Of a stretch of DNA of 64,000 nucleotides, positions 1-64,000 are shown piece after piece (position 1 is the first letter of the stretch; the number at the start of each line of letters is the position of its first letter). Source of the stretch: an uncultured Pelagibacteraceae bacterium (GTDB lineage: Bacteria > Pseudomonadota > Alphaproteobacteria > Pelagibacterales > Pelagibacteraceae); contig CACGGJ010000001.1 of the NCBI GenBank assembly GCA_902572515.1, positions 109,415 through 173,414 on the forward strand. The letters run 5' to 3'. The notes beneath the pieces are model-generated. The model was not told where the DNA came from, did not search any database, and saw only the letters and a list, made by a program, of their open reading frames with translations. A program made the translations under genes and the position numbers.

Positions 1-311
1 CTTTTGTTTAAAATTAAATTCATAGGAACAACCTCGTTTTTGATTTTCACTTTAGGTTTATGAAATGGTTGGAATAAGCTTTTAGACTTATTGCTGCTGT
101 TAAATTCTTTAAATTTAAAAGCTCTTTTTAAATTGTTAATTGTGAATTTAATGTCTGCAGCTTTACCAGAGATAGTTCCATTTACCCCTTCATTAGATAT
201 AATTATCGTACCTCTAATGTTTTTCTTTTTTAAAGTTTCTAATAAAACTTTTTGACTTTTCTTTAGATAAGAAATTTTGACAAATTTATAAAAACCAACT
301 ACTTCAAACAT
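1..311 (-). CDS. trhO: tRNA uridine(34) hydroxylase / rhodanese-like UPF0176 protein, N-terminal part, truncated by window edge
   Basis: Manual reverse-strand translation gives MFEVVGFYKFVKISYLKKSQKVLLETLKKKNIRGTIIISNEGVNGTISG...; EGVNGTISG is typical of TrhO/YceA. Not in the supplied ORF track. Confidence 0.8.
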   Translation of the reverse strand, partial: MFEVVGFYKFVKISYLKKSQKVLLETLKKKNIRGTIIISNEGVNGTISGKAADIKFTINNLKRAFKFKEFNSSNKSKSLFQPFHKPKVKIKNEVVPMNLILNK

Positions 312-961
312 TATAATTTTCTACAAACAGTCATTCCATCACCAAGAGGAATTATTAACTTTTCAACCCTTGTATCCTTTGAGATATGACTATTAAACTC
401 TTTAATATTTTTAGTAAATTTATCATTATTGTTTTCATTCACAACTTCTCCATACCATAAAACATTATCAATGATTATTAGACCATTTTTGTTCAATAAT
501 TGTAAAGAACGTTCATAGTATTCGATATAATTCATTTTATCAGCATCAATAAAAACTAAATCAAACTTTTCATTTTTAATTTCATTTAAACTTTCTAAAG
601 CAGGTTTAATTAATGTTTTTATTTTATGATCTTGATTAGCTTTTTTAAAAAAATCTATTGCAACTTTATTTGTTTCTTCATTTTTATCTAAAGCAATTAT
701 TTTGCCGTCATCTGATAATGCCAAAGCCATAGATAACGTACTTAATCCTGTAAATGTACCTATCTCTAAAATTTTTTTGATATTTGAAATTTTTATAATT
801 AAATGCAGAAATTGACTTTGTGAAATTGAAATTTGCATTCTTTTGATATCACCAAGAGAAGTGTTGTAATCAATTATTTCTTTTTGGACTGGATGTAAAT
901 TAAATCCATGACTTAAAATATACTCTTGGAGATCTTTAGTTATATTTAGGTCTGAACCCAT
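311..961 (-). CDS. SAM-dependent O-methyltransferase (family 3, CCoAMT-like)
   Basis: ILEIGTFTGLSTLSMALAL and DLVFIDADKMNYIEYYE motifs. Confidence 0.85.
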   Translation of the reverse strand: MGSDLNITKDLQEYILSHGFNLHPVQKEIIDYNTSLGDIKRMQISISQSQFLHLIIKISNIKKILEIGTFTGLSTLSMALALSDDGKIIALDKNEETNKVAIDFFKKANQDHKIKTLIKPALESLNEIKNEKFDLVFIDADKMNYIEYYERSLQLLNKNGLIIIDNVLWYGEVVNENNNDKFTKNIKEFNSHISKDTRVEKLIIPLGDGMTVCRKL

Positions 962-966
962 AAATT

Positions 967-2430
967 CTAAAGTTTTTTCTTTAAAATCTCATTAACTAAT
1001 TGAGGATTTGCTTTTCCACCAGAAACTTTCATTACTTGACCTACAAAGAAACCAAATAATTTAACTTTACCTGATTTATATTCGGTAGCTTTGTCTCTGT
1101 TATCATCAATAACCTTATCTATCAGTGCCTCAAGTGCTTTTGGATCACTCTCTTGTTTTAAACCTTTTTCTTCAACAATTTTCTGAGGATCTTTGTCGCC
1201 TTCCATCATTTGTTCAAAAACTGTTTTTGCAATTTTTCCAGAAATTGTTCCGTCTTTAATTAAATTAATTAATTTTGATAAGTTGCCTGCGCTTATTGGG
1301 CTTTCAGTTATTTCTAAATTTTTTTCATTTAACGCTGCAAATAATTCACCAATTATCCAATTTGTTGCAAGTTTTACATCAGACTTCTTAATTACATTTT
1401 CAAAGTAATTTGATGTTTCAATATCAGAAACTAAAATGTTTGCTTCATAGGGAGATAACTTGAATTTTTCTATAAATCTTTTTTTCTTTTCATCTGGTAA
1501 CTCTGGAATTTCTGATTTTAAGTTTTCAATAAAATCATCTGAAACTTCTAATGGCAATAAATCTGGATCTGGAAAATATCTATAATCATGAGCATCTTCT
1601 TTTGATCTCATTGATCTAGTTTCATTCTTTTTGGTATCAAAAAGTCTTGTTTCTTGATCAATCGTTTGACCATCCTCAATTAAATCAACTTGTCTATTAG
1701 CTTCGTATTCAATTGCCATCTGCATGAACTTTATTGAGTTAACATTTTTGATCTCACATCGGGTTCCAAACTCTTTTGAACCTTTTTTTCTAACAGATAC
1801 ATTTACATCGGCTCTTAAAGATCCTTCCTGCATGTTTCCATCACAGGTGCCTAAATATCTCATTATAGATCTTAATTTTTTAATATATGCATTTACTTCA
1901 TCTGGGGACCTTAGGTCAGGTTTACTTACAATTTCCATTAAAGCCACACCTGATCTATTTAAATCTACAAAAGTATTTTTAGGATCTAAATCATGAATGC
2001 TTTTACCTGCATCTTGCTCCAAGTGTAATCTTTCTATACCTACTTCTTTTTGACCATCTGGCATATCAAGTATTACTTTACCCTCACCTACAATTGGATC
2101 TTTGAATTGTGAGATTTGATATCCCTGAGGTAAGTCTGCATAAAAATAATTTTTTCTATCAAAGATAGATCTCTTATTGATTTTAGCTTTTAAACCAATT
2201 CCTGTTTTGATAGCTTGTTTTACGCAATACTCGTTTATTACCGGCAACATTCCTGGAAATGCTGCATCAACTAAACTTACTTGAGTATTTGGCTCAGCTC
2301 CAAATTTGGTTGCCGATGTTGAAAATAATTTTGACTCAGATGTAACTTGTGCATGAACTTCTAAACCAATCACAACTTCATATTGATTATCATGTCTATT
2401 AATTAGATATTCAGATTTGTTCTTACTCAC
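967..2430 (-). CDS. gatB: Asp-tRNA(Asn)/Glu-tRNA(Gln) amidotransferase subunit B
   Basis: [13 protein letters not shown]..., full length 487 aa, adjacent gatA/gatC. Confidence 0.97.
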
Positions 2431-3884
2431 TTAATCCACCAATCATTAATATTGTTTTTAAAATTAATTTTTTCTTCCATAGCATATGCAATGTTTAAAA
2501 TATTTTGTTCATCAAAAGCTTTACCGATTATCTGTAATCCTAATGGATATCCTTTGGCATCATGGCCTGCGGGTATAGAAATTCCAGGTAAACCTGCTAA
2601 ATTTACAGGAACAGTAAAAATATCATTTAAATACATTGAAACCGGATCATTTGTTTTTTCACCAATTTTAAACGCAGAACTTGGAGTAGATGGGGTTAGA
2701 ATTACATCAACTTTTTTATAAGCATCATCAAAATCATTTTTAATAAGTTTTCTTACCTTTTGTGCTTTAAGATAATAAGCATCATAATATCCTGAAGATA
2801 AAACATAAGTTCCAATCATTATTCTTCTTTGAACTTCAGCACCAAATCCTTCAGATCTAGTTTTTTCATACATATCAATAAGATTTTCTCCTTCAGCTCT
2901 AAAACCGTATTTAACACCGTCGTATCTAGCCAAATTAGATGAGGCCTCTGCTGGTGCTACTATGTAATAAGTTGGTAGTGCATAATTAGTATGAGGTAGA
3001 GATATATCTATAATCTCAGCACCACAATCTTTTGCGTATTCAATACCTTTTTTCCATAGCTCTTCTATTTCTTTAGGCATGCCATCTACTCTATATTCTT
3101 TGGGTATTCCTATTTTTTTACCTTTGATATCTTTTGTTAATTCTTTGCTGTAATCTTTTCTTTTAAAATCTATTGAAGTAGAATCTTTTTCATCATAAGT
3201 GCTAATAACTTCCTGTAACAATGCACAATCTTTAACATTTTGTGCCATTGGACCAGCTTGATCTAGGGATGATGCAAATGCTACAATTCCATATCTAGAG
3301 CAACTACCATAAGTAGGTTTTAATCCGACCGTTCCAGTAAATGAAGCAGGCTGTCTTATAGATCCACCTGTATCTGTTCCAATAGTTATTGGTGTTAATT
3401 GTGCTGCTACAGCAGAAGACGATCCACCTGAAGAACCTCCCGGAACTAAATTCTTATCAATTGGGTTTTGTACATTACCAAAAAAACTAGTTTCATTAGA
3501 TGAACCCATCGCAAATTCATCACAATTTAATTTACCCATTAGGATAGCTCCTTCATTCCAAATATTTTGTGTGACAGTTGACTCGTAAGTTGGAACGAAG
3601 TTATTTAAAATCTTACTACCAGCTGTAGTTCTTAAATCTTTTGTGCAAAATAAATCTTTTACAGCCATTGGAATACCAGGCAGTTTTAAATCCAGATTAG
3701 GTTTTTCATCAAACTTCTTTGCTTTATTAAAAGCATTTGCATAATCTTCAGTTATATATGCATTTAATTCTTTTGATTTTTCTGATCTTTCCACAAATGC
3801 TTTAGTAACTTCACTTGAGGAAAGTTTTTTACTTTTTATATTTTCTACTAACTCAGATAATGATTGTTTAGTTATATCTGACAT
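2427..3884 (-). CDS. gatA: Asp-tRNA(Asn)/Glu-tRNA(Gln) amidotransferase subunit A
   Basis: Amidase signature [32 protein letters not shown]. Confidence 0.97.
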
Positions 3885-4171
3885 TATTCAATTACCTTTG
3901 GTACTACAAAATAATCTTCATTTTCCTTAGGAGAATTTTTTATTACTTGATCTCTTAAGTTTTTACTTTTTACTTTATCTGATCTTAGTTTTAGAGTTGT
4001 TTCAGCAACAGAAGTTAATGGTTCAACATTGTCAGTTTTTAATTCGTTAAGTTTTTCAATAAAATCGAAAATTGAATTTAAATCTCCTGCAAGTTTCTCT
4101 GCTTTTTTCTCATCTACAGAAATTCTTGATAGTTTAGATATGTGTTTTATTGTTTTAAGATCGATGCTCAT
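3884..4171 (-). CDS. gatC: Asp-tRNA(Asn)/Glu-tRNA(Gln) amidotransferase subunit C
   Basis: [23 protein letters not shown]; start trimmed to the internal Met relative to the ORF track. Confidence 0.9.
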
Positions 4172-4221
4172 ATGGTATTTAAATATGTCGCAAACTATCA
4201 CTTAAGTTTAAAATATACAAT

Positions 4222-4677
4222 ATGATCACTATTGAAGAATTCAAAAAAAAACAGTCTGAAACCTCTAGATTGATTGGTTTAGATCTTGGTTCAAAAAGAA
4301 TCGGTGTATCAATTTGTGATGAAAAACAGTCAATAGCCACACCTTTTAAAACAATCAATAAAACCAATAATGATGATCTAATCAACGAATTGAAAAAAAT
4401 AATAGAGGAAAACAATATTAAAGGAATTATAATTGGATATCCAATTAACATGGATGGTTCATTAGGTCCCTCTGCTCAATCAGTAAGTGATGTGTCTAAA
4501 AATATAGACAAAAATGTAGATGTAGATGTTTGCTTATGGGATGAAAGACTTTCAACTGTTGGGGCATTTAATCTATCTAGTCAGCTTGATGTTAATGTTT
4601 CTAAGCGTGAAAAAAACATAGATCAAAATGCAGCTGCATTTATTCTTCAAGGAGCTATAGATTATTTAAATAATTAA
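4222..4677 (+). CDS. ruvX: Holliday junction resolvase-like YqgF/RuvX
   Basis: LIGLDLGSKRIGVSICD and LWDERLSTV motifs. Confidence 0.93.
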   Translation: MITIEEFKKKQSETSRLIGLDLGSKRIGVSICDEKQSIATPFKTINKTNNDDLINELKKIIEENNIKGIIIGYPINMDGSLGPSAQSVSDVSKNIDKNVDVDVCLWDERLSTVGAFNLSSQLDVNVSKREKNIDQNAAAFILQGAIDYLNN

Positions 4678-4719
4678 TCCTTGCCATTTAGGGGCTTTAT
4701 AGCTATAGAGTTAATTTTA

Positions 4720-5661
4720 ATGGCAATTAAAACCAATAAAGCTATTAAAATCTCACAAAAACATCTGTTAGGTATCCAAGATTTATCAGTTAATGATATT
4801 AATTATATCCTGGATGAGTCAGAAGCTTTTATAAAATTAAATCAAAGTAAAAATAAAAAAATTGATGTGTTAAGAGGCAAAACACAAATAAACCTATTCT
4901 TTGAGCCATCAACTAGAACACAAAGCTCATTTGAACTTGCTGGAAAAAGACTTGGTGCAGATGTTATGTCAATGAATATGGGTAACTCAGCCATTAAAAA
5001 AGGTGAAACTTTAATTGATACGGCCATGACCTTAAATGCAATGCATCCTGATATAATTGTAATCAGACATCAAGACTCGGGTGCTTGTAATCTATTATCT
5101 CAAAAAGTTAATTGTGTTGTATTAAATGCTGGTGATGGTAGACGTGAGCACCCTACTCAAGCATTATTAGATGCATTAACAATTAGAAATCGAAAAAAAA
5201 AAATTCAAGGATTAAAAATAGCTATATGTGGAGACATACTTCATTCGAGAGTGGCTAGATCAAATATTTATCTTCTGACAATGTTAGGAGCAGAAGTTAA
5301 TATAGTTGCACCATCGAATCTTATGCCAAAAGAAATTGAAAAGTTTGGTGTAAACACTTTTACTGATATGAAAAAGGGTCTTAAAGATTGTGATATTGTA
5401 ATGATGCTTAGATTGCAAAATGAAAGGATGACCAGTTCTTATCTTTCATCAAATAGAGAATATTATGAATATTATGGGTTAACGCCAGATAAACTTGATC
5501 ATGCAAAATCAGATGCTCTGATTATGCATCCTGGTCCAATGAATAGAGGAATTGAAATTGATACAAGATTAGCTGACGACATAAACAAGAGTGTAATTAA
5601 AGAACAAGTTGAACTAGGTGTTGCTGTAAGGATGGCATGTTTAAAAATATTTTGTGAATAA
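4720..5661 (+). CDS. pyrB: Aspartate carbamoyltransferase catalytic subunit
   Basis: [29 protein letters not shown]; likely start MAIKTNK. Confidence 0.95.
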
Positions 5662-6948
5662 ATGAAAAAACAATACTTTATAAATGCAAACATTATAGAT
5701 CCTCATAATTCCATAAACGAAAATGGTGGATTAATAATTGGAGAAGACGGGAAGATAGAAGCAATAGGAAAAAAGGTAAATACAAACAATTTACCAACTA
5801 GAGAAAAACCTACTGACTTAAAGGGTAAATATATATTTCCTGGTATAGTGGATATGAGAGTTTTTGTAGGCGAACCAGGATATGAATATAAAGAAAATTT
5901 TAGGACTTTAAGTAATGCAGCTTTATCTGGAGGAGTAACTTCTGTCGTAACCATGCCTAATACAGATCCAATTATAGATAATGTGTCAATTGTAGATTTT
6001 TTAAAAAGAAGAGGACGTGATAAATCTAAAATAAATATTTTTCCTTGTGCTTCATTAACTCAAAACACTGATGGCACCAATATGACTGAATTTGGGTTAC
6101 TAGCTAAAAAAGGAATTATTGCTTTTACTGACGGAGTAAAAACAATTCAAAATACTAGACTTATGTCTAGAATTATGAATTCAGCTAAAGATTTAGGATG
6201 TCTTATAATGCAACATGCTGAAGATTACGATTTAGCTAAAAATGGGATGATTAATTCTGGTATTATTGCAACAAAACTTGGCTTATCAAGCATACCAGAT
6301 ATTGCTGAAAGAATTATAATAGAAAGAGATCTTACTCTCTTAGAAAAAACTAAATGTCGATATCATATATCTCAACTTTCAGCGGGAAAATCTGTAGATA
6401 TTATTAAACAACGCAAACAAAATGTTAAATTTACTTGTGGTGTATCAATAAATAATCTCTCATTAAATGAAAATGATATTGGAGATTTTAGAACATTTTT
6501 AAAATTATCACCTCCACTAAGAAGAGAAGAAGATCGAGAAGCTTTGGTTCAAGGATTAAAAGATAAAACCATTGATGTAATTGTTTCTGACCATAAACCT
6601 GAAGATGAAGAATCTAAAAGATTAACTTTTGCACAAGCTGCAACTGGTGCATCTGGTATTGAAACATTGTTATCCTTAAGTTTAGAATTATTTCATAATG
6701 GATCTGTAAAACTTGAAACTATAATTCAAGCTTTAACCTCTAACCCAGCAAAAATATTAAATATAAATAAAGGAAACCTGTCTATTGGTAATGATGCGGA
6801 TTTTTGTATAGTAGATATCAATAAACCATGGATTGTAAAAAAAGAAAATTTAATCTCTAAATCTAAAAATACTTCAATTGAAGATAAGAAACTTCAAGGA
6901 AAAGTAACCAATACATTTGTAAAAGGTATAGAATTATTTAAAATATAA
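5662..6948 (+). CDS. pyrC: Dihydroorotase
   Basis: FPGIVDMRVFVGEPGYEYKE..., VSDHKPEDEESK; next to pyrB. Confidence 0.92.
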   Translation: MKKQYFINANIIDPHNSINENGGLIIGEDGKIEAIGKKVNTNNLPTREKPTDLKGKYIFPGIVDMRVFVGEPGYEYKENFRTLSNAALSGGVTSVVTMPNTDPIIDNVSIVDFLKRRGRDKSKINIFPCASLTQNTDGTNMTEFGLLAKKGIIAFTDGVKTIQNTRLMSRIMNSAKDLGCLIMQHAEDYDLAKNGMINSGIIATKLGLSSIPDIAERIIIERDLTLLEKTKCRYHISQLSAGKSVDIIKQRKQNVKFTCGVSINNLSLNENDIGDFRTFLKLSPPLRREEDREALVQGLKDKTIDVIVSDHKPEDEESKRLTFAQAATGASGIETLLSLSLELFHNGSVKLETIIQALTSNPAKILNINKGNLSIGNDADFCIVDINKPWIVKKENLISKSKNTSIEDKKLQGKVTNTFVKGIELFKI

Positions 6949-6950
6949 AA

Positions 6951-7529
6951 ATGGAACTTTTTATAATAGGTATAATCTCATACCTAATGGGATCAATTCC
7001 TTTTGGATTAATTTTAACTAAAGTATTTTTAAAAAAAGATATTAGAGAAATCGGTTCTGGTAATATTGGCGCAACAAATGCTTTAAGAACTGGTAACAAG
7101 TTAATTGGTTATTCAACACTAATACTTGATGTGTTAAAGGCAGTAATACCTGTTTTATACGTTAAAATTAATTTTCCTGATGCAGTATATATATCAGCTT
7201 TATGCGCTTTTGTAGGTCATGTGTTCCCTGTATGGTTAAAATTTAAAGGTGGCAAAGGTGTAGCAACATATGTTGGGATACTTTTTTCCTTAAATATTAT
7301 TTTTGGTTTAGTGTTTGGTGTTAGTTGGTTAATAATTTTTTTTATTTCTAAATATTCATCCTTAGCTTCCTTGACAGGATCACTTTCTACACCTGTATAT
7401 ATTTTAATTTTTGAGGGTTCAGAAAATGTATTTTTTTACGTAATAATGATTATTTTAATATTTTTTACCCACAGAGAAAATATTAAACGCTTGAAAAATA
7501 AAGAAGAAACTAAGACAAAAATTTATTAA
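6951..7529 (+). CDS. plsY: Glycerol-3-phosphate acyltransferase
   Basis: SYLMGSIPFGLIL, IGSGNIGATNALRTG, FKGGKGVATY. Confidence 0.95.
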   Translation: MELFIIGIISYLMGSIPFGLILTKVFLKKDIREIGSGNIGATNALRTGNKLIGYSTLILDVLKAVIPVLYVKINFPDAVYISALCAFVGHVFPVWLKFKGGKGVATYVGILFSLNIIFGLVFGVSWLIIFFISKYSSLASLTGSLSTPVYILIFEGSENVFFYVIMIILIFFTHRENIKRLKNKEETKTKIY

Positions 7530-7566
7530 TTTGACTATCAAACTCTTTTGAGTAGTTTGTTATTTT

Positions 7567-10149
7567 ATGAATCTAGTCATAGTTGAAAGCCCTGCTAAAG
7601 CGAAAACAATTAATAAATATTTAGGTGATAACTATACCGTTTTAGCTAGCTATGGTCATATTAGAGATCTTCCTTCAAAAAATGGATCTGTTGATCCTGA
7701 TCAAAATTTTAAAATGGAATGGGAAGTTGATAGCTTTTCAAAAAAATATCTTAAAGAAATTACAGATGCTGCAAAAGATTCTTCGAAAATAATTCTTGCC
7801 ACTGACCCAGATCGTGAGGGAGAGGCTATAGCTTGGCATGTAAAAGAATATTTAGATGAAAAAAAACTTTTAAAGGATAAAGAAATTGAACGTGTTGTAT
7901 TTAACGAAATAACAAAAAAAGCTGTCACACATGGTATTGAAAATCCAAGACAGATAGAGCCCTTATTAGTAGATGCATATATGGCTAGAAGAGCACTAGA
8001 TTATTTGGTGGGATTTAATATATCACCAATACTTTGGACTAAACTACCTGGTTCAAAATCTGCCGGTAGAGTTCAATCTGTAGCGCTAAAATTGATCACT
8101 GAAAGAGAGCATGAAATTGAATTATTCAAGCCAGAAGAATTTTGGACTTTAAGTATTAATTTTCAGGATAAAAATAAAAGCAATATTACAGCAAGTATTT
8201 CTCAACTTGATGGAGAAAAAATTGAAAAATTTTCATTTAAAAAAAAAGAAGAAATTGAAAAGGCAATTGATAATATTAAGAACAAAAAATTTAACATAAC
8301 TGATATTTCCTCAAAAGTTGTTAGCAGAAATCCCTCGGGACCCTTTACTACTTCAACACTTCAGCAAGTTGCTTCTAGTAGATTGGGTTTTGGTGCATCA
8401 AGAACAATGCAAATGGCACAAAAACTTTATCAAGGAATAGAAATTGAGGGAGATACAGTCGGGCTAATTACTTATATGAGAACGGATGGAACTAATTTGT
8501 CAGCTGATGCTGTCACTGATTTTAGAAATTTTATTAAAAAAGAATATGGTAAAGAATACTTGCCAGAAAATCCAAATAATTACTCAGGAAAAAAAGCAAA
8601 AAACGCTCAGGAAGCTCATGAAGCAATAAGACCAACTGATATTAATAGAAATCCAGACTCTATTAAAAAGTATTTAAGTTCTGACCAGCAAAAATTATAT
8701 TCTTTAATTTGGTCTAGAGCTCTATCGTCTCAAATGGAAACAGCAAAATTTGATAGAAATACAATAACGATTGAATCTGAAGACGGTAAAACTATATGTA
8801 AATCAAGCGGATCGGTTTTGAAATTTGATGGATTTTTAAAAGTTTATTCAAATCAAGGCAAAGATGATGATGAGCAAATTTTACCTGAGATGTCAAAAGG
8901 ACCAATTAATATAGAAGCTCTTATTGATGAACAACATTTTACCCAACCTCCCCCACGTTACTCTGAGGCGAGTTTGGTTAAAAAATTAGAAGAGTTAGGA
9001 ATTGGAAGACCTTCAACTTATGCAAGTATAATTTCAACAATAGCGAATAGAGGTTATGCAGAAATAGTTAATAAAAGATTTTTCCCCACTGACAGAGGTA
9101 AATTAATTTCTGCGTTTTTAGAAAAACTATTTTCAAAGTATGTAGATTATAACTTTACAGCTGGATTAGAGGATCAACTAGATGAAATAACTTCTGGAAA
9201 AGAAAGTTGGTTAAAAGTTCTAGAAATGTTTTGGAAAGATTTTAATAGTAATGTTTCAGAGGTAAAAGAAAAAAGAACTAGAGAGGTTTTAGATCTCTTA
9301 AATGAAAGTTTGGGAGCATTGATATTTGACACTGATAAAGAAGGAAAGATAGTTAGAAAATGTCAGTTATGTGATACAGGTTCCCTTAGTTTAAAAAACA
9401 GTTTTAGAGGAGGTGCGTTTATTGGATGTTCAAACTATCCAGAATGTAAATTTACAAGACCACTATCAAAAGCTAAAGCGGCTGCTCAATCACAACTTGC
9501 TGAACCAAAATTTCTTGGAAAACATGAAAATGGAAATGATATTTTTTTAAAAAATGGAAGATTTGGTCCATATCTTCAGTATGAGAAAGTTCTTGAAGAG
9601 AATATTAAAGAAGAAAAACCAAAAAAAAGAAAAAAAACTAAGAAAAAGAAACCTGAGGTAAACGAACTATTAAAAAATGTATCAATTCCAAAAGGAATTG
9701 AATTAGAAAGTATAGATTTAGAAAAAGCTAAATTTTTATGCTCACTTCCTAAATCACTGGGTATTAATCCAGAGAATCAAAAAGAAATCACTTTATATAC
9801 AGGGAGATTTGGTCCTTATTTGAAATGCGAGAATAAATCGGCAAGAATAGAAAACGTCGATGAAATTTTTTCTATAGGATTAAACAGAGCTATTACACTT
9901 ATAGCTGAAGCAAAACCAGGAAGAATGTCATCATCAATTATTAAAGACTTGGGTGAACACCCTGAAGATAAGAAGCCAGTGAGAATAATGAAAGGACAAT
10001 ACGGACCTTATATAAAATACAAATCTTTAAATGCAACAATACCTGAGGAAAAAGACCCAACTGAAATCACGATGGAAGAGGCTCTAATTCTTATTGAGAA
10101 AAGAAGAGAATACGATAAGAATAAAAAGCAAAAAAAAAGAAAAAGCTAA
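7567..10149 (+). CDS. topA: DNA topoisomerase I
   Basis: MNLVIVESPAKAKTINKYLG..., TYMRTDGTNLS, zinc-finger tail. Confidence 0.97.
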   Translation: MNLVIVESPAKAKTINKYLGDNYTVLASYGHIRDLPSKNGSVDPDQNFKMEWEVDSFSKKYLKEITDAAKDSSKIILATDPDREGEAIAWHVKEYLDEKKLLKDKEIERVVFNEITKKAVTHGIENPRQIEPLLVDAYMARRALDYLVGFNISPILWTKLPGSKSAGRVQSVALKLITEREHEIELFKPEEFWTLSINFQDKNKSNITASISQLDGEKIEKFSFKKKEEIEKAIDNIKNKKFNITDISSKVVSRNPSGPFTTSTLQQVASSRLGFGASRTMQMAQKLYQGIEIEGDTVGLITYMRTDGTNLSADAVTDFRNFIKKEYGKEYLPENPNNYSGKKAKNAQEAHEAIRPTDINRNPDSIKKYLSSDQQKLYSLIWSRALSSQMETAKFDRNTITIESEDGKTICKSSGSVLKFDGFLKVYSNQGKDDDEQILPEMSKGPINIEALIDEQHFTQPPPRYSEASLVKKLEELGIGRPSTYASIISTIANRGYAEIVNKRFFPTDRGKLISAFLEKLFSKYVDYNFTAGLEDQLDEITSGKESWLKVLEMFWKDFNSNVSEVKEKRTREVLDLLNESLGALIFDTDKEGKIVRKCQLCDTGSLSLKNSFRGGAFIGCSNYPECKFTRPLSKAKAAAQSQLAEPKFLGKHENGNDIFLKNGRFGPYLQYEKVLEENIKEEKPKKRKKTKKKKPEVNELLKNVSIPKGIELESIDLEKAKFLCSLPKSLGINPENQKEITLYTGRFGPYLKCENKSARIENVDEIFSIGLNRAITLIAEAKPGRMSSSIIKDLGEHPEDKKPVRIMKGQYGPYIKYKSLNATIPEEKDPTEITMEEALILIEKRREYDKNKKQKKRKS

Positions 10150-10365
10150 ATGAAAAAAATATTCTTCCTAATAATCCTATCTTTTTTTATAAATAATTAT
10201 TCTCTAGGAAATGAAAATTGTTCTTCATATAAAAAATTATCTAAAGAGTATTTAAAATGCTTAGGTGGAAAAGTTAAAAAGAAAACATCAGGTTTCGGTC
10301 TTGATACTAATAATATTAAAGAAAAAAAATATTTAACTGATTGGTTTAAGAAAAAAGAAAAATGA
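10150..10365 (+). CDS. Small secreted protein of unknown function
   Basis: Signal-peptide-like N-terminus MKKIFFLIILSFFINNYSLGNE; directly between topA and the RidA-family gene. Confidence 0.6.
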   Translation: MKKIFFLIILSFFINNYSLGNENCSSYKKLSKEYLKCLGGKVKKKTSGFGLDTNNIKEKKYLTDWFKKKEK

Positions 10366-10823
10366 ATTTTGAAGAGAGTCTAATTAAAAATAATATAAAA
10401 CTTCCAGAGCCAAAAGCTCCAGTTGGTTCATACTTAGCAACGAAAATAGCAGGGAAACTATTATACATTTCAGGTCAAATTTCAATTTCGGAAAATGGAG
10501 AATTAATTAAAGGTAAGTTAGGTAAAGAATTATCTACTGAGGATGGATATAAGGCTGCTGAAAGATGTGCTTTAAGTATAGTATCACAGGCCAAAAGTGC
10601 GTGTAATGGAGATTTAAATAAAATAAAATCATGTATTAAATTAACTGGATTTGTAAATTCTACTGACGATTTTACTGATCAGCCAAAAGTTATAAATGGA
10701 GCGTCTGATCTGATTGCTTTAATCTTTGGTGAGGATGGTATGCATACTAGAGCTGCTGTGAGCACTAATAGTTTACCCTTAGGTGTATCAGTTGAAGTTG
10801 ATGCAATTTTTGAATTAAATTAA
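10362..10823 (+). CDS. RidA/YjgF-family protein
   Basis: LLYISGQISISENGE..., HTRAAVSTNSLPLGVSVEVDAIFEL. Confidence 0.88.
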   Translation: MNFEESLIKNNIKLPEPKAPVGSYLATKIAGKLLYISGQISISENGELIKGKLGKELSTEDGYKAAERCALSIVSQAKSACNGDLNKIKSCIKLTGFVNSTDDFTDQPKVINGASDLIALIFGEDGMHTRAAVSTNSLPLGVSVEVDAIFELN

Positions 10824-10825
10824 TA

Positions 10826-12124
10826 CTATCTTCCAATTCCAAAATATTTAAAACCCATTTTCTTAATCTTATCAGGAGAAAAAATATTTCTCATATCATA
10901 AATAATGAGATTTTTATTTTTAGAAAATTTTCTAAAATTTATTGATTTGAAATCATTCCATTCAGTATGAATTATAATTAAATCAGATCCTTTAATTGAA
11001 TCTTGTATAGATTGTGAGAATTGAACATTTTTTAATTTACTAAATTCCTTTTTAAAGCCAGTAGGATCATAGTATTTAATTTGAGCACCTCTTCTTGATA
11101 AATAAGGAATTAATTTTAAGCTTGATGAATCTCTCATATCATCTGTGTTAGCTTTAAATGTTACCCCCAAAAAAGATATTTTTTTATTTTTAACTTTATT
11201 TTTTAATATTAAATTAACTCTTTTTTGCAATATATCTGACCTAATTTCATTGGATTTAATTACACTTTTTATTACGGATAAATTAGTTTTAAATTTATCC
11301 GCTGTAGAAACAATTGCTTTGGTATCTTTTGGAAAACAAGATCCGCCATAAGCTGGCCCTGCTCTTAAAAACCTACCTCCAATTCTTTTATCAAGACCTA
11401 TACCTATTGAAATATCCTCAACATCAATCCCAGTTTTTTCACATAAATTTGCTATTTCATTAATAAATGTAATTTTAGTTGCTAAAAAAGCATTCGATGC
11501 ATATTTAATTAATTCTGCAGCTCGTCTATTTGTGGATAGAAACTTTGCGCCTTTAGATATTAATGGAGAATATAGGTTTTTTAATATTTTTTTAGATTTT
11601 TCATCATTAGAACCAATAACAACTCTATCAGGATAAATAAAATCACGTATTGCCTCTCCTTCTCTTAAAAATTCAGGATTTGAAACAACAGAGAAATACT
11701 TTCTACTTACCTTTTTGGCAATAATCTTCTCTACTTCATCTCCTGTAGTTACAGGAACTGTAGATTTATTGATTATAATTTTGAATTTATTTATAGATTT
11801 AGAGATTTCTTTTGCTACAGAATAAACCTGGCTAAGATCTGCGCTATTACTATTTCTTCTAGTAGGAGTTCCTACACATACAAAAACAATATCAGATTTC
11901 TTTATAGATTCTTTTAACTTTGTTGAAAAATTTAGTCTTTTATTTTTATAATTTTTTAAAACTAATTCTTCTAAACCAGGCTCATAAATAGGTATGATGC
12001 CTTTTTTTAAATTATTAATTTTGTTATTATCTTTATCTACACATATAACATCATTACCTAGGTCAGCAAAACAAACACCGCTTACTAAACCAACATAGCC
12101 AGTACCAATCATACATAATTTCAT
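10826..12124 (-). CDS. ugd: UDP-glucose 6-dehydrogenase
   Basis: MKLCMIGTGYVGLVSGVCFADLGN, AGPAYGGSCFPKDTKAI. Confidence 0.95.
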   Translation of the reverse strand: MKLCMIGTGYVGLVSGVCFADLGNDVICVDKDNNKINNLKKGIIPIYEPGLEELVLKNYKNKRLNFSTKLKESIKKSDIVFVCVGTPTRRNSNSADLSQVYSVAKEISKSINKFKIIINKSTVPVTTGDEVEKIIAKKVSRKYFSVVSNPEFLREGEAIRDFIYPDRVVIGSNDEKSKKILKNLYSPLISKGAKFLSTNRRAAELIKYASNAFLATKITFINEIANLCEKTGIDVEDISIGIGLDKRIGGRFLRAGPAYGGSCFPKDTKAIVSTADKFKTNLSVIKSVIKSNEIRSDILQKRVNLILKNKVKNKKISFLGVTFKANTDDMRDSSSLKLIPYLSRRGAQIKYYDPTGFKKEFSKLKNVQFSQSIQDSIKGSDLIIIHTEWNDFKSINFRKFSKNKNLIIYDMRNIFSPDKIKKMGFKYFGIGR

Positions 12125-12936
12125 AATTTACCTATTATTTTTGAAGAGTTGATGTAACCTTTCATTGTTCCACAATCAAGATATTTACCTTCAAAATTAT
12201 GTGCAACAAATTTCTCTTTGTCATTTATTAACTCTTGAATTGCATCGGTTATATGGATTTCATTTCCTTTACTTGGTTTTAATGATTTAAGTTTCTTAAA
12301 AATTGTTCTTGGCAATATGTATCTACCTATAACAGCATTATTTGACGGTGCATTTTTAATAGATGGTTTTTCTACAACACCATCAATCAAATAATCTGTT
12401 TTATTTAATTTTTTATTTAATTTATAAATACCCCATCTTGAAACAGTTTTTTTATTCACCTTCATAGAAGCCATAACCGAAGAACTGTATTTACTATGAA
12501 CTCTTATCATAGCTTTTGAGCAATTTTTTTTAATTATTAGATCATCAGGTAACAACATTAAAAAATATTTATTTTTAATGAATTTTTGTGTTTTAAGTAC
12601 TGCATCACCAGTACCTTTGGGATTATTTTGATATACAAATTTTATTTTTTTTTTATATTTTAGTATTTTTTTATACTCATTAATTATTCTTTGATCTTTC
12701 TTTTTTTTAATAATACTTTGATAAAAATTATCACTGTAAAAGTATTTTTTAATCATTTGTTTCTTGGTAGATATTATAAAAACTATTTCTTTAATTCCGG
12801 CATCAATACATTCATCAAGGATATACTCAATTCCAGGCTTACCGTTTATAGGTAGAAGCTCTTTAGCAAATACACTAGTTAAAGGCAGCAGCCTGGTACC
12901 TAAACCAGCCAAAGGAATAATTGCTTGTTTAATCAT
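12121..12936 (-). CDS. galU: UTP-glucose-1-phosphate uridylyltransferase
   Basis: IIPLAGLGTRLLPLTSVFAKELLPINGKPGIEYI. Confidence 0.93.
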   Translation of the reverse strand: MIKQAIIPLAGLGTRLLPLTSVFAKELLPINGKPGIEYILDECIDAGIKEIVFIISTKKQMIKKYFYSDNFYQSIIKKKKDQRIINEYKKILKYKKKIKFVYQNNPKGTGDAVLKTQKFIKNKYFLMLLPDDLIIKKNCSKAMIRVHSKYSSSVMASMKVNKKTVSRWGIYKLNKKLNKTDYLIDGVVEKPSIKNAPSNNAVIGRYILPRTIFKKLKSLKPSKGNEIHITDAIQELINDKEKFVAHNFEGKYLDCGTMKGYINSSKIIGKL

Positions 12937-12970
12937 TTAAATGTTTTACTTATTAAATATTTTAATACAA

Positions 12971-13786
12971 ATGAAAATTTTATTAAACAATACGTCATTA
13001 TTTGAATCATTAAGGCCATTTAATGACCTTGGTTTTGTTCCTACTATGGGCGGAATACATAAAGGTCATTTGTCACTAATAGATAAATCAAAAAAACTTT
13101 GTAAAAAAACAATTGTAAGTATTTTTGTAAATCCAAAACAATTTAATAACAAAAAAGATTTAAGATCCTATCCAAGAAATATCAAAAAGGATTTAAAAAT
13201 TCTTAAAAAAAGCAAAAAAGTTGATTTTGTTTATCTTCCTAAATTCAAAGATATATACAAAGATAAAAAAAAACCACAAATTACATTACTTAAAAAAGAT
13301 AAAATTTTGTGTGCAAAGTTTAGAAAAGGTCATTTTGAAGGTGTTTTAGATGTAATGAATAAACTAACTAAAATTATAAATCCCCAAAAAATATTTATGG
13401 GAGAAAAAGATTTTCAACAATTATATTTGGTAAAAAAACAATTAGAAAGAACATATAAAACCAAGGTCATTCCTTGTAAAACAATTCGCGATAGCAATAA
13501 TGTGGCACTTTCATCAAGAAACCTTCTTTTAAATAAATCTAGTATAGTCATTGCAGCAAAAATTTATAAAAAACTAGTGTGTATTAAAAAAAATATTAAA
13601 AATAAGAAAAAAATTTCGAGCTTTTTAAATCTTAAAAAAAAAGAATTAAAAAATAATTATAAAATAAAAATTGATTATTTAGAGCTAAGAAATATAAATA
13701 ATTTGAAAATTTCAAGCACAAAACAAAATTCAAGATTATTTATCGCTTATTATTTAAACAATATCAGATTAATAGATAACCTGTAA
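12971..13786 (+). CDS. panC: Pantothenate synthetase
   Basis: LGFVPTMGGIHKGHLSLI, VSIFVNPKQFN, MGEKDFQQ; start at internal Met MKILLNN. Confidence 0.92.
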   Translation: MKILLNNTSLFESLRPFNDLGFVPTMGGIHKGHLSLIDKSKKLCKKTIVSIFVNPKQFNNKKDLRSYPRNIKKDLKILKKSKKVDFVYLPKFKDIYKDKKKPQITLLKKDKILCAKFRKGHFEGVLDVMNKLTKIINPQKIFMGEKDFQQLYLVKKQLERTYKTKVIPCKTIRDSNNVALSSRNLLLNKSSIVIAAKIYKKLVCIKKNIKNKKKISSFLNLKKKELKNNYKIKIDYLELRNINNLKISSTKQNSRLFIAYYLNNIRLIDNL

Positions 13787-13788
13787 TT

Positions 13789-15162
13789 TTATAAAAAGTA
13801 AGCTCCAACTCCCAAGAAAGAAACAAAACCGATTACATCTGTAATTGTTGTCACAAAAACACTTGAAGCAATCGCTGGATCTATATTCATTTTTTTTAGG
13901 GTAAAAGGAACTAAAATGCCAAATAATCCAGCTATGATCATTGTTAGTACCATTGATATTGCTATAATCAATGAAAGGATACTGTCTTGAAACCATATCT
14001 GTACAATTAAAGCACTTATTGCTGCAAATATAATTCCATTTAAAATACCAATAGAAAATTCTTTAAATACATTAGATGAGAAATTATTTTGAGTTAAATC
14101 ATTTGTAGCTATAGTTCTTACTGTAACTGCAAGTGTTTGCATTCCAGCATTTCCTCCCATTGAAGCTACAATAGGCATCAAGAAAGCTAATACTACCATT
14201 TGTTCGATTGTTGCTCCAAATAAACTAATGCACCATGTGGCTAGAAAGGCAGTAAATAAATTAAGCAAAAGCCAATTGAATCTTCTTTTTGTCTTTTTTA
14301 CAACTCCATCTGTAATTTCTTCATCTCCTACCCCTGCTAATCTTAAAGCATCCTCCTCAGCTTCTTCTTTCAAGACTGTTAAAACGTCATCGTTCATAAT
14401 CATACCAACTAATTTATTATTTTTGTCTACAACGGCGGCTGAATTTAAGTTGTAATTTTCAAATAAGTTAGCAACTTCCTCTTTATCCATTTCAACAGGA
14501 ATTAATAATTGAGATTCTGACATAATTGTTGCCATTTTAGTATCTCGAGGAGTTGTTAAAACTCTAGATGAAGGAACGGTACCTATTGGTTTAAAATCCT
14601 CATTAACAATAAAAATTTCTAAAAACTCCTCTGGTAAATCTTTGTTTTCTCTTAAATAATCAATTGTTTGACCTACAGACCAGTTACTTGGTATAGCTGT
14701 AAATTCACGCTGCATAAGTCTAGCAGCAGTATCTTCTGGATAGCTCAAACTTTCTAAAAGAGCAAATCTATCTTTAGGGGGTAAAGAGCTAAGGATTGCA
14801 TTTTTATCCTCTTCAGGAACATTTTCTAATATAGATATAGCATCGTCTGACTCTAAACCTTTTAGAATACTTACTATAGATTCTGAAGATAAATAGGTAA
14901 TAATTTCTGATTGAATAGACTCATTTAATTCAACAAAAACCTCCGGATCAATATTGAAATTATTTAGTTTAATTAAACTTTCTCTATCTCCTTCGCTAAG
15001 ATGTTCGATGATATCTGCAGCATCAGCAGGGTGCATTTCATTAAATGAATTGGTAATAAATTGAGCATCATTGTTAGCTATTTTGCTAGTAACAACTCTT
15101 ATATATTCTTTATTAAACTCAAAATTTACTTTTTTATCTTTAGTTTTTTTAGTTAAAGACAT
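13789..15162 (-). CDS. mgtE: Magnesium transporter MgtE
   Basis: MHPADAADIIEHL, CBS region, C-terminal TM block MPIVASMGGNAGMQTLAVTVR. Confidence 0.95.
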   Translation of the reverse strand: MSLTKKTKDKKVNFEFNKEYIRVVTSKIANNDAQFITNSFNEMHPADAADIIEHLSEGDRESLIKLNNFNIDPEVFVELNESIQSEIITYLSSESIVSILKGLESDDAISILENVPEEDKNAILSSLPPKDRFALLESLSYPEDTAARLMQREFTAIPSNWSVGQTIDYLRENKDLPEEFLEIFIVNEDFKPIGTVPSSRVLTTPRDTKMATIMSESQLLIPVEMDKEEVANLFENYNLNSAAVVDKNNKLVGMIMNDDVLTVLKEEAEEDALRLAGVGDEEITDGVVKKTKRRFNWLLLNLFTAFLATWCISLFGATIEQMVVLAFLMPIVASMGGNAGMQTLAVTVRTIATNDLTQNNFSSNVFKEFSIGILNGIIFAAISALIVQIWFQDSILSLIIAISMVLTMIIAGLFGILVPFTLKKMNIDPAIASSVFVTTITDVIGFVSFLGVGAYFL

Positions 15163-15223
15163 AAATCTACCTATAATTTAGATTTGCACTATTAATACAT
15201 AATAAAGATAATACAAATTATAA

Positions 15224-15841
15224 ATGAACATTGAGATCAAAAAGTCAATAAAACCAGTAAATTATTTTGATGCTATTAATATACTAGAGTCAAGATTAAA
15301 GGATTTGTATGAAAATAATGAGCAAGAATTAATTTGGACTTTGGAGCATAATGAAGTTTTTACAGGAGGAACTTCTTATAAAGAGAATGAGATTATTGAT
15401 AAATCCATTAATATATTAGAAACGAATAGAGGTGGTAAAATTACTTACCATGGGCCAGGCCAATTAATTTGTTATTTTGTTTTAGATTTAAGAAAAAAAA
15501 AGGATATCAGAAAATTTATAACAATAATTGAAAAAACAATAATTCAAACTTTAAAATTTTATAAAATAGAAACTTTTCCAGATAAAGATAATATTGGAAT
15601 ATGGCATAAATCTAATAATGAAGTTAAAAAAATTGCTGCAATAGGTATCAGAGTTAGCAAATGGATTGCCTATCATGGTTTTGCAATAAATATAAATAAT
15701 GATCTAGAAAATTATAAAAAAATTATACCATGTGGTATTTCAGATAAAGGAGTAACTAATTTGAAAAATATTTTAGATCAGGATTACTCAAATCTAAATG
15801 ATATATTAATTAAAAATTTTATTTCAAATTTAAAAATCTAA
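15224..15841 (+). CDS. lipB: Lipoyl(octanoyl) transferase
   Basis: [27 protein letters not shown]-like motif, [11 protein letters not shown]. Confidence 0.95.
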
Positions 15842-16736
15842 GTCTTTTAGATTTTAAAAGTTTTTGAAAATAATCAGGTAACAATGCTGAATAAGTATGT
15901 TTTATGTCGTTAATTTTAAATTTAATTTGGTATGAATGTAACATTAAATTTTTATTAATTCCTTTATTAGAATTTGATAATTTATATTTTGTATCTCCAA
16001 ATATAGGGTTTCCAATTGCATATAATTGTTTTCTTAACTGATGTTTTCGCCCTGTAATAGGTTTTAATTCTAATAAACTTGCTTCAGAATTTTTATCAAT
16101 GACTTTAAAAATTGTTTTTGCTTTTTCAATTATTTTTTTATCACCATCATACCTAATTAAATCATCATCCCAAACACCGGATTTTTTACTAATTTCACCT
16201 TGGCAGATAGCTAAATATGTTTTGTGTACTTTTCTTAATCTAAATAAAGAAGTAAGCAATTGAGCGCTTTCTCTGTTTTTGGCCATAATAAAAACTCCAG
16301 AAGTATCTTTATCTAATCTATGAACAGAATATGGTTTTGTTCCCTCGAAAATTTCACTTTTAGCAAAAATATCAACTAGATTTTTTTTTGATTTAGTTCC
16401 ACCTTGCACTGATATGCCTGATGCTTTGTTTAAAACAACAAAATTGTCATTGTTGTCAATAATTTGATCTTCATTTGATTTTATAATTTCTTTTGATGGT
16501 AAAAACTTAATTTTTTTTTGTTGAATTATTTCTTTAAATTTAATGTTGAATATATTTATTTCATCTTTCGTTTTTACTTTAGAAGAACTTTTAACTTTCT
16601 TTTTATTGAGCTTAATTTTTCCTGTTCTTAAGTATTTCTCTACAAGTCCTTGAGGAATTTTTCCAATTTTTAATCTTAACCATCTATCCAATCGCATATC
16701 ATTACACGTTGAATCAACGATGTAAGATTTTTTCAT
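15819..16736 (-). CDS. rluC: 23S rRNA pseudouridine synthase, RluC/RluD family
   Basis: [21 protein letters not shown]4-like N-terminus. Confidence 0.88.
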
Positions 16737-16746
16737 GATTTAAGAT

Positions 16747-17190
16747 TTAAGCTGTAGCTTGTTTTTTCTCTTCCGTTTTAGGAGATTCTTTAGCTGTGTC
16801 TTTTTTTGGCTTATCAACTCTCTTGGCTTCAACGTCTCTATCAACAAATTCAATTATTGCCATTGGAGCATTATCTCCATACCTAAATCCTGCTTTAATT
16901 ATTCTAGTGTAACCACCTTTTCTATTTTGATATCTTTTAGAAAGTGTTTTTTTAACTTTATTAGCTGATTTAATATCTTGTAATTTAGAAACTAGCATTT
17001 TGGTTGTCTGTAAAGTTTCTTTTTTACCTAGTGTTATTATTTTATCCGCTTGAGGTTTTAAAAATTTAGCTTTTGGCAAAGTAGTTTTAATTTGCTCATA
17101 CTTAATCAAAGAATTAAGCATGTTCTTAAGTAGAGCTTTTCTGTGCTCTGATGTTCTATTTAACTTCTTATTTGCCAAACCATGTCTCAT
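16747..17190 (-). CDS. rplQ: 50S ribosomal protein L17
   Basis: [24 protein letters not shown]. Confidence 0.97.
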
Positions 17191-18218
17191 TAAATTGCTT
17201 CCTCCAATTTCTTAGACATTTCTGCAATGTTGTCTGGTGGCCAGTTAGGTATTTCCATTCCTAAATATAAAGACATGCCTGTTAAAACTTCTTTAATTTC
17301 ATTTAATGATTTTCTTCCAAAATTAGGTGTTCTCAACATTTCACCTTCAGATTTTTGAACTAGGTCACCGATATAAATAATATTATCATTTTTTAAGCAG
17401 TTCATTGATCTAACTGATAACTCTAACTCATCAACTTTTCTTAGTAAATTTTTGTTAAATTCAGGTTCAGTAGAAACTTCTTTTATAGGTGCTTCAACTG
17501 GCTCATCAAAGTTTATAAACATTTTAAGCTGATCTTGGAAAATTCTAGCTGAATAAGCTACAGCATCTTCAGCAGAAATTGATCCATTAGTTTCAACTTC
17601 CATAATTAACTTATCATAGTCTAATGCTTTACCTTCTCTAGCAGTACTTACTGAATATGAAACTTTTTTAACTGGACTATAAAGTGAGTCTATAGCAATA
17701 AGACCTAATGGTGGTTCTTCAGGTTTATTTAGCTCTGCGGGAACATATCCTTTACCTGTGTTAACATTCATCTCCATATGAAAAGTAGTTTTTTCATCTA
17801 AATTACAAATAACTAAATCAGGATTTAAAATTTCAACATCTGCAACAGGAGCTATATCTGAAGCTTTAATTTCTCCAGGTCCTTTTGCATCTAAAATTAA
17901 TTTTTTTGTACCCTCAGAATTACTTTTTAATGCTAAAGATTTTACATTTAAAACGATATCAGTAACATCTTCTCTAACACCTTTTATTGAAGTGAATTCA
18001 TGTAAAACTCCATCAATTTGAATAGATGTTACAGCAGCACCTCTTATTGATGATAATAAAATTCTTCTTAAAGAATTTCCTAAAGTTAATCCATAACCTT
18101 TTTCTAAAGGCTCAGCTACAATTTTTGCATGAGTTAAGTCATCACTTATTTGTACATCTAATTTAGATGGCTTAATTAATGACTTCCAATTTTTTACATT
18201 AACATTTTCGACTTCCAT
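17190..18218 (-). CDS. rpoA: RNA polymerase subunit alpha
   Basis: [23 protein letters not shown]-terminal domain [14 protein letters not shown]. Confidence 0.98.
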
Positions 18219-18667
18219 TAAACTCTCCTTTTCTTTGGTGGTCTAGTTCCATTGTGAGGCATAGGCGTAGTGTCTTTGATTGACAAAATCTTAAATCCTC
18301 TAGCTTGCAATGCTCTCAAAGCTGTTTCTCTTCCTGATCCAGGTCCTTTGACTTCAACGGACAAAGTTTTCATTCCGTACTCAAGAGCTTTCGAAGCTGC
18401 AGAATCAGCTGCAATCTGAGCAGCGTAAGGAGTTGATTTTCTTGATCCCTTAAACCCTTTTTGTCCAGCAGATGCCCATGAAATTACATTTCCATTTGTA
18501 TCAGCAATAGAGATGATGGTATTATTAAATGTTGATTGAACATAAGCAATTCCATTTAAAATATTTTTCTTAACTTTCTTTTTTTTTGAATAAGAACTTT
18601 TTATAATTTTCTTGGTAGATTTTTCTACTTTCTGATCTTTATTCTCAACCTTATCAGTCTTAGCCAT
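18218..18667 (-). CDS. rpsK: 30S ribosomal protein S11
   Basis: [16 protein letters not shown]..., [16 protein letters not shown]. Confidence 0.98.
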
Positions 18668-18669
18668 AA

Positions 18670-19053
18670 CTATTTTTTAGTTGGTGTTAATTTTTTTCCA
18701 GCAATAGCGATTGCTTTTCCTTTTCTTGTCCTAGCATTACATCTAGTTCTTTGTCCTCTAACAGGTAATTTTTTTCTATGTCTTGTTCCTCTATAACAAG
18801 CTAGATCAATTAATCTTTTAATACTTAATGAATAATCTCTCCTTAAATCACCTTCTACTTTAAAGTTTTGATCAATGTACTCTCTAATTTTTAAGATCTC
18901 TTCATCTGTTAATTCATTTACTCTTTTAGCTCTTGGAATTTCTAAAGATGAACAAATTTGCTGAGAGAATTTATCACCAATTCCATAAATATAAGTTAAA
19001 CCTATATGAACAAGCTTATTTTGTGGAATGTTTATACCTGCTATACGAGCCAT
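18670..19053 (-). CDS. rpsM: 30S ribosomal protein S13
   Basis: [13 protein letters not shown]..., [14 protein letters not shown]. Confidence 0.98.
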
Positions 19054-19108
19054 AATTTTTGTGATAAATTGTGCCTTTTATATAAGAAGATTAATCAAAG
19101 TCAACGTC

Positions 19109-19672
19109 TTATACATTGATAAAAGTGTCTATTTTACTTGTTATTTCATCAATTTCTAAGCTTCCATCAATCTCTTTAAAATTTGGATTCTCAGAGTAGA
19201 AATTTAGAACTGGTTGGGTTGTTTCCATGTATTTCTCATACCTGGAAACTATCGTATGAGCATCATCATCAGACCTATTTTCTATAATTTTTCTTTTCTC
19301 AAGCCTTTTGAGAATTGTTTCTTTATCTACGTTTAGAAATAAAATTAAATCTATGCTTTGATTTGAATTTTTAAGTAACACTTCTAAATTTTTAGCCTGA
19401 CTTAATGATCGAGGATATCCATCAAAGATTAATTTGTTTTTTTTTTGAGGATCTGATATTAAATTTTGTATAAGTTTATTAACAATATCATCACTTATGA
19501 ATTTTCCATTCTTCATATCATTGGTTATTGCTTTACCAATGTCTGAATTTTTTTTGATTTCTTCTCTTAAAAGATCACCTGTTGAAATTTGAAAAGCTTT
19601 TAATTTGTTTACTAGATATTTAGACTGAGTACCTTTTCCAGCACCAGGAGGTCCAAATAAAATTATATTCAC
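19109..19672 (-). CDS. adk: Adenylate kinase
   Basis: MNIILFGPPGAGKGTQSKYL, FDGYPRSLSQA. Confidence 0.97.
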   Translation of the reverse strand: MNIILFGPPGAGKGTQSKYLVNKLKAFQISTGDLLREEIKKNSDIGKAITNDMKNGKFISDDIVNKLIQNLISDPQKKNKLIFDGYPRSLSQAKNLEVLLKNSNQSIDLILFLNVDKETILKRLEKRKIIENRSDDDAHTIVSRYEKYMETTQPVLNFYSENPNFKEIDGSLEIDEITSKIDTFINV

Positions 19673-20953
19673 TTATTTACCAAATTTTGTTTTTTTAATC
19701 AGTTGTTCGTATTGAGAACTCATTAACCTTGTTTGTATTTGTGTTACAGTATCGATAGCGACTACAACAACAATTAATATAGATGCACCACCTAAATAAA
19801 AAGGTATTGGATAATTTGCAATTAAAAATTCCGGCATCAAACAAACTAGAGTTAAATATAGAGCACCAATCGTAGTTAATTTTGTTGAAATATTTTCAAT
19901 ATACAGCGCTGTACTTTCACCTGGTCTAATTCCCGGTACAAATCCTCCATACTTTCTAAGATTCTCGGCAGTTTCGGATGGATTGAATGTTATAGAAGTA
20001 TAAAAAAAAGTGAAAAATATTATTCCTGATGCATACAGCAACATATAAAGAGGTTGTCCTTGAGTAAAATAAGAGCTCAAGTTTAAAAATGTTTCATTAT
20101 TAGAAAATGAAAAATTTGAAAATGTTACTGGTAGTAATAGAAGTGCAGAAGCAAAAATTGCAGGAATTACTCCAGCTTGATTTATTTTCAAAGGTAAATG
20201 TGATGACTCTCCTCCATACATCTTATTACCCATTTGTCTTTTTGGATAATTAATTAGAATTTTTCTTAATGCTCTTTCCATAAAAACTACAAAAAGAATT
20301 GTAGCTATTAATAGAACAAATATAGCTAGGATCATAAATGTTGAAACTGCACCCGTTCTACCTAATTCAAAAGTTGTAACCAACGCTCTTGGAATTTCTG
20401 CTACAATACCAGCAAAAATTATTAACGATATACCGTTACCAATACCCCTTTGAGTGATTTGTTCTCCTAACCACATTAAAAATATTGTTCCAGCAACAAT
20501 TGTTGTAACAGTAGTTATTTTAAAAAAAGCTCCTGGATTAATTACTAAGTCTGCTGATGACTCTAATCCAACAGACAAACCATATCCTTGAACTGTTGCA
20601 AGCAACACTGTTCCATACCTAGTAATTTGAGTAATTTTAGCTCTACCTGTCTCACCTTGAGCTTTTAGATTTTTAAAATAATCAGAAACTCCAGTCAAAA
20701 GTTGAACTATAATTGCTGAAGAAATGTAAGGCATTATACCTAATGCAAAAATTGCCATTCTACTAACTGCACCTCCTGCAAAAACATTAAACATTCCTAA
20801 CAACCCTTTTTGATTGCCCTCCATCATTATTTTCAATTGTTCTGGGTCTATACCTGGTAAAGGTACAAAAGTTCCAAATCTATAAACGGCTAAGATTAAA
20901 ATAGTAAATATAATTCTATTTCTTAAATCATTTGTTGATGATGATGCGCTCAT
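19673..20953 (-). CDS. secY: Protein translocase subunit SecY
   Basis: RFGTFVPLPGIDP..., multiple TM helices. Confidence 0.98.
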   Translation of the reverse strand: MSASSSTNDLRNRIIFTILILAVYRFGTFVPLPGIDPEQLKIMMEGNQKGLLGMFNVFAGGAVSRMAIFALGIMPYISSAIIVQLLTGVSDYFKNLKAQGETGRAKITQITRYGTVLLATVQGYGLSVGLESSADLVINPGAFFKITTVTTIVAGTIFLMWLGEQITQRGIGNGISLIIFAGIVAEIPRALVTTFELGRTGAVSTFMILAIFVLLIATILFVVFMERALRKILINYPKRQMGNKMYGGESSHLPLKINQAGVIPAIFASALLLLPVTFSNFSFSNNETFLNLSSYFTQGQPLYMLLYASGIIFFTFFYTSITFNPSETAENLRKYGGFVPGIRPGESTALYIENISTKLTTIGALYLTLVCLMPEFLIANYPIPFYLGGASILIVVVVAIDTVTQIQTRLMSSQYEQLIKKTKFGK

Positions 20954-20962
20954 ATAAACAAA

Positions 20963-21415
20963 CTATTTTTTTAATTGAATAGATCCACCAATTTTTTCTA
21001 GTTTTTCTATTGCTGATTTAGATGCTAGGTCAGCTTCAATATTAATTTTATCTTTTACTTCACCAGAACCTAAAATTTTTAATTTTTTTGAGTTTTTATT
21101 TATTAATTTAAGTTTTTTTAATAATTCTGAGTTTAATACTTCATTTGGATTAATATTTTTTTTGTCTATGTAAGATTGAATTTTATCTAGATTTAAAATT
21201 GCAACACTCTCTTTTGATATTGGGTTAAAACCTCTTTTTGGAAGTCGTCTGTATAATGGCATTTGACCACCTTCAAAACTTTTTATGGCTACACCAGATC
21301 TTGATTTTTGACCCTTAACACCTCTGCCTGATGTTTTACCTTTACCCGAACCAATTCCTCTTCCTACTCTTATTTTAGATTTATTGATTTTTTCTCTATT
21401 ATTTAAAGTAATCAT
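20963..21415 (-). CDS. rplO: 50S ribosomal protein L15
   Basis: [26 protein letters not shown]. Confidence 0.97.
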
Positions 21416-21930
21416 TATCCTCTTTTTTCAATTATTTCAGAAATTTTTTTATTTCTAATTGCTGATATTTGCTTTGGTGAACTTTGTTTCATTAACGCTT
21501 TCATTGTAGCTCGAATAACATTATGTGCATTGGAAGTTCCCATTGACTTTGCAACAATATCTTTTACTCCTAAAACTTCACATACTGCCCTAACAGGACC
21601 ACCTGCTATTATACCTGTTCCTTTAGAAGCAGCTCTTAATACTATTCTACCAGAACCATCTTTTGCCTTAACGTCATGGTGTATCGTTCTTCCTTCTCTT
21701 AATGGTATATGAGTAAGTTTTCTTCTTGCCATTTCATTTGCTTTTTTAATAGCATCAGGTACTTGTTTAGCTTTTGCGTGGGCTATACCAATTTTTCCTG
21801 CTTGGTTTCCAACTACTACTAGCGCTGAAAAACCAAATCTTCTTCCACCTTTAACAACTTTTGTTATACGATTTATATGGACAAGTTTTTCTAATATATT
21901 ATCTGTTTTTTTATCTTTTAAGTTTTCCAT
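21415..21930 (-). CDS. rpsE: 30S ribosomal protein S5
   Basis: [22 protein letters not shown]. Confidence 0.97.
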
Positions 21931-21932
21931 AG

Positions 21933-22289
21933 TTAAAATTCCATCCCATTTTCTCTTAAAGTTTCAGCAAAAACTTTAATTCTACCATGATATTTATATG
22001 AACCTCTATCAAAATAAATTTTGGTAATTTTTTTTTCTTGCGCTTTTTTTGCTAATTTTTGAGCAACCAATTTAGATAATTCAGTTTTATTAGCTTTATC
22101 GGCTGACTTAAGATCTTTTTCTATAGATGAAGCTGATAACAAGGTTATATTTTTTGTATCATCAATTATTTGAGCTGAAATATTTTTTGATGATCTAGAA
22201 ATACTTAATCTAAATCTATCTTTTGAAGCAACTTTTTTAACTCTATTGCTAACTCTAAATCTTTTTCTGATACTAGTGTTTAGTTTCAT
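21933..22289 (-). CDS. rplR: 50S ribosomal protein L18
   Basis: [26 protein letters not shown]. Confidence 0.97.
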
Positions 22290-22828
22290 TACTTTTTCTT
22301 TCCTTCTTTTTTAAGGACATATTGACCTTTTTCTCGAACACCTTTGCCTTTATAAGGTTCAATTTTTCTTAATGTTTTAATTTTAGACGCAACTTCTCCA
22401 ACTAGCTGCTTATCAGATCCTGTGATTTTTAATGTTGTTTGTTTTTCAACTGCAATTTTAATACCTTCTGGTATATCAAAATTGATATCGTGACTATAAC
22501 CCAATTGTAAATTTAACTGATTTCCTTTTAAGGCAGCTCTATAACCAACACCAACTAATTCTAAAGTTTTTTCATATCCTGTGCTGGATCCAATAACTGC
22601 ATTATTGATTAAACTTCTATTCATGCCCCAAAGTCTTTTTGAGTTTTGATCTACTTTTTTTGGTTTAATAGAAATTTCTTTTCCTTCAATAATATCTAAA
22701 TTAAACATATCTAGATCAACATTGATTGATTTTTTCCCTAAAGGTCCTTCTATATTTATAATATTTCCAGCTAAAGCAACTTTTACTTTTTCAGGGATAG
22801 ATATATTTATTTTACCTATTTTAGACAT
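22289..22828 (-). CDS. rplF: 50S ribosomal protein L6
   Basis: [15 protein letters not shown]..., [23 protein letters not shown]. Confidence 0.97.
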
Positions 22829-23223
22829 TAAAATACCTTACAAATTATTTCGCCACCAACTTTTTGTTTTCTAGCATCTATATCGGTCATTACTCCTTTT
22901 GGAGTTGACACAATAGCAATACCCAAACCATTATTTATTTTAGGTAAGCTGTCTGCAGATGAAAAAATTCTTCTTCCTGGTTTCGATACTCTTTCAAAAG
23001 CACTAATTACTGGATTACCAGAATGGTACTTAAGTTCTAATGATAGCATTGGTTTTTTTTCCTCAGAACTTACTTTAAAATCTTTTATAAAACCTTCGTT
23101 TTTAAGTATATCTGCTATTTTTGTTTTAAAATTAGATGAAGGTAACTCTACTTTTTTATGATTTCTAGCTTGAGCGTTCTTCACTCTTGCAATCATATCT
23201 CCTATTGGGTCACTTAAACTCAT
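22828..23223 (-). CDS. rpsH: 30S ribosomal protein S8
   Basis: MSLSDPIGDMIARVKNAQ. Confidence 0.97.
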   Translation of the reverse strand: MSLSDPIGDMIARVKNAQARNHKKVELPSSNFKTKIADILKNEGFIKDFKVSSEEKKPMLSLELKYHSGNPVISAFERVSKPGRRIFSSADSLPKINNGLGIAIVSTPKGVMTDIDARKQKVGGEIICKVF

Positions 23224-23234
23224 AATTTTCCTTT

Positions 23235-23540
23235 CTACCAGCTAGACTTAACTAAGCCTGGTATCTTTCCTTGTAATCCTAATTGTCTTAATGCAATTCT
23301 TGAAATCTTTAATTTTCTGTAAACACCATGGGGTCTTCCAGTAATCTCGCATCTATTCATAACTCTTGTTTTAGCCGAGTTTCTTGGCAGTTTAGATAAT
23401 TTTTGTTGGGCTTTAAATCTTTCCTCTAATGTAATTTTTTTATCCATTACAATCTTCTTTAATGCTTGTCTTTTCTTGTAAAGCCTATCTGAAAGCTTAA
23501 TTCTTTTTTTATTTTTATTAACAGCGCTTAACTTTGCCAT
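23235..23540 (-). CDS. rpsN: 30S ribosomal protein S14
   Basis: NRCEITGRPHGVYRKLKISRIALRQL. Confidence 0.97.
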   Translation of the reverse strand: MAKLSAVNKNKKRIKLSDRLYKKRQALKKIVMDKKITLEERFKAQQKLSKLPRNSAKTRVMNRCEITGRPHGVYRKLKISRIALRQLGLQGKIPGLVKSSW

Positions 23541-23542
23541 GT

Positions 23543-24097
23543 TTAATTATCTCCTTTTTTAATAAATGGAAAATTCATTTTTTCTAATAATGCAAAACTA
23601 TGCTCTTTATTGATTGCTTTAATAACAATTACTATATCTAAACCTCTAACTTTATCTGCTCTATCAAAGCTTACTTCTGGAAAAATTATATGCTCTTTAA
23701 TTCCAAATGTATAATTACCAAATTTATCAAAGCCTTTTGGTGACAAACCTCTAAAATCTTTAATTCTTGGTAATGCAATATTTACTAATCTGTCTAAGAA
23801 TTCATACATTCTATTTTTTCTTAATGTTACCTTTAAACCAGCATTTGATCCTTTTCTGGTTTTGAAATTTGCTACTGATTTTTTAAATTTGGTTGTAACT
23901 GGTTTTTGTCCAGTAATTTTAGCCATATCTTCTTCGCATGATTTTAAAATCTTAGAATCTGTTGCATCTAAACCAAGACCCATATTTAAAATAACTTTCT
24001 CAATTTTTGGAGCCATATAAATATTTTTAAAACCAAACTGATCTTTTAATGCAGGCTGAATTTCTTTATTAAATATTTCTTTTAATCTTGGTGTCAT
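23543..24097 (-). CDS. rplE: 50S ribosomal protein L5
   Basis: FDRLVNIALPRIKDFRGL-type motif, GIKEHIIFPEV. Confidence 0.97.
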   Translation of the reverse strand: MTPRLKEIFNKEIQPALKDQFGFKNIYMAPKIEKVILNMGLGLDATDSKILKSCEEDMAKITGQKPVTTKFKKSVANFKTRKGSNAGLKVTLRKNRMYEFLDRLVNIALPRIKDFRGLSPKGFDKFGNYTFGIKEHIIFPEVSFDRADKVRGLDIVIVIKAINKEHSFALLEKMNFPFIKKGDN

Positions 24098-24342
24098 TAT
24101 TTTTTAGCCTCTTTTTTCTTAGCCGCTTTTTCATCAATTAGTTTTAAGTTAGAAATATGAATAAAGCTTTCTTTAGGAAAAATTCCACCTTTTTTCTCTT
24201 TGGTTGTTTTAACGTGCTTTTTAACCATGTTTATTTCTTTAACCTTTGCTCTGTTATTAGCTCTATCAATTTCAATAACTTCACCTTCTTTTTTTTTATC
24301 TTTTCCAGTTAAAACTCTTACTTTCAAACCTTTTTTAATCAT
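24097..24342 (-). CDS. rplX: 50S ribosomal protein L24
   Basis: [24 protein letters not shown] motif. Confidence 0.95.
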
Positions 24343-24710
24343 TATAAAACCTCTGGTGCCAATGAAATAATTTTCATTTGACCTCTACTTCTTAATTCTC
24401 TTGTAACTGGGCCAAAAATCCTTGTTCCTACTGGCTCTCCTTTGTCATCAACTAATACAGCTGCATTATTATCAAATCTTACTTTTGAACCATCATTTCT
24501 GTGAATTCCTTTTTTAACCCTTACAACTACAGCTTTATGGACTGATCCTTTTTTTACTTTTCCTTTAGGCATAGCTTCTTTAACCGCAATTACAATTGTA
24601 TCGCCAATGCTAGCGTATCTTCTTTTTGATCCACCTAACACTTTAATGCACTCAATTCTTTTTGCACCAGTATTATCAGCAACTTGTAATTCTGTTTGAA
24701 CACCAATCAT
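24342..24710 (-). CDS. rplN: 50S ribosomal protein L14
   Basis: [27 protein letters not shown]. Confidence 0.98.
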
Positions 24711-24946
24711 TATTTTGTATTCTCCATAACTTGAAATTTTTTATTTTTAGAAAAAGGTTTGCTTTCAATAATTGAAACTTTGTCACCAGTTTTAAACTTA
24801 TTATTTTCATCGTGAGCGTTATAGTTTTTTCTAACTTTAATTACTTTTTTTAGAACTGGGTGCGAGTATTTTCGTTCTACCATAACAGTGACTGTTTTAT
24901 TTGGTTTATCGCTTATAACTACACCTGTAAGTATTTTTTTAGGCAT
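24710..24946 (-). CDS. rpsQ: 30S ribosomal protein S17
   Basis: [23 protein letters not shown]. Confidence 0.96.
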
Positions 24947-25130
24947 TTTCTTTTCCTTTTAAAATTGTTTTTAATCTTGCTATTGTTTTTCTTGTTTCCC
25001 CAATTTTAGCTGGGTTTGTTACTTGTGAATTCATTTTTTGAAATCTAAAATTAAAAAGATCCTTTTTAAGCTTATTAATATTCTTCACAATTTCGTCATT
25101 TGATAATTTTTTAATTTCTTGTTTTTTCAT
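24939..25130 (-). CDS. rpmC: 50S ribosomal protein L29
   Basis: [23 protein letters not shown]. Confidence 0.94.
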
Positions 25131-25540
25131 TATGCAAATCTCTTAATTGTTTTTGTTTTAATAGGTAATTTTGCAGATGCTTTGTATAAAGCTTCTTTTG
25201 CAATTTCTTCCGAAACACCATCAACTTCAAATAATATTCTTCCTGGTTTCACTCTGCATGCAAAGTACTCTGGTGAACCTTTTCCTTTACCCATTCTGAC
25301 CTCAATTGGTTTTTTTGAAACAGGTATATTTGGAAATATTCTTGTCCATACCCTTCCTTGTCTTTTCATATGTCTTGTTAAAGCAACTCTTGCAGCTTCA
25401 ATCTGTTTTCCTGTAACTCTTTCGGGCTGCAAAGCTTTTAATGCGTAAGCACCATAATTAATAGTACTTGCTCTAGTAGCATTACCATGAATTCTACCTT
25501 TATGCGCTTTTCTCCACTTTGTTCTTACTGGTTGAAGCAT
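25130..25540 (-). CDS. rplP: 50S ribosomal protein L16
   Basis: [16 protein letters not shown]..., [14 protein letters not shown]. Confidence 0.98.
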
Positions 25541-26220
25541 TATTGTTTGCCTTCCTTTGGTGTTACCTTGTTAGTCTCTTGACTAAATTCTCTAGCAAAC
25601 ACCTCACCTTTATAAATCCAAACTTTAATACCAATAATTCCGTAAGTTGTAAGAGCTTCTGCCTCTGCGTAATCTATATCAGCTCTTAAAGTATGTGATG
25701 GAATACTTCCATCTCTTAACCACTCTGTTCTTGCTATTTCATTTCCACCAAGTCTTCCACTCACAGAAACTTTAATTCCTTTTGCTCCAAGTCTAATACA
25801 TGATTGCATTGCTCTTTTCATAGCTCTTCTATAAGAAATTCTTTTAACTAGCTGTTGTGCAATATTTTCTGCTACCAAATAAGCATTTGTCTCAGGTTTT
25901 TTTACCTCTTTTATGTTTAAATTTACTTCATTTGAAGTAAATTTTGAGAGATTGTTTTTAATTTTGTCTATATCACTTCCTTTTTTGCCAATCACAAATC
26001 CTGGTCTAGAAGTATAAATTGTGACATAACACTTATTAGATGTTCTTTCGATCATTACCTTAGATACACCAGAATTTATTACGTTTTTCTTGATATAATC
26101 TCTTATTTTAAAATCTTCGATTAAATAATTTCCAAAATCTTTTTTCTTAGCATACCATACAGAGTCCCATCCTCTGTTGACACCTAATCTAAAACCTACA
26201 GGATTAACTTTTTGTCCCAT
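25540..26220 (-). CDS. rpsC: 30S ribosomal protein S3
   Basis: [24 protein letters not shown]. Confidence 0.98.
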
Positions 26221-26602
26221 GCTTCTCCATTTGTTTTGCTTCTGATAAAATTATTGTAACAGTTGACCAAGGTTTTAATATTGGTGCTGCTCTTCCTTTA
26301 GCTCTTGGTCTAAATCTTTTCATAACTATTTTTTTTCCACAATATGCCTCTTTAACTATTAATTTATCAATATCATATTGAAAATTATTCTCAGCGTTGG
26401 CTACAGCTGAACTGATAGTTTTTCTAACATCTCTAGTAATTCTTTTTTCTGAAAACTGTAAATCTCTAATTGCAACATCAACTTTTTTGCCAACAATACT
26501 TTTTAGTATTGGATTTAGCTTTCTGACACTAGATCTAATACCGTTGTTAACAGACTTTACTGTTTTGTCGTTAGTTTTATCAATTTTCTTTTTTTTACCC
26601 AT
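26204..26602 (-). CDS. rplV: 50S ribosomal protein L22
   Basis: [24 protein letters not shown]; position between rpsC and rpsS. Confidence 0.95.
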
Positions 26603-26604
26603 AA

Positions 26605-26901
26605 TTATTTCTTCTCTGTTGTTGCTGGTTTAGCTTTTTTATCAGCTGGTGTGTGACCAAAGAACGTTCTTGTTGGTGCAAACTCACCTAATTTATGTCC
26701 AACCATATCTTCTGAAACAGTTATTGGTATAAATTTTTTGCCATTATAAATTTGGAAACTTACCCCTACAAAATCAGGCAAAATTGTAGATTTTCTTGAC
26801 CAAGTTTTAATAGGAATTTTCTTTGGATCGTCTTTATACTTGTCTACTTTCTTCATCAAGCTTTCTTCTACAAACGGTCCTTTCCACACTGCTCTAGCCA
26901 T
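26605..26901 (-). CDS. rpsS: 30S ribosomal protein S19
   Basis: [19 protein letters not shown]. Confidence 0.98.
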
Positions 26902-27740
26902 TACTTAGTATCCTTCCTCTTATTTCTTCTCTTAACTATAAATTTATCTGTTCTCTTATTATCTCGAGTTTTTAAACCTTTAGCAGATTGTCCTGTAGGT
27001 GAAACTGGATGTCTTCCTCCAGCAGATTTTCCTTCACCACCTCCATGTGGGTGATCAACTGGGTTTTTAACAACACCCCTAGTATGAGGTCTTCTGCCCA
27101 ACCATCTTGATCTACCTGCTTTTCCAATTTTAATATTTTTTTGATCTGGATTACTTAAAATTCCAATTGTAGCTAATGCTCTTGAATCTATTTTTCTCAG
27201 TTCACCTGAGGCTAATTTTATTAAACTATAGTTTCCATCTAGACCACTAATAGTAACTGATGAACCAGCTGCTCTAGCGATTTTTCCTCCAGCACCTGGC
27301 TGTATTTCAACATTATGTATATTAATACCCACTGGGATGTCTTGCAATGGCATACAATTACCTACTTTAATTTCTTTTTTAGAACCACTTTCAACTTTAT
27401 CTCCAACTTTAATTTTTTGTGGTGCTAAGAAATATGAGTGAGTACCATCCTCAAATTTAACTAACATGATGTAGCATGATCTATTAGGATCATATTCAAT
27501 TCTTTCAACTGTAGCCTCTTTATCGAATTTTTTTCGATAAAAATCCACATGTCTGTACATTTTTTTATGTCCACCAGCTCTATTAATAGAGGTAATATGA
27601 CCGTTATTATTTCTACCTTTCATCGCATTTTTAGGTGAAACTAAGGTCTTGAATGGTTTACCTTTCCATAAGCCAGTTCTATCAACTAAAATAGTGCCTC
27701 TTGTAGATTTTGTGTATGGTTTAAAAGTTTTTAATGCCAT
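26901..27740 (-). CDS. rplB: 50S ribosomal protein L2
   Basis: [21 protein letters not shown]. Confidence 0.98.
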
Positions 27741-27743
27741 TTA

Positions 27744-28037
27744 TTAAATTCCTGTTGTTAGATCAATACTTTGACCTTTTTTTAAAGTTATTATTGCTTT
27801 TTTATAACCAGATACTTTTACTTTTCTACCTCTGGTAACTTTTGTTCTGTTTTGTTTGTTTATAATATTTATCTTAGTCACATTAACTTTAAATATTTTT
27901 TCTATATTCTTTTTTAAATTTTTCTTATTTGCTCCATCCGGAACTTTAAAAACAATTTTATTAAGTTCAGATAAATTAGTAGATTTCTCAGTAACCACTG
28001 GAGAAAGAATTTTGTCGTATAAGTGAATTTTATCCAT
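27744..28037 (-). CDS. rplW: 50S ribosomal protein L23
   Basis: ILSPVVTEKSTNL, position. Confidence 0.96.
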   Translation of the reverse strand: MDKIHLYDKILSPVVTEKSTNLSELNKIVFKVPDGANKKNLKKNIEKIFKVNVTKINIINKQNRTKVTRGRKVKVSGYKKAIITLKKGQSIDLTTGI

Positions 28038-28038
28038 T

Positions 28039-28662
28039 TTATGAGAATCTCTTTTCTAGTTCTTTTACGGAGCTTTCTGTGAAAACTATTTTTTTAAATT
28101 TAATAATGTCGTAAGCACTGAAATGATTTACATCTGTAACTTTAACATTTGGAATATTTCTTACTGATTTTTCGATTTTTTCTTTTGAATTTTTATCTAG
28201 AATTATTAGTGAATTTGTAATTTCAAGTTTATTAATAATTGTGTTCATCTCTTTAGTTTTTTTAATTTCTGAACTAAAGTCATTTAAGATTAATAAGTTT
28301 TTATTATTATTTTTTTCTGTAATTAGTGAAGCTACACTTTGTTTTTTCTCCGTTTTGTTTAATTTTCTTTTTTTATAAGCTAATTCTCCTTTTGGTCCAT
28401 GAGCTATACCACCACCTACGAAAATAGGAGCTTTTCTACTTGCATGCCTTGCACCACCTGTTCCCTTTTGAGCATATATTTTTGATGTTGGGCCTCTTAC
28501 TTCATTTTGTTGTTTAGTTTTTGCGTGTCTTCCTTTGTAATTAGCATTCGTTTTGTAAAGAACAGCACTTACCAACTTGTGGTTAATTTTTGCTGAAAAA
28601 ATATTATCTAAAACTTCAATACTATCTTTTTTTCCATCTATACTAATTTTATCTAGTTTCAT
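28039..28662 (-). CDS. rplD: 50S ribosomal protein L4
   Basis: KIYAQKGTGGARHASRKAPIFVGGGIAHGPK. Confidence 0.97.
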   Translation of the reverse strand: MKLDKISIDGKKDSIEVLDNIFSAKINHKLVSAVLYKTNANYKGRHAKTKQQNEVRGPTSKIYAQKGTGGARHASRKAPIFVGGGIAHGPKGELAYKKRKLNKTEKKQSVASLITEKNNNKNLLILNDFSSEIKKTKEMNTIINKLEITNSLIILDKNSKEKIEKSVRNIPNVKVTDVNHFSAYDIIKFKKIVFTESSVKELEKRFS

Positions 28663-29372
28663 TATTTTTTCTTCTTTTCAGGTGTTTTTTTTGCTTCTTC
28701 AGCAGCTGCATGTTTCTCACCAATAGTCATTTTACTGATGTTTTTGACAGATTTTTTAACAATAACCTCTGCATTTTTAGAACCAGGAATTGACCCTTTT
28801 AAATAAAGAAGTTCGTTTTCTAAATCTGTTTTTACAATTTCAATATTTAGCATAGTTCTCAATTTATCTCCCATATGACCAGCCATTTTTTTTCCTTTAA
28901 AAACTTTTCCTGGATCTTGACTATGTCCTGTTGAACCATGTGCTCTGTGAGATATAGAAACACCATGACTAGCTCTTAAACCACCAAAATTATGTCTCTT
29001 CATAGCACCCGCAAAACCTTTACCAATTGTTTTTGATCTGGTGTCTACAAATTTAATGTCTTTGAATATTTCTAAACCAAACTCGTTTCCTTCTTTGTAA
29101 ACAGATGTGTCGTTTACTCTAAATTCTTTTAATTTTTTCTTAGCTTCAGTATTTTTTTTAGCAAAAACACCTTTCATGGCTTTTGTTAATTTTGAATTTT
29201 TAACTTTTCCATATCCAAGCTGAACAGCCTTGTACCCTCTTTTTTCTTCTTCAATAACCTGAATAACTCTAGCTTTTTCGACCTTAAGTACAGTCACAGG
29301 AACTAATTGACCAGATTTATAGAACTCTCTCGTCATGCCTATTTTCTTTCCTATTAAAGCTATCTCACTCAT
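28662..29372 (-). CDS. rplC: 50S ribosomal protein L3
   Basis: IGKKIGMTREF..., HRAHGSTGHSQDPGKVFKGKKMAGHMG. Confidence 0.98.
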   Translation of the reverse strand: MSEIALIGKKIGMTREFYKSGQLVPVTVLKVEKARVIQVIEEEKRGYKAVQLGYGKVKNSKLTKAMKGVFAKKNTEAKKKLKEFRVNDTSVYKEGNEFGLEIFKDIKFVDTRSKTIGKGFAGAMKRHNFGGLRASHGVSISHRAHGSTGHSQDPGKVFKGKKMAGHMGDKLRTMLNIEIVKTDLENELLYLKGSIPGSKNAEVIVKKSVKNISKMTIGEKHAAAEEAKKTPEKKKK

Positions 29373-29374
29373 AA

Positions 29375-29683
29375 TTAAATTTTTATCTCCACATCTACTC
29401 CAGAAGCTAAATCAAGTTTCATTAATGCCTCTACAGTTTGAGGTGTTGGTTCAATAATATCTATTAATCTTTTATGAGTTCTTGACTCAAATTGCTCTCT
29501 ACTTTTTTTGTCTATATGAGGTGATCTTAAAACTGTATATCTTTCAATTCTAGTTGGTAATGGTATTGGTCCCTTAATTGTTGCTCCAGTTCTCTTTACT
29601 GTATTTACAATCTCTTCTGTAGAAGCATCTAGAACTTTATTGTCATATGCTCTTAATTTAATTCTAATATTCTGTTTTTCCAT
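29375..29683 (-). CDS. rpsJ: 30S ribosomal protein S10
   Basis: [17 protein letters not shown]..., [15 protein letters not shown]. Confidence 0.98.
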
Positions 29684-29685
29684 AA

Positions 29686-31765
29686 TTAACCTGCAATCTT
29701 CTTAGTAACTTCGTCTTGAACATTTTGTGGTACTTTTGAATAATGATCAAAAAACATTGAATATTGTGCTCTACCTTGAGACATTGATCTTAAATTATTT
29801 ATATAACCAAACATGTTAGCCAAAGGAACCATTGCTGTTATTACGGTTGCGTTACCTCTTTGCTCTTGAGTACTGATTTGACCCCTTCTACTATTTAAAT
29901 CACCTATAACATCACCCATGTAGTCTTCAGGAGTTACTACTTCAACTCTCATTACTGGCTCTAACAATTTTAGCCCACCTTTTGTACATGCTTCTTTAAA
30001 GCAAGCTCTGCTTGCTAATTCAAATGCTAGTACGCTTGAGTCAACATCGTGATGCAATCCATCTAAGATGGTTACTTTGTAATCAATCATTGGAAATCCG
30101 GCTAAAATTCCAGTATCAGAAACAGTTTCTATTCCTTTTTCAACACCAGGTATAAATTCTTTTGGAATTGCACCACCTTTAATTTTGCTCTCAACATCTC
30201 TACCTTTGCCAGGTTCTTGAGGCTCTACTAAAAGTTTAACTTTTGCAAATTGACCAGCACCACCACTTTGTTTTTTTGTGAGTGTATTCAACCTCTGAAG
30301 CAGATTCTATAGTTTCTCTATAAGCAACTTGTGGAGCTCCAACATTGGCTTCTACTTTAAATTCTCTTTTCATTCTATCAACAATAATATCCAAGTGTAG
30401 TTCACCCATTCCCTTAATAATTGTTTGTCCTGACTCTTCGTCTGAAGTAACTCTAAAAGAAGGATCTTCCTTAGCTAACCTGCCTAGTGCTTCACCCATT
30501 TTTTCTTGGTCCGCTTTTGTTTTTGGTTCTACTGCAATTTCAATTACTGGATCAGGGAACTCCATTGGTTCAAGAAGGACAGAATTTTCTTTGTCACATA
30601 AAGTATGTCCTGTAATAGTATTTTTTAATCCTGCTAAAGCAACTATATCACCTGCATTAGCTTCTTTAATATCTTCTCGAGAGTTTGCATGCATTAAAAG
30701 CATTCTTCCAACTCTTTCTTCTTTTTCTTTAGAAGAATTGAAGACTGCTGTACCAGTTTTGATAGTACCAGAATAGATTCTAATAAAAGTTAGTGAGCCA
30801 ACAAATGGATCGTTAGCTACTTTAAAAGCTAAAGCAGAAAATGGAACACTATCTTCAAATTTCATTTCCATTTCATCTTCACTACCTAATTTAGTTCCTT
30901 TGATAGATCCAATATCTACGGGACTTGGTAAGTAGTTCACAACTGCATCTAGTAAAGGCTGAACACCTTTGTTTTTGAATGCTGAACCTGTCAAAACTGG
31001 AACAAAACTAAAATTTAAAGTTCCTTTTCTTATGCATTTGACTAAATCTTCTTCTTTAATTTCATCACCATTTAAATAGGCTTCCATTAGCTTTTCATCT
31101 TGTTCAACAGCTGTTTCAACTAATTCTGTTCTATATTTTTCTGAAATTTCTTTTAAATCTTCTGGAATTTCTTTGTATTCCCATTCAGCTCCTAGTGCCT
31201 CATTTTTCCAAACTTGAGCTTTCATTTTAACAAGATCAACTACACCAGATAAAGAGGCTTCAGCTCCTATAGGGACTTGCACAACCAAAGGTTTGGCACC
31301 TAATCTATCTCTAATCATGTCTACACATCTAAAGAAATCTGCGCCTGTTCTGTCTAATTTGTTTACAAAACAAATTCTTGGTACTTTATACTTGTCGGCT
31401 TGTCTCCATACAGTTTCGGATTGTGGCTCTACACCTGCAACACCATCAAAAACAGCAACAGCACCATCTAAAACTTTTAAAGACCTTTCTACTTCAATGG
31501 TAAAATCAACGTGACCTGGTGTGTCTATAATATTAATTCTATGATCATTCCAAAAACAAGTAGTGGCCGCAGATGTGATTGTAATTCCTCTTTCTTGTTC
31601 TTGCTCCATCCAATCCATTGTTGCAGCACCATCGTGTACTTCACCAATTTTGTGACTCTTTCCTGTATAGTATAGAACTCGTTCAGTAGTAGTTGTTTTA
31701 CCGGCATCTATATGGGCCATGATCCCAATATTTCTGTATTTGTCTAATGTGTGAGTTCTAGCCAT
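29686..31765 (-). pseudogene. fusA: Elongation factor G, split by a +1 nt frameshift at a T7 (A7 on coding strand) tract at ~30271-30277
   Basis: ORF 30236..31765 carries the N-terminal EF-G part ([17 protein letters not shown]); ORF 29686..30291 carries the C-terminal part ([22 protein letters not shown]). Removing one A restores [16 protein letters not shown]. Confidence 0.95.
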
Positions 31766-31771
31766 AATTTA

Positions 31772-32242
31772 TTACCACCTAAAATGAGCAAATGCCTTAT
31801 TTGACTCTGCCATTTTATGCACATCCTCTCTTTTTTTAACTGCAGCTCCTTTTTTTTCATAAGCATCATAGAGCTCATTAAAAATTTTATCTGCCATGTG
31901 TTTATCTTTTCTTTTCCTTGCTGATTCAACTAACCATCTGATTGCTAATGCTTGTGCCCTTTTATTTTTTACCTCAACAGGAACTTGATAAGTTGCACCA
32001 CCAACTCTTCTAGATCTAACTTCTACAGTTGGTTTAATGTTGTTAATTGCTTCATTAAAAATATTTATTGGTTCATCTTTCGTTTTTGTTTTAATTTTAT
32101 CAATTGCATCATAAACTATTTTAGCTGCAATGCCTCTTTTGCCATCATACATGATGTTGTTGATTAATTTTGGAATAATAGTTGATTTAAATTTTGGATC
32201 AGGAACTACATTTTTTTTTGGTTGAGTTTTTTTTCTAGACAT
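31772..32242 (-). CDS. rpsG: 30S ribosomal protein S7
   Basis: EVRSRRVGGATYQVPVEV. Confidence 0.98.
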   Translation of the reverse strand: MSRKKTQPKKNVVPDPKFKSTIIPKLINNIMYDGKRGIAAKIVYDAIDKIKTKTKDEPINIFNEAINNIKPTVEVRSRRVGGATYQVPVEVKNKRAQALAIRWLVESARKRKDKHMADKIFNELYDAYEKKGAAVKKREDVHKMAESNKAFAHFRW

Positions 32243-32613
32243 TATTTACCTTTTTTTGTTCCGTATAAAGATCTTCTTTTTTTTCTGTTTGCAACACCTT
32301 GTGTATCAAGGTTACCTCTTAGAATATGATAACGAACACCTGGTAAATCTTTTACCCTACCGCCTCTAATCAGAACTACCGAGTGTTCTTGAAGGTTGTG
32401 ACCTTCTCCAGGAATGTAAGCTGTAACTTCAAATCCATTTGACAATCTTACTCTAGCAACTTTTCTTAATGCAGAGTTTGGTTTTTTAGGAGTTGTTGTA
32501 TAAACTTTAACGCAAACACCTCTCTTCAAAGGTTGTTTTTGCAAAGCAGGAACCTTGTTCCTTGTAACTTGCTTAACTCTTTTTTTTCTTAACAACTGAT
32601 TAATAGTTGGCAT
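32242..32613 (-). CDS. rpsL: 30S ribosomal protein S12
   Basis: [12 protein letters not shown]..., [17 protein letters not shown]. Confidence 0.98.
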
Positions 32614-32649
32614 AAATTTTTTAAATTAATTAATTTATTTTTAGATGAA

Positions 32650-32700
32650 AATAACTGACAGGTTATTTTGTGGCAGCGTTTAGTACTGTTAGAAGTACTA
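32650..32700 (-). repeat. Two tandem perfect hairpins in the rpoC-rpsL intergenic region
   Basis: AATAAC-TGACAG-GTTATT at 32650-32667 and TAGTACT-GTTAGA-AGTACTA at 32681-32700, read directly. Confidence 0.65.
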
Positions 32701-32779
32701 CATTCCAACCAAAAATATCGCCAAATTACTTATTAATAGCTCTTTGTCAAACTAAAACTGCAATTTTTAGGCGATTTTT

Positions 32780-35700
32780 TTACTGATTTGCCTGTGTTTC
32801 TTCAGGTTCTGAAGCTTCTAATTTATCTTGTTCAGCTAAGAAATTATTATCATCTTCTAGAGCTTTATTGTTCCATCTATTTTTAATATTACCAGTACCA
32901 GCAGGAACTAATCTTCCAACAATTACGTTCTCTTTTAGTCCATTTAATGGATCAATTTTTCCTTTAATTGCAGCATCTGTTAAAACTCTTGTTGTTTCTT
33001 GGAACGAGGCTGCTGAAATGAACGACTCAGTTTGAAGTGAAGCTTTAGTGATGCCCATTAGAACTCTTTCACCAACAGCTGGAGTTTTTCCCTCTGCAAC
33101 TAATTTTTCATTAGCATTATCAAACTTAATTCTATCAACTACTTCACCAGGTAAATAGCTTGAGTCCCCTGATGCTTTTACTTCAACTTTTTTGAGCATT
33201 TGTCTTAAAATAGTTTCAATGTGCTTATCATTTATAATTACACCTTGTAATCTATAAACTTCTTGAACTTGATTAACAAAGTATTCTGTTAGCTCTTTAA
33301 TTCCCAATATTCTTAAAATATCATGTGGCAATGGTTGACCATCTAAAAGATATTCTCCTTTTTGAATTTTTTCTCCAGGATTAAAATTAATATGTTTACC
33401 TTTTGGAATTAAATAATTTGAAGGTTCTGATCCATCTTCAGGAACAATAGATACTCTTTGTTTTCCTCTTACTTCTTTTCCAAAAACAACACTACCATCA
33501 TTTTCTGCTATGATTGCACTATCTTTAGCTTTTCTAGCCTCAAATAACTCAGCAACTCTTGGAAGGCCTCCAGTAATATCTTTTGTTTTTGTAGTTTCTT
33601 TAGGTAATCTTGCAATTACGTCACCTGCATAAACTTTTTGGCCATCTTTAATTGATAATATTGAATCTGGTACTAAATAATATCTAGCTTCATTATCATC
33701 AGCTTTCTTAATAACATTTCCTTTTTCATCTCTAAGAGTAATTCTAGGTTTTAAATCAGTGCTTTTTGATTGACCTCTCCAGTCAATTACTGATTTAGAG
33801 GAAATTCCAGTTGCGTCATCAGTAGTTTCTTGAATTGACACACCATCTATTAAATCTACATAACTAGCAGTCCCACTTTTTTCTGCTATAACTGGAGTTG
33901 TGTAAGGATCCCATTCACATATTTTAGTATTTGCTTTTACTTTGTCACCGTTGTTAAAAAATAGTCTTGATCCATAAGCTACTTTATAAACTGCTATTTG
34001 GACTCCTTTATCATCCTCTATAGAAAGCTGGGTATTTCTTCCCATAACAATCAAGTTCTTTTTAGAGTCTTCTAAAATATTTGAATTTATTATTTTTAAA
34101 GTTCCATCACTTTTAGTAACTATTTGGGAATCTTGTTTAACAGAAGCAGTTCCTCCAACGTGGAATGTTCTCATTGTTAGCTGTGTTCCTGGCTCTCCAA
34201 TTGATTGAGCAGATATCATTCCAATAGCTTCACCAACATGAACCATCTTACCTCTTGATAAATCTCGTCCATAACAAGTAGCACAAACCCCATCTTTAGA
34301 ACTACAAGTCATCACTGAATAAACTTTAATTGATTTAACTCCTGCAGCATCAATTTTATCGCAGCCTGCCTCATCAATCATTTCAGATTTTTTAATAATT
34401 ACTTCACCTGATAAAGGGTTTTTAACATCAGCAGCTGTAACTCTTCCTAATGCTCTTTCAGATAAACTAACAACTACATTACCACCCTCTAAAATTTCAG
34501 AAAGTTCAATAAATCCAGGATCATCGCAATTAGCTTTAGTTATTGTTAAGTCTTGTGCAACATCACATAGTCTTCTTGTTAAATATCCAGAGCTAGCTGT
34601 TTTAAGAGCAGTATCTGCTAATCCTTTTCTAGCTCCGTGAGTTGAATTAAAGTACTCTAAAGCAGTTAATCCCTCTTTAAAGTTAGAAATAATTGGGCTT
34701 TCGATAATTTCTCCTGAAGGTTTAGCAATCAAACCTCTCATACCAGCTAATTGTTTCATTTGAGCAGCAGATCCTCTAGCTCCACTGTCAGCCATCATAA
34801 ATACAGAATTTATTTTCAATCCTTCATCAGTTTTTTCTGTAGCCGAAATTCCTTTCATCATTTCTCCAGCAACCTTATCTGTGCACTTAGACCAAGCATC
34901 AACAACCTTGTTGTATTTTTCACCTCTTGTAATTAAACCTTCAGCATATTGAGTTTCATAATCTGCAATTAATTTTTTAGTATCATCAATTAATTGAGTT
35001 TTATTTGCAGGGATTACAAGATCGTCTTTTCCAAACGAAATTCCTGCTTAAATGCGTGTTTAAATCCTAAATCTTTAAGCTTGTCACAGAAAATTACAGT
35101 TGTTTTTTGACCACAAAATCTAAATACAACATCAATTATTTCTGAAACTACTTTTTTAGGTAACAATCTATCTACTAAAGAAAACTTAATGTTAATATTT
35201 TTAGGCAATAAATTTGCTAATAAAAATCTTCCAGCTGTAGAAGTATATTTTTCTATTTTCTTATTCCCTTGCTCGTCTACAGTTTCATATCTTGAAATGA
35301 TAGTGCTATGTACATTTATTTGACCAGATGATAATGCAAATTCAATTTGATCTGAATCTGTAAAGTATCCAGCTGGTTTATCGTATATAGGCTCTTGTGA
35401 AAGATAGTAAATTCCTAAAATCATATCCTGACTCGGAACGATGATTGGTTTACCATTTGATGGAGAAAGAATATTATTTGTAGATAACATTAATATTCTT
35501 GCTTCTAATTGTGCTTCTAAACTTAATGGAACGTGAACTGCCATTTGGTCACCATCGAAGTCAGCATTAAATGCTGCACAAGTTAAAGGATGTAATTCAA
35601 TTGCATCTCCTTCAATTAATTTTGGCTCAAACGCTTGAACTCCAAGCCTATGAAGTGTTGGCGCTCTATTCAAAAGTACCGGATGCTCTCTAACTATTAA

Positions 35701-36951
35701 TTCTAAAGCGTCCCAAACTGCATTTGTTTCTTTTTCAACTAATTTTTTAGCTTGTTTAATTGTTGAGGCTAAACCTAATTTATTTAATCTTGCATATAAA
35801 AATGGTTTAAATAACTCAAGAGCCATTTTTTTCGGTAAACCACACTCATGTAGTTTTAAATCAGGACCGACAACGATTACTGATCTTCCAGAATAATCAA
35901 CTCGTTTACCTAATAAATTTTGTCTAAATCTTCCTTGTTTACCTTTCAGCATTTCTGCAAGCGATTTAAGTGGTCTCTTACCTGTACCTGTAATTACTCT
36001 CCCTCTTCTGCCATTATCAAATAGAGCGTCTACAGACTCTTGAAGCATCCTTTTTTCATTTCTTACAATGATATCTGGAGCTTTAAGATCCATTAATCTT
36101 TTTAATCTGTTATTTCTGTTAATTACTCTCCTGTATAAATCGTTTAGATCAGAAGTGGCAAATCTTCCACCATCTAGAGGAACTAATGGTCTTAATTCTG
36201 GTGGTATAACTGGTACAACAGTCATAATCATCCACTCAGGTTTTTGACCTGTTTCAATAAATGACTCTATTAATTTTAATCTTTTAATTGCTCTTTCTTC
36301 ATTAACTTTTGATTTGGTTTCTTTAATAAAGCTAACAAGATTTTTTCTTTCTAATTCTAAATCTAAATTTCTGAGCATCTCAAGAACAGCTTCTGCTCCT
36401 ATTCCCGCTGAAAAACTTTCTTCACCAAATTCATCCTGGTATTTTGCTAATTCTTCCTCATTTAAGAGTTGATTTTTTTGTAAACCAGTTAAACCAGGCT
36501 CTATAACAATAAAGTTTTCAAAATAAAGAACTCTCTCTATTTCTTTTAATTTCATGTCTACTGCTAAAGCAATTCTGCTTGGAAGAGACTTCAAGAACCA
36601 AATATGTGCTACCGGTGTAGCAAGATTAATGTGGCCCATTCTTTCTCTTCTTACATTTGATTTTGTAACCTCAACACCACATTTCTCACATATAATACCT
36701 CTAAATTTCATTCGTTTATACTTACCACATAAACACTCATAATCTTTTATTGGTCCAAAAATCCTTGCACAAAACAAACCATCTTTTTCTGGTCTGAACG
36801 TTCTATAATTAATTGTTTCAGGCTTTTTAATTTCACCAAATGTCCAAGATTTAATTTTCTCTGGACTAGCAAGTGAAATTTTAATGCTATTAAAATTTTG
36901 AGCTTCTGAAATTTCGCTGCCCTTAAATAGATCTGTTAATTCTTTTTTCAT
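32780..36951 (-). pseudogene. rpoC: RNA polymerase subunit beta', split by an apparent -1 nt frameshift near 35048
   Basis: ORF 35014..36951 is the N-terminal part ([16 protein letters not shown]); the other frame runs open from ~35047 to 32780 ([21 protein letters not shown]...AGEMMKG...). One missing base in tttaagcagg (expected tttaaagcagg-like, giving FKAGISFG) explains the split. Confidence 0.94.
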
Positions 36952-39900
36952 TAATTAAGCTCCACATTTAATGCTAATGATTTAATCTCTTTTACTAAAA
37001 CGTTAAATGATTCTGGTATTCCAGACTCAAAATTCTCTTCACCTTTAACTATAGTCTCGTAAACTTTAACTCTTCCTGCAACATCATCAGATTTAACAGT
37101 TAAAATTTCCTGTAATGTATATGATGCACCATATGCTTCAAGTGCCCACACTTCCATTTCACCAAATCTTTGACCACCTAATTGTGCTTTACCACCAAGT
37201 GGTTGTTGTGTAACCAAACTATAAGGTCCAGTAGATCTTGCATGAATTTTATCTTCAACTAAGTGATGAAGTTTTAGCATGTAGATTATTCCAACTGTAA
37301 CCGGTCTATCAAATTTCTCTCCAGTTCTCCCATCCCATAAATAAGTTTGTCCAGATCCTGGTAAATTTGCTAGTTCAAGCATTTCAGTAACATTTTTTTC
37401 TTTAGCACCATCAAAAACAGGTGTTGAGATTGCGATACCATTTTGTAAATTTTCACAAAGATCTTTGAATTCACTCTTGCTTAATTTATCCACTTTTTCA
37501 TTGAAAATTTCTTCTCCGTAAACAGATTTTAAGAATTTTTCGATTTTTTCTGTTCTTTCAATTTTTTTGTTATTTTCGTTTACTAAATTTTTAACTTGTT
37601 CACCAAATTCTTTACATGCCCAACCTAAGTGTGTCTCTAAAATTTGTCCCACGTTCATCCTACTTGGAACACCCAGAGGGTTTAATACAATATCAACTGG
37701 TCTACCATCTTCTCTATATGGCATATCTTCAACAGGTACAATTTTACTTACAACTCCTTTGTTTCCATGTCTTCCTGACATTTTATCACCAGGTCTTAAT
37801 CTTCTTTTTATTGCAACGAATACTTTTACCATTTTCATAACACTTGGTAATAAATCATCACCACTTCTAATTTTTAAAACTTTATCTTCAAATCTCTCTG
37901 TTATGTCTTGTTTTGCTTTATTATATTGATCTTTTAATTGAGATAATGTTGCTTCGTCATTTACATTTCCTACAGTGATTTTGAAGACATCATTAATGGA
38001 TAGTTTATTAATTGTATCAAAATCTAACTTAGTTCCTTCAGATAAATCTTTTACTTTTTTCGTTAAAGATGATCCTGACAAGAATTGTGAAGCTCTTTGT
38101 TTAATACTTCTTTCTAATATTTCTTCCTCAACAATTTTATCTTGTTGAACTTGCTCAATTTCAGCTCTTTCAATAGTTATTGATCTTTCGTCTTTCTCAA
38201 TTCCATGTCTATTGAATACTCTTACATCAACTACCGTTCCACTTGATCCCCTTGACATTCTTAGAGATGTATCCGTTACATCGATAGCTTTTTCTCCAAA
38301 AATTGATCTTAATAATTTTTCTTCAGGACCAGATGCTGAATCACCTTTTGGGGTAACTTTACCAACTAAAATATCACCAGCATTTACCTCTGCACCAATA
38401 TAAACTATTCCAGATTCATCAAGGTTTTTTAAAGCTTCTTCATTTACATTTGGTATATCTCTTGTTATCTCTTCTTCACCTAGCTTTGTATCTCTCGCCA
38501 TTATTTCGTATTCAACAATATGAACAGATGTAAATACGTCATCTGTAACACATCTTTCAGAAATTAGGATTGAGTCTTCAAAGTTGTAACCTTGCCAAGG
38601 CATGAATGCTACTGTAACATTCTTTCCTAGGGCAAGTTCACCTAATTTAGTTGACGGACCATCAGCTATAATATCTCCAGATTTAACTTTATCACCAACT
38701 CTAACAAGTGGTCTTTGATTTATGCAAGTATTTTGGTTTGATCTTTTAAATTTTTGAAGGTTATAGATATCAACACCAGACTTACTAAAGTCTGTTTCCT
38801 CTGTTACTTTTATAACAATTCTTTTACCATCTATTTTATCAACTATTCCATCACGCTTAGCAACAATAGTTACTCCTGAGTCTAAAGCAACATCACTTTC
38901 AATTCCTGTACCAACAAGCGGCGACTCGGGTTTTAATAATGGAACTGCTTGCCTCATCATGTTTGATCCCATTAATGCTCTGTTTGCATCATCATTTTCT
39001 AAGAATGGAATTAAAGATGCTGCAACAGAAACTAATTGTTTTGGTGATACGTCAATGTAATCAATAGAGTCTGGTTTTGCTAAAAGAAAGTTTAGGTTTT
39101 GTCTACATGAAACTAGTTCTTCAGTAATTTTTCCATTTTTATCAAGTTTTGTATTTGCTTGAGCAATAGTGAATTTTGTTTCTTCCATTGCTGATAAATA
39201 TTCAACTTTATCTTGAACAACACCGTCTCTGACTTTTTTGTAAGGACTTTCTATAAAACCATATTTATTAATTTTTGCATAAGTAGATAAACTATTGATC
39301 AAACCAATATTTGGACCCTCTGGTGTTTCAATTGGACAAATTCTTCCATAGTGAGTTGGATGAACATCCCTAACTTCAAAACCTGCTCTTTCTCTTGTTA
39401 ATCCACCCGGACCTAACGCTGAAACTCTTCTTTTATGAGTAATTTCAGATAAAGGATTTGTTTGATCCATAAACTGAGATAATTGAGAACTTGCAAAAAA
39501 ATCCTTCAATGAAACTGTTAATGGTTTTGCATTAATTAGATCTTGTGGCATTGCTGACTCAACATCTAAAGTTGTCATTTTTTCTTTAATAGCTCTTTCC
39601 ATTCTGTAAACACCAATTCTAGCTTGGTTCTCAACTAGCTCTCCAACAGAACGAACTCTTCTATTTCCTAAGTGATCAATGTCATCAACATCATCTTTAC
39701 CATCACGTAAATCCAACATTTTATGAATAATTGCTATGATATCGTCATTTCTTAATATGGTAATTTTATCAGAACATTCTTGGTTTAATCTTGAGTTCAT
39801 TTTAACTCTTCCAACATCAGACAAATCATATCTGTCTGAGCTAAAGAAAAGATTATTAAATATTTGAGTTGCTATCTCTATGGTTGGCGGCTCTCCTGGT

Positions 39901-41039
39901 CTTAACATTTTATAGATTTCTGTGATAGCTTCGTCTTTAGTATTGTTTTTATCAGCTAAAATAGTTGTAAGTAGATAAGGTCCTTTGTTTATTGAGTTTG
40001 TAACAGAAATTTGAAGTGTATGTATATTTGCATCTAAAATTTGTTGGATAATTGTATCATTTAATTCAGTCCCAATTTTAAACACACCGTCCTCTTCTTC
40101 ATTGACTTTGACATCTCTGTGTAAAAATTTACCAAATAAAGAATCTCTAGAAACTAGTATGTCTTTCAAACCATCATTAGCTAATTTTTTTGCATTTAAA
40201 AAATTAATCTTGTCACCTAATTTAATTACTACTTTACCAGTCTTTGCATCAATTACTTCTTCTGAGAAATTTTTTGCTTTATAGTTTTCAGGATTAAATT
40301 TAGTTTTCCACTTTTCTGTTTTTGGATCAAAATTATATTGCTCACTTTCATAGAACTCATCTACTATTTCTGGTTTTGTATAACCTAAAGCTAACAATAA
40401 AGTAGATGAAAAAATTTTCTTTTTTCTATCAATTTTAAAATACAGAAAATCTTTCACATCATACTCAAAATCTAACCAAGAACCTCTGTTGGGTATTACT
40501 CTGCAATTAAATAAAAGTTTACCACTTGCATGAGTTTTTCCTTTATCGTGATCAAAAAATACACCAGGACTTCTATGCATTTGGTTTACAACAACTCTTT
40601 GAACTCCATTAGTAATAAAAGTTCCACTATTAGTCATCATGGGAACTTCACCCATATACACTTCTTGCTCTTTCGCAGATAAAATATCTTTAGTATTATT
40701 TTCTTGATCTATTTCGTAAACAACTAATCTTAATGTGCATTTAAGTGCTGAAGAATATGTAAGACCTCTTGTTATGCACTCCTCAACATCAAATTTCGGT
40801 TTCTCTAATCTGTATGAAACATACTCTAGAGTTGCTTTATCATTTAAATCTTCAATTGGAAAAATACTCTTGAATACTCTATCAAAACCCTTGGTAATTT
40901 CAGCTGCTTCAGCATTAAATTCTGTTAATTCTTTATAAGAATTTTTTTGTACTTCAATTAAGTTAGGAATAGATAAACTTTCTTTAAGTTTACCAAAACT
41001 TTTTCTTATATTTTTCTTTTCAGTAAAAGATAATTGCAT
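36951..41039 (-). CDS. rpoB: RNA polymerase subunit beta
   Basis: 1362 aa; GKRVDYSGR-type neighbours, [21 protein letters not shown]. Confidence 0.98.
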
Positions 41040-41049
41040 CTATGTTAAT

Positions 41050-41078
41050 AAATACTGATTAAAAAATAATCAGTATTT
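41050..41078 (-). promoter_or_regulatory. Perfect 12-bp hairpin between rplL and rpoB, candidate attenuator/processing site
   Basis: AAATACTGATTA-AAAAA-TAATCAGTATTT read directly. Confidence 0.6.
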
Positions 41079-41096
41079 GAATTCTTTCTATTTAAT

Positions 41097-41462
41097 TTAT
41101 TTAAGTTCTACTTTAGCGCCAGCAGCTTCTAACTTGGCTTTGATCTCTTCAGCGTCTTTTTTGTTCACACCAGATTTAACTTCTTTTGGTGCTCCTTCTA
41201 CAAGATCTTTAGCTTCTTTTAAACCTAATGAAGTTGCTGCTCTTACTTCTTTAATAACATTAATTTTTTTATCACCTGCAGAAACTAGCATGATTGTAAA
41301 ATCATCTTTATCTTCTGCTGGAGCCGCACCACCTGCTGCTGCTGGTGCTGCTGCTGCCATTGGAGTTACACCCCATTTTTCTTCTAATTGTTTTGATAGT
41401 TCAGCTGCCTCTGCAACAGTCAAACTTGATAAATCTTCTATAATTTTGTTTAGGTCAGGCAT
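41097..41462 (-). CDS. rplL: 50S ribosomal protein L7/L12
   Basis: Ala-rich hinge and [21 protein letters not shown]. Confidence 0.98.
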
Positions 41463-41467
41463 ATGTA

Positions 41468-41989
41468 TTACTCTTTGGGTTGTGTTTCAGAATTTTCTGC
41501 CGCCAAACTACTCATTTTTTCTGAATGTGCAAGCAAAATACTGATTAATTTAGATGCAGAAGCGTTCAAAATACCCACAATATTGGCTCTTGCTTCATCT
41601 AATGTAGGTAAACTAGCTACATTTTGGACACCGGCCTGATCTAAGACCTCGTTATCCATAATTCCACCAATTAATTTTAAGTTTTCGTTATCTTTTGCAA
41701 ATTTTGAAAGAATCCTTGCAGACATTATTGCATCCTCTCCAAATGCAACCGCTGTAGGACCAGTAAATAAATTTGATAAATCTTTACACTTTGTTTTTTC
41801 TAAAGCTAATTTCGTAATCCTGTTTTTTGTTATTTTGAAAATGATTCCATGTTCTCTCATTTTCGCTCTCAATTCATCTAATTGAGTCATGGTTAAACCT
41901 TGGTAATGGGTAACCATAACCGCTTTACTGTTTTCAAACTTACTAGTCATTTCTTCAATATAATTTTTCTTTTGTTCTTTGTTCATCAT
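41468..41989 (-). CDS. rplJ: 50S ribosomal protein L10
   Basis: [23 protein letters not shown]; position. Confidence 0.97.
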
Positions 41990-41991
41990 AA

Positions 41992-42681
41992 CTATATCGA
42001 TTTCCCTAATTTAACTTTATATGAAACACCCATTGTTGATGTAGCAAATACACTTCTAATTAAGTCACCTTTTAGGGTATTATTTGATTTTTCTTTCTCT
42101 AAAGTATCTAAAATTGCATTGTAGTTTTTTAACAATTGATCATCGCTAAAAGATTTTTTACCAATACTAACTCCAATGTTTCCATCTTTATCATTTCTAA
42201 TTTCTACTTGACCAGATTTAGCATTAGTTACTGCTTCTTTAATATTTTCAGAAACTGAACCAAGCTTAGGATTGGGCATTAATCCTTTTGGTCCCAAAAC
42301 TTTTCCTAATTTAGAAAGTTTGATCATCATTCCTGGAGTACAAATTAATTTTTCAAAGTTTAATTCTCCACCTTTAATTCTTTCTACAAACTCATCTCCA
42401 CCCACGATATCTGCACCTGCATCTTTTGCATCTTGTACTTTATTGTCTTCACAAACCACTGCAACTTTAACTTTCTTACCTGTTCCGCCCGGTAAATTAA
42501 CTACAGTTCTGATATTAACTTCACTTTTCTTTTGTTTGTTATTTATTTGAAAACTTAAATCTAAAGACTCATCAAATTTAGTTGTGCAGTTTTCTTTAAG
42601 TTGAGGTAATAACTTTTCTATAAACTCTGCATTCAAGTCTTTAGTCTTTTCAGGTAATTTTTTGTATCTTTTTGATGCCAT
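41992..42681 (-). CDS. rplA: 50S ribosomal protein L1
   Basis: LGKVLGPKGLMPNPKLGSV. Confidence 0.98.
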   Translation of the reverse strand: MASKRYKKLPEKTKDLNAEFIEKLLPQLKENCTTKFDESLDLSFQINNKQKKSEVNIRTVVNLPGGTGKKVKVAVVCEDNKVQDAKDAGADIVGGDEFVERIKGGELNFEKLICTPGMMIKLSKLGKVLGPKGLMPNPKLGSVSENIKEAVTNAKSGQVEIRNDKDGNIGVSIGKKSFSDDQLLKNYNAILDTLEKEKSNNTLKGDLIRSVFATSTMGVSYKVKLGKSI

Positions 42682-43106
42682 TATTCTTTTACCTCAATTC
42701 CCATTGATCTAGCTGATCCTGCAATAATTTTTATTGCCTCTTCTATATCATGAGCGTTTAAATCGTTCATTTTTTCTTTTGCTATACTCTCTAATTGTTT
42801 TTTAGAAATTGAAGCAACAATATTTCTTCCGGGTTCTTTAGATCCACCTTTAAGTTTTACTGCCTCTTTAATATAAAAAGATGCAGGAGGTGATTTAATT
42901 TTAAAATCAAACTTTTTATCTTTATAGACTGTAATTTCAACTGGCACAGGTTTGCCTGCCATTGATTTAGTTTTATCATTAAAGGCTTTACAAAACTCCA
43001 TAATATTCACACCACGTTGACCTAATGCAGGACCAACTGGTGGAGCTGGATTAGCTTGACCGCCTTTAATTTGTAGTTTTATAAATCCACTAATTTCTTT
43101 TGCCAT
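42681..43106 (-). CDS. rplK: 50S ribosomal protein L11
   Basis: [34 protein letters not shown]. Confidence 0.98.
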
Positions 43107-43636
43107 TAACTTACCTTCTCAACCTGACTATATTCTAAATCTACCGGTGTAGGACGACCAAATATAGAAACTGACACCTTAAGTCTAGCTTTTTCTTCAT
43201 CAATTTCTTCAATCATTCCAGTAAATGACGCAAATGGGCCATCTACAACCTGAACCTTTTCACCAACACTGTAATCTACGCTAGATTTTGGCTGAGCAAC
43301 ACCATCTTTAATTTGACCTAAAATTTTCTCTACTTCTTTGTCTGAAACTGGGACTGGGATCCCTTTGGCACCTAAGAAGCCACTAACCCTCTTTATATTT
43401 TTGATCATATGATAAATATTATTATCCATTTCACTCTTTATTAAAACATATCCAGGAAAGTATTTTTTTTTTCTTTGAATTCTTTTTCCTCTTTTAACCT
43501 CAGTAACATCGTGAGTTGGCACGATAATCTCCTCAAATTTGTCTGCGATTTTAGCTTTATCTGCTTCCTCTTTTATTAATGAAGCAACTTTATTTTCAAA
43601 GCTAGAATGAGACTGAACTATGTACCAATTTTTCAT
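43106..43636 (-). CDS. nusG: Transcription termination/antitermination protein NusG
   Basis: [31 protein letters not shown] motif. Confidence 0.97.
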
Positions 43637-43827
43637 TAAATACTCACTTTAAGTAGAAGTTCTAAGAAAAATTTTAAAACCTGATCTAAAAGAAGAAAAA
43701 ATAGAGACATAACAACCGCCATAACAAAAACCATTAAAGCACCTTGTAATGTCTCCTTCCACGTTGGCCAAGTAACTTTAAAAGCCTCTTGTTTAACTTC
43801 TTGAATAAATTTGATCGGGTTTTTCAT
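43636..43827 (-). CDS. secE: Preprotein translocase subunit SecE
   Basis: FIQEVKQEAFKVTWPTWKET plus one TM. Confidence 0.95.
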   Translation of the reverse strand: MKNPIKFIQEVKQEAFKVTWPTWKETLQGALMVFVMAVVMSLFFLLLDQVLKFFLELLLKVSI

Positions 43828-43844
43828 AATTTACTTGCTCAAAT

Positions 43845-43920
43845 TGGCAGGAGCGGAGGGACTCGAACCCTCAGCCTCCGGTTTTGGAGACCGGCGCTCT
43901 ACCAATTGAGCTACACTCCT
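43845..43920 (-). tRNA. tRNA-Trp (CCA anticodon)
   Basis: Reverse complement AGGAGTGTAGCTCAATTGGTAGAGCGCCGGTCTCCAAAACCGGAGG...GGTTCGAGTCCCTCCGCTCCTGCCA folds as a cloverleaf. Confidence 0.95.
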
Positions 43921-43930
43921 ATTTATAGAG

Positions 43931-45121
43931 TTACTCTATAATTTTAGTTACTACTCCTGCTCCAACAGTTCTACCACCTTCTCTAATTGCAAAGTTTAAT
44001 TTCTCTGCCATAGCGATAGGTGTAATTAGTTTAACAGTAAATTTAGCATCATCACCAGGCATGACCATTTCTGTACCAGATGGTAATTCTACTTCACCTG
44101 TAACGTCTGTTGTTCTAAAATAAAACTGAGGTCTGTATTTAGTAAAGAAAGGTGTATGTCTTCCACCTTCATCTTTTTTAAGTACATACGCTTGAGCCTC
44201 AAATTTAGTGTGTGGAGTAATTGAACCGGGCTTACAAAGAACTTGACCTCTTTCGATGTCATTTCTTTCAATACCTCTCAATAAAATTCCAACATTATCT
44301 CCAGCTTCACCTGAATCTAAAAGTTTTCTAAACATTTCAACTCCAGTACAAACTGATTTTTTAGTTTCTCTAATTCCAACTATTTCAACTTCTTCACCAG
44401 TTTTAATTACACCAGACTCAACTCTTCCAGTTGCAACTGTTCCTCTTCCAGAAATTGAAAATACATCCTCAACTGGCATCAAGAATGGTTTATCAACTTC
44501 TCTAGCTGGCTGTGGAATATGTTCATCAACAGCTTTCATTAATTCTAAAATTGAATTTTTTCCAATTTCATCATCTCTTCCTTCGACAGCTGCTAAAGCT
44601 GAACCTTTGACAATTGGTGTTTTGTCACCTGGATATTTGTATGAAGTTAAAAGTTCTCTTATTTCTTCTTCAACAAGTTCAATCATTTCTTTATCATCAA
44701 CTTGATCAACTTTATTTAAGTACACAACAATAGCAGGAATACCTACTTGTCTTCCTAAAAGAATATGTTCCCTTGTTTGTGGCATTGGACCGTCAGCTGC
44801 ATTAACAACTAATATTGCACCATCCATTTGAGCAGCACCAGTTATCATGTTTTTAACATAATCAGCGTGTCCAGGACAATCGACGTGAGCATAGTGTCTC
44901 TTTTCAGTTTCATACTCAACGTGTGCAGTTGAAATTGTTATTCCTCTCTCTTTTTCTTCAGGCGCTTTATCAATTTGATCATAAGCAACTGCAGTTCCGC
45001 CGCCCGCTTGTGCTAATACATTTGTAATAGCGGCAGTAAGGGTTGTTTTACCATGGTCGACATGACCGATAGTCCCAATGTTACAGTGGGGTTTATTTCT
45101 TACAAATTTTTCTTTTGACAT
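43931..45121 (-). CDS. tuf: Elongation factor Tu
   Basis: [20 protein letters not shown]. Confidence 0.98.
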
Positions 45122-45167
45122 TACGTTTTACCTCAGTTTTTTTTTGTTTCTTCTAATTTTAATTTCT

Positions 45168-45241
45168 TGGAGCGGGTAAAGGGAATCGAACCCTTACATC
45201 CAGCTTGGAAGGCTAGCGTTCTACCATTGAACTACACCCGC
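45168..45241 (-). tRNA. tRNA-Gly (TCC)
   Basis: GCGGGTGTAGTTCAATGGTAGAACGCTAGCCTTCCAAGCTGG...TTCGATTCCCTTTACCCGCTCCA. Confidence 0.95.
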
Positions 45242-45285
45242 ACAACCCCAAGAGTAACACTCCATGTTATCTAAAATTTATTAAA

Positions 45286-45371
45286 TGGTGGAGGGGGAAA
45301 GATTCGAACTTTCGAAGACCGAAGTCAACGGGTTTACAGCCCGCCCCATTTGACCGCTCTGGAACCCCTCC
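45286..45371 (-). tRNA. tRNA-Tyr (GTA)
   Basis: GGAGGGGTTCCAGAGCGGTC...GGGCTGTAAACCCG...long variable arm...TTCGAATCTTTCCCCCTCCACCA. Confidence 0.94.
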
Positions 45372-45500
45372 TTTGGGGAAGTGTCCCCTTGTTCAATAAA
45401 GCTTCAAATAACAAGCGTTTTATATATTTTATTTATGCAAATGCAACACGTGATTTAATAGGAAAATATTAAAAAAACCGTATAAAACAGATACAAATTT

Positions 45501-46244
45501 ATGAATAAATCATCATTTTTCATTGTTGGTCAACACGCAGTTATTGAGGCTCTTAGAAATCCTAAAAGAAAGGTTTTAAGAGTATTTTTAACGGAGGAGT
45601 CAAAAAAAAATATTCATAGAAAAAACCCAAATAAAAACATTTTAGAGGATGTTAAAGTTTACTTTAAATCTAAAAAAGAATTAGACAAATATACTTCTAA
45701 AGAACAATTAATGCATAATGGTTATGTTGCAGAGATTGAACATTTGGATCAACCTGATCTAAAACAATTTATTAAAGACAAAAAAAATTTAACATTTGTC
45801 TGTCTTGATGAGGTTACTGATCCAAGAAATATTGGTTCATTAATCAGAAGTGCTGCATCATTTGATATTGATGGATTGATAATTAAAGAAAGACATTTTC
45901 CACGTGATAGTAAGTTGATGTATAAATCAGCAAGCGGTTGTATTGAGCACATTAATATTTTTGAGGTTTCCAACATTAATTCTACATTAAAAAATTTAAG
46001 AGAAAAAAATTTCTGGGTTTATGGTTTTGATGCAAAAGGCCAAAAGGATTTTACAGATATAAAATGGGAAGGAAATAAAATTCTTCTATTTGGATCTGAA
46101 GGGTTTGGTATGAGAAAGCATACAGGTAAATATGCAGATTTTTTTGTTAAAATTAATATTAATGAAGATATAGAAAGTTTAAATATCTCAAATAGTGCTG
46201 CAATAGTGTTTCATCACCTTAGTTATATAAAAAAAAAGAGTTGA
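45501..46244 (+). CDS. rlmB: 23S rRNA (guanosine-2'-O)-methyltransferase, SpoU/TrmH family
   Basis: LDEVTDPRNIGSLIRSAASF, LFGSEGFGMRK, SAAIVFHHLSY. Confidence 0.93.
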   Translation: MNKSSFFIVGQHAVIEALRNPKRKVLRVFLTEESKKNIHRKNPNKNILEDVKVYFKSKKELDKYTSKEQLMHNGYVAEIEHLDQPDLKQFIKDKKNLTFVCLDEVTDPRNIGSLIRSAASFDIDGLIIKERHFPRDSKLMYKSASGCIEHINIFEVSNINSTLKNLREKNFWVYGFDAKGQKDFTDIKWEGNKILLFGSEGFGMRKHTGKYADFFVKININEDIESLNISNSAAIVFHHLSYIKKKS

Positions 46245-46277
46245 TTATTTAACAAATAGTTAATAATTATTGTGCAT

Positions 46278-46353
46278 GCCCTTGTAGCTCAGCTGGTAGA
46301 GCAATTGATTTGTAATCAATAGGTCCGCGGTTCGAATCCGTGCGGGGGCACCA
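46278..46353 (+). tRNA. tRNA-Thr (TGT); integration target, intact copy at the left end of the tandem island
   Basis: GCCCTTGTAGCTCAGCTGGTAGAGCAATTGATTTGTAATCAATAGGTCCGCGGTTCGAATCCGTGCGGGGGCACCA, complete cloverleaf. Confidence 0.96.
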
Positions 46354-46355
46354 CT
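46300..46355 (+). repeat. att copy 1: 56-bp direct repeat overlapping the 3' half of tRNA-Thr
   Basis: agcaattgatttgtaatcaataggtccgcggttcgaatccgtgcgggggcaccact, identical at 47116-47171. Confidence 0.93.
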
Positions 46356-46410
46356 TTACTTACTTTTTTATCAGAATAATTTATGCAAAAACTATTCTTA
46401 CGACAATAAG

Positions 46411-46430
46411 TGTTGTCAGATTGTTGTCAG
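46411..46430 (+). promoter_or_regulatory. Candidate recombinase arm-type site, element 1 left
   Basis: TGTTGTCAGATTGTTGTCAG, 11-bp period; 16 bp repeated at 47045-47060. Confidence 0.55.
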
Positions 46431-46453
46431 ATAAAACTAACAACTTGAACTTT

Positions 46454-47029
46454 TTAATTAATATAACTTTTTATTTGTTCTAGCCCAAAACATTTACCTG
46501 TAAATTCAATCATAATAATATCACCTTTATATTTTGTTCTTAAACTTGAAGAATAATTTCCTGTGTTTAAAGAAATCGATCCAATGAAACGTTCCATCTT
46601 TAAATCACTGGAGCCAGAGACTAATTGAAGCCATTTTTTATCTGGATCAAATTTTATTGTTTGGCTACTAACTATTAAGTCACCTATGTTTTGCGAAAAT
46701 ATTTGTGCAGGTCTTCGTAAACTTTTATTAGATCTCATTTCAAGAGTATAGAATTTTTTTCCTTTTCTTAAATTATATTCATCAATAAAAAGTTCTTCGG
46801 TATTGTGCTCCGGACCAAGACCCATTCCTGCATAATTTGTATATACTGTTCCCTCACAAGTAAATTTATATTCAGTTTTTGAAATGGAACTTTTGCTTTT
46901 AATTTCTTTATAGCCAGCACTTCCAAATTGAAACAAGCCTTTTGCTGTCCATAAAATTGCTATCACTAATCCAATGGCTGCTAAAATTTGAATAGGTCCT
47001 TTTGGCCTATATTCTTTTTTCTTTGCCAT
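46454..47029 (-). CDS. Single-TM protein of unknown function (element 1 cargo)
   Basis: ORF with MAKKKEYRPKGPIQILAAIGLVIAILWTAKGLFQF N-terminal TM; start trimmed from 47044 to 47029. Confidence 0.65.
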   Translation of the reverse strand: MAKKKEYRPKGPIQILAAIGLVIAILWTAKGLFQFGSAGYKEIKSKSSISKTEYKFTCEGTVYTNYAGMGLGPEHNTEELFIDEYNLRKGKKFYTLEMRSNKSLRRPAQIFSQNIGDLIVSSQTIKFDPDKKWLQLVSGSSDLKMERFIGSISLNTGNYSSSLRTKYKGDIIMIEFTGKCFGLEQIKSYIN

Positions 47030-47044
47030 AAAAAACTTTATCAT

Positions 47045-47064
47045 TGTTGTCAGATTGTTGCCAA
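47045..47064 (+). promoter_or_regulatory. Candidate recombinase arm-type site, element 1 right
   Basis: TGTTGTCAGATTGTTGCCAA; first 16 bp identical to 46411-46426. Confidence 0.5.
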
Positions 47065-47115
47065 GTTAAAAGTATTTAAAGATTATTGTTGCAAACAAAT
47101 GTTTATTTAAACTTT

Positions 47116-47171
47116 AGCAATTGATTTGTAATCAATAGGTCCGCGGTTCGAATCCGTGCGGGGGCACCACT
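47116..47171 (+). repeat. att copy 2: partial tRNA-Thr 3' half between elements 1 and 2
   Basis: 56 bp identical to 46300-46355. Confidence 0.93.
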
Positions 47172-47272
47172 AAAATCTCATTTATTTTCAACAAACATAA
47201 TAATTTCCTTAACTTTTTTAAAAACAAAAAATCGTTGAATAATACTATAGAATGGAAGGAAGAAGAACTGAC

Positions 47273-47293
47273 TGTAGTCTTTTTGTAGTCTTT
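47273..47293 (+). promoter_or_regulatory. Candidate recombinase arm-type site, element 2 left
   Basis: TGTAGTCTTTTTGTAGTCTTT, identical at 54846-54866. Confidence 0.6.
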
Positions 47294-47294
47294 G

Positions 47295-48203
47295 CTAAAA
47301 AGAACTTAGTTTGAAAGATACTTCATATTTCATAAATTTTATATTTGGTGCAACAGATAATGCATCTCTTAAATTCTTATCATCCTCTAATGCAATTATA
47401 AGTCCCTTAACATCTTTATCACCAGCCAAATTATTTTTAATATGCCCCATATATCTTTGGATCTGACCCATAACTACATCACTAGCTCTACCCTTCTTTA
47501 ATTCTATAACTAAAAATTCTTTTTTATCTTTACTAATTGCTAAAATATCTAAAGGACCAGATCCTGTTGAATATTGAGTACAAAGTTTGTTATTTTCTTT
47601 ATGAATATCATAATCTTTGTTCAGCTCTATATTGGTCCAATTTCTAATAATATAATCCTCGAGATGTTTTTCTAATAAAAAAGAAGATTTAGGAACTAAA
47701 TTATTTTCAATTGAATAATCTTTTTCATTATTAACATTAGTTTGATTTTGAATAGGAATTATTTCACCAGAATCTTCAACAGTTAATTTTAATTCTATAG
47801 TTTCTACCTCTTTTTTATTTCCATCTAAACAAGGAACACCATCCTTAAAACTAACAACTTTTCCAATACCTAGATAAGTGAATTGGGGATCTTTATTATC
47901 CCAACGCGCAAAAAAATGTGGCGTCATTTCACCGGATAATAACTTTTGAAAAGTTGGTTGTTGAGAATGAGATCTTGGTTTTCCGTACCAAACAATAACT
48001 CCTTTTGAATGATCATAATGATTATCAAAATCATGTTCTGTTGTTCCTGGCACACCAATATTCATGAAGATTATTAAATTATCTTCGACACGTACATAAC
48101 CTGTATCCCAATCACCGCCGGCAGGTCTGCCCTTGTCAGGAAAGCAAACCCAACCAATATCTTTTCTTGAATATTTTGAACCTTTTTTAAATTCTAATTT
48201 CAC
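47295..48203 (-). CDS. Putative DUF3427-like domain fused to NucS-like (DUF91) PD-(D/E)XK endonuclease
   Basis: C-terminus GPLDILAISKDKKEFLVIELKKGRASDVVMGQIQRYMGHIK gives D-x(n)-E-x-K nuclease core; N-terminus PHFFARWDNKDPQFTYLGIGKV resembles DUF3427-type modules. Confidence 0.65.
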   Translation of the reverse strand: MKLEFKKGSKYSRKDIGWVCFPDKGRPAGGDWDTGYVRVEDNLIIFMNIGVPGTTEHDFDNHYDHSKGVIVWYGKPRSHSQQPTFQKLLSGEMTPHFFARWDNKDPQFTYLGIGKVVSFKDGVPCLDGNKKEVETIELKLTVEDSGEIIPIQNQTNVNNEKDYSIENNLVPKSSFLLEKHLEDYIIRNWTNIELNKDYDIHKENNKLCTQYSTGSGPLDILAISKDKKEFLVIELKKGRASDVVMGQIQRYMGHIKNNLAGDKDVKGLIIALEDDKNLRDALSVAPNIKFMKYEVSFKLSSF

Positions 48204-49589
48204 TTATTTTTTCTCTTCAATTTGAATTATACAATCTGGTCCAACTTTAAGTGTAAAAGATTTTATCATATCTCTAAAGTCTTCTTCCATATCAAGCATA
48301 GCTCTTTCCTTATTAGCAATACTGTTTTCAAAAAACTTTTTTTCTTTACCCATAAGATCATTCATTTTAATAATTGATTGATACAAATTTCTTACAGGTA
48401 ATTGAAATGATGGGCCCATTATATGATCCCAAAGCCTTTTCATCATTTTTGGAGCATCAAAATCTTTCTTAGATTTATGTTCATTTATCAAGTTAGTTTT
48501 AATAAAACTTACAAGCATGTGAATTATTGGATAATTCATTGGAATTATAATAATTCTTTTACCATGCCTTTCAACATAGCCATCATGTTGTTTATTATAG
48601 TCTTTTGGCATAGCCGTAGTAATTAAAACACCATAATTGATATTTTTATCTTTCATATCGCTTAATAATTTACTTACCCATTCTTCTTTAAAAGTTTTGT
48701 GATCTTTGCTTTCAAAGTAAATCTGTGCAAGTTTTTCTTGATCTTTATTATTAATTGTAAGTATACAATCTGCACCTTTTGCTCCCTTTTTAACTTCTTC
48801 TACAGTATCTTGTGGAAATTTACTTCTAAGGTAATCCTCAATCAGTTCTTCTTGAACTTCACCTTGAACTTCCATCGATTTTTGTTTTAATTGTTTAGAC
48901 ATTTCATCAATTTTAACTTGAGTACGCCTTTTTTCTATTTCTCTTTCTTTGTCTTTTTTAGCCATCAGATCTTTAAGTTTTTGAACATCGTTTTCAGATT
49001 TTTCTTTAATTTTTTGTTCAATAACTTTTTCTTTTTGTTTAAGATCTGCAATTAACTTGGCTTCAATTTGTTTTTTATTCTTCTCAGCTTGTGCAACTTT
49101 AGTTTGAAGATCCATAAGCTCTTTTCTTTGCTTATTTTCTCTAATTAAAGCTTTCTCTTTTAACTGTTTTTCGATTTCTTTTTCCTTAAGCTTTAAACTG
49201 GCAATTAACTTAAACTCTGCCTCTTTAGAGCTTTTCTCCATTGCTTTTTCTTTAGCCTTAAGTTTATCTTCAATTGCTTTTTCTTTTTGCTTTAGCGTTG
49301 CTGTCATCTTTAATTCAGTATCTTTTCTACTCTTTTCGGCCTCTAAAATTTTAGACTGCAATGCCTGAACTTTCGCTTTACTTTCATTTTGTGCTTTTAA
49401 TGAAAGTTCTTTCTCTAAATTTTTTTCTTTTAGCTTGAAATCAAGATTAAATTTTTCTTTTAAAAGCTTTTCCTTAACCTTAATTTCTTCTTGGTACTCT
49501 TTTTCTTTGCTCTTTAAGTGATTTTGTAATGCCTGATCTGCAGAAAAAGTTTCATTACAGCTAGGACATGTTATTGTTAGTTGACTCAT
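48204..49589 (-). CDS. DUF2130 family protein (zinc-ribbon, long coiled coil, nuclease-like C-terminal domain)
   Basis: ITCPSCNETFSADQAL N-terminus, long K/E coiled coil, KGADCILTINNKDQEKLAQIYFESKDHKTFKEEWVSKL. Confidence 0.8.
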   Translation of the reverse strand: MSQLTITCPSCNETFSADQALQNHLKSKEKEYQEEIKVKEKLLKEKFNLDFKLKEKNLEKELSLKAQNESKAKVQALQSKILEAEKSRKDTELKMTATLKQKEKAIEDKLKAKEKAMEKSSKEAEFKLIASLKLKEKEIEKQLKEKALIRENKQRKELMDLQTKVAQAEKNKKQIEAKLIADLKQKEKVIEQKIKEKSENDVQKLKDLMAKKDKEREIEKRRTQVKIDEMSKQLKQKSMEVQGEVQEELIEDYLRSKFPQDTVEEVKKGAKGADCILTINNKDQEKLAQIYFESKDHKTFKEEWVSKLLSDMKDKNINYGVLITTAMPKDYNKQHDGYVERHGKRIIIIPMNYPIIHMLVSFIKTNLINEHKSKKDFDAPKMMKRLWDHIMGPSFQLPVRNLYQSIIKMNDLMGKEKKFFENSIANKERAMLDMEEDFRDMIKSFTLKVGPDCIIQIEEKK

Positions 49590-49616
49590 ATTTATTTTAC
49601 TCCTTTATTTAATTTA

Positions 49617-49817
49617 TTAGTTAATTGTTAGATCTTCTTCGGCACTCCACTCATTTGACTTATGCTGAATTTCTTTGATTTTACTTTTGGCTAAATATTC
49701 AATAACCTTACTAAATGTTAATTCTGCATTAATAATGTTACCTTTTCTTAGCCATTCTAAAGCTTCATAAGTATCCCTAGGTATGCTTACTGATTTATAT
49801 TTATTTGGATCTGCCAT
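49617..49817 (-). CDS. Ribbon-helix-helix-like small regulator
   Basis: 66 aa, KYKSVSIPRDTYEALEWLRKGNIINAELTFSKVIEYLAK. Confidence 0.55.
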   Translation of the reverse strand: MADPNKYKSVSIPRDTYEALEWLRKGNIINAELTFSKVIEYLAKSKIKEIQHKSNEWSAEEDLTIN

Positions 49818-49840
49818 TTTATCTCCCTTGTTTAATTTAA

Positions 49841-49864
49841 ATCCCCTGTTCCTTTACAGGGGAT
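49841..49864 (-). terminator. Perfect 9-bp GC-rich hairpin between the 78-aa and 66-aa genes
   Basis: ATCCCCTGT-TCCTTT-ACAGGGGAT. Confidence 0.5.
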
Positions 49865-49876
49865 GTTGTTGACGAT

Positions 49877-50113
49877 TTATTTACTTTCATCGCCTATTGT
49901 TAAAAATATTCCTCCAATTAAACCTGCTGCAATTGGAGTGAACTGTGACATTGGTCCCAAGAATGCGGTTAAATTTGTCCCCATTCTAGACGCAGCATAA
50001 TCTACAACTGCAAATCCTATGAAGAGTATTCCTAAATAACCAAATACTCCGCTAGGCAAATCAATCATCATTTCATCATTACTATTTTTTTTCTCTATTT
50101 TTGTTTTTTTCAT
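49877..50113 (-). CDS. Small membrane protein, two predicted TM segments
   Basis: GVFGYLGILFIGFAVVDYAA and FTPIAAGLIGGIFLTI hydrophobic segments. Confidence 0.6.
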   Translation of the reverse strand: MKKTKIEKKNSNDEMMIDLPSGVFGYLGILFIGFAVVDYAASRMGTNLTAFLGPMSQFTPIAAGLIGGIFLTIGDESK

Positions 50114-50140
50114 TTTCTCCTCTTTGTTAGTGTTTAGGAC

Positions 50141-50310
50141 TAAGAGGAATTCACAAATTGCAGAAAGGAGGTTAAGAACTATAATTTAACCAAAGATCAA
50201 TTTGCTCACTTCCTCTTAATCTTTTGTGTGTTCAATAAAATCAAACACACCCTATTTATAGTGATTTTAAAATGGTTTACCCGTAGGTTAACTTTTGACT
50301 TTGCCTACGG
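50141..50310. repeat. Nested and serial inverted repeats in the divergent control region of element 2
   Basis: TAAGAGGAA/TTCCTCTTA (50141-50149, 50210-50218), inner CAAATTG/CAATTTG and GGTTAA/TTAACC, then GTGTGTT/AACACAC (50226-50250) and CCGTAGG/CCTACGG (50281-50310). Confidence 0.65.
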
Positions 50311-50334
50311 ATGAATTTCTAATAATCTAAATTT

Positions 50335-50841
50335 ATGAGTAAAAGAAAGGGCTATCCAAGAAAACCATATTCATTTGAAAGAGTTTTAAAAGATTTAGCT
50401 GACGATATTGGTTACGATAATATTGAAACTGTTATAGAAAAAAAAAGAAAAGCTATTGAACATATCTCAAATCCTAATTTCAAAGATCGACAACTTCATA
50501 TACAAGATGGGTTGGAATTAGATATTCATTGTAAAAGGATTGGTAAAGGAACCCCTTTTCTTACAGCTTATGAAACCTTACTTAGAAAAGAAATTGCCAA
50601 TAGAAAAGATCACGATACTAGTGACGAAATAATCAATAATTTACTTAGGTTAGGTGAGTCTATAGGTGATGTAATGGAAGAAACTAGAAAAGCATTAGAC
50701 GATGATAAGGTTGATGAAGATGAAAAAGAACAAATTTCTATTGAGGTTATTGAATTAGAAAAAAAAATTGCTGAACTTAAGCTAAAATTAAATTTAGGTG
50801 AAAAAACAAACTATAAAATTCAAAATAAAAGAGAACCTTAA
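50335..50841 (+). CDS. Putative phage-type (CII-like) regulatory protein
   Basis: 168 aa; AIEHISNPNFKDRQLHIQDGLELDIHCKRIGKGTPFLTAYETLL resembles prophage regulatory proteins of alphaproteobacteria (recalled pattern, not searched). Confidence 0.45.
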   Translation: MSKRKGYPRKPYSFERVLKDLADDIGYDNIETVIEKKRKAIEHISNPNFKDRQLHIQDGLELDIHCKRIGKGTPFLTAYETLLRKEIANRKDHDTSDEIINNLLRLGESIGDVMEETRKALDDDKVDEDEKEQISIEVIELEKKIAELKLKLNLGEKTNYKIQNKREP

Positions 50842-50844
50842 TCA

Positions 50845-51693
50845 ATGCGTTATAGGTTTTTATTTAATTTTCTAAAAATTTCACTAGTTACAAAAGGAAT
50901 AAATAAAATAAATATTTTTTTAAATCTTGCAATTTTTTTAAGCATCTTCGCTATCTCAAGTACTCTCATATCTATATATTATGAATCAAAAATTACTGAT
51001 ATCGAAAAAAAAATCGCAAAAAATGATACGATATTAGACGTTCTGTCAGCGAGCACACTATCAATTCCAACTAAAGTTTTAGGTTTAGAGAATATATCAA
51101 ATGATATTAAAAAAAATAATGACATCATAAATTATTTTTTTTATTCAAAAGTAGGACAATTATTTGATGAATATGAATTGTATTATCGTCCAGTGATTCA
51201 TCTTAGTAATTATTTATCTAGTGGTTTTACGGCTATTAAAAATTTTGAGGATTTTATTAATATTAAAGATGATGCAATGCTTAAAAATGTTGATGAGAAA
51301 GTATTTGAAGATTTAAAGCAAAACTCAAGAAACCAAGAAGAATTTTTAAAAATTAGAAATAAAATTGATAATGATCATAAAGAATTTAAACTAGACAGAG
51401 GTATTAAGGTAATTAAACCTGAAAGTTTAAAAAGTTATCAAAATTACTATGACACTTTTATTATATATATAAATGATCAGCTTCATCATTATTCAATAAT
51501 ATCTGGAACGTTACAAAAAATTTATAATAATATAAAAAACGATAATCTTAAAAATTTTGAAGAAATATCGAAGAATTCAAAAGAGTCTAAAAAATTCATT
51601 ATATTTGCTTTTTTCTTTCAATTAATAATTTTTATTATTGTACAGGTAATGGAAATAATAACTACCAGAAGGGAAATACAAAAAATCAAATGA
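50845..51693 (+). CDS. Membrane protein A (N- and C-terminal TM), unknown function
   Basis: N-term FLSIFAISSTLISIYYESK and C-term FIIFAFFFQLIIFIIVQVMEI; paralogue of 53331..54098. Confidence 0.75.
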   Translation: MRYRFLFNFLKISLVTKGINKINIFLNLAIFLSIFAISSTLISIYYESKITDIEKKIAKNDTILDVLSASTLSIPTKVLGLENISNDIKKNNDIINYFFYSKVGQLFDEYELYYRPVIHLSNYLSSGFTAIKNFEDFINIKDDAMLKNVDEKVFEDLKQNSRNQEEFLKIRNKIDNDHKEFKLDRGIKVIKPESLKSYQNYYDTFIIYINDQLHHYSIISGTLQKIYNNIKNDNLKNFEEISKNSKESKKFIIFAFFFQLIIFIIVQVMEIITTRREIQKIK

Positions 51694-52547
51694 CTTTAAA
51701 TGTAAGAATTCTAGGTTTAATTATTCTAGTAGGTTTATTTACTGTATCATCTTTTATTTTCGATCAGATGGTTATTTATTCTGAAGATAAAATCAGAGAA
51801 AAAAACTTCTTATATAAAAGATCATTTAATAATTATTTATCTAGCAAAAATGTAATGTTTACTACGAGAGATTTAATGACAAGGATTCAAGTGAAAAAAA
51901 ATTTTTTTGAGGATAGACAATCCTTTTTGCAGGATGCTGTATCAGTATTATTTAATGATAATCTGATTAAATCAACATTTGATGAAAATGTTGGAAAAAA
52001 TTATTTCAAAAATCTTAAAACAATTTTTACATCAAGATATCAAACACTGGGATATGATATTTTAAAAGAATGCGATCTAGCATACAGTTTTTTTAAAGGA
52101 ATACAGGTAAGAAAATTTGATCTTAATATCCATGAAGATGAAAAGACAATAAAAGCAATTAAAGGATTAAATAAAATAAATTTAGAAAACTCATTAAAAA
52201 CTCATGATCATTTTACCAAAAAACTGGATATAGAAAGAAAAAAAATTCTATCTGTAGACTATGGCATTTCTAATATTGACGAATTCTATCTCATTAGAAA
52301 AATGTACACTGATTTATTAAATTATTATTTTTTACACTATGGATACTTAGAAAAAATAAATGATGCACATAGGGTAACTTTCAATTTTTATTTTAAAGAA
52401 TCTTCACGTTTTTTAGATGAAAAAAGTAAGCACGAAAGACAAAAAAATTATTTTATTTTATTTGGTGTTTTATCTCAAATTTTAAGTCTTTTTTTCCTAA
52501 TATTTCTTTTTAAAACTTTAATGTTTTTAGCAAATAAAAAATCATAA
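51690..52547 (+). CDS. Membrane protein B (N- and C-terminal TM), unknown function
   Basis: ATGA overlap with A; SSFIFDQMVIYSEDKIREKNF and LFGVLSQILSLFFLIFLFKTLMF; paralogue of 52558..53334. Confidence 0.75.
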   Translation: MTLNVRILGLIILVGLFTVSSFIFDQMVIYSEDKIREKNFLYKRSFNNYLSSKNVMFTTRDLMTRIQVKKNFFEDRQSFLQDAVSVLFNDNLIKSTFDENVGKNYFKNLKTIFTSRYQTLGYDILKECDLAYSFFKGIQVRKFDLNIHEDEKTIKAIKGLNKINLENSLKTHDHFTKKLDIERKKILSVDYGISNIDEFYLIRKMYTDLLNYYFLHYGYLEKINDAHRVTFNFYFKESSRFLDEKSKHERQKNYFILFGVLSQILSLFFLIFLFKTLMFLANKKS

Positions 52548-52577
52548 AAAATTTGTCTTAAATTTTTGATTTTTTAT
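52534..52577. terminator. Bidirectional terminator-like long inverted repeat between convergent B and B'
   Basis: ATAAAAAATCA...AAAATTT-GTCTT-AAATTTT-TGATTTTTTAT. Confidence 0.6.
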
Positions 52578-53334
52578 AAATCAACAATCCTCTAAATAAA
52601 ATCAACAAACAGAGTAAGCTTAATAACTGGAATACTACACCGAATAGAAGCATAAGTTGTTTTCTATTTTCTATTTTTGAAGACTCATTTATCAATTTAT
52701 CGAGATCTTTTGATGCATTCGTTCCAAGTTCAGCCATAGTATTTAACAGATCTTGTAAATAATAATTATTGTGTTCTACATAAGCTTTTGTAGTTTCTAG
52801 AGCAGAACTTTCAGTATCATTTCCATCTTTATCTGTTAAAACAATTACAAAATCAGGGTCTTTTTCTAACTCACCAGTTAACCAATGATTTTCGTCAATT
52901 AAATATTGAAAATATTCAGCAAAGGAAAACTCTTTTTGATTTAATTCTTCACTACTTGTATCTGTTGCCTTTATCTTTTTATCCTTAAGACCTTCTATTA
53001 CCATTTGATCATTAATAATATCTTCCATTAACCTGGTTTGATCAAAAATATTTGAAAAATAATAAAATTTTTTTTTATCTTCAGAAAATGTAGATGCACT
53101 TACAATAAAAACTGTATTTTGAAATGCTAGCAGAAACTCATTTACCCTATTGTTCATTGAAAGATAAGCAGATCTACTTTCTGAGTTTGTTATTATATCA
53201 AAGTTAACTTTCCTTAATTTTTCCTCATACTGAATAACAAATTGGTCAAAAACAAAAGTTAAAATTTGAAAAACACCTGCAAGAAAAACCAATGTCCAGT
53301 TAAAATTTGATAATTTTCCTTTTGCTCTTCTCAT
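52558..53334 (-). CDS. Membrane protein B' (paralogue of B)
   Basis: LTFVFDQFVIQYEEKLRKVNF and LLFGVVFQLLSLLCLLILFRGLLIY match B. Confidence 0.75.
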   Translation of the reverse strand: MRRAKGKLSNFNWTLVFLAGVFQILTFVFDQFVIQYEEKLRKVNFDIITNSESRSAYLSMNNRVNEFLLAFQNTVFIVSASTFSEDKKKFYYFSNIFDQTRLMEDIINDQMVIEGLKDKKIKATDTSSEELNQKEFSFAEYFQYLIDENHWLTGELEKDPDFVIVLTDKDGNDTESSALETTKAYVEHNNYYLQDLLNTMAELGTNASKDLDKLINESSKIENRKQLMLLFGVVFQLLSLLCLLILFRGLLIYKKSKI

Positions 53335-54098
53335 GAAAGTTCTTTTAATTCAAATATTTGTACTAAAGAAAAAATAACCAATTGAAAAATAAACGCATAC
53401 AAGATTGCATCTGTTGATTTGTCTGTTGTATTTAGAATAATTTTTTTTAATTCTTTTTTTTCACTATCAACAATACGATTATAATCTTGAAAGAATAAAT
53501 TTATTTGTAAAGTATTATATTCAGATTGGTTCAAATGAGATAAAATATCATCAAATGGAACATTTTTAAGAACTTCCTCAATTTCTAAAATTTCACTACT
53601 TTCTAAATATTCATTCTCATTATCAGGGAATTTATCATATATTTCATAAACATAGTTTAACGCGTCTTCATTTGTCTTTTTGATGTTTTTAAAATTATAT
53701 TTTTTCTTAAGAATTTCATTTTTGATGAGCTCAATATCATCAATGGCATACCTAATTGTAAACGGATACCAAGTTAATAAATAAAAATAAAATCTTTTCT
53801 TACTTATGTTAACCTTTTCGTTGTTTTCAATTGTATCATAAGTAAATTTTCCAATTTTAAATTCTAAATTTCTTGATGGTGCGTCTGTTAACCATTCTTG
53901 TATTTTAAACTCTTCAAGTTCTAATTTAATTAATTTAACCTTATAATTGTTTAATTTATTTTCAAAATATATTGAAATACCTGAAGATATAAGTGCTGCT
54001 AATACTAAAAAAATTCCCAACTCCGAAAAAAATTTCAGTCTTTGTTTATTTTTTTTACTAGTTGCTAAAAGGTTTTTAATTAAAAAAGCTCTAATCAT
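53331..54098 (-). CDS. Membrane protein A' (paralogue of A)
   Basis: LGIFLVLAALISSGISIYFENKL and ILYAFIFQLVIFSLVQIFEL match A; 4-nt overlap with B'. Confidence 0.75.
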   Translation of the reverse strand: MIRAFLIKNLLATSKKNKQRLKFFSELGIFLVLAALISSGISIYFENKLNNYKVKLIKLELEEFKIQEWLTDAPSRNLEFKIGKFTYDTIENNEKVNISKKRFYFYLLTWYPFTIRYAIDDIELIKNEILKKKYNFKNIKKTNEDALNYVYEIYDKFPDNENEYLESSEILEIEEVLKNVPFDDILSHLNQSEYNTLQINLFFQDYNRIVDSEKKELKKIILNTTDKSTDAILYAFIFQLVIFSLVQIFELKELS

Positions 54099-54803
54099 TT
54101 ATATTTTTATTTTCTCATGTTCGCTTTTTTTATTTTTCTGTTTCCTTTTAAGATCTCTATGAAGGTATAATGAAGAAAAAACTAGAGCAAGTATGACCCA
54201 CATTGAGTCTGGCCATTCAAGAAAATTATAAAAACCATGAAATAGATAAGGTAAAATTAATGACAATATCAAAAAATTTTTATTTCCAGTAAAAGCATAC
54301 ATTCCAAAATAGTAACCCATTACAGCACCATTAAGTCCATGCAAAGGTATTGCCGAGTATGACCTGCCTAAAGCCACTAAATATGATAATTCAGCAAAAT
54401 CATAACCTTCATCTTTTGCTATTTGCTCTGCCCATTCATATACGTAAGTATAATTTTCATAAGTTGCAAAACCCAAAGAAACAACAACCCCATAAACTAA
54501 ACCATCCATAGGTTCATTAAATTCGTTTCTTTTTAAAACTATTAGATAAAGAATTGAAAATTTTAACAATTCTTCGGCCCACGCAGGACCCAAGAAACTA
54601 CTGACTAAATTTTCAGAGTATTTTGATCCGTCATAAAAAAAATCATGACTTAAACCATTTAAAATTCCCGCAGGTAAACAAATTAAAAAACCAAGAAAAA
54701 AAATTAATATTACTGTGCCTTTAGGTTCTTTAAATTTATCGGTAAGTACAAAATATAATAAAATTATTATTGGAGGAACTAATGTAATTAAAAGAGTTAT
54801 CAT
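54099..54803 (-). CDS. PrsW-family intramembrane metalloprotease-like protein
   Basis: AWAEELLKFSILYLIVLKRNEFNEPMDGLVYGVVVSLGFATYENYTYV, HGLNGAVMGYYFG, LFHGFYNFLEW: EExxK and His-containing TM motifs. Confidence 0.8.
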   Translation of the reverse strand: MITLLITLVPPIIILLYFVLTDKFKEPKGTVILIFFLGFLICLPAGILNGLSHDFFYDGSKYSENLVSSFLGPAWAEELLKFSILYLIVLKRNEFNEPMDGLVYGVVVSLGFATYENYTYVYEWAEQIAKDEGYDFAELSYLVALGRSYSAIPLHGLNGAVMGYYFGMYAFTGNKNFLILSLILPYLFHGFYNFLEWPDSMWVILALVFSSLYLHRDLKRKQKNKKSEHEKIKI

Positions 54804-54845
54804 TTAAAAATGCTATCAAATGATTAAAATAAAGTCTAACACAAG

Positions 54846-54866
54846 TGTAGTCTTTTTGTAGTCTTT
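54846..54866 (+). promoter_or_regulatory. Candidate recombinase arm-type site, element 2 right
   Basis: TGTAGTCTTTTTGTAGTCTTT, identical to 47273-47293. Confidence 0.6.
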
Positions 54867-54943
54867 ATAAATGATGCTAGTAGACGGGAGTCTAAAAGTT
54901 AAGTAGTATCAACCTTAATGATAGGAAAATTATTTACGCTTAC

Positions 54944-54991
54944 TGATTTGTAATCAATAGGTCCGCGGTTCGAATCCGTGCGGGGGCACCA
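54944..54991 (+). repeat. att copy 3: tRNA-Thr 3' fragment at right end of element 2
   Basis: tgatttgtaatcaataggtccgcggttcgaatccgtgcgggggcacca, 48 bp identical to tRNA-Thr 3' end. Confidence 0.93.
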
Positions 54992-55028
54992 TCACACAAA
55001 AAAAAATTAACGTTAAATATTTTAAAAC

Positions 55029-56090
55029 CTATAATAATTTAAAATATTTTTTAATTTGGCTTAAAGTAAATTCAAAAATTTTATTTGGATTTTTATAAAA
55101 CTCTTTATACCACAAATTAGTTAAATTCAGCGCTTCAAAAACATTTATTCTTGGTCTCCAGTTAAAACTTCTTTTAATTTTAATGTTAGATAACTTGAGT
55201 ATCTTTGTTTCTTTAAATTTGATTTTTTTTTTGTAGCCAAAATTTAAAATTTTAAGGTTTTTCTTTAATATTTTTACTAAAGTAATTACTTTAATATTAG
55301 AGCTTTTATTAGGGCCTACATTAAATACTATTGAATTTGATTTTATTTTTTTTTGACTTTTGCAAATTATTATCAGCAAAGCATTTATTAAATCAAAAAT
55401 ATGCTGCCAAGGTCTTATTGCATTTGGATTACGTAAAATAAATTTTTTATTTTTATTAATTGATAAAAATAAGTCAGGAATTAATCTTGTAAAATCAAAA
55501 TCACCTCCACCAATTATATTTCCAGCTCTAATAATCGTTACATTTTTTGTAAATTTGAAAAAAGACTCTTTGTAGCTATTTGCTAAGATATCTTGTGAAG
55601 ACTTACTTGAACTGTATGGATCAAGTCCACCTAATTTAGATTCCTCGCTCAAAATATTTCCTGTAATGTTTCTATAAACTTTATCTGAGGTAAAAATTAA
55701 TACCTGACGAACAGATGGGGTTTTTTTTATCAACTCAAACAATTCGATAGTTCCTAAGACATTTGTTAAGTAAGTACCTTTTATATCTTTATAAGCCTCT
55801 CTGACTATAGGTTGTGATGCTAAATGAATAATAATTTCTGGTTTAAATTTAATAATTTTTTTTTTAAAATTATTTATTTTTAAAATATCACCAGAAATAG
55901 TTTTAATTAATTTTTTAAAATTTGGATGGTTAGATAGATATCCCTTGTAATTTTTTTTTAATGAATAACCTAAAATATTTGCACCAAATAAAGACAAAAC
56001 AATTGATAAATTAGATCCAACAAACCCAGTGTGGCCTGTAATTAATATTTTTTTTTTATTAAAGAATTTTTTAAATGTTTTTATTCGCAT
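55029..56090 (-). CDS. rfbG: CDP-glucose 4,6-dehydratase
   Basis: ILITGHTGFVGSNLSIVLSLFGANILGYSL, LGGLDPYSSSKSSQDI, IRAGNIIGGGDF. Confidence 0.9.
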   Translation of the reverse strand: MRIKTFKKFFNKKKILITGHTGFVGSNLSIVLSLFGANILGYSLKKNYKGYLSNHPNFKKLIKTISGDILKINNFKKKIIKFKPEIIIHLASQPIVREAYKDIKGTYLTNVLGTIELFELIKKTPSVRQVLIFTSDKVYRNITGNILSEESKLGGLDPYSSSKSSQDILANSYKESFFKFTKNVTIIRAGNIIGGGDFDFTRLIPDLFLSINKNKKFILRNPNAIRPWQHIFDLINALLIIICKSQKKIKSNSIVFNVGPNKSSNIKVITLVKILKKNLKILNFGYKKKIKFKETKILKLSNIKIKRSFNWRPRINVFEALNLTNLWYKEFYKNPNKIFEFTLSQIKKYFKLL

Positions 56091-56941
56091 TTTATTTTTT
56101 CTAATTTATCCCAAAATAAAATAAATTTTTTTTCATATTTGTAATTTAATTTAGATCTATGAATTTGATCATTTATATATTTATAGAGCACACTTATTCT
56201 AGGATCTATTTTTTTATTAATTTTTTTTAAAAATGGATTTATAGAATTATAACAATTTTTTTTATTATGCTGTATATAAAATCTATTTATCTTTGAAAAC
56301 TTAACTTCAAGTATCATATTGTTATTATTTTTGTCAGATAAATCAAAATAACAGAAATTTTTTTTAGTAGTAATTTTATTTAATTTAAAAAATTTTAAAT
56401 CATAAAAAATTCTTATAAAATGAATAGAATAAAATCTAATTAATCCACCGCCTGATGAATGAACATATTTCCATAAGTTGTTTTCACTATTATGTTTAAT
56501 ATCCCAAATTATTTTAAATTTTTGATTTCTTGTTAGTCTCCTTTTAATATAATTGTGCCACACAATATATTTAAACAAAAAGCCCACGCTAAATTTTATT
56601 TTTTTATTTTGTAAAAATTCAATTAATTTAATTGAATTCGAAGGATTGATACTTATAGGTTTTTCCAAAAAAACGTGTTTTGGTCTATAAATTTTAACAT
56701 ATCTTCTTAAATTCAAATCTTGGTTTTGTGGATTTTGGGCAATGATTAAGTAATCAATTTTTTTTAAAGTTAATTTTTTTTCATTATACCAAATTACTTT
56801 TTTTAAAAACTTTTTTAGTTCAATTCTTTTTTTAATTTTTTTTTGATATTTTATATTTAAAAATATATTTTTAGATTTTTTGTATATTGAAGGAAGATAA
56901 CCATATAATCCAAAACCTGATCCAAGAATTAAAGTATTCAT
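56081..56941 (-). CDS. Gfo/Idh/MocA-like oxidoreductase
   Basis: LGSGFGLYGYLPSI, DYLIIAQNPQNQ, HVFLEKPISINPSNSIKL. Confidence 0.7.
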   Translation of the reverse strand: MNTLILGSGFGLYGYLPSIYKKSKNIFLNIKYQKKIKKRIELKKFLKKVIWYNEKKLTLKKIDYLIIAQNPQNQDLNLRRYVKIYRPKHVFLEKPISINPSNSIKLIEFLQNKKIKFSVGFLFKYIVWHNYIKRRLTRNQKFKIIWDIKHNSENNLWKYVHSSGGGLIRFYSIHFIRIFYDLKFFKLNKITTKKNFCYFDLSDKNNNNMILEVKFSKINRFYIQHNKKNCYNSINPFLKKINKKIDPRISVLYKYINDQIHRSKLNYKYEKKFILFWDKLEKIKCE

Positions 56942-58161
56942 TTAAAATCACTTTTTGATATTATATCAATTACTTTGCCTTTATATTTTAATTGACTTGA
57001 TAAATATTTTTTTATTTCAGAACTAATATGCCAAGCTAAATTAATTATAACACCCTTTTTTTTATCCTTTTCTGAAAAAAATTTTTCTTTTACAATTTTA
57101 ATATTTGTTCCAGGAGCATACTTATTATTTTTCAAAGATGTATTTTTTTCATAAATAAACGAAATATAATTGGAGTCCAATTTTAGTAGATTTAATATTA
57201 TTGAGGCTCTACCAGGAAATGCTTTAGCTGCTATTGGTCCTTTTTCTCTTACAATTTGATAAAGTTGTTTTTTTTTCTTTAAGCACCAATAATCAACTCT
57301 TTTCTGCAAATATCTAACCTGATTAATTATTAATTTTTCAGATCTCAATTTTTTTTTAACTTCACTTTTGTTTTTAAAAACTTTACCTTTATTGCTTAAA
57401 TACACCCTTATATTGCCGTTGTATCTTTTAACAAACTTGTAATCTATTATTTTAATTTTCATTTTTTCTGAAATTTTAACAAATGACTTCAAACTATATG
57501 TTCTTGGATGTTCGTGATAGAAGGTATCAAATTGATTTTTTTTAATTACCTCACCAAAATAGTGATTTTCAATTATTATTAAAGTATCGTCATCACAAAT
57601 ATTTTTCAGAGACAATAATAAATTTTTTAAATCATCGATATGTGCAAAAACGTTTGTGAAAGTAATTATATTAATTTTTCCAATTATTTTTTTAATTTTA
57701 TTTGAAGAAGATAAATTAAAGTAACTATTAAAAATTTTATGTCCTTTTTTTTTAGCCTCTTTATAAGCTCCTGTAGGCTCAATTCCAAATGTTTTACATC
57801 CTTGCTTTTTAAATAATGATAGTAAACTTCCATCGTTACAACCAATATCTAAGACTGTTTTATCTTTGATATTAGTAAAATATTTCTTTGAACTCAAAAC
57901 CAAATCTTTCATGCCATCTAAAACATCTTTTGTATTAGAAGATCTATAATGATAAGTTTTTGGGAATAAGATTTTTTTCTCTATATTATATTTCTGAAAG
58001 GCTGTTAGACAATCTTTGCAATAAGAAACCTTTAGTTTATAAAATTTATTATTATTTGGTTTTTTTGAAAGATCATCGCATAGCGGTTGTTTTCCAAGAT
58101 TTAGAAAATCAAATAACTTTTTTTCACAGATTTGGCACTTTTTAATTATTTTATATTTCAT
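56938..58161 (-). CDS. Sugar C-methyltransferase-like SAM-dependent methyltransferase
   Basis: CQICEKKLFDFLNLGKQPLCDDL zinc-binding N-term; VLDIGCNDGSLLSLFKKQG; ENHYFGEVIKKNQFDTFYHEH. Confidence 0.85.
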   Translation of the reverse strand: MKYKIIKKCQICEKKLFDFLNLGKQPLCDDLSKKPNNNKFYKLKVSYCKDCLTAFQKYNIEKKILFPKTYHYRSSNTKDVLDGMKDLVLSSKKYFTNIKDKTVLDIGCNDGSLLSLFKKQGCKTFGIEPTGAYKEAKKKGHKIFNSYFNLSSSNKIKKIIGKINIITFTNVFAHIDDLKNLLLSLKNICDDDTLIIIENHYFGEVIKKNQFDTFYHEHPRTYSLKSFVKISEKMKIKIIDYKFVKRYNGNIRVYLSNKGKVFKNKSEVKKKLRSEKLIINQVRYLQKRVDYWCLKKKKQLYQIVREKGPIAAKAFPGRASIILNLLKLDSNYISFIYEKNTSLKNNKYAPGTNIKIVKEKFFSEKDKKKGVIINLAWHISSEIKKYLSSQLKYKGKVIDIISKSDFK

Positions 58162-58969
58162 TGAAATTTTCTTTCAGTAAAATATATGGCCAGGTTTGGA
58201 CTTTAAGATTTTTTTCAAAATAATATGAAAAGTATCTCTCTGCTAAAAAATCATAAAGTCGTTCTTTTCCATACCCAGTAAGTTCTATCTTTGAAAAAGT
58301 CTTTTCGCACTTGAATATCCAATCAAAAGTTTTTTCATATAATTTTACTATATATTTTTTTTTTGAAATAAACATTTGCAAAGGGTAGAATGAATAATTG
58401 TTATTTATATAATTTTTAAAATTAAGACAATCCTCTTTTTCCAATAGATCTGCTGATTGATTCAGTAAATTGTACCCATGAAATAAATCAAAATGTAAAC
58501 TTATACTTATTTTTTTTCTATTAAATAATATTTTTGGGTTTTTAATATAATTTCTAAATCCTTTCTTTATTAATTTAGATAATTTTAAGTTTTCTAAATT
58601 AATTTTATCTGGCAACAAGACTTCAAAATCACCATTTGGAATAGAGCGCTGTATATGCTCTTTTAAATTCAAACTAGTCAAATTATCATTTGATCTATTT
58701 ATCCAAAATCTTCTATAATGATTAATTCCAATCCAATCATCATCTTCCAAATTAATAAATTCATTATTCCACAGCCAATAATGAGAAGATAATGTTCCAA
58801 AATTTTTATTTTTGTTTGAAATATTTTTGCCTGTTGAATCTTTAAACCAATTATCAGGAAATTTTGACAGATCTTTAGAAATTGAACCAGATACAATTAT
58901 TTTCAAATCTAAATTATGTAGAAAAGAATAATTTTTTCCAGTTATACAATAATGATTAATTAATGGCAT
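58151..58969 (-). CDS. DUF4422-type glycosyltransferase-like protein
   Basis: SHYWLWNNEFINLEDDDWIGINHYRRFW, YPLQMFISKKKY, AERYFSYYF. Confidence 0.75.
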   Translation of the reverse strand: MPLINHYCITGKNYSFLHNLDLKIIVSGSISKDLSKFPDNWFKDSTGKNISNKNKNFGTLSSHYWLWNNEFINLEDDDWIGINHYRRFWINRSNDNLTSLNLKEHIQRSIPNGDFEVLLPDKINLENLKLSKLIKKGFRNYIKNPKILFNRKKISISLHFDLFHGYNLLNQSADLLEKEDCLNFKNYINNNYSFYPLQMFISKKKYIVKLYEKTFDWIFKCEKTFSKIELTGYGKERLYDFLAERYFSYYFEKNLKVQTWPYILLKENFNEI

Positions 58970-59031
58970 GGTAAATAAAACAAAAATATTTTTCTTTATT
59001 TAAAGTATTTATACTTTAAAAATCAATATTA

Positions 59032-59739
59032 ATGAAATTAGTTATCTTAGCTGGAGGTTATGGAACGAGACTCGCAGAGGAAACCAAAGTTAAACCAAAA
59101 CCTTTAGTTAAAATTGGTAACAAGCCAATAGTTTGGCATTTATTAAAGATTTACTCATATTATGGAATCAATGATTTTATAATTTGCTTAGGTTACAAAG
59201 GCGACTTGCTTATTAAAGAATTAAATCAAATCTCCAATAAAGAAGACTGGAAAATTAAATATGTTAAAACTGGTCTAAAAACTATGACTGGAGGTAGAAT
59301 AAAAAAAATCCAAAAATTTATTAAAGATGATGAAAATTTTTGTCTTTCATATGGTGATGGTTTGTCTGATGTAAATATTAAAAAACTGATCAAATTTCAC
59401 TTAAAAAATAAAAAAATAGCAACACTTACTGCAGTTAAATATAAAAACCCAAAAGGAATATTGCTTTTTGGCAATCAAAATAAAATTAAAAAAATTAAAG
59501 AAAAACCATTAGAATATATTAATGGTGGTTTTTTTGTATTATCAAAAAAAATATTTAAATTTTTAAAAAATTCAAAAACAATATTCGAGAAAGATTGTTT
59601 GCCAAAACTAGCTCATACTAATGAACTGATAGCTTTTAAACATAAAGGTTTCTGGGGATGTATGGATACTTTAAGAGAAAAAAAAGAATTAAACAAAATT
59701 TATAAAAGTAATAACAAAGCCTGGAAAGTTTGGATTTAA
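59032..59739 (+). CDS. rfbF: Glucose-1-phosphate cytidylyltransferase
   Basis: MKLVILAGGYGTRLAEETKVKPKPLVKIGNKPIVWHLLKIYSYYG. Confidence 0.92.
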   Translation: MKLVILAGGYGTRLAEETKVKPKPLVKIGNKPIVWHLLKIYSYYGINDFIICLGYKGDLLIKELNQISNKEDWKIKYVKTGLKTMTGGRIKKIQKFIKDDENFCLSYGDGLSDVNIKKLIKFHLKNKKIATLTAVKYKNPKGILLFGNQNKIKKIKEKPLEYINGGFFVLSKKIFKFLKNSKTIFEKDCLPKLAHTNELIAFKHKGFWGCMDTLREKKELNKIYKSNNKAWKVWI

Positions 59740-59742
59740 GTT

Positions 59743-60513
59743 TTACTTAGTCTCATTTCTGATTTGTTCAATTTTAATCTTTTTTTGTAGACTTCTGTTT
59801 TTATCGTAAAGAAGATTAAACTTTATTTTATTATTAGTTTTAACCATAATTGATTTAGCATTTCTTACTTCTAAATTATCAGCAACAGCACTAATGGGTC
59901 TCTTAGTTGGGTTTAAGTTAGTTATAACTATTTTAGTTTTATCATTAACTATTTTGCCCTTCCATCTTCTTGGTCTAAATGCACTTATAGGTGATATTGA
60001 TAATTTTTTTGAATGAAGACTTAATATGGGTCCATGAACAGAAAGATTATAGGCTGTACTTCCTGCAGGTGTTGATACTAAAACACCATCAGAAACTAAT
60101 TTTTTAATTATTTTTCTTGAGCCTTGTTTAATCGATAGTGAAGCAGCCTGTCTGCTTTGTCTAAGTACAGATACTTCATTAATAGCAATTGATCTCTTTG
60201 TTTGATTATTTTTGTTTTTAACAATCATTTCTAGCGGGGAAATTGAAACTAAATTTGCTTTTAACAAGTTTTTTAAAATATCTTTTGAAGAAAATTTATT
60301 CATAAGAAAACCATAATTTCCAGAATTAATCCCATAAAAATGTTTATTAGAATTTTTATTCTTTTTTAGTGTTTGAAGCATAAAACCATCACCACCTATA
60401 ACAATTATGAGATTTTCTTTTTTAAAATTATTTATTTTTAATTTTTTTAATAATAAATTTTTAATATTCGATGATTTCTTATTTTTGTCTGAAATTATTT
60501 GAAGCTTACTCAT
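59743..60513 (-). CDS. nadK: NAD kinase
   Basis: LIIVIGGDGFMLQTLKK-type GGDG motif, VLVSTPAGSTAYNLSVHGPIL. Confidence 0.92.
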   Translation of the reverse strand: MSKLQIISDKNKKSSNIKNLLLKKLKINNFKKENLIIVIGGDGFMLQTLKKNKNSNKHFYGINSGNYGFLMNKFSSKDILKNLLKANLVSISPLEMIVKNKNNQTKRSIAINEVSVLRQSRQAASLSIKQGSRKIIKKLVSDGVLVSTPAGSTAYNLSVHGPILSLHSKKLSISPISAFRPRRWKGKIVNDKTKIVITNLNPTKRPISAVADNLEVRNAKSIMVKTNNKIKFNLLYDKNRSLQKKIKIEQIRNETK

Positions 60514-60517
60514 TTAG

Positions 60518-60603
60518 TGGTGCCCTCGGCCAGACTCGAACTGGCACTCCGCAAGCGGCAAGGATTTTAAGTCCTTTGTGTCTACCAATTTCACCACGAG
60601 GGC
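60518..60603 (-). tRNA. tRNA-Leu (TAA)
   Basis: GCCCTCGTGGTGAAATTGGTAGACACAAAGGACTTAAAATCCTTGCCGCTTGCGG...GGTTCGAGTCTGGCCGAGGGCACCA-like cloverleaf with variable arm. Confidence 0.94.
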
Positions 60604-60761
60604 ATTAATGAATTTCATGAGTGTTTATGCCAATATTTATAATTGAACAAGATGAATAAGTAAATTTTTTTTAATTTATCTCCTTATGGTCTGGTTTTGC
60701 TCTTGTTGTCCTATAAAATCCCAAAATTAGTAACTGATTATAGTGTATGAGATTGAGACAA

Positions 60762-63089
60762 TTAATATAAATATTTTTGAAAATCAATAAATGTATTTTT
60801 AATTTTATCTGCATCGCCCAGTGCTTTTTGACCATCGTGCAGAGTGTTATATTTGAGAATTACTAGGTCACTCAGGCGACTTATATCTAGTTCATCCACA
60901 CCTCCTTCAACATATTTGTTTAAGACGAAATCAACAAATTCTTTTTGTTTAACATCTAAATTATTGTGAATTTTACTTTCAGCATTAGCTGCTCTTGTTG
61001 CTCTTTGAATAGGCTTTTTGCTATATGCTATATATTCTAACACATCGAATATATCACTATCTTCTGCCTCAATTAATGCTTGAATAGATTTTAAATCTTG
61101 ATTGGTAAAACCATTATCTTCTAATTTTTTTAATAATTCTTTTCGTGTAATAGGAGAAGACCACAATTTTCTTAATTCTTCTTCGCTCTTTAAAATGGTT
61201 GGTAAAGTAATAGTATTAAATAATTTTTTAATAAACTCTTCAGCGGTGACAGATTGTCCCTGAAAATAAAATAAGGAAGTAGACATTGATTTAATAGTTA
61301 ATTCTTTTCCTTCAGCAAGTTTAATTATAATTTTTTCTTTTGGTGGTTTGGGCGGTATTTCTTCCTCATCTGGTCCATCACCAGGATCAAATGGTTTTTC
61401 TGGTTTCTCTTTTGGTGGTTCTTCAGGAATAGGTTCGCCATCCCACTCTGGATCTGAAAAATTTATAGAAGCTCCTACGAAATCAACAATCGTAAAATAA
61501 AATTTATCTTCAAATAATCTTGTTCCTCTTCCAATTATCTGTTTGAACTCAATCATATTGTTCACGGGTCTCATCAACACAATATTTCTAATATTTAAAG
61601 CATCTACACCAGTGCTTAGTTTTTGACTGGTGGTTAATATTGTTGGTAAGGTTTTCTCATTATCTTGAAATTGTCTCAAGTTAGTTTCACCTATCGTACC
61701 ATCTCTTGATGTAACTCTTACGCAATAATCTGCAGGTGGATTAACTGACACTTGATTAATTAAGTCTCTTACCATTCCAGCATGAGCGATATTGGCACAA
61801 AATACTAGAGTTTTTTCTTTTGGATTTATTTTATCAAGCAGTAGCTGAACTCTTTTCCTTTCTCTTTCTTTAATTTCAATTCTTTTATTAAAATCTTTTT
61901 CTTCAAACACTTCGCCTTCACTGATTTCTTCTTCGCCTGATAAAATATCATCATCTCCTGTATAAACATATTCATCCATACTTGTTTGGATTCTCTGGAC
62001 TTTGAATGGAGTTAAAAAACCATCTTTTATTCCATCTTTTAAGGAATAAGTATAAACAGGCTCACCAAAATAATTATATGTATCTGCATTGAATTTTCTT
62101 TTAGGAGTTGCTGTTAAACCTATTTGAACAGCTGATGAAAAATATTCTAATATACTTCTCCATCTACTCTCATCTTTAGCACCTCCTCTATGACATTCGT
62201 CAACAATAACTAAATCAAAAAAATCTGCTGGGTATTGACCAAAATAAGGTTTATTTTCTGGTCCTGACATAAAGCTCTGGAAGATAGTAAAAAAAATTGA
62301 GCCACTAGTCGGAACAGAACCTGTTTCTTTTATTTCATTTGGTTTCACTCTTACTAACGCATTTTCCTCGAAAGCGCCAAAAGAATTAAAAGCTTGATTA
62401 GCTAAGATATTTCTATCTGCTAAAAATAATATCCTTGGTAATCTTTTTCCATCTCTTTGTTTATTCCATCTTGATTGAAATAATTTCCAGGCAATATGGA
62501 AAGCTATAACTGTTTTACCTGTACCAGTCGCAAGATTTAAAAGTATTCTTTGCTGTTTGTCTGCTATTGCATCCAAAGTATTATTGATTGCTATCTCCTG
62601 ATAATATCTTGGTTCTTTATTATTTTTAAAGGGTTCAAAATTAATTAAATCAAATTTACTTGACCATTCATTTTTATCTTTAAATGTTTTTATCCATAAT
62701 TCATCAGGAGAAGGAAATTTATCAACATTACCTTCTGATTTAATATACATTTTTCCTTTGTTATTTTTTGAATAATTTATTTCATAAATCTCTCTTCCAT
62801 TTGTTGAGTATGTAGTTAAAATTTTTAACTTTTGTGCATATTCTTTTGCCTGACTTACACCATCTGACACGCCAAATTCGTCACTTTTAGCTTCGATGAC
62901 TGCTAATTTTCTATTCTTATAAACTAGAACATAGTCAGCCCTAATAATGCCAGCTCTAATTCCTCCAGGTTTAATTTCGCCATTAGTTATTTTAAATTCT
63001 CTTCTTACAAAGCTTCCCTTAATATTACCCCAGCCTGCTGTCTTTAGCTTTGGATCAATTAATTCTGCTCTTGTTTCGGCTTCATTCAT
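60762..63089 (-). CDS. hsdR: Type I restriction enzyme R subunit (SF2 helicase plus nuclease)
   Basis: LLNLATGTGKTVIAFHIAWKLF, VDECHRGG, AVIEAKSDEFGVSDGVSQAKEYA nuclease-like N-term. Confidence 0.9.
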   Translation of the reverse strand: MNEAETRAELIDPKLKTAGWGNIKGSFVRREFKITNGEIKPGGIRAGIIRADYVLVYKNRKLAVIEAKSDEFGVSDGVSQAKEYAQKLKILTTYSTNGREIYEINYSKNNKGKMYIKSEGNVDKFPSPDELWIKTFKDKNEWSSKFDLINFEPFKNNKEPRYYQEIAINNTLDAIADKQQRILLNLATGTGKTVIAFHIAWKLFQSRWNKQRDGKRLPRILFLADRNILANQAFNSFGAFEENALVRVKPNEIKETGSVPTSGSIFFTIFQSFMSGPENKPYFGQYPADFFDLVIVDECHRGGAKDESRWRSILEYFSSAVQIGLTATPKRKFNADTYNYFGEPVYTYSLKDGIKDGFLTPFKVQRIQTSMDEYVYTGDDDILSGEEEISEGEVFEEKDFNKRIEIKERERKRVQLLLDKINPKEKTLVFCANIAHAGMVRDLINQVSVNPPADYCVRVTSRDGTIGETNLRQFQDNEKTLPTILTTSQKLSTGVDALNIRNIVLMRPVNNMIEFKQIIGRGTRLFEDKFYFTIVDFVGASINFSDPEWDGEPIPEEPPKEKPEKPFDPGDGPDEEEIPPKPPKEKIIIKLAEGKELTIKSMSTSLFYFQGQSVTAEEFIKKLFNTITLPTILKSEEELRKLWSSPITRKELLKKLEDNGFTNQDLKSIQALIEAEDSDIFDVLEYIAYSKKPIQRATRAANAESKIHNNLDVKQKEFVDFVLNKYVEGGVDELDISRLSDLVILKYNTLHDGQKALGDADKIKNTFIDFQKYLY

Positions 63090-64000
63090 GCAACAAGATC
63101 CTGTTGAAATTCTTCTTTAAGTATTTGCAATTTAAGTTCAGTATAATTATTTTTTAATTTATTAATTATCAACTTTACTTTTTCAATCTCTGCAAAAGCT
63201 TTGTCAAGTTGGACAACTATATGTTTTTGTTCTTCTATTGATGGAACAGAAATCTTTAATTTTTTTAAGAGTTTATAATGTCGTGCATAACCAGTATTTT
63301 TAGGCATCATCATTTTTAATGCATAGTAAAAATATTTTGGATCGATTTTATCAATTGGTAGCAAAATTTTAACACCATCAGCACCAACTACAAAATCAAA
63401 ATCAATATATTTTAAAACTTGTGTATGGTCTCCAAATATTACAGCTGGTTTTGGTAAATGAAATACATTTTTTATATTATCATGATACCCGCTAATGAGT
63501 TCTGACTCTTGTGAAACTACAGGAAATTTCCCCTCTTTCAAATATTCTCTTTTTTTAAGCTTAAAATTTATGTTTGTTTTCTTAAGACATTTTTCAAATT
63601 GGATTTGTGTAGAGGTCTCTTTACTTTTTAATATTTTTGAAAGAATTGATTTTTTTAATTTATCAATTTCATTTTCTTTTTCTACTTTTGATAGATTTAT
63701 CTTACTAATATTTAAAAATATCTTATCAAGTTTATCAACTATGTGATGTTGTTCTGCAAGTTGGGGTATTTTTATATTGAAATTCTTAATTTTATTAATC
63801 GAAACACCACCAATTAATCCATTTAACGCGTTTTTAAATTGTAACTGAAAATCTTGACTAAGTGTGAAGTAGTATAAAAATTTAGGTAATAAATTTTTAG
63901 ATGGGGATATCGAAAAAAGTTTGTTTACAAAACAGCATTCTTTATCAGAAAATGCAATTTTTCTCCCTGCGCTACCACCTTCTGCACACACCAAAGTGGA
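63086..64000 (-). CDS. hsdS: Type I restriction enzyme specificity subunit, C-terminal part (5' end beyond window)
   Basis: Two TRD/coiled-coil repeats (PQLAEQHHIVDKLDKIF and PSIEEQKHIVVQLDKAFAEIEK); frame stays open to the window edge. Confidence 0.9.
   Translation of the reverse strand, partial: STLVCAEGGSAGRKIAFSDKECCFVNKLFSISPSKNLLPKFLYYFTLSQDFQLQFKNALNGLIGGVSINKIKNFNIKIPQLAEQHHIVDKLDKIFLNISKINLSKVEKENEIDKLKKSILSKILKSKETSTQIQFEKCLKKTNINFKLKKREYLKEGKFPVVSQESELISGYHDNIKNVFHLPKPAVIFGDHTQVLKYIDFDFVVGADGVKILLPIDKIDPKYFYYALKMMMPKNTGYARHYKLLKKLKISVPSIEEQKHIVVQLDKAFAEIEKVKLIINKLKNNYTELKLQILKEEFQQDLVA

Follow-up and report, generated by a model that had tools for sequence, protein, structure and literature searches.

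Results

The tRNA-Thr locus and its inserts

The window analysed here is a stretch of 64,000 nucleotides from the genome of an uncultured SAR11 bacterium of the Pelagibacter type, whose assembly comprises 41 contigs and 1.17 Mb and is 89% complete. The gene order in the window is secE, EF-Tu, tRNA-Gly, tRNA-Tyr, rlmB, tRNA-Thr(TGT), inserted DNA, sugar genes, NAD kinase and tRNA-Leu. Directly behind the tRNA-Thr gene two inserts, named e1 and e2, stand in tandem and are delimited by three copies of the tRNA 3' part (att). The features of the locus are the following.

46278..46353, forward strand: intact tRNA-Thr(TGT), called by ARAGORN and Rfam
46306-46353, forward strand: first att core, the 3' part of tRNA-Thr and left end of e1
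46354..47121: e1, small class, 768 bp between att cores, one gene
46411..46432, forward strand: left arm-type pair of e1, TGTTGTCAGAT twice
46454..47044, reverse strand: single cargo gene of e1, 196 aa, without Pfam match
47045..47066, forward strand: right arm-type pair of e1, TGTTGTCAGAT TGTTGCCAAGT
47116..47171, forward strand: att copy 2, shared by e1 (right end) and e2 (left end), 56 bp, same sequence as 46300-46355
47170..54943: e2, large class, 7,774 bp between att cores, ten genes
47273..47294, forward strand: left arm-type pair of e2, TGTAGTCTTTT TGTAGTCTTTG
47295..48203, reverse strand: 302 aa, NucS_C/PDDEXK-like nuclease domain, PADLOC defence candidate PDC-S02 (1e-58)
48204..49589, reverse strand: 461 aa, DUF2130 (6e-31), weak Mrr_cat
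49617..50113, reverse strand: two small ORFs of 66 and 78 aa, no assigned function
50335..50841, forward strand: 168 aa, CII-like regulator (PHROG 101, 3e-7; Phage_CP76 below cutoff)
50845..54098: four probable membrane proteins in two pairs (forward, forward, reverse, reverse), no assigned function
54099..54803, reverse strand: 234 aa, PrsW-family intramembrane protease (1.5e-33)
54846..54867, forward strand: right arm-type pair of e2, TGTAGTCTTTT TGTAGTCTTTA
54944..54991, forward strand: att copy 3, at the right end of e2, exact over 48 bp
59743..60513, reverse strand: NAD kinase, which delimits the empty site of relatives on the right

The perfect repeats of the tRNA-Thr(TGT) 3' half over 56 and 48 bp that an earlier note on this DNA had reported are exact, and ARAGORN and Rfam agree with its naming of the tRNA. 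Both lengths are correct as given, the difference between them reflecting two classes of elements. The hexamer AGCAAT precedes the shared core in the small class, to which e1 belongs, and in the attP of integrase-bearing relatives, and is absent before the core in the large class, to which e2 belongs. A 25-base att probe is found at three places only in the window, with none expected from 100 dinucleotide-preserving shuffles; the whole genome assembly contains the same three copies and none elsewhere. Copies 2 and 3 lack the 5' half of the tRNA. A direct repeat of the tRNA 3' end is thus present at both borders with the tRNA itself kept intact, as is typical of tDNA genomic islands; the integrase that such islands encode is present in neither e1 nor e2. 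The identity of the repeats had also been read as a sign of recent insertion. This reading does not hold, because the 48-bp core, being a functional tRNA end, is nearly invariant across the genus. Sugar genes (55029-59739) fill the 4.8 kb that separate the last att from NAD kinase, and no att copy belongs to this block.

Neither e1 nor e2 was found to contain an integrase or a recognised gene for replication or packaging. The likely true start of the e1 gene, the ATG at 47029, is separated from the next core by 92 bp, a distance shared with the other small cassettes. When e1 was scanned for consensus promoters, the matches did not clearly exceed those in shuffled sequence; a promoter within the right end is a guess.

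Occupied and empty sites in related genomes

The core was found in 92 of 297 genomes of the family that were searched, and the comparison covered 21 arrays and 18 single-copy loci fetched from relatives. Twenty-one further genomes of the same genus have two to four att copies at tRNA-Thr, spaced at 0.58–7.7 kb, and in two of these (G035 and G043) the genome with the tandem copies is a single contig. The site is empty in eight checked genomes (L027, L029, L032, L035, L036, L037, L039 and L096), the tRNA end lying 4–8 bp from the NAD kinase stop. In the arrays L006, L014, L020 and L025 the last att lies 4 bp from NAD kinase, and these arrays therefore occupy exactly the empty site. The single-copy genomes are not uniformly empty: several have 1–7 kb lacking a recognisable right att.

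The comparison of the tRNA-Thr junction proposed in the earlier note thus gave empty sites, alternative contents and one species having e2 but not e1. The same content everywhere with no alternative occupancy, which that note had named as the outcome speaking against it, is not what the relatives show, and its view of two stacked site-specific insertions at tRNA-Thr is borne out by the empty sites and by the alternative occupancy. An assembly duplication, or a simple duplication of the tRNA, might be suspected in a genome that is split into many contigs. The same architecture, however, recurs with different contents in the 21 other genomes, including the single-contig ones, and the additional copies are without the tRNA 5' half; the relatives already refute this explanation, and we assign it a negligible probability. 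The att-flanked inserts are two architectural classes of a genus-wide system. In G598, a genome of a related species, e2 stands directly at the tRNA without e1, and e1 is therefore most likely a later arrival that came in between the tRNA and e2.

Arm-type repeats and cassette architecture

Apart from a few damaged ones, all elements have a tandem pair of 11-bp repeats close to either end, and its distance to the core is fixed. Measured from the core, the arms lie at about +57–68 and −77 to −81 in the small class and at about +93–104 and −97/−98 in the large class. The arm word varies from element to element and agrees inside one element. The match between an element's own arms averaged 15.8/20 in the small class (22 elements) versus 12.3 between elements, a difference reached in 0 of 20,000 permutations; for the six elements of the large class the respective values were 19.8/20 and 15.3 (29 of 20,000 permutations). 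Random internal segments, used as a control, gave an arm match of 11.0 with a maximum of 12.7. To judge from this arrangement, the arm pairs have the look expected of arm-type binding sites and are candidates for sites bound by cognate phage integrases. One arm is lost in the cassettes L007 and L018, and part of the cassette population, such as these two, may be dead. No array seen holds two equal arm words, in a sample too small for this to be meaningful.

The 19-base arm word of e1 has matches in 12 viral contigs, and in two independent viral lineages (L120 and L113) it adjoins a tyrosine integrase gene. These two matches support the arm function, but neither is a SAR11 helper. In the five integrase sequences compared, residues 12–14 vary with the arm word (GAW or GVW with TGTTG words, HVE or CVE with TTGCG words). 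The predicted cognate arm words are TGTTGTC for the integrase of L112, TGTTGCAG for that of L090 and TTGCGGAC for that of L065.

All 40 ORFs of the small class are oriented towards the tRNA. The first start codon lies 88–95 bp from the right core in 15–16 of the 20 listed small cassettes, and two more, e1 among them, have an internal ATG at 92 bp. In integrase-bearing relatives the integrase gene starts about 103 bp from the right core, close to the position of the cassette start codon. The small cassettes have conserved sequence at both ends and unrelated cargo inside; the match of e1 to other cassettes is confined to its last ~90 bp, plus its first 77 bp in the case of L005. Their cargo includes genes for trypsin-like protease, CsgG-like, polysaccharide lyase, pilin-like, HNH and peroxiredoxin proteins, and the large cassettes carry ResIII/Mrr helicase-nuclease and MmeI-type restriction genes.

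Transfer between species and exchange of cargo

The e2 elements of the host and of G598 are 97.6% identical over the first 3.7 kb from the att, whereas the adjacent backbone, as far as the tRNA, shows an identity of 81.6%. Their right ends are 89.9% identical and the middle part (50845..54098 in the window) holds other genes. Judging by these identities, e2 has passed from one species to another, and the transferred segment is sharply delimited at the att.

The arm word of e2 is present in five of 399 genomes, and in four of the five (the host, G407, G598 and G619) an element at tRNA-Thr is flanked by the word in paired form. What stands behind it in G407 and G619 is a ResIII/Mrr helicase-nuclease, a cargo unlike that of e2, and L021_e1 carries a ResIII/Mrr helicase-nuclease gene under another arm word. 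A 261-aa cargo protein is 97–99% identical in three cassettes (L008, L016 and L018), the arm word of L008 differing from those of L016 and L018. The finding of similar cargo under different arm words means that cargo and address recombine.

The spread of the inserts could in principle be due to homologous recombination over the tRNA 3' half and its flanks, with no site-specific integrase now active. SAR11 bacteria recombine freely, the core repeats are identical, and the difference in the inner genes of e2 and its G598 counterpart, whose ends match on both sides, indicates that homologous exchange within elements does occur. The jump in identity between the two genomes, however, falls at the att itself and not inside rlmB or in the other flank, and homologous recombination gives the arm pairs no reason to match within each element. 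We therefore regard this mode of spread as improbable.

Integrases and integrase-bearing relatives

The host genome assembly contains one tyrosine recombinase (PF00589), a protein of 325 aa that is encoded far from the inserts and is probably Xer-like. An integrase inside the array was found in one of the 22 array genomes (G173). In 20 of them a single PF00589 match, mostly of 325 aa and probably Xer, lies outside the array, and one (G177) has no PF00589 match. Most array genomes are incomplete, so that integrases were possibly missed in them, and two are complete; G035 and G043 are single contigs, and the absence of an integrase there is therefore not an assembly gap.

In nearly all array genomes the search yielded no tyrosine recombinase other than the Xer-like protein, which could suggest that this is the enzyme integrating the elements. 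The sites used, however, are tRNA ends with paired 11-bp arms, as they are found beside phage integrases, and not dif sites; satellites having an integrase of their own use the same core and arms, and Xer proteins, to our knowledge, have no arm-binding domain. Integration by this enzyme is very improbable indeed.

Elements of the same design that do bear an integrase were found. L112 (in genome G648) is a 6.9-kb satellite with an integrase of 326 aa and a primase, integrated at tRNA-Thr. The sequence of its left arm, AGTGTTGTCAGATTGTTG, recurs without change in the left arm of e1, whose first 18–20 bases equal it, and in that of L005_e2. Core and arm word are equal in e1 and L112, the cargo is unrelated and the sequence between core and arm differs. 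The viral contig L065 carries an unintegrated attP with the tRNA-Thr core and arms; its integrase gene starts beside the right arm, and the contig also encodes a primase/helicase-like ATPase and a TerS-like protein. The arms of L090, TGTTGCAG, are like those of the cassettes L016_e2 and L023_e1. L006_e1, which has an integrase with an Arm-DNA-bind_3 domain and a primase, is spaced as in the large class and, like e2, has a TGTAGTC word. A relative of the same design, whose integrase is 76% identical, sits in tRNA-Asn. In L091 cargo is combined with a 78-aa N-terminal integrase remnant that adjoins the right arm; by its gene content this element is an apparent intermediate between an integrase-bearing element and a cassette.

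No viral relative of the L006 integrase was found, and no close viral relative of the L065 integrase besides itself. The exact arm word of e2 and the right end of the small class are both absent from the viral contigs searched, and thus no virion-borne cassette was found among them. Where the tRNA core occurs in viral contigs, it mostly belongs to a complete tRNA gene rather than to an attP. Neither the viral contigs nor the 399 genomes yielded a helper integrase with the exact e2 arm word, the four other genomes with this word having it in cargo elements or at unresolved ends.

The integrase fragment in L091, the missing arm in L007 and L018 and the common loss of genes among integrated elements would also be compatible with the inserts being decayed and fixed remnants of formerly autonomous satellites, which lost the integrase after integration and have since been passed on only by vertical descent and homologous recombination. 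Independent decay, however, would not have produced the shared ends of small cassettes with unrelated cargo, their fixed gene direction and their nearly fixed start distance. The arms remain matched within elements, e2 crossed species with its boundary at the att, and the nearly identical 261-aa protein recurs in three cassettes. Taken together, these points make decay an unlikely explanation.

Discussion

In our opinion e1 and e2 are, with high probability, non-autonomous cassettes that carry no integrase, imitate a phage-satellite attP and owe their movement to an enzyme acting in trans. A cassette would consist of the tRNA-Thr 3' core, left and right arm-type pairs for a phage-type tyrosine integrase and the cargo, and it would resemble a phage-satellite attP in which the integrase gene has been swapped for cargo. 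The integrase would be supplied by a visiting satellite or phage, would bind the cassette arms and recombine the cassette core with the tRNA-Thr 3' end. The tRNA would be restored in this step, and the same enzyme could later excise the cassette. Cassettes of unlike arm specificity might thereby become stacked. The integrase families involved presumably differ, being of the L065/L112 type for the class of e1 and of the Arm-DNA-bind_3 type for the class of e2. Cassettes of 0.5–8 kb may pass from cell to cell by co-packaging with a helper satellite or by uptake of free DNA.

Several known systems share some of these properties. CIMEs are deletion products that are mobilised in cis by a neighbouring ICE. 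Like them, e1 and e2 are att-flanked DNA without an integrase of its own, stacked at a tRNA or a similar site. In contrast to CIMEs, no adjacent integrase-bearing element is present in the window or in 21 of the 22 array genomes, and the ends belong to a conserved family that has matched arms of its own. The match of short ends to an autonomous partner with an unrelated inside, as seen in e1 compared with L112, is reminiscent of MITEs, but the system described here is one of site-specific tyrosine integrases at a single tRNA, with no transposase and with real cargo genes. Single-gene cassettes stacked at one site and served by an integrase in trans are also known from integrons, and CALIN lack the integrase (PMC11389934). 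Judged by their borders, each a tRNA-Thr 3' half accompanied by an 11-bp arm pair in direct repeat and not a folded attC site, e1 and e2 belong to neither, and the partner integrases are of the phage type.

There is also a likeness to phage satellites (PICI, tycheposons, VEIME; the marine ones are reviewed in PMC11389934), which also target tRNA 3' ends and have an attP with arm-type sites; pelagiphages with a tRNA-derived attP are known as well (PMC3861242). The integrase and the genes for replication or hijacking of packaging that characterise satellites are found at this tRNA in L112, L006_e1 and L065, each with an integrase and a primase or primase-like gene and L065 with a TerS-like gene in addition, whereas e1, e2 and nearly all related inserts are without an integrase or a recognised replication or packaging gene. 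Tycheposons, as summarised in PMC10872708, measure 4–200 kb and carry a tyrosine recombinase, while e1 measures only 0.77 kb. According to the sections of the same paper that deal with it, fGI-2 of Ca. Methylopumilus is an additive island at tRNA-Lys with recurring tRNA 3'-end repeats, its islands starting from 330 bp and holding 1–63 genes of mostly unknown function. It belongs to another lineage and another tRNA, and those sections describe no arm repeats, cognate integrase or cassette architecture (PMC10872708). A description of arm-matched integrase-less cassettes was not found in the open-access papers searched, subscription papers, including the original one on tycheposons, being outside the scope of this search.

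SAR11 bacteria, which rank among the ocean's most abundant cells, have very small genomes, yet their gene content is variable. As far as we know, they are mostly without recognisable prophages, integrases and transposons. It is conceivable, and we put it forward tentatively, that parasitism and gene sharing in SAR11 take place on three levels, namely phages, satellites that exploit phage particles and a large pool of minimal cassettes that exploit the integrases of the satellites, and that about ten arm-word addresses shuffle and stack cargo such as secreted, restriction and defence proteins with no integrase kept by the host. If this is true, the cassettes would be moved by enzymes foreign to the host and addressed by element-specific arm repeats, and the arm-word code would tie each cassette to the integrase expected to move it, a relation that is directly testable. 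A stock of 0.5–8 kb cassettes at a single tRNA would then explain the turnover of defence and secreted-protein genes in these streamlined cells.

Results

The cargo of e2, the larger of the two integrase-less inserts stacked at tRNA-Thr(TGT), and the other features discussed here are as follows.

Window 32634-32724: match to the rpsL sRNA (RF01823), 93.9 bits
Window 47295-48203: nuclease in e2, matching the PADLOC candidate defence family PDC-S02 (1e-58)
Window 50845-54098: two pairs of unknown proteins in e2, probably membrane proteins
Window 55029-59739: sugar/polysaccharide gene block between the last att copy and the NAD kinase gene
L088, 4277-10790: satellite inserted at tRNA-Asn in genome AG-893-K09, encoding an integrase and a primase-like protein of 689 aa

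The nuclease of e2 is adjoined by a DUF2130 protein, and in the near-identical element of the related genome G598 the stretch 50845-54098 is replaced by a different gene set. No att was found at the right end of the sugar/polysaccharide block, and content between att and NAD kinase, likewise unexplained, is present in other relatives too.

The arms (the paired repeats near the insert ends) of the L088 satellite are TTGCGACCAGAG/TTGCGACCATAG, and the 19-base arm word of e1, the smaller insert, adjoins tyrosine integrase genes in two viral contigs (L120:5464 and L113:4303), the former having a GC content of 47%, which differs from that of SAR11.

In two loci of relatives, L020 and L012, the base following GTTCGA is A in the tRNA copy and G in the distal att copy, a change consistent with replacement of the tRNA end by the core of the element and displacement of the host's original end to the distal position.

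Ten small cassettes, the e1-class inserts of relatives (L005, L008, L009, L010, L011, L013, L014, L016, L018 and L022), each contain a gene opening with a near-identical signal peptide, MKKLLGIVVLGLLLS..., after which the mature parts are unrelated among the ten. It looks as if the export signal were a component of the small-cassette frame.

Follow-up and report, generated by a model that had tools for sequence, protein, structure and literature searches.

Matched 11-bp words at the ends of integrase-less tRNA-Thr cassettes in Pelagibacteraceae: probable arm-type sites for integrases acting in trans

Paired 11-bp units inside the ends of small elements at the tRNA-Thr(TGT) gene of Pelagibacteraceae are probably arm-type sites, through which cassettes that encode no integrase would be moved in trans by the integrases of other elements. 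This reading comes from comparison of a 64,000-nt stretch of an uncultured Pelagibacteraceae bacterium (the window), in which two tandem mobile elements of 0.8 and 7.8 kb lie behind tRNA-Thr(TGT), with further elements at the same gene in congeneric genomes and with SAR11 integrase genes and the words beside them.

Two tandem elements behind tRNA-Thr

The window elements measure 816 bp (element 1) and 7822 bp (element 2) from core to core. Both are bounded by copies of the tRNA-Thr 3' half, present as three identical copies of a 36-bp att core that begin at 46318, 47134 and 54956 (Table 1), and neither encodes an integrase. The intact tRNA gene, the copies of its 3' end and a likely unoccupied site in a congeneric genome identify them as integrative elements at a tRNA gene. 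At the latter site (L276, genome G022), an intact tRNA-Thr directly adjoins the sequence found after the third core of the window, with 94.5% identity over 1550 bp; this is likely an empty site, but its upstream sequence has no match to the window. In the bacterium's own genome, PF00589 is matched only once, by a 317-aa recombinase (L001, G000:C1:68530-69069) that is located about 85 kb away and outside both elements.

Table 1. Features of the two tRNA-Thr elements, in window coordinates
Feature	Position	Strand	Remarks
tRNA-Thr(TGT), integration target	46278..46353	+	ARAGORN; 3' half is att core copy 1 (36-bp core 46318-46353)
Element 1 left arm TGTTGTCAGAT-TGTTGTCAGAT	46411..46432	+	+57/+68 from core
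Element 1 cargo ORF, 196 aa	46454..47044	-	without family match
Element 1 right arm TGTTGTCAGAT-TGTTGCCAAGT	47045..47066	+	-89/-78 from core
att core copy 2 (element 1 end, element 2 start)	47134..47169	+	identical to tRNA-Thr 3' end
Element 2 left arm TGTAGTCTTTT-TGTAGTCTTTG	47273..47294	+	+103/+114
Element 2 PDDEXK-type nuclease	47295..48203	-	NucS_C/YhcG_C; PADLOC PDC-S02 candidate defence family
Element 2 DUF2130/Mrr_cat protein	48204..49589	-	
Element 2 phage CII-like (CP76) regulator	50335..50841	+	29% identity to a protein encoded on viral contig L262, which bears an integrase
Element 2 PrsW-family membrane protease	54099..54803	-	
Element 2 right arm TGTAGTCTTTT-TGTAGTCTTTA	54846..54867	+	-110/-99
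att core copy 3 (element 2 end)	54956..54991	+	

A first-pass annotation had placed one motif, TGTWGTCnnnTTGTWGTC, at all four element ends. Exact forward-strand matches are found at 46411, 47273 and 54846, whereas the copy at 47045 has one mismatch (TGTTGCC). The motif is absent from 100 dinucleotide shuffles, and the three window copies are its only exact matches in the 1.17-Mb genome, in which the reversed control has none. Among 300 congeneric genomes, it occurs in 14, compared with one match for the reversed control; 12 of these 14 have it near a tRNA-Thr 3'-end copy, in keeping with the expected association with tRNA fragments in SAR11 genomes, and the remaining two matches (L244, L245) lie inside ORFs. 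Matches in G228, G298, G399 and G414 were set aside, as they are not at tRNA-Thr. The motif is thus not common genome-wide. The notion of arm sites common to both elements holds for the kind of site and its 11-bp period but not for its spacing: the elements belong to two att scaffolds that are spaced differently, so that what they share is a type of site and not one conserved site.

Positions and words of the arm units

A tRNA-Thr core was found in 212 of the 300 congeneric genomes, which are incomplete and related to one another. Stretches between consecutive cores, cut from the congeneric regions, gave 92 elements of 0.4 to 7.8 kb. Twelve longer elements, including window element 2, form class II, whose units sit near +103/+114 and -110/-99; the other 80 are mostly 0.7 to 2.3 kb. 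In the short elements, units begin +57, +68 and in many cases also +79 past the core; at the other end they begin at -89 and -78 relative to the core that follows. At one locus (L299, G106:C5), a row of four tandem cassettes, each with a different arm word, is delimited by five tRNA-Thr cores.

Autocorrelation peaks at lag 11, with values of 0.67 on the left and 0.63 on the right, and is at most 0.50 for the other lags from 6 to 23. The right tandem is present in 74 of the 80 elements outside class II and in 4.7% of interior windows. Short sites therefore repeat on both sides of the core and inside the element, as arm-type sites do, and their position is conserved at the att sites of homologous islands across the 92 tRNA-Thr elements, which upholds the arm-type layout initially recognized in the window.

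The unit words vary widely between elements, yet agree between the two ends of a single element. For 73 elements the left-right word match is 13.2, against 8.6 ± 0.36 for shuffled pairings, and none of 5000 shuffles reaches 13.2; the value is 13.0 versus 8.6 with 58 unique left arms, and 20.5 versus 12.1 ± 1.5 for 11 class II elements. Within the right units, the variable positions 4-7 lie between a conserved TGT (positions 1-3) and a conserved A (position 8), with 0.03 bits at position 5. Many elements share conserved end scaffolds and hence are not independent, and it could be argued that the left-right match and the 11-bp period are simply end sequence inherited within a few element lineages and devoid of any binding function. 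We regard this as extremely improbable: the scaffolds are constant and strong variation is confined to unit positions 4-7, the sequence just inward of the arms, used as a control, has no left-right match, and the match holds with unique left arms.

Cargo genes and the right-end start region

The 80 elements outside class II contain 152 ORFs of 90 aa or longer. Of these, 148 point leftward, and the start of the right-most ORF is mostly found about 105 bp from the core (between 85 and 140 in 59 of 77 cases). This is the region in which the integrase gene starts in elements of the L403 type, described below. In the cargo ORF of window element 1, an in-frame ATG lies 105 bp ahead of the following core, which is where the cargo of short elements most often starts. 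The cargo is highly diverse, with 252 ORFs falling into 175 clusters in the whole set, including L403, L389 and L262. In element 2, the PDC-S02-matching PDDEXK-type nuclease adjoins the DUF2130/Mrr_cat protein (47295-49589), and the two are possibly a defence pair.

The location of right-end words just upstream of the cargo start, with nearly all ORFs leaving leftward from this region, raises the prospect that the words are operators or promoter elements of cargo genes and have no role in recombination. However, the word recurs at the opposite, left end of the element, past all ORFs, where a promoter would serve no purpose, and its distance from the att core is fixed there too. These observations make a solely regulatory function very unlikely. 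Regulation in addition to the arm-site role is likely by analogy with intS of KplE1, for which an integrase promoter that overlaps the arm region is described (PMC2951348). Possibly, the right arm region of the cassettes likewise contains a promoter repressed by the integrase, as described there for IntS.

Integrases and their words

No tyrosine recombinase ORF was detected in the 92 elements using a search model built from an alignment of 11 SAR11 integrases, and the window elements do not have the combination of own integrase and replication primase that characterizes autonomous satellites of the PICMI or tycheposon type. Integrase-bearing elements occur at tRNA-Thr, tRNA-Asn, tRNA-Met and other tRNA genes. 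In most of the SAR11 integrase genes sampled, a tandem word of approximately 11-bp period lies between the start codon and att, and the words differ from gene to gene; the L393 integrase has no clear word. An 11-bp tandem, TTGTCGTAAAT-TTGTCGTAA, is also present just upstream of the integrase of Mannheimia phage vB_MhS_535AP2 (L500), which suggests that integrases of this type have such an arrangement in general.

Four members of one integrase clade are informative. L403 (SAG AH-326-M17) is a 6.9-kb integrase element at tRNA-Thr with TGTTGTC, the word of window element 1, at both of its ends (+92/+103 and -100/-89). The words of the others are TGTTGCA for L390 (AH-326-E11), TGCGGAC for L262, a viral contig with a tRNA-Thr core, and TGCGACC for L389 (AG-893-K09), which is located at tRNA-Asn. 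Both the L403 and the L389 element carry a gene for a large protein oriented like the integrase, that of L389 matching DUF5906 and phage primases, while L262 encodes a terminase small subunit, an AAA_25 protein and a homologue of the element 2 CII-like regulator. Beside a degenerate tRNA-Thr core, L493 retains a truncated integrase frame with the N-terminal domain only (approximately 9281-9493), whose word is TGTGGTC followed by TGTAGAC.

The ends of integrase-less tRNA-Thr elements carry the words of all four tRNA-Thr integrases or remnants, and the exact TGCGACC pair of the tRNA-Asn integrase L389 has just two occurrences across 300 genomes, one at each end of the element to which this integrase belongs. 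The predicted association of motif type with integrase is thus supported, as AH-326-M17 bears the element 1 word at both ends and other integrases have words of their own in the same slot. The related proposal that kindred recombinases act on both window elements gains support for element 1; for element 2, none of the integrases examined has the word TGTAGTC.

Viral collections were also searched. A scan of IMG/VR with the core returned L261, a tRNA gene, and L262, and a GAG variant of the core gave no match in the same collection. A pattern for the integrase-proximal arm matched 68 viral contigs, among them L262, with no other close integrase relative. Scanning all of IMG/VR with the motif alone gave many matches; these were not used, because a tRNA T-arm was near the motif in few and a tRNA-Thr core in none. 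A tRNA-Thr search of phage genomes had tRNA genes among its best-ranked results, and no obvious attP among these.

The L403 and L390 integrases are 96% identical, and 8 of their 11 differences (over 287 residues) fall within residues 1-64 (Fisher p = 4e-4). Synonymous changes are also somewhat more frequent in this domain (12 of 64 codons versus 27 of 223), so that the clustering may partly reflect recombination. The comparison, a single pair in a data set with few independent pairs, is consistent with a link between N-domain and word. In a structure model (mean pLDDT 79, pTM 0.54), this region has strands at residues 2-7, 10-15 and 23-27 and a helix at 30-45, and lambda integrase leads the whole-chain structural matches. 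An N-terminal three-strand/one-helix fold is described for the arm-binding domain of AB-domain tyrosine integrases (PMC8138268). For the word of element 1, there is accordingly a candidate cognate integrase, L403, with a modelled arm-binding domain (residues 1-45, E-E-E-H). L403 may not be the actual partner of element 1: the units lie at +57 and -89 in element 1 and other short elements, but at +92 and -100 in the elements that bear an integrase.

The words might instead be bound by an excisionase or directionality factor of the Xis, Cox or AlpA type. Such factors likewise bind tandem repeats near att, and the tools used here cannot separate the two proteins. Nevertheless, the words stand at both ends and match each other, most of the integrase genes sampled have them immediately upstream, and in the near-identical L403 and L390 integrases different words accompany changes concentrated in the arm-binding domain. 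We therefore consider an excisionase unlikely as the protein that reads the words.

Proposed mobilization in trans

From the position, period and end-to-end matching of the words, the absence of integrase genes from the cassettes, and the words beside integrase genes elsewhere, including that of element 1 in L403, we infer the following scheme. The 11-bp units would dock the N-terminal arm-binding domain of a phage- or satellite-type tyrosine integrase, with the hypervariable middle of the unit acting as an address read by this domain. In an excised circle, one unit pair would lie on each side of the tRNA-Thr core. Since the window elements have no integrase, their integration and excision would depend on an integrase supplied in trans by another element, and a given integrase would move those elements whose two ends bear its word. 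Transfer between cells would probably involve packaging with a phage or satellite.

Relation to known systems and significance

Arm-type sites of lambda, Tn916, P2 and KplE1 IntS are likewise short repeats that flank the core within the element (PMC2951348, PMC8138268); here, in contrast, the elements with the sites have no integrase gene, and at a single target gene the word changes from one element to another. The additive flexible genomic islands, or tRNA gene cassettes, of Ca. Actinomarinales are similarly small, inserted at tRNA genes and flanked by tRNA-end direct repeats; that account, in the portion cited, describes the tRNA repeat only (PMC7771536), whereas the arm words, the fixed geometry and the 105-bp cargo slot come from the present work. 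PICMI, tycheposons and VEIMEs, phage satellites of marine bacteria, resemble the integrase-bearing relatives, which are small and have an integrase and a DUF5906-type primase or a terminase small subunit and AAA ATPase; the primase match in L389 has its parallel in PICMI satellites (PMC10803314). The window elements, unlike these satellites, lack both an integrase and a primase. CALINs, which are integron cassette arrays devoid of an integrase, also consist of cassettes in tandem that have recombination sites and depend on the tyrosine recombinase of another element acting in trans (PMC11389934), but they use folded attC sites, while the sites here are double-stranded, tRNA-derived att sites with arm words. 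In the portions of the open-access literature searched, we met no account of arm words that vary between integrase-less cassettes.

SAR11 bacteria have streamlined genomes and rank among the ocean's most abundant cells. Even so, 77 of the 212 core-holding genomes (counted from the table of cores) hold more than one copy of the tRNA-Thr core. Tentatively, the SAR11 tRNA-Thr gene might be viewed as a cassette platform, on which words serve as satellite-integrase addresses that co-evolve with arm-binding domains, every class of integrase-less cassette bears the word of one particular satellite integrase, and cargo fills the slot from which the integrase gene is expressed in autonomous elements. 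If arm words do set the pairing of integrase and cassette, they would label gene-transfer groups in readable form, and word pairs found in nature, TGTTGTC/TGTTGCA for example, would offer a way to learn how the arm-binding domain reads DNA.

Follow-up and report, generated by a model that had tools for sequence, protein, structure and literature searches.

Two-protein membrane modules linked to a PrsW-family protease are exchanged as cassettes on a tRNA-Thr-anchored island of SAR11 bacteria

The intramembrane protease PrsW has been described in B. subtilis, where it works in the envelope-stress response via the membrane-anchored substrate RsiW, and PrsW domains are also known in polymorphic-toxin processing (PMC3482391). 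A second point of reference is provided by the tycheposons, tRNA-anchored cargo islands (PMC10872708) that have in common with the locus described here cargo placed next to a tRNA gene, tRNA-derived repeats and a streamlined aquatic bacterium as host. The window that we analyzed, a stretch of 64,000 nucleotides, is from a SAR11 (Pelagibacterales) genome whose nearest named records are Candidatus Pelagibacter and Pelagibacteraceae single-cell genomes. SAR11 bacteria belong to the ocean's most abundant organisms and have minimal genomes in which few optional genes are kept. In these genomes two unnamed membrane protein families are kept mobile together with a PrsW-family protease, are swapped between species as exact blocks and alternate with ion-channel-like receptors. 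The window PrsW is of the same family as the B. subtilis enzyme and keeps its motif residues, but it is tied to a two-gene pair encoding proteins with two transmembrane (TM) segments, with no sigma/anti-sigma pair recognized nearby, and A and B, the members of that pair, have no output domain comparable to that of RsiW. Likewise, the window island differs from tycheposons in being 7.8 kb in size and in carrying no tyrosine recombinase.

The module contains two gene pairs arranged tail to tail, A and B on the forward strand and B' and A' on the reverse strand (Table 1). An earlier note made from the sequence alone had described these four open reading frames, and ORF calls agree with its coordinates, lengths and 4-base overlaps. 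It had also proposed that A is related to A' and B to B'. BLASTP establishes both as genuine paralogous pairs, with E=4e-5 and 25% identity over 259 columns for A and A', and with E=5e-7 for an N-terminal segment and 0.003 for a C-terminal segment of B and B'; the shared motifs cited in the note are present. Comparison of the A profile with the B profile gave an hhalign probability of 2.7%.

Table 1. Features of the tRNA-Thr-anchored island and its borders (positions in the window)
Feature	Position	Strand	Evidence or remark
tRNA-Thr(TGT)	46278-46353	+	ARAGORN; island anchor
Repeat copy 1, 48-bp tRNA-Thr 3' half, anticodon stem-loop to CCA	46306-46353	+	perfect direct repeat
Repeat copy 2, left end of 7.8-kb island	47122-47169	+	perfect direct repeat
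PDDEXK (NucS-C/DUF3427) nuclease-like protein, island passenger	47295-48203	-	Pfam NucS_C 3.3e-7; PADLOC candidate PDC-S02 1e-58
DUF2130/Mrr-like protein, island backbone	48204-49589	-	Pfam 6.4e-31
Small protein, putative ribbon-helix-helix-like by eye, island backbone	49617-49817	-	ORF
78-aa small hydrophobic protein, island backbone	49877-50113	-	recurs near PrsW/A-B modules
CII/CP76-like putative DNA-binding regulator	50335-50841	+	PHROG 101 2.9e-7; Pfam just below cut-off; 3 bp upstream of A
A, pair 1, first gene; membrane protein with two TM segments	50845-51693	+	282 aa
B, pair 1, second gene; membrane protein with two TM segments	51690-52547	+	285 aa
B', pair 2, second gene; membrane protein with two TM segments	52558-53334	-	258 aa
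A', pair 2, first gene; membrane protein with two TM segments	53331-54098	-	255 aa
PrsW intramembrane protease	54099-54803	-	PF13367 1.5e-33; 0 bp upstream of A'
Repeat copy 3, right end of island	54944-54991	+	perfect direct repeat

Alignments were built from 16 A and 19 B proteins drawn from related genomes and GTDB contigs. Nearly every full-length member of either family has a single hydrophobic segment near each end and an N-terminal flank that is basic or neutral; one B protein is truncated by the end of its contig. In a comparison of 20 A-B pairs identity is 43-48% at the ends and 20-21% in the middles, and the middles of the window's own paralogs are indistinguishable from shuffled sequence (z=1.4 for A/A' and 0.5 for B/B'). 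Hydropathy and middles too diverged to align thus bear out the earlier description of one TM segment at each end with a diverged center. Overall dN/dS values of 0.08-0.24 for A, B, A' and B', with 0.37 in the closest comparison alone, where there are few changes, indicate that all four genes are under purifying selection.

The two genes of a pair are adjacent and follow the order A-B in all 22 pairs that we found in a search of the kind suggested in the earlier note; they overlap in 22 of 22 and by exactly 4 bp in 15 of these. So regular a recurrence over 22 pairs is not explained by chance. A mirror-tree comparison of A and B distances gave r=0.975, against 0.41 for the best of 5000 permutations, although part of this correlation would be expected from the shared ancestry of neighboring genes alone. 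The co-divergence spans the separate double pairs of the window and of locus L037, which supports the view of two co-diverging pairs of diversified type. A promoter scan gave sites no commoner than in shuffled sequence, and no terminators were found.

None of the four proteins has a significant match in Pfam, NCBIfam, PHROG or PADLOC, and enlarged A and B family profiles gave no significant PDB sequence match and no consistent Pfam match. AlphaFold predicts both A and B to be all-helical, with long helices continuing from the TM segments in what are weak models; the A model (mean pLDDT 59) is too weak for a fold search, while the B model (mean pLDDT 71) gave no Foldseek match below E=1e-3 in the PDB or in a viral library. 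The first impression that no known family is recognizable therefore held across the sequence collections, the PDB and the fold library, and the structure search proposed as a check placed B in no known housekeeping family below E=1e-3. Hydropathy and the weak models suggest a plan of TM segment, helical periplasmic part and TM segment that is common to 4HB-type chemoreceptor sensors and Wzz co-polymerases. However, A and B have neither a sequence match nor a significant fold match to these proteins and lack a cytoplasmic output domain, and both identities were rejected.

The distribution of the families is narrow. Of the 398 genomes sampled from the order, 13 carry A, and a class-wide sample of 325 genomes yielded a single marginal and partial hit outside the order (E=7e-4, in G722). 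At the sensitivity used, searches of PHROGs, phage records and viral contigs found no relatives of A or B, on which ground a phage origin was rejected, and a plasmid collection held no relatives of B'. One further candidate B (G289/L048) proved to be a methyltransferase false positive and was dropped.

The gene for PrsW belongs to the A-B module, and it is absent from the earlier account. The window protein scores 116.5 bits against PF13367 (cut-off 23.5) and does not reach the NCBIfam equivalog threshold for PrsW proper (113.9 versus 225). Among 14 SAR11 PrsWs residues E77, E78, K81, E116, H155 and H189 are invariant, with the acidic and histidine motif residues located in TM segments. On this basis we assign it to the PrsW family and predict that it is proteolytic. 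PrsW is present in all 13 A-positive genomes and in 48 of the 398 genomes of the order (hypergeometric P=2e-13, with genomes taken as independent though they are related). At 13 loci PrsW immediately precedes A, with a gap of 0-10 bp in 12 of them, and at L033 it is one gene away from A. Often a DUF2167 gene or the gene for the CII-like regulator precedes PrsW with ends that overlap or almost touch, and elsewhere the CII-like regulator overlaps the PrsW start by 1 bp. The link is not exclusive, as A-B pairs without an adjacent PrsW exist at L032 (G008) and at L034, where PrsW is about 6 kb away. Moreover, the PrsW distances correlate modestly with those of A and B (r=0.36 and 0.41), so that PrsW may be a generic neighbor and not a fitted partner.

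In other SAR11 genomes the place beside PrsW is often taken not by A-B but by a protein resembling pentameric ligand-gated ion channels. Among 59 PrsW genes with known context, A or B lies within four genes of 19, a channel-like protein of 24, both of 3 and neither of 19, which is about a third of those examined. The channel-like proteins comprise a 402-aa form with a Pfam ligand-binding domain (LBD) match of 7.7e-13 and longer proteins (~520 aa) that fall below Pfam cut-offs. They adjoin PrsW at L120, L134, L132, L035, L142 and other loci. The N-terminal stretch of the longer forms is PDZ-like by eye, and the 402-aa form often adjoins a flavin amine oxidase gene. Other recurrent genes near PrsW modules encode DUF2167 and DUF805 membrane proteins. 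A search of the window's own genome gave no channel-like match, a search in which control genomes likewise gave none. A and B themselves are not members of the channel family, since they have two TM segments and not four, are predicted to be all-helical and match neither Neur_chan_LBD nor Neur_chan_memb in Pfam, and a shared genomic place does not prove that A-B has the same activity.

The 7.8-kb unit bounded by the tRNA-Thr repeats carries the PDDEXK, DUF2130, CII-like, A-B, B'-A' and PrsW genes, and at locus L044 (G400) the same island starts directly at tRNA-Thr and ends in the same repeat. PrsW modules lie between tRNA-derived repeats elsewhere as well, involving tRNA-Leu (L033, L037, L132), tRNA-Met (L155, and L116 by sequence) and tRNA-Pro (L131), and the tRNA-Thr, tRNA-Leu and tRNA-Met repeat blocks stop at or near the anticodon loop. 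The island itself contains no integrase; the single PF00589 (Phage_integrase) match in the genome, which is 89% complete, is at C1:68530-69069, outside the window. Just beyond the right repeat, at 55029-59739, are genes of low G+C content (19-25%) that appear by eye to be of sugar-nucleotide type.

Comparison with related loci shows that A-B-type blocks are exchanged as gene-precise cassettes. The island at L044 matches the window at 97.6% identity over 3727 bp on its left side (47116-50842) and at 89.9% on its right side (54100-55006), while the interval 50843-54099 is swapped for a different A-B pair and a Sel1-repeat gene. As identity stops at 50842 and resumes from 54100, A-B-B'-A' is precisely the replaced block, and this is exactly the unit that the earlier note had delimited. 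Outside the island, core sequence is 81% (44229-46355) and 76% (NAD kinase side) identical between the two genomes, so that an island 90-98% identical has moved between species recently relative to its flanks. L035 retains A-B, with 96.5% identity over 48207-52541. The exchange there is confined to B'-A', with breakpoints near 52541 and 54098, and has brought in a channel-like gene, a gene encoding 441 aa and a DUF805 gene; the relative of the 441-aa gene in L036 is a flavin amine oxidase. At 11782-12009 of L035 a 75-aa piece resembling the C-terminus of B adjoins PrsW, where the window has A'-B', and is probably a remnant of the replaced pair. L037 has both pairs tail to tail with DUF805 inserted between them. 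The earlier account is incomplete in that it left out this block exchange, including that with the ligand-gated-channel-like gene, as well as PrsW and the tRNA-Thr repeats.

The explanation that we favor, although tentatively and with somewhat less than even confidence, is that the window carries two paralogous PrsW-linked two-protein membrane modules that are exchangeable cassettes on a mobile tRNA-Thr-anchored SAR11 island and that form a heteromeric receptor or channel under PrsW control. Both A and B would cross the membrane once at either end, with a helical middle placed in the periplasm. The conserved TM ends would hold A and B together as a hetero-oligomer in the inner membrane, while the variable middle may serve as the sensing or specificity part. 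PrsW would then cleave or clear A and/or B within the membrane and thereby switch the complex. Given that in other genomes this position next to PrsW is occupied by a pentameric ligand-gated-channel-like protein, the complex would most likely act as a receptor or a channel. If the pairs are indeed PrsW-switched channels or receptors, then they would represent a new type of client for intramembrane proteolysis, and bacterial ligand-gated channels would gain a testable genetic context. A bolder version, which we regard as something of a long shot, is that A-B constitutes a new class of heteromeric PrsW-controlled receptor or channel functionally interchangeable with bacterial pentameric ligand-gated channels, and that the PrsW-centered island is a new modular defense or signaling system of streamlined ocean bacteria.

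Other roles for the module have to be weighed against this receptor or channel reading. One is that it is a PrsW-controlled sensor of the environment or the envelope, responding for instance to amines, salts or envelope stress, that is niche-adaptive and not involved in conflict. The alternative occupants of its place are channel-like and at several loci adjoin the amine oxidase gene, DUF2167 and DUF805 membrane proteins recur, and there is the precedent of B. subtilis PrsW acting via RsiW (PMC3482391); however, no sigma or anti-sigma factor was recognized among the scanned neighbors and the tails of A and B are short with no output domain, leaving this role unlikely but a credible contender. 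The earlier note had instead proposed phage defense, immunity or superinfection exclusion. In a membrane-level version of defense or abortive infection, the pair would sense infection, be released or activated by PrsW and permeabilize the inner membrane, with the cassettes diversifying against phages. A mobile island with recent interspecies transfer and cassette exchange, a sporadic distribution, a candidate defense nuclease in the same island and faster-evolving middles are all consistent with such a role, yet A, B, the window PrsW and most partners tested have no PADLOC match, searches of phage and viral-contig collections, and of plasmids for B', gave no relatives, and the dN/dS of the middles is well below 1, with no sign of positive selection at this crude level. 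Furthermore, in four genomes of one genus, g15 (L041-L043, L046), the module occupies a shared chromosomal neighborhood, which is more like a settled function, and a search pairing PrsW with "phage defense" found no paper in the literature collection covered, pairings with DUF2167 or ligand-gated channels likewise giving no relevant one. We therefore consider a defense role rather unlikely.

It is also conceivable that the pairs are selfish stabilizing or immunity cassettes, namely toxin-like membrane proteins or proteins conferring immunity against bacteriocins or contact toxins, that favor retention of the island. An island with no integrase, two diverged copies side by side and the part played by PrsW domains in polymorphic-toxin processing fit this idea, but neither A nor B has a toxin domain, no secretion or toxin partner is recognized in the island and purifying selection maintains the pairs as stable types, so that we judge it very improbable. 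Wzz co-polymerases determine the chain length of envelope polysaccharides and have two TM segments and a helical domain in the periplasm. Although this overall topology is the one predicted for A and B and the sugar-nucleotide-type genes are close by, a Wzz-like role is disfavored and hardly to be expected, as no A or B member matches a Wzz Pfam model, the sugar genes lie beyond the repeat-bounded island and no such cluster recurs beside other A-B loci. As regards the selective benefit, which may be defense, stress response or competition, the island context and the candidate nuclease favor a conflict role, while the channel and amine-oxidase neighbors together with the shared neighborhood in one genus favor sensing.

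Smaller insertions are also present at these sites. In the window an 816-bp unit at 46354-47169 precedes the island, lies between perfect repeats of 56 bp that contain the 3' half of tRNA-Thr and carries one 196-aa gene with no family match; it looks like a second, tiny tandem insertion. At L131, DUF2167-PrsW stands alone at 3983-6085, flanked by 25-bp repeats of the tRNA-Pro 3' end. A second site, next to the NAD kinase gene, is seen at L033, L035, L037, L044 and L132, where direct repeats of the tRNA-Leu 5' half flank small insertions.
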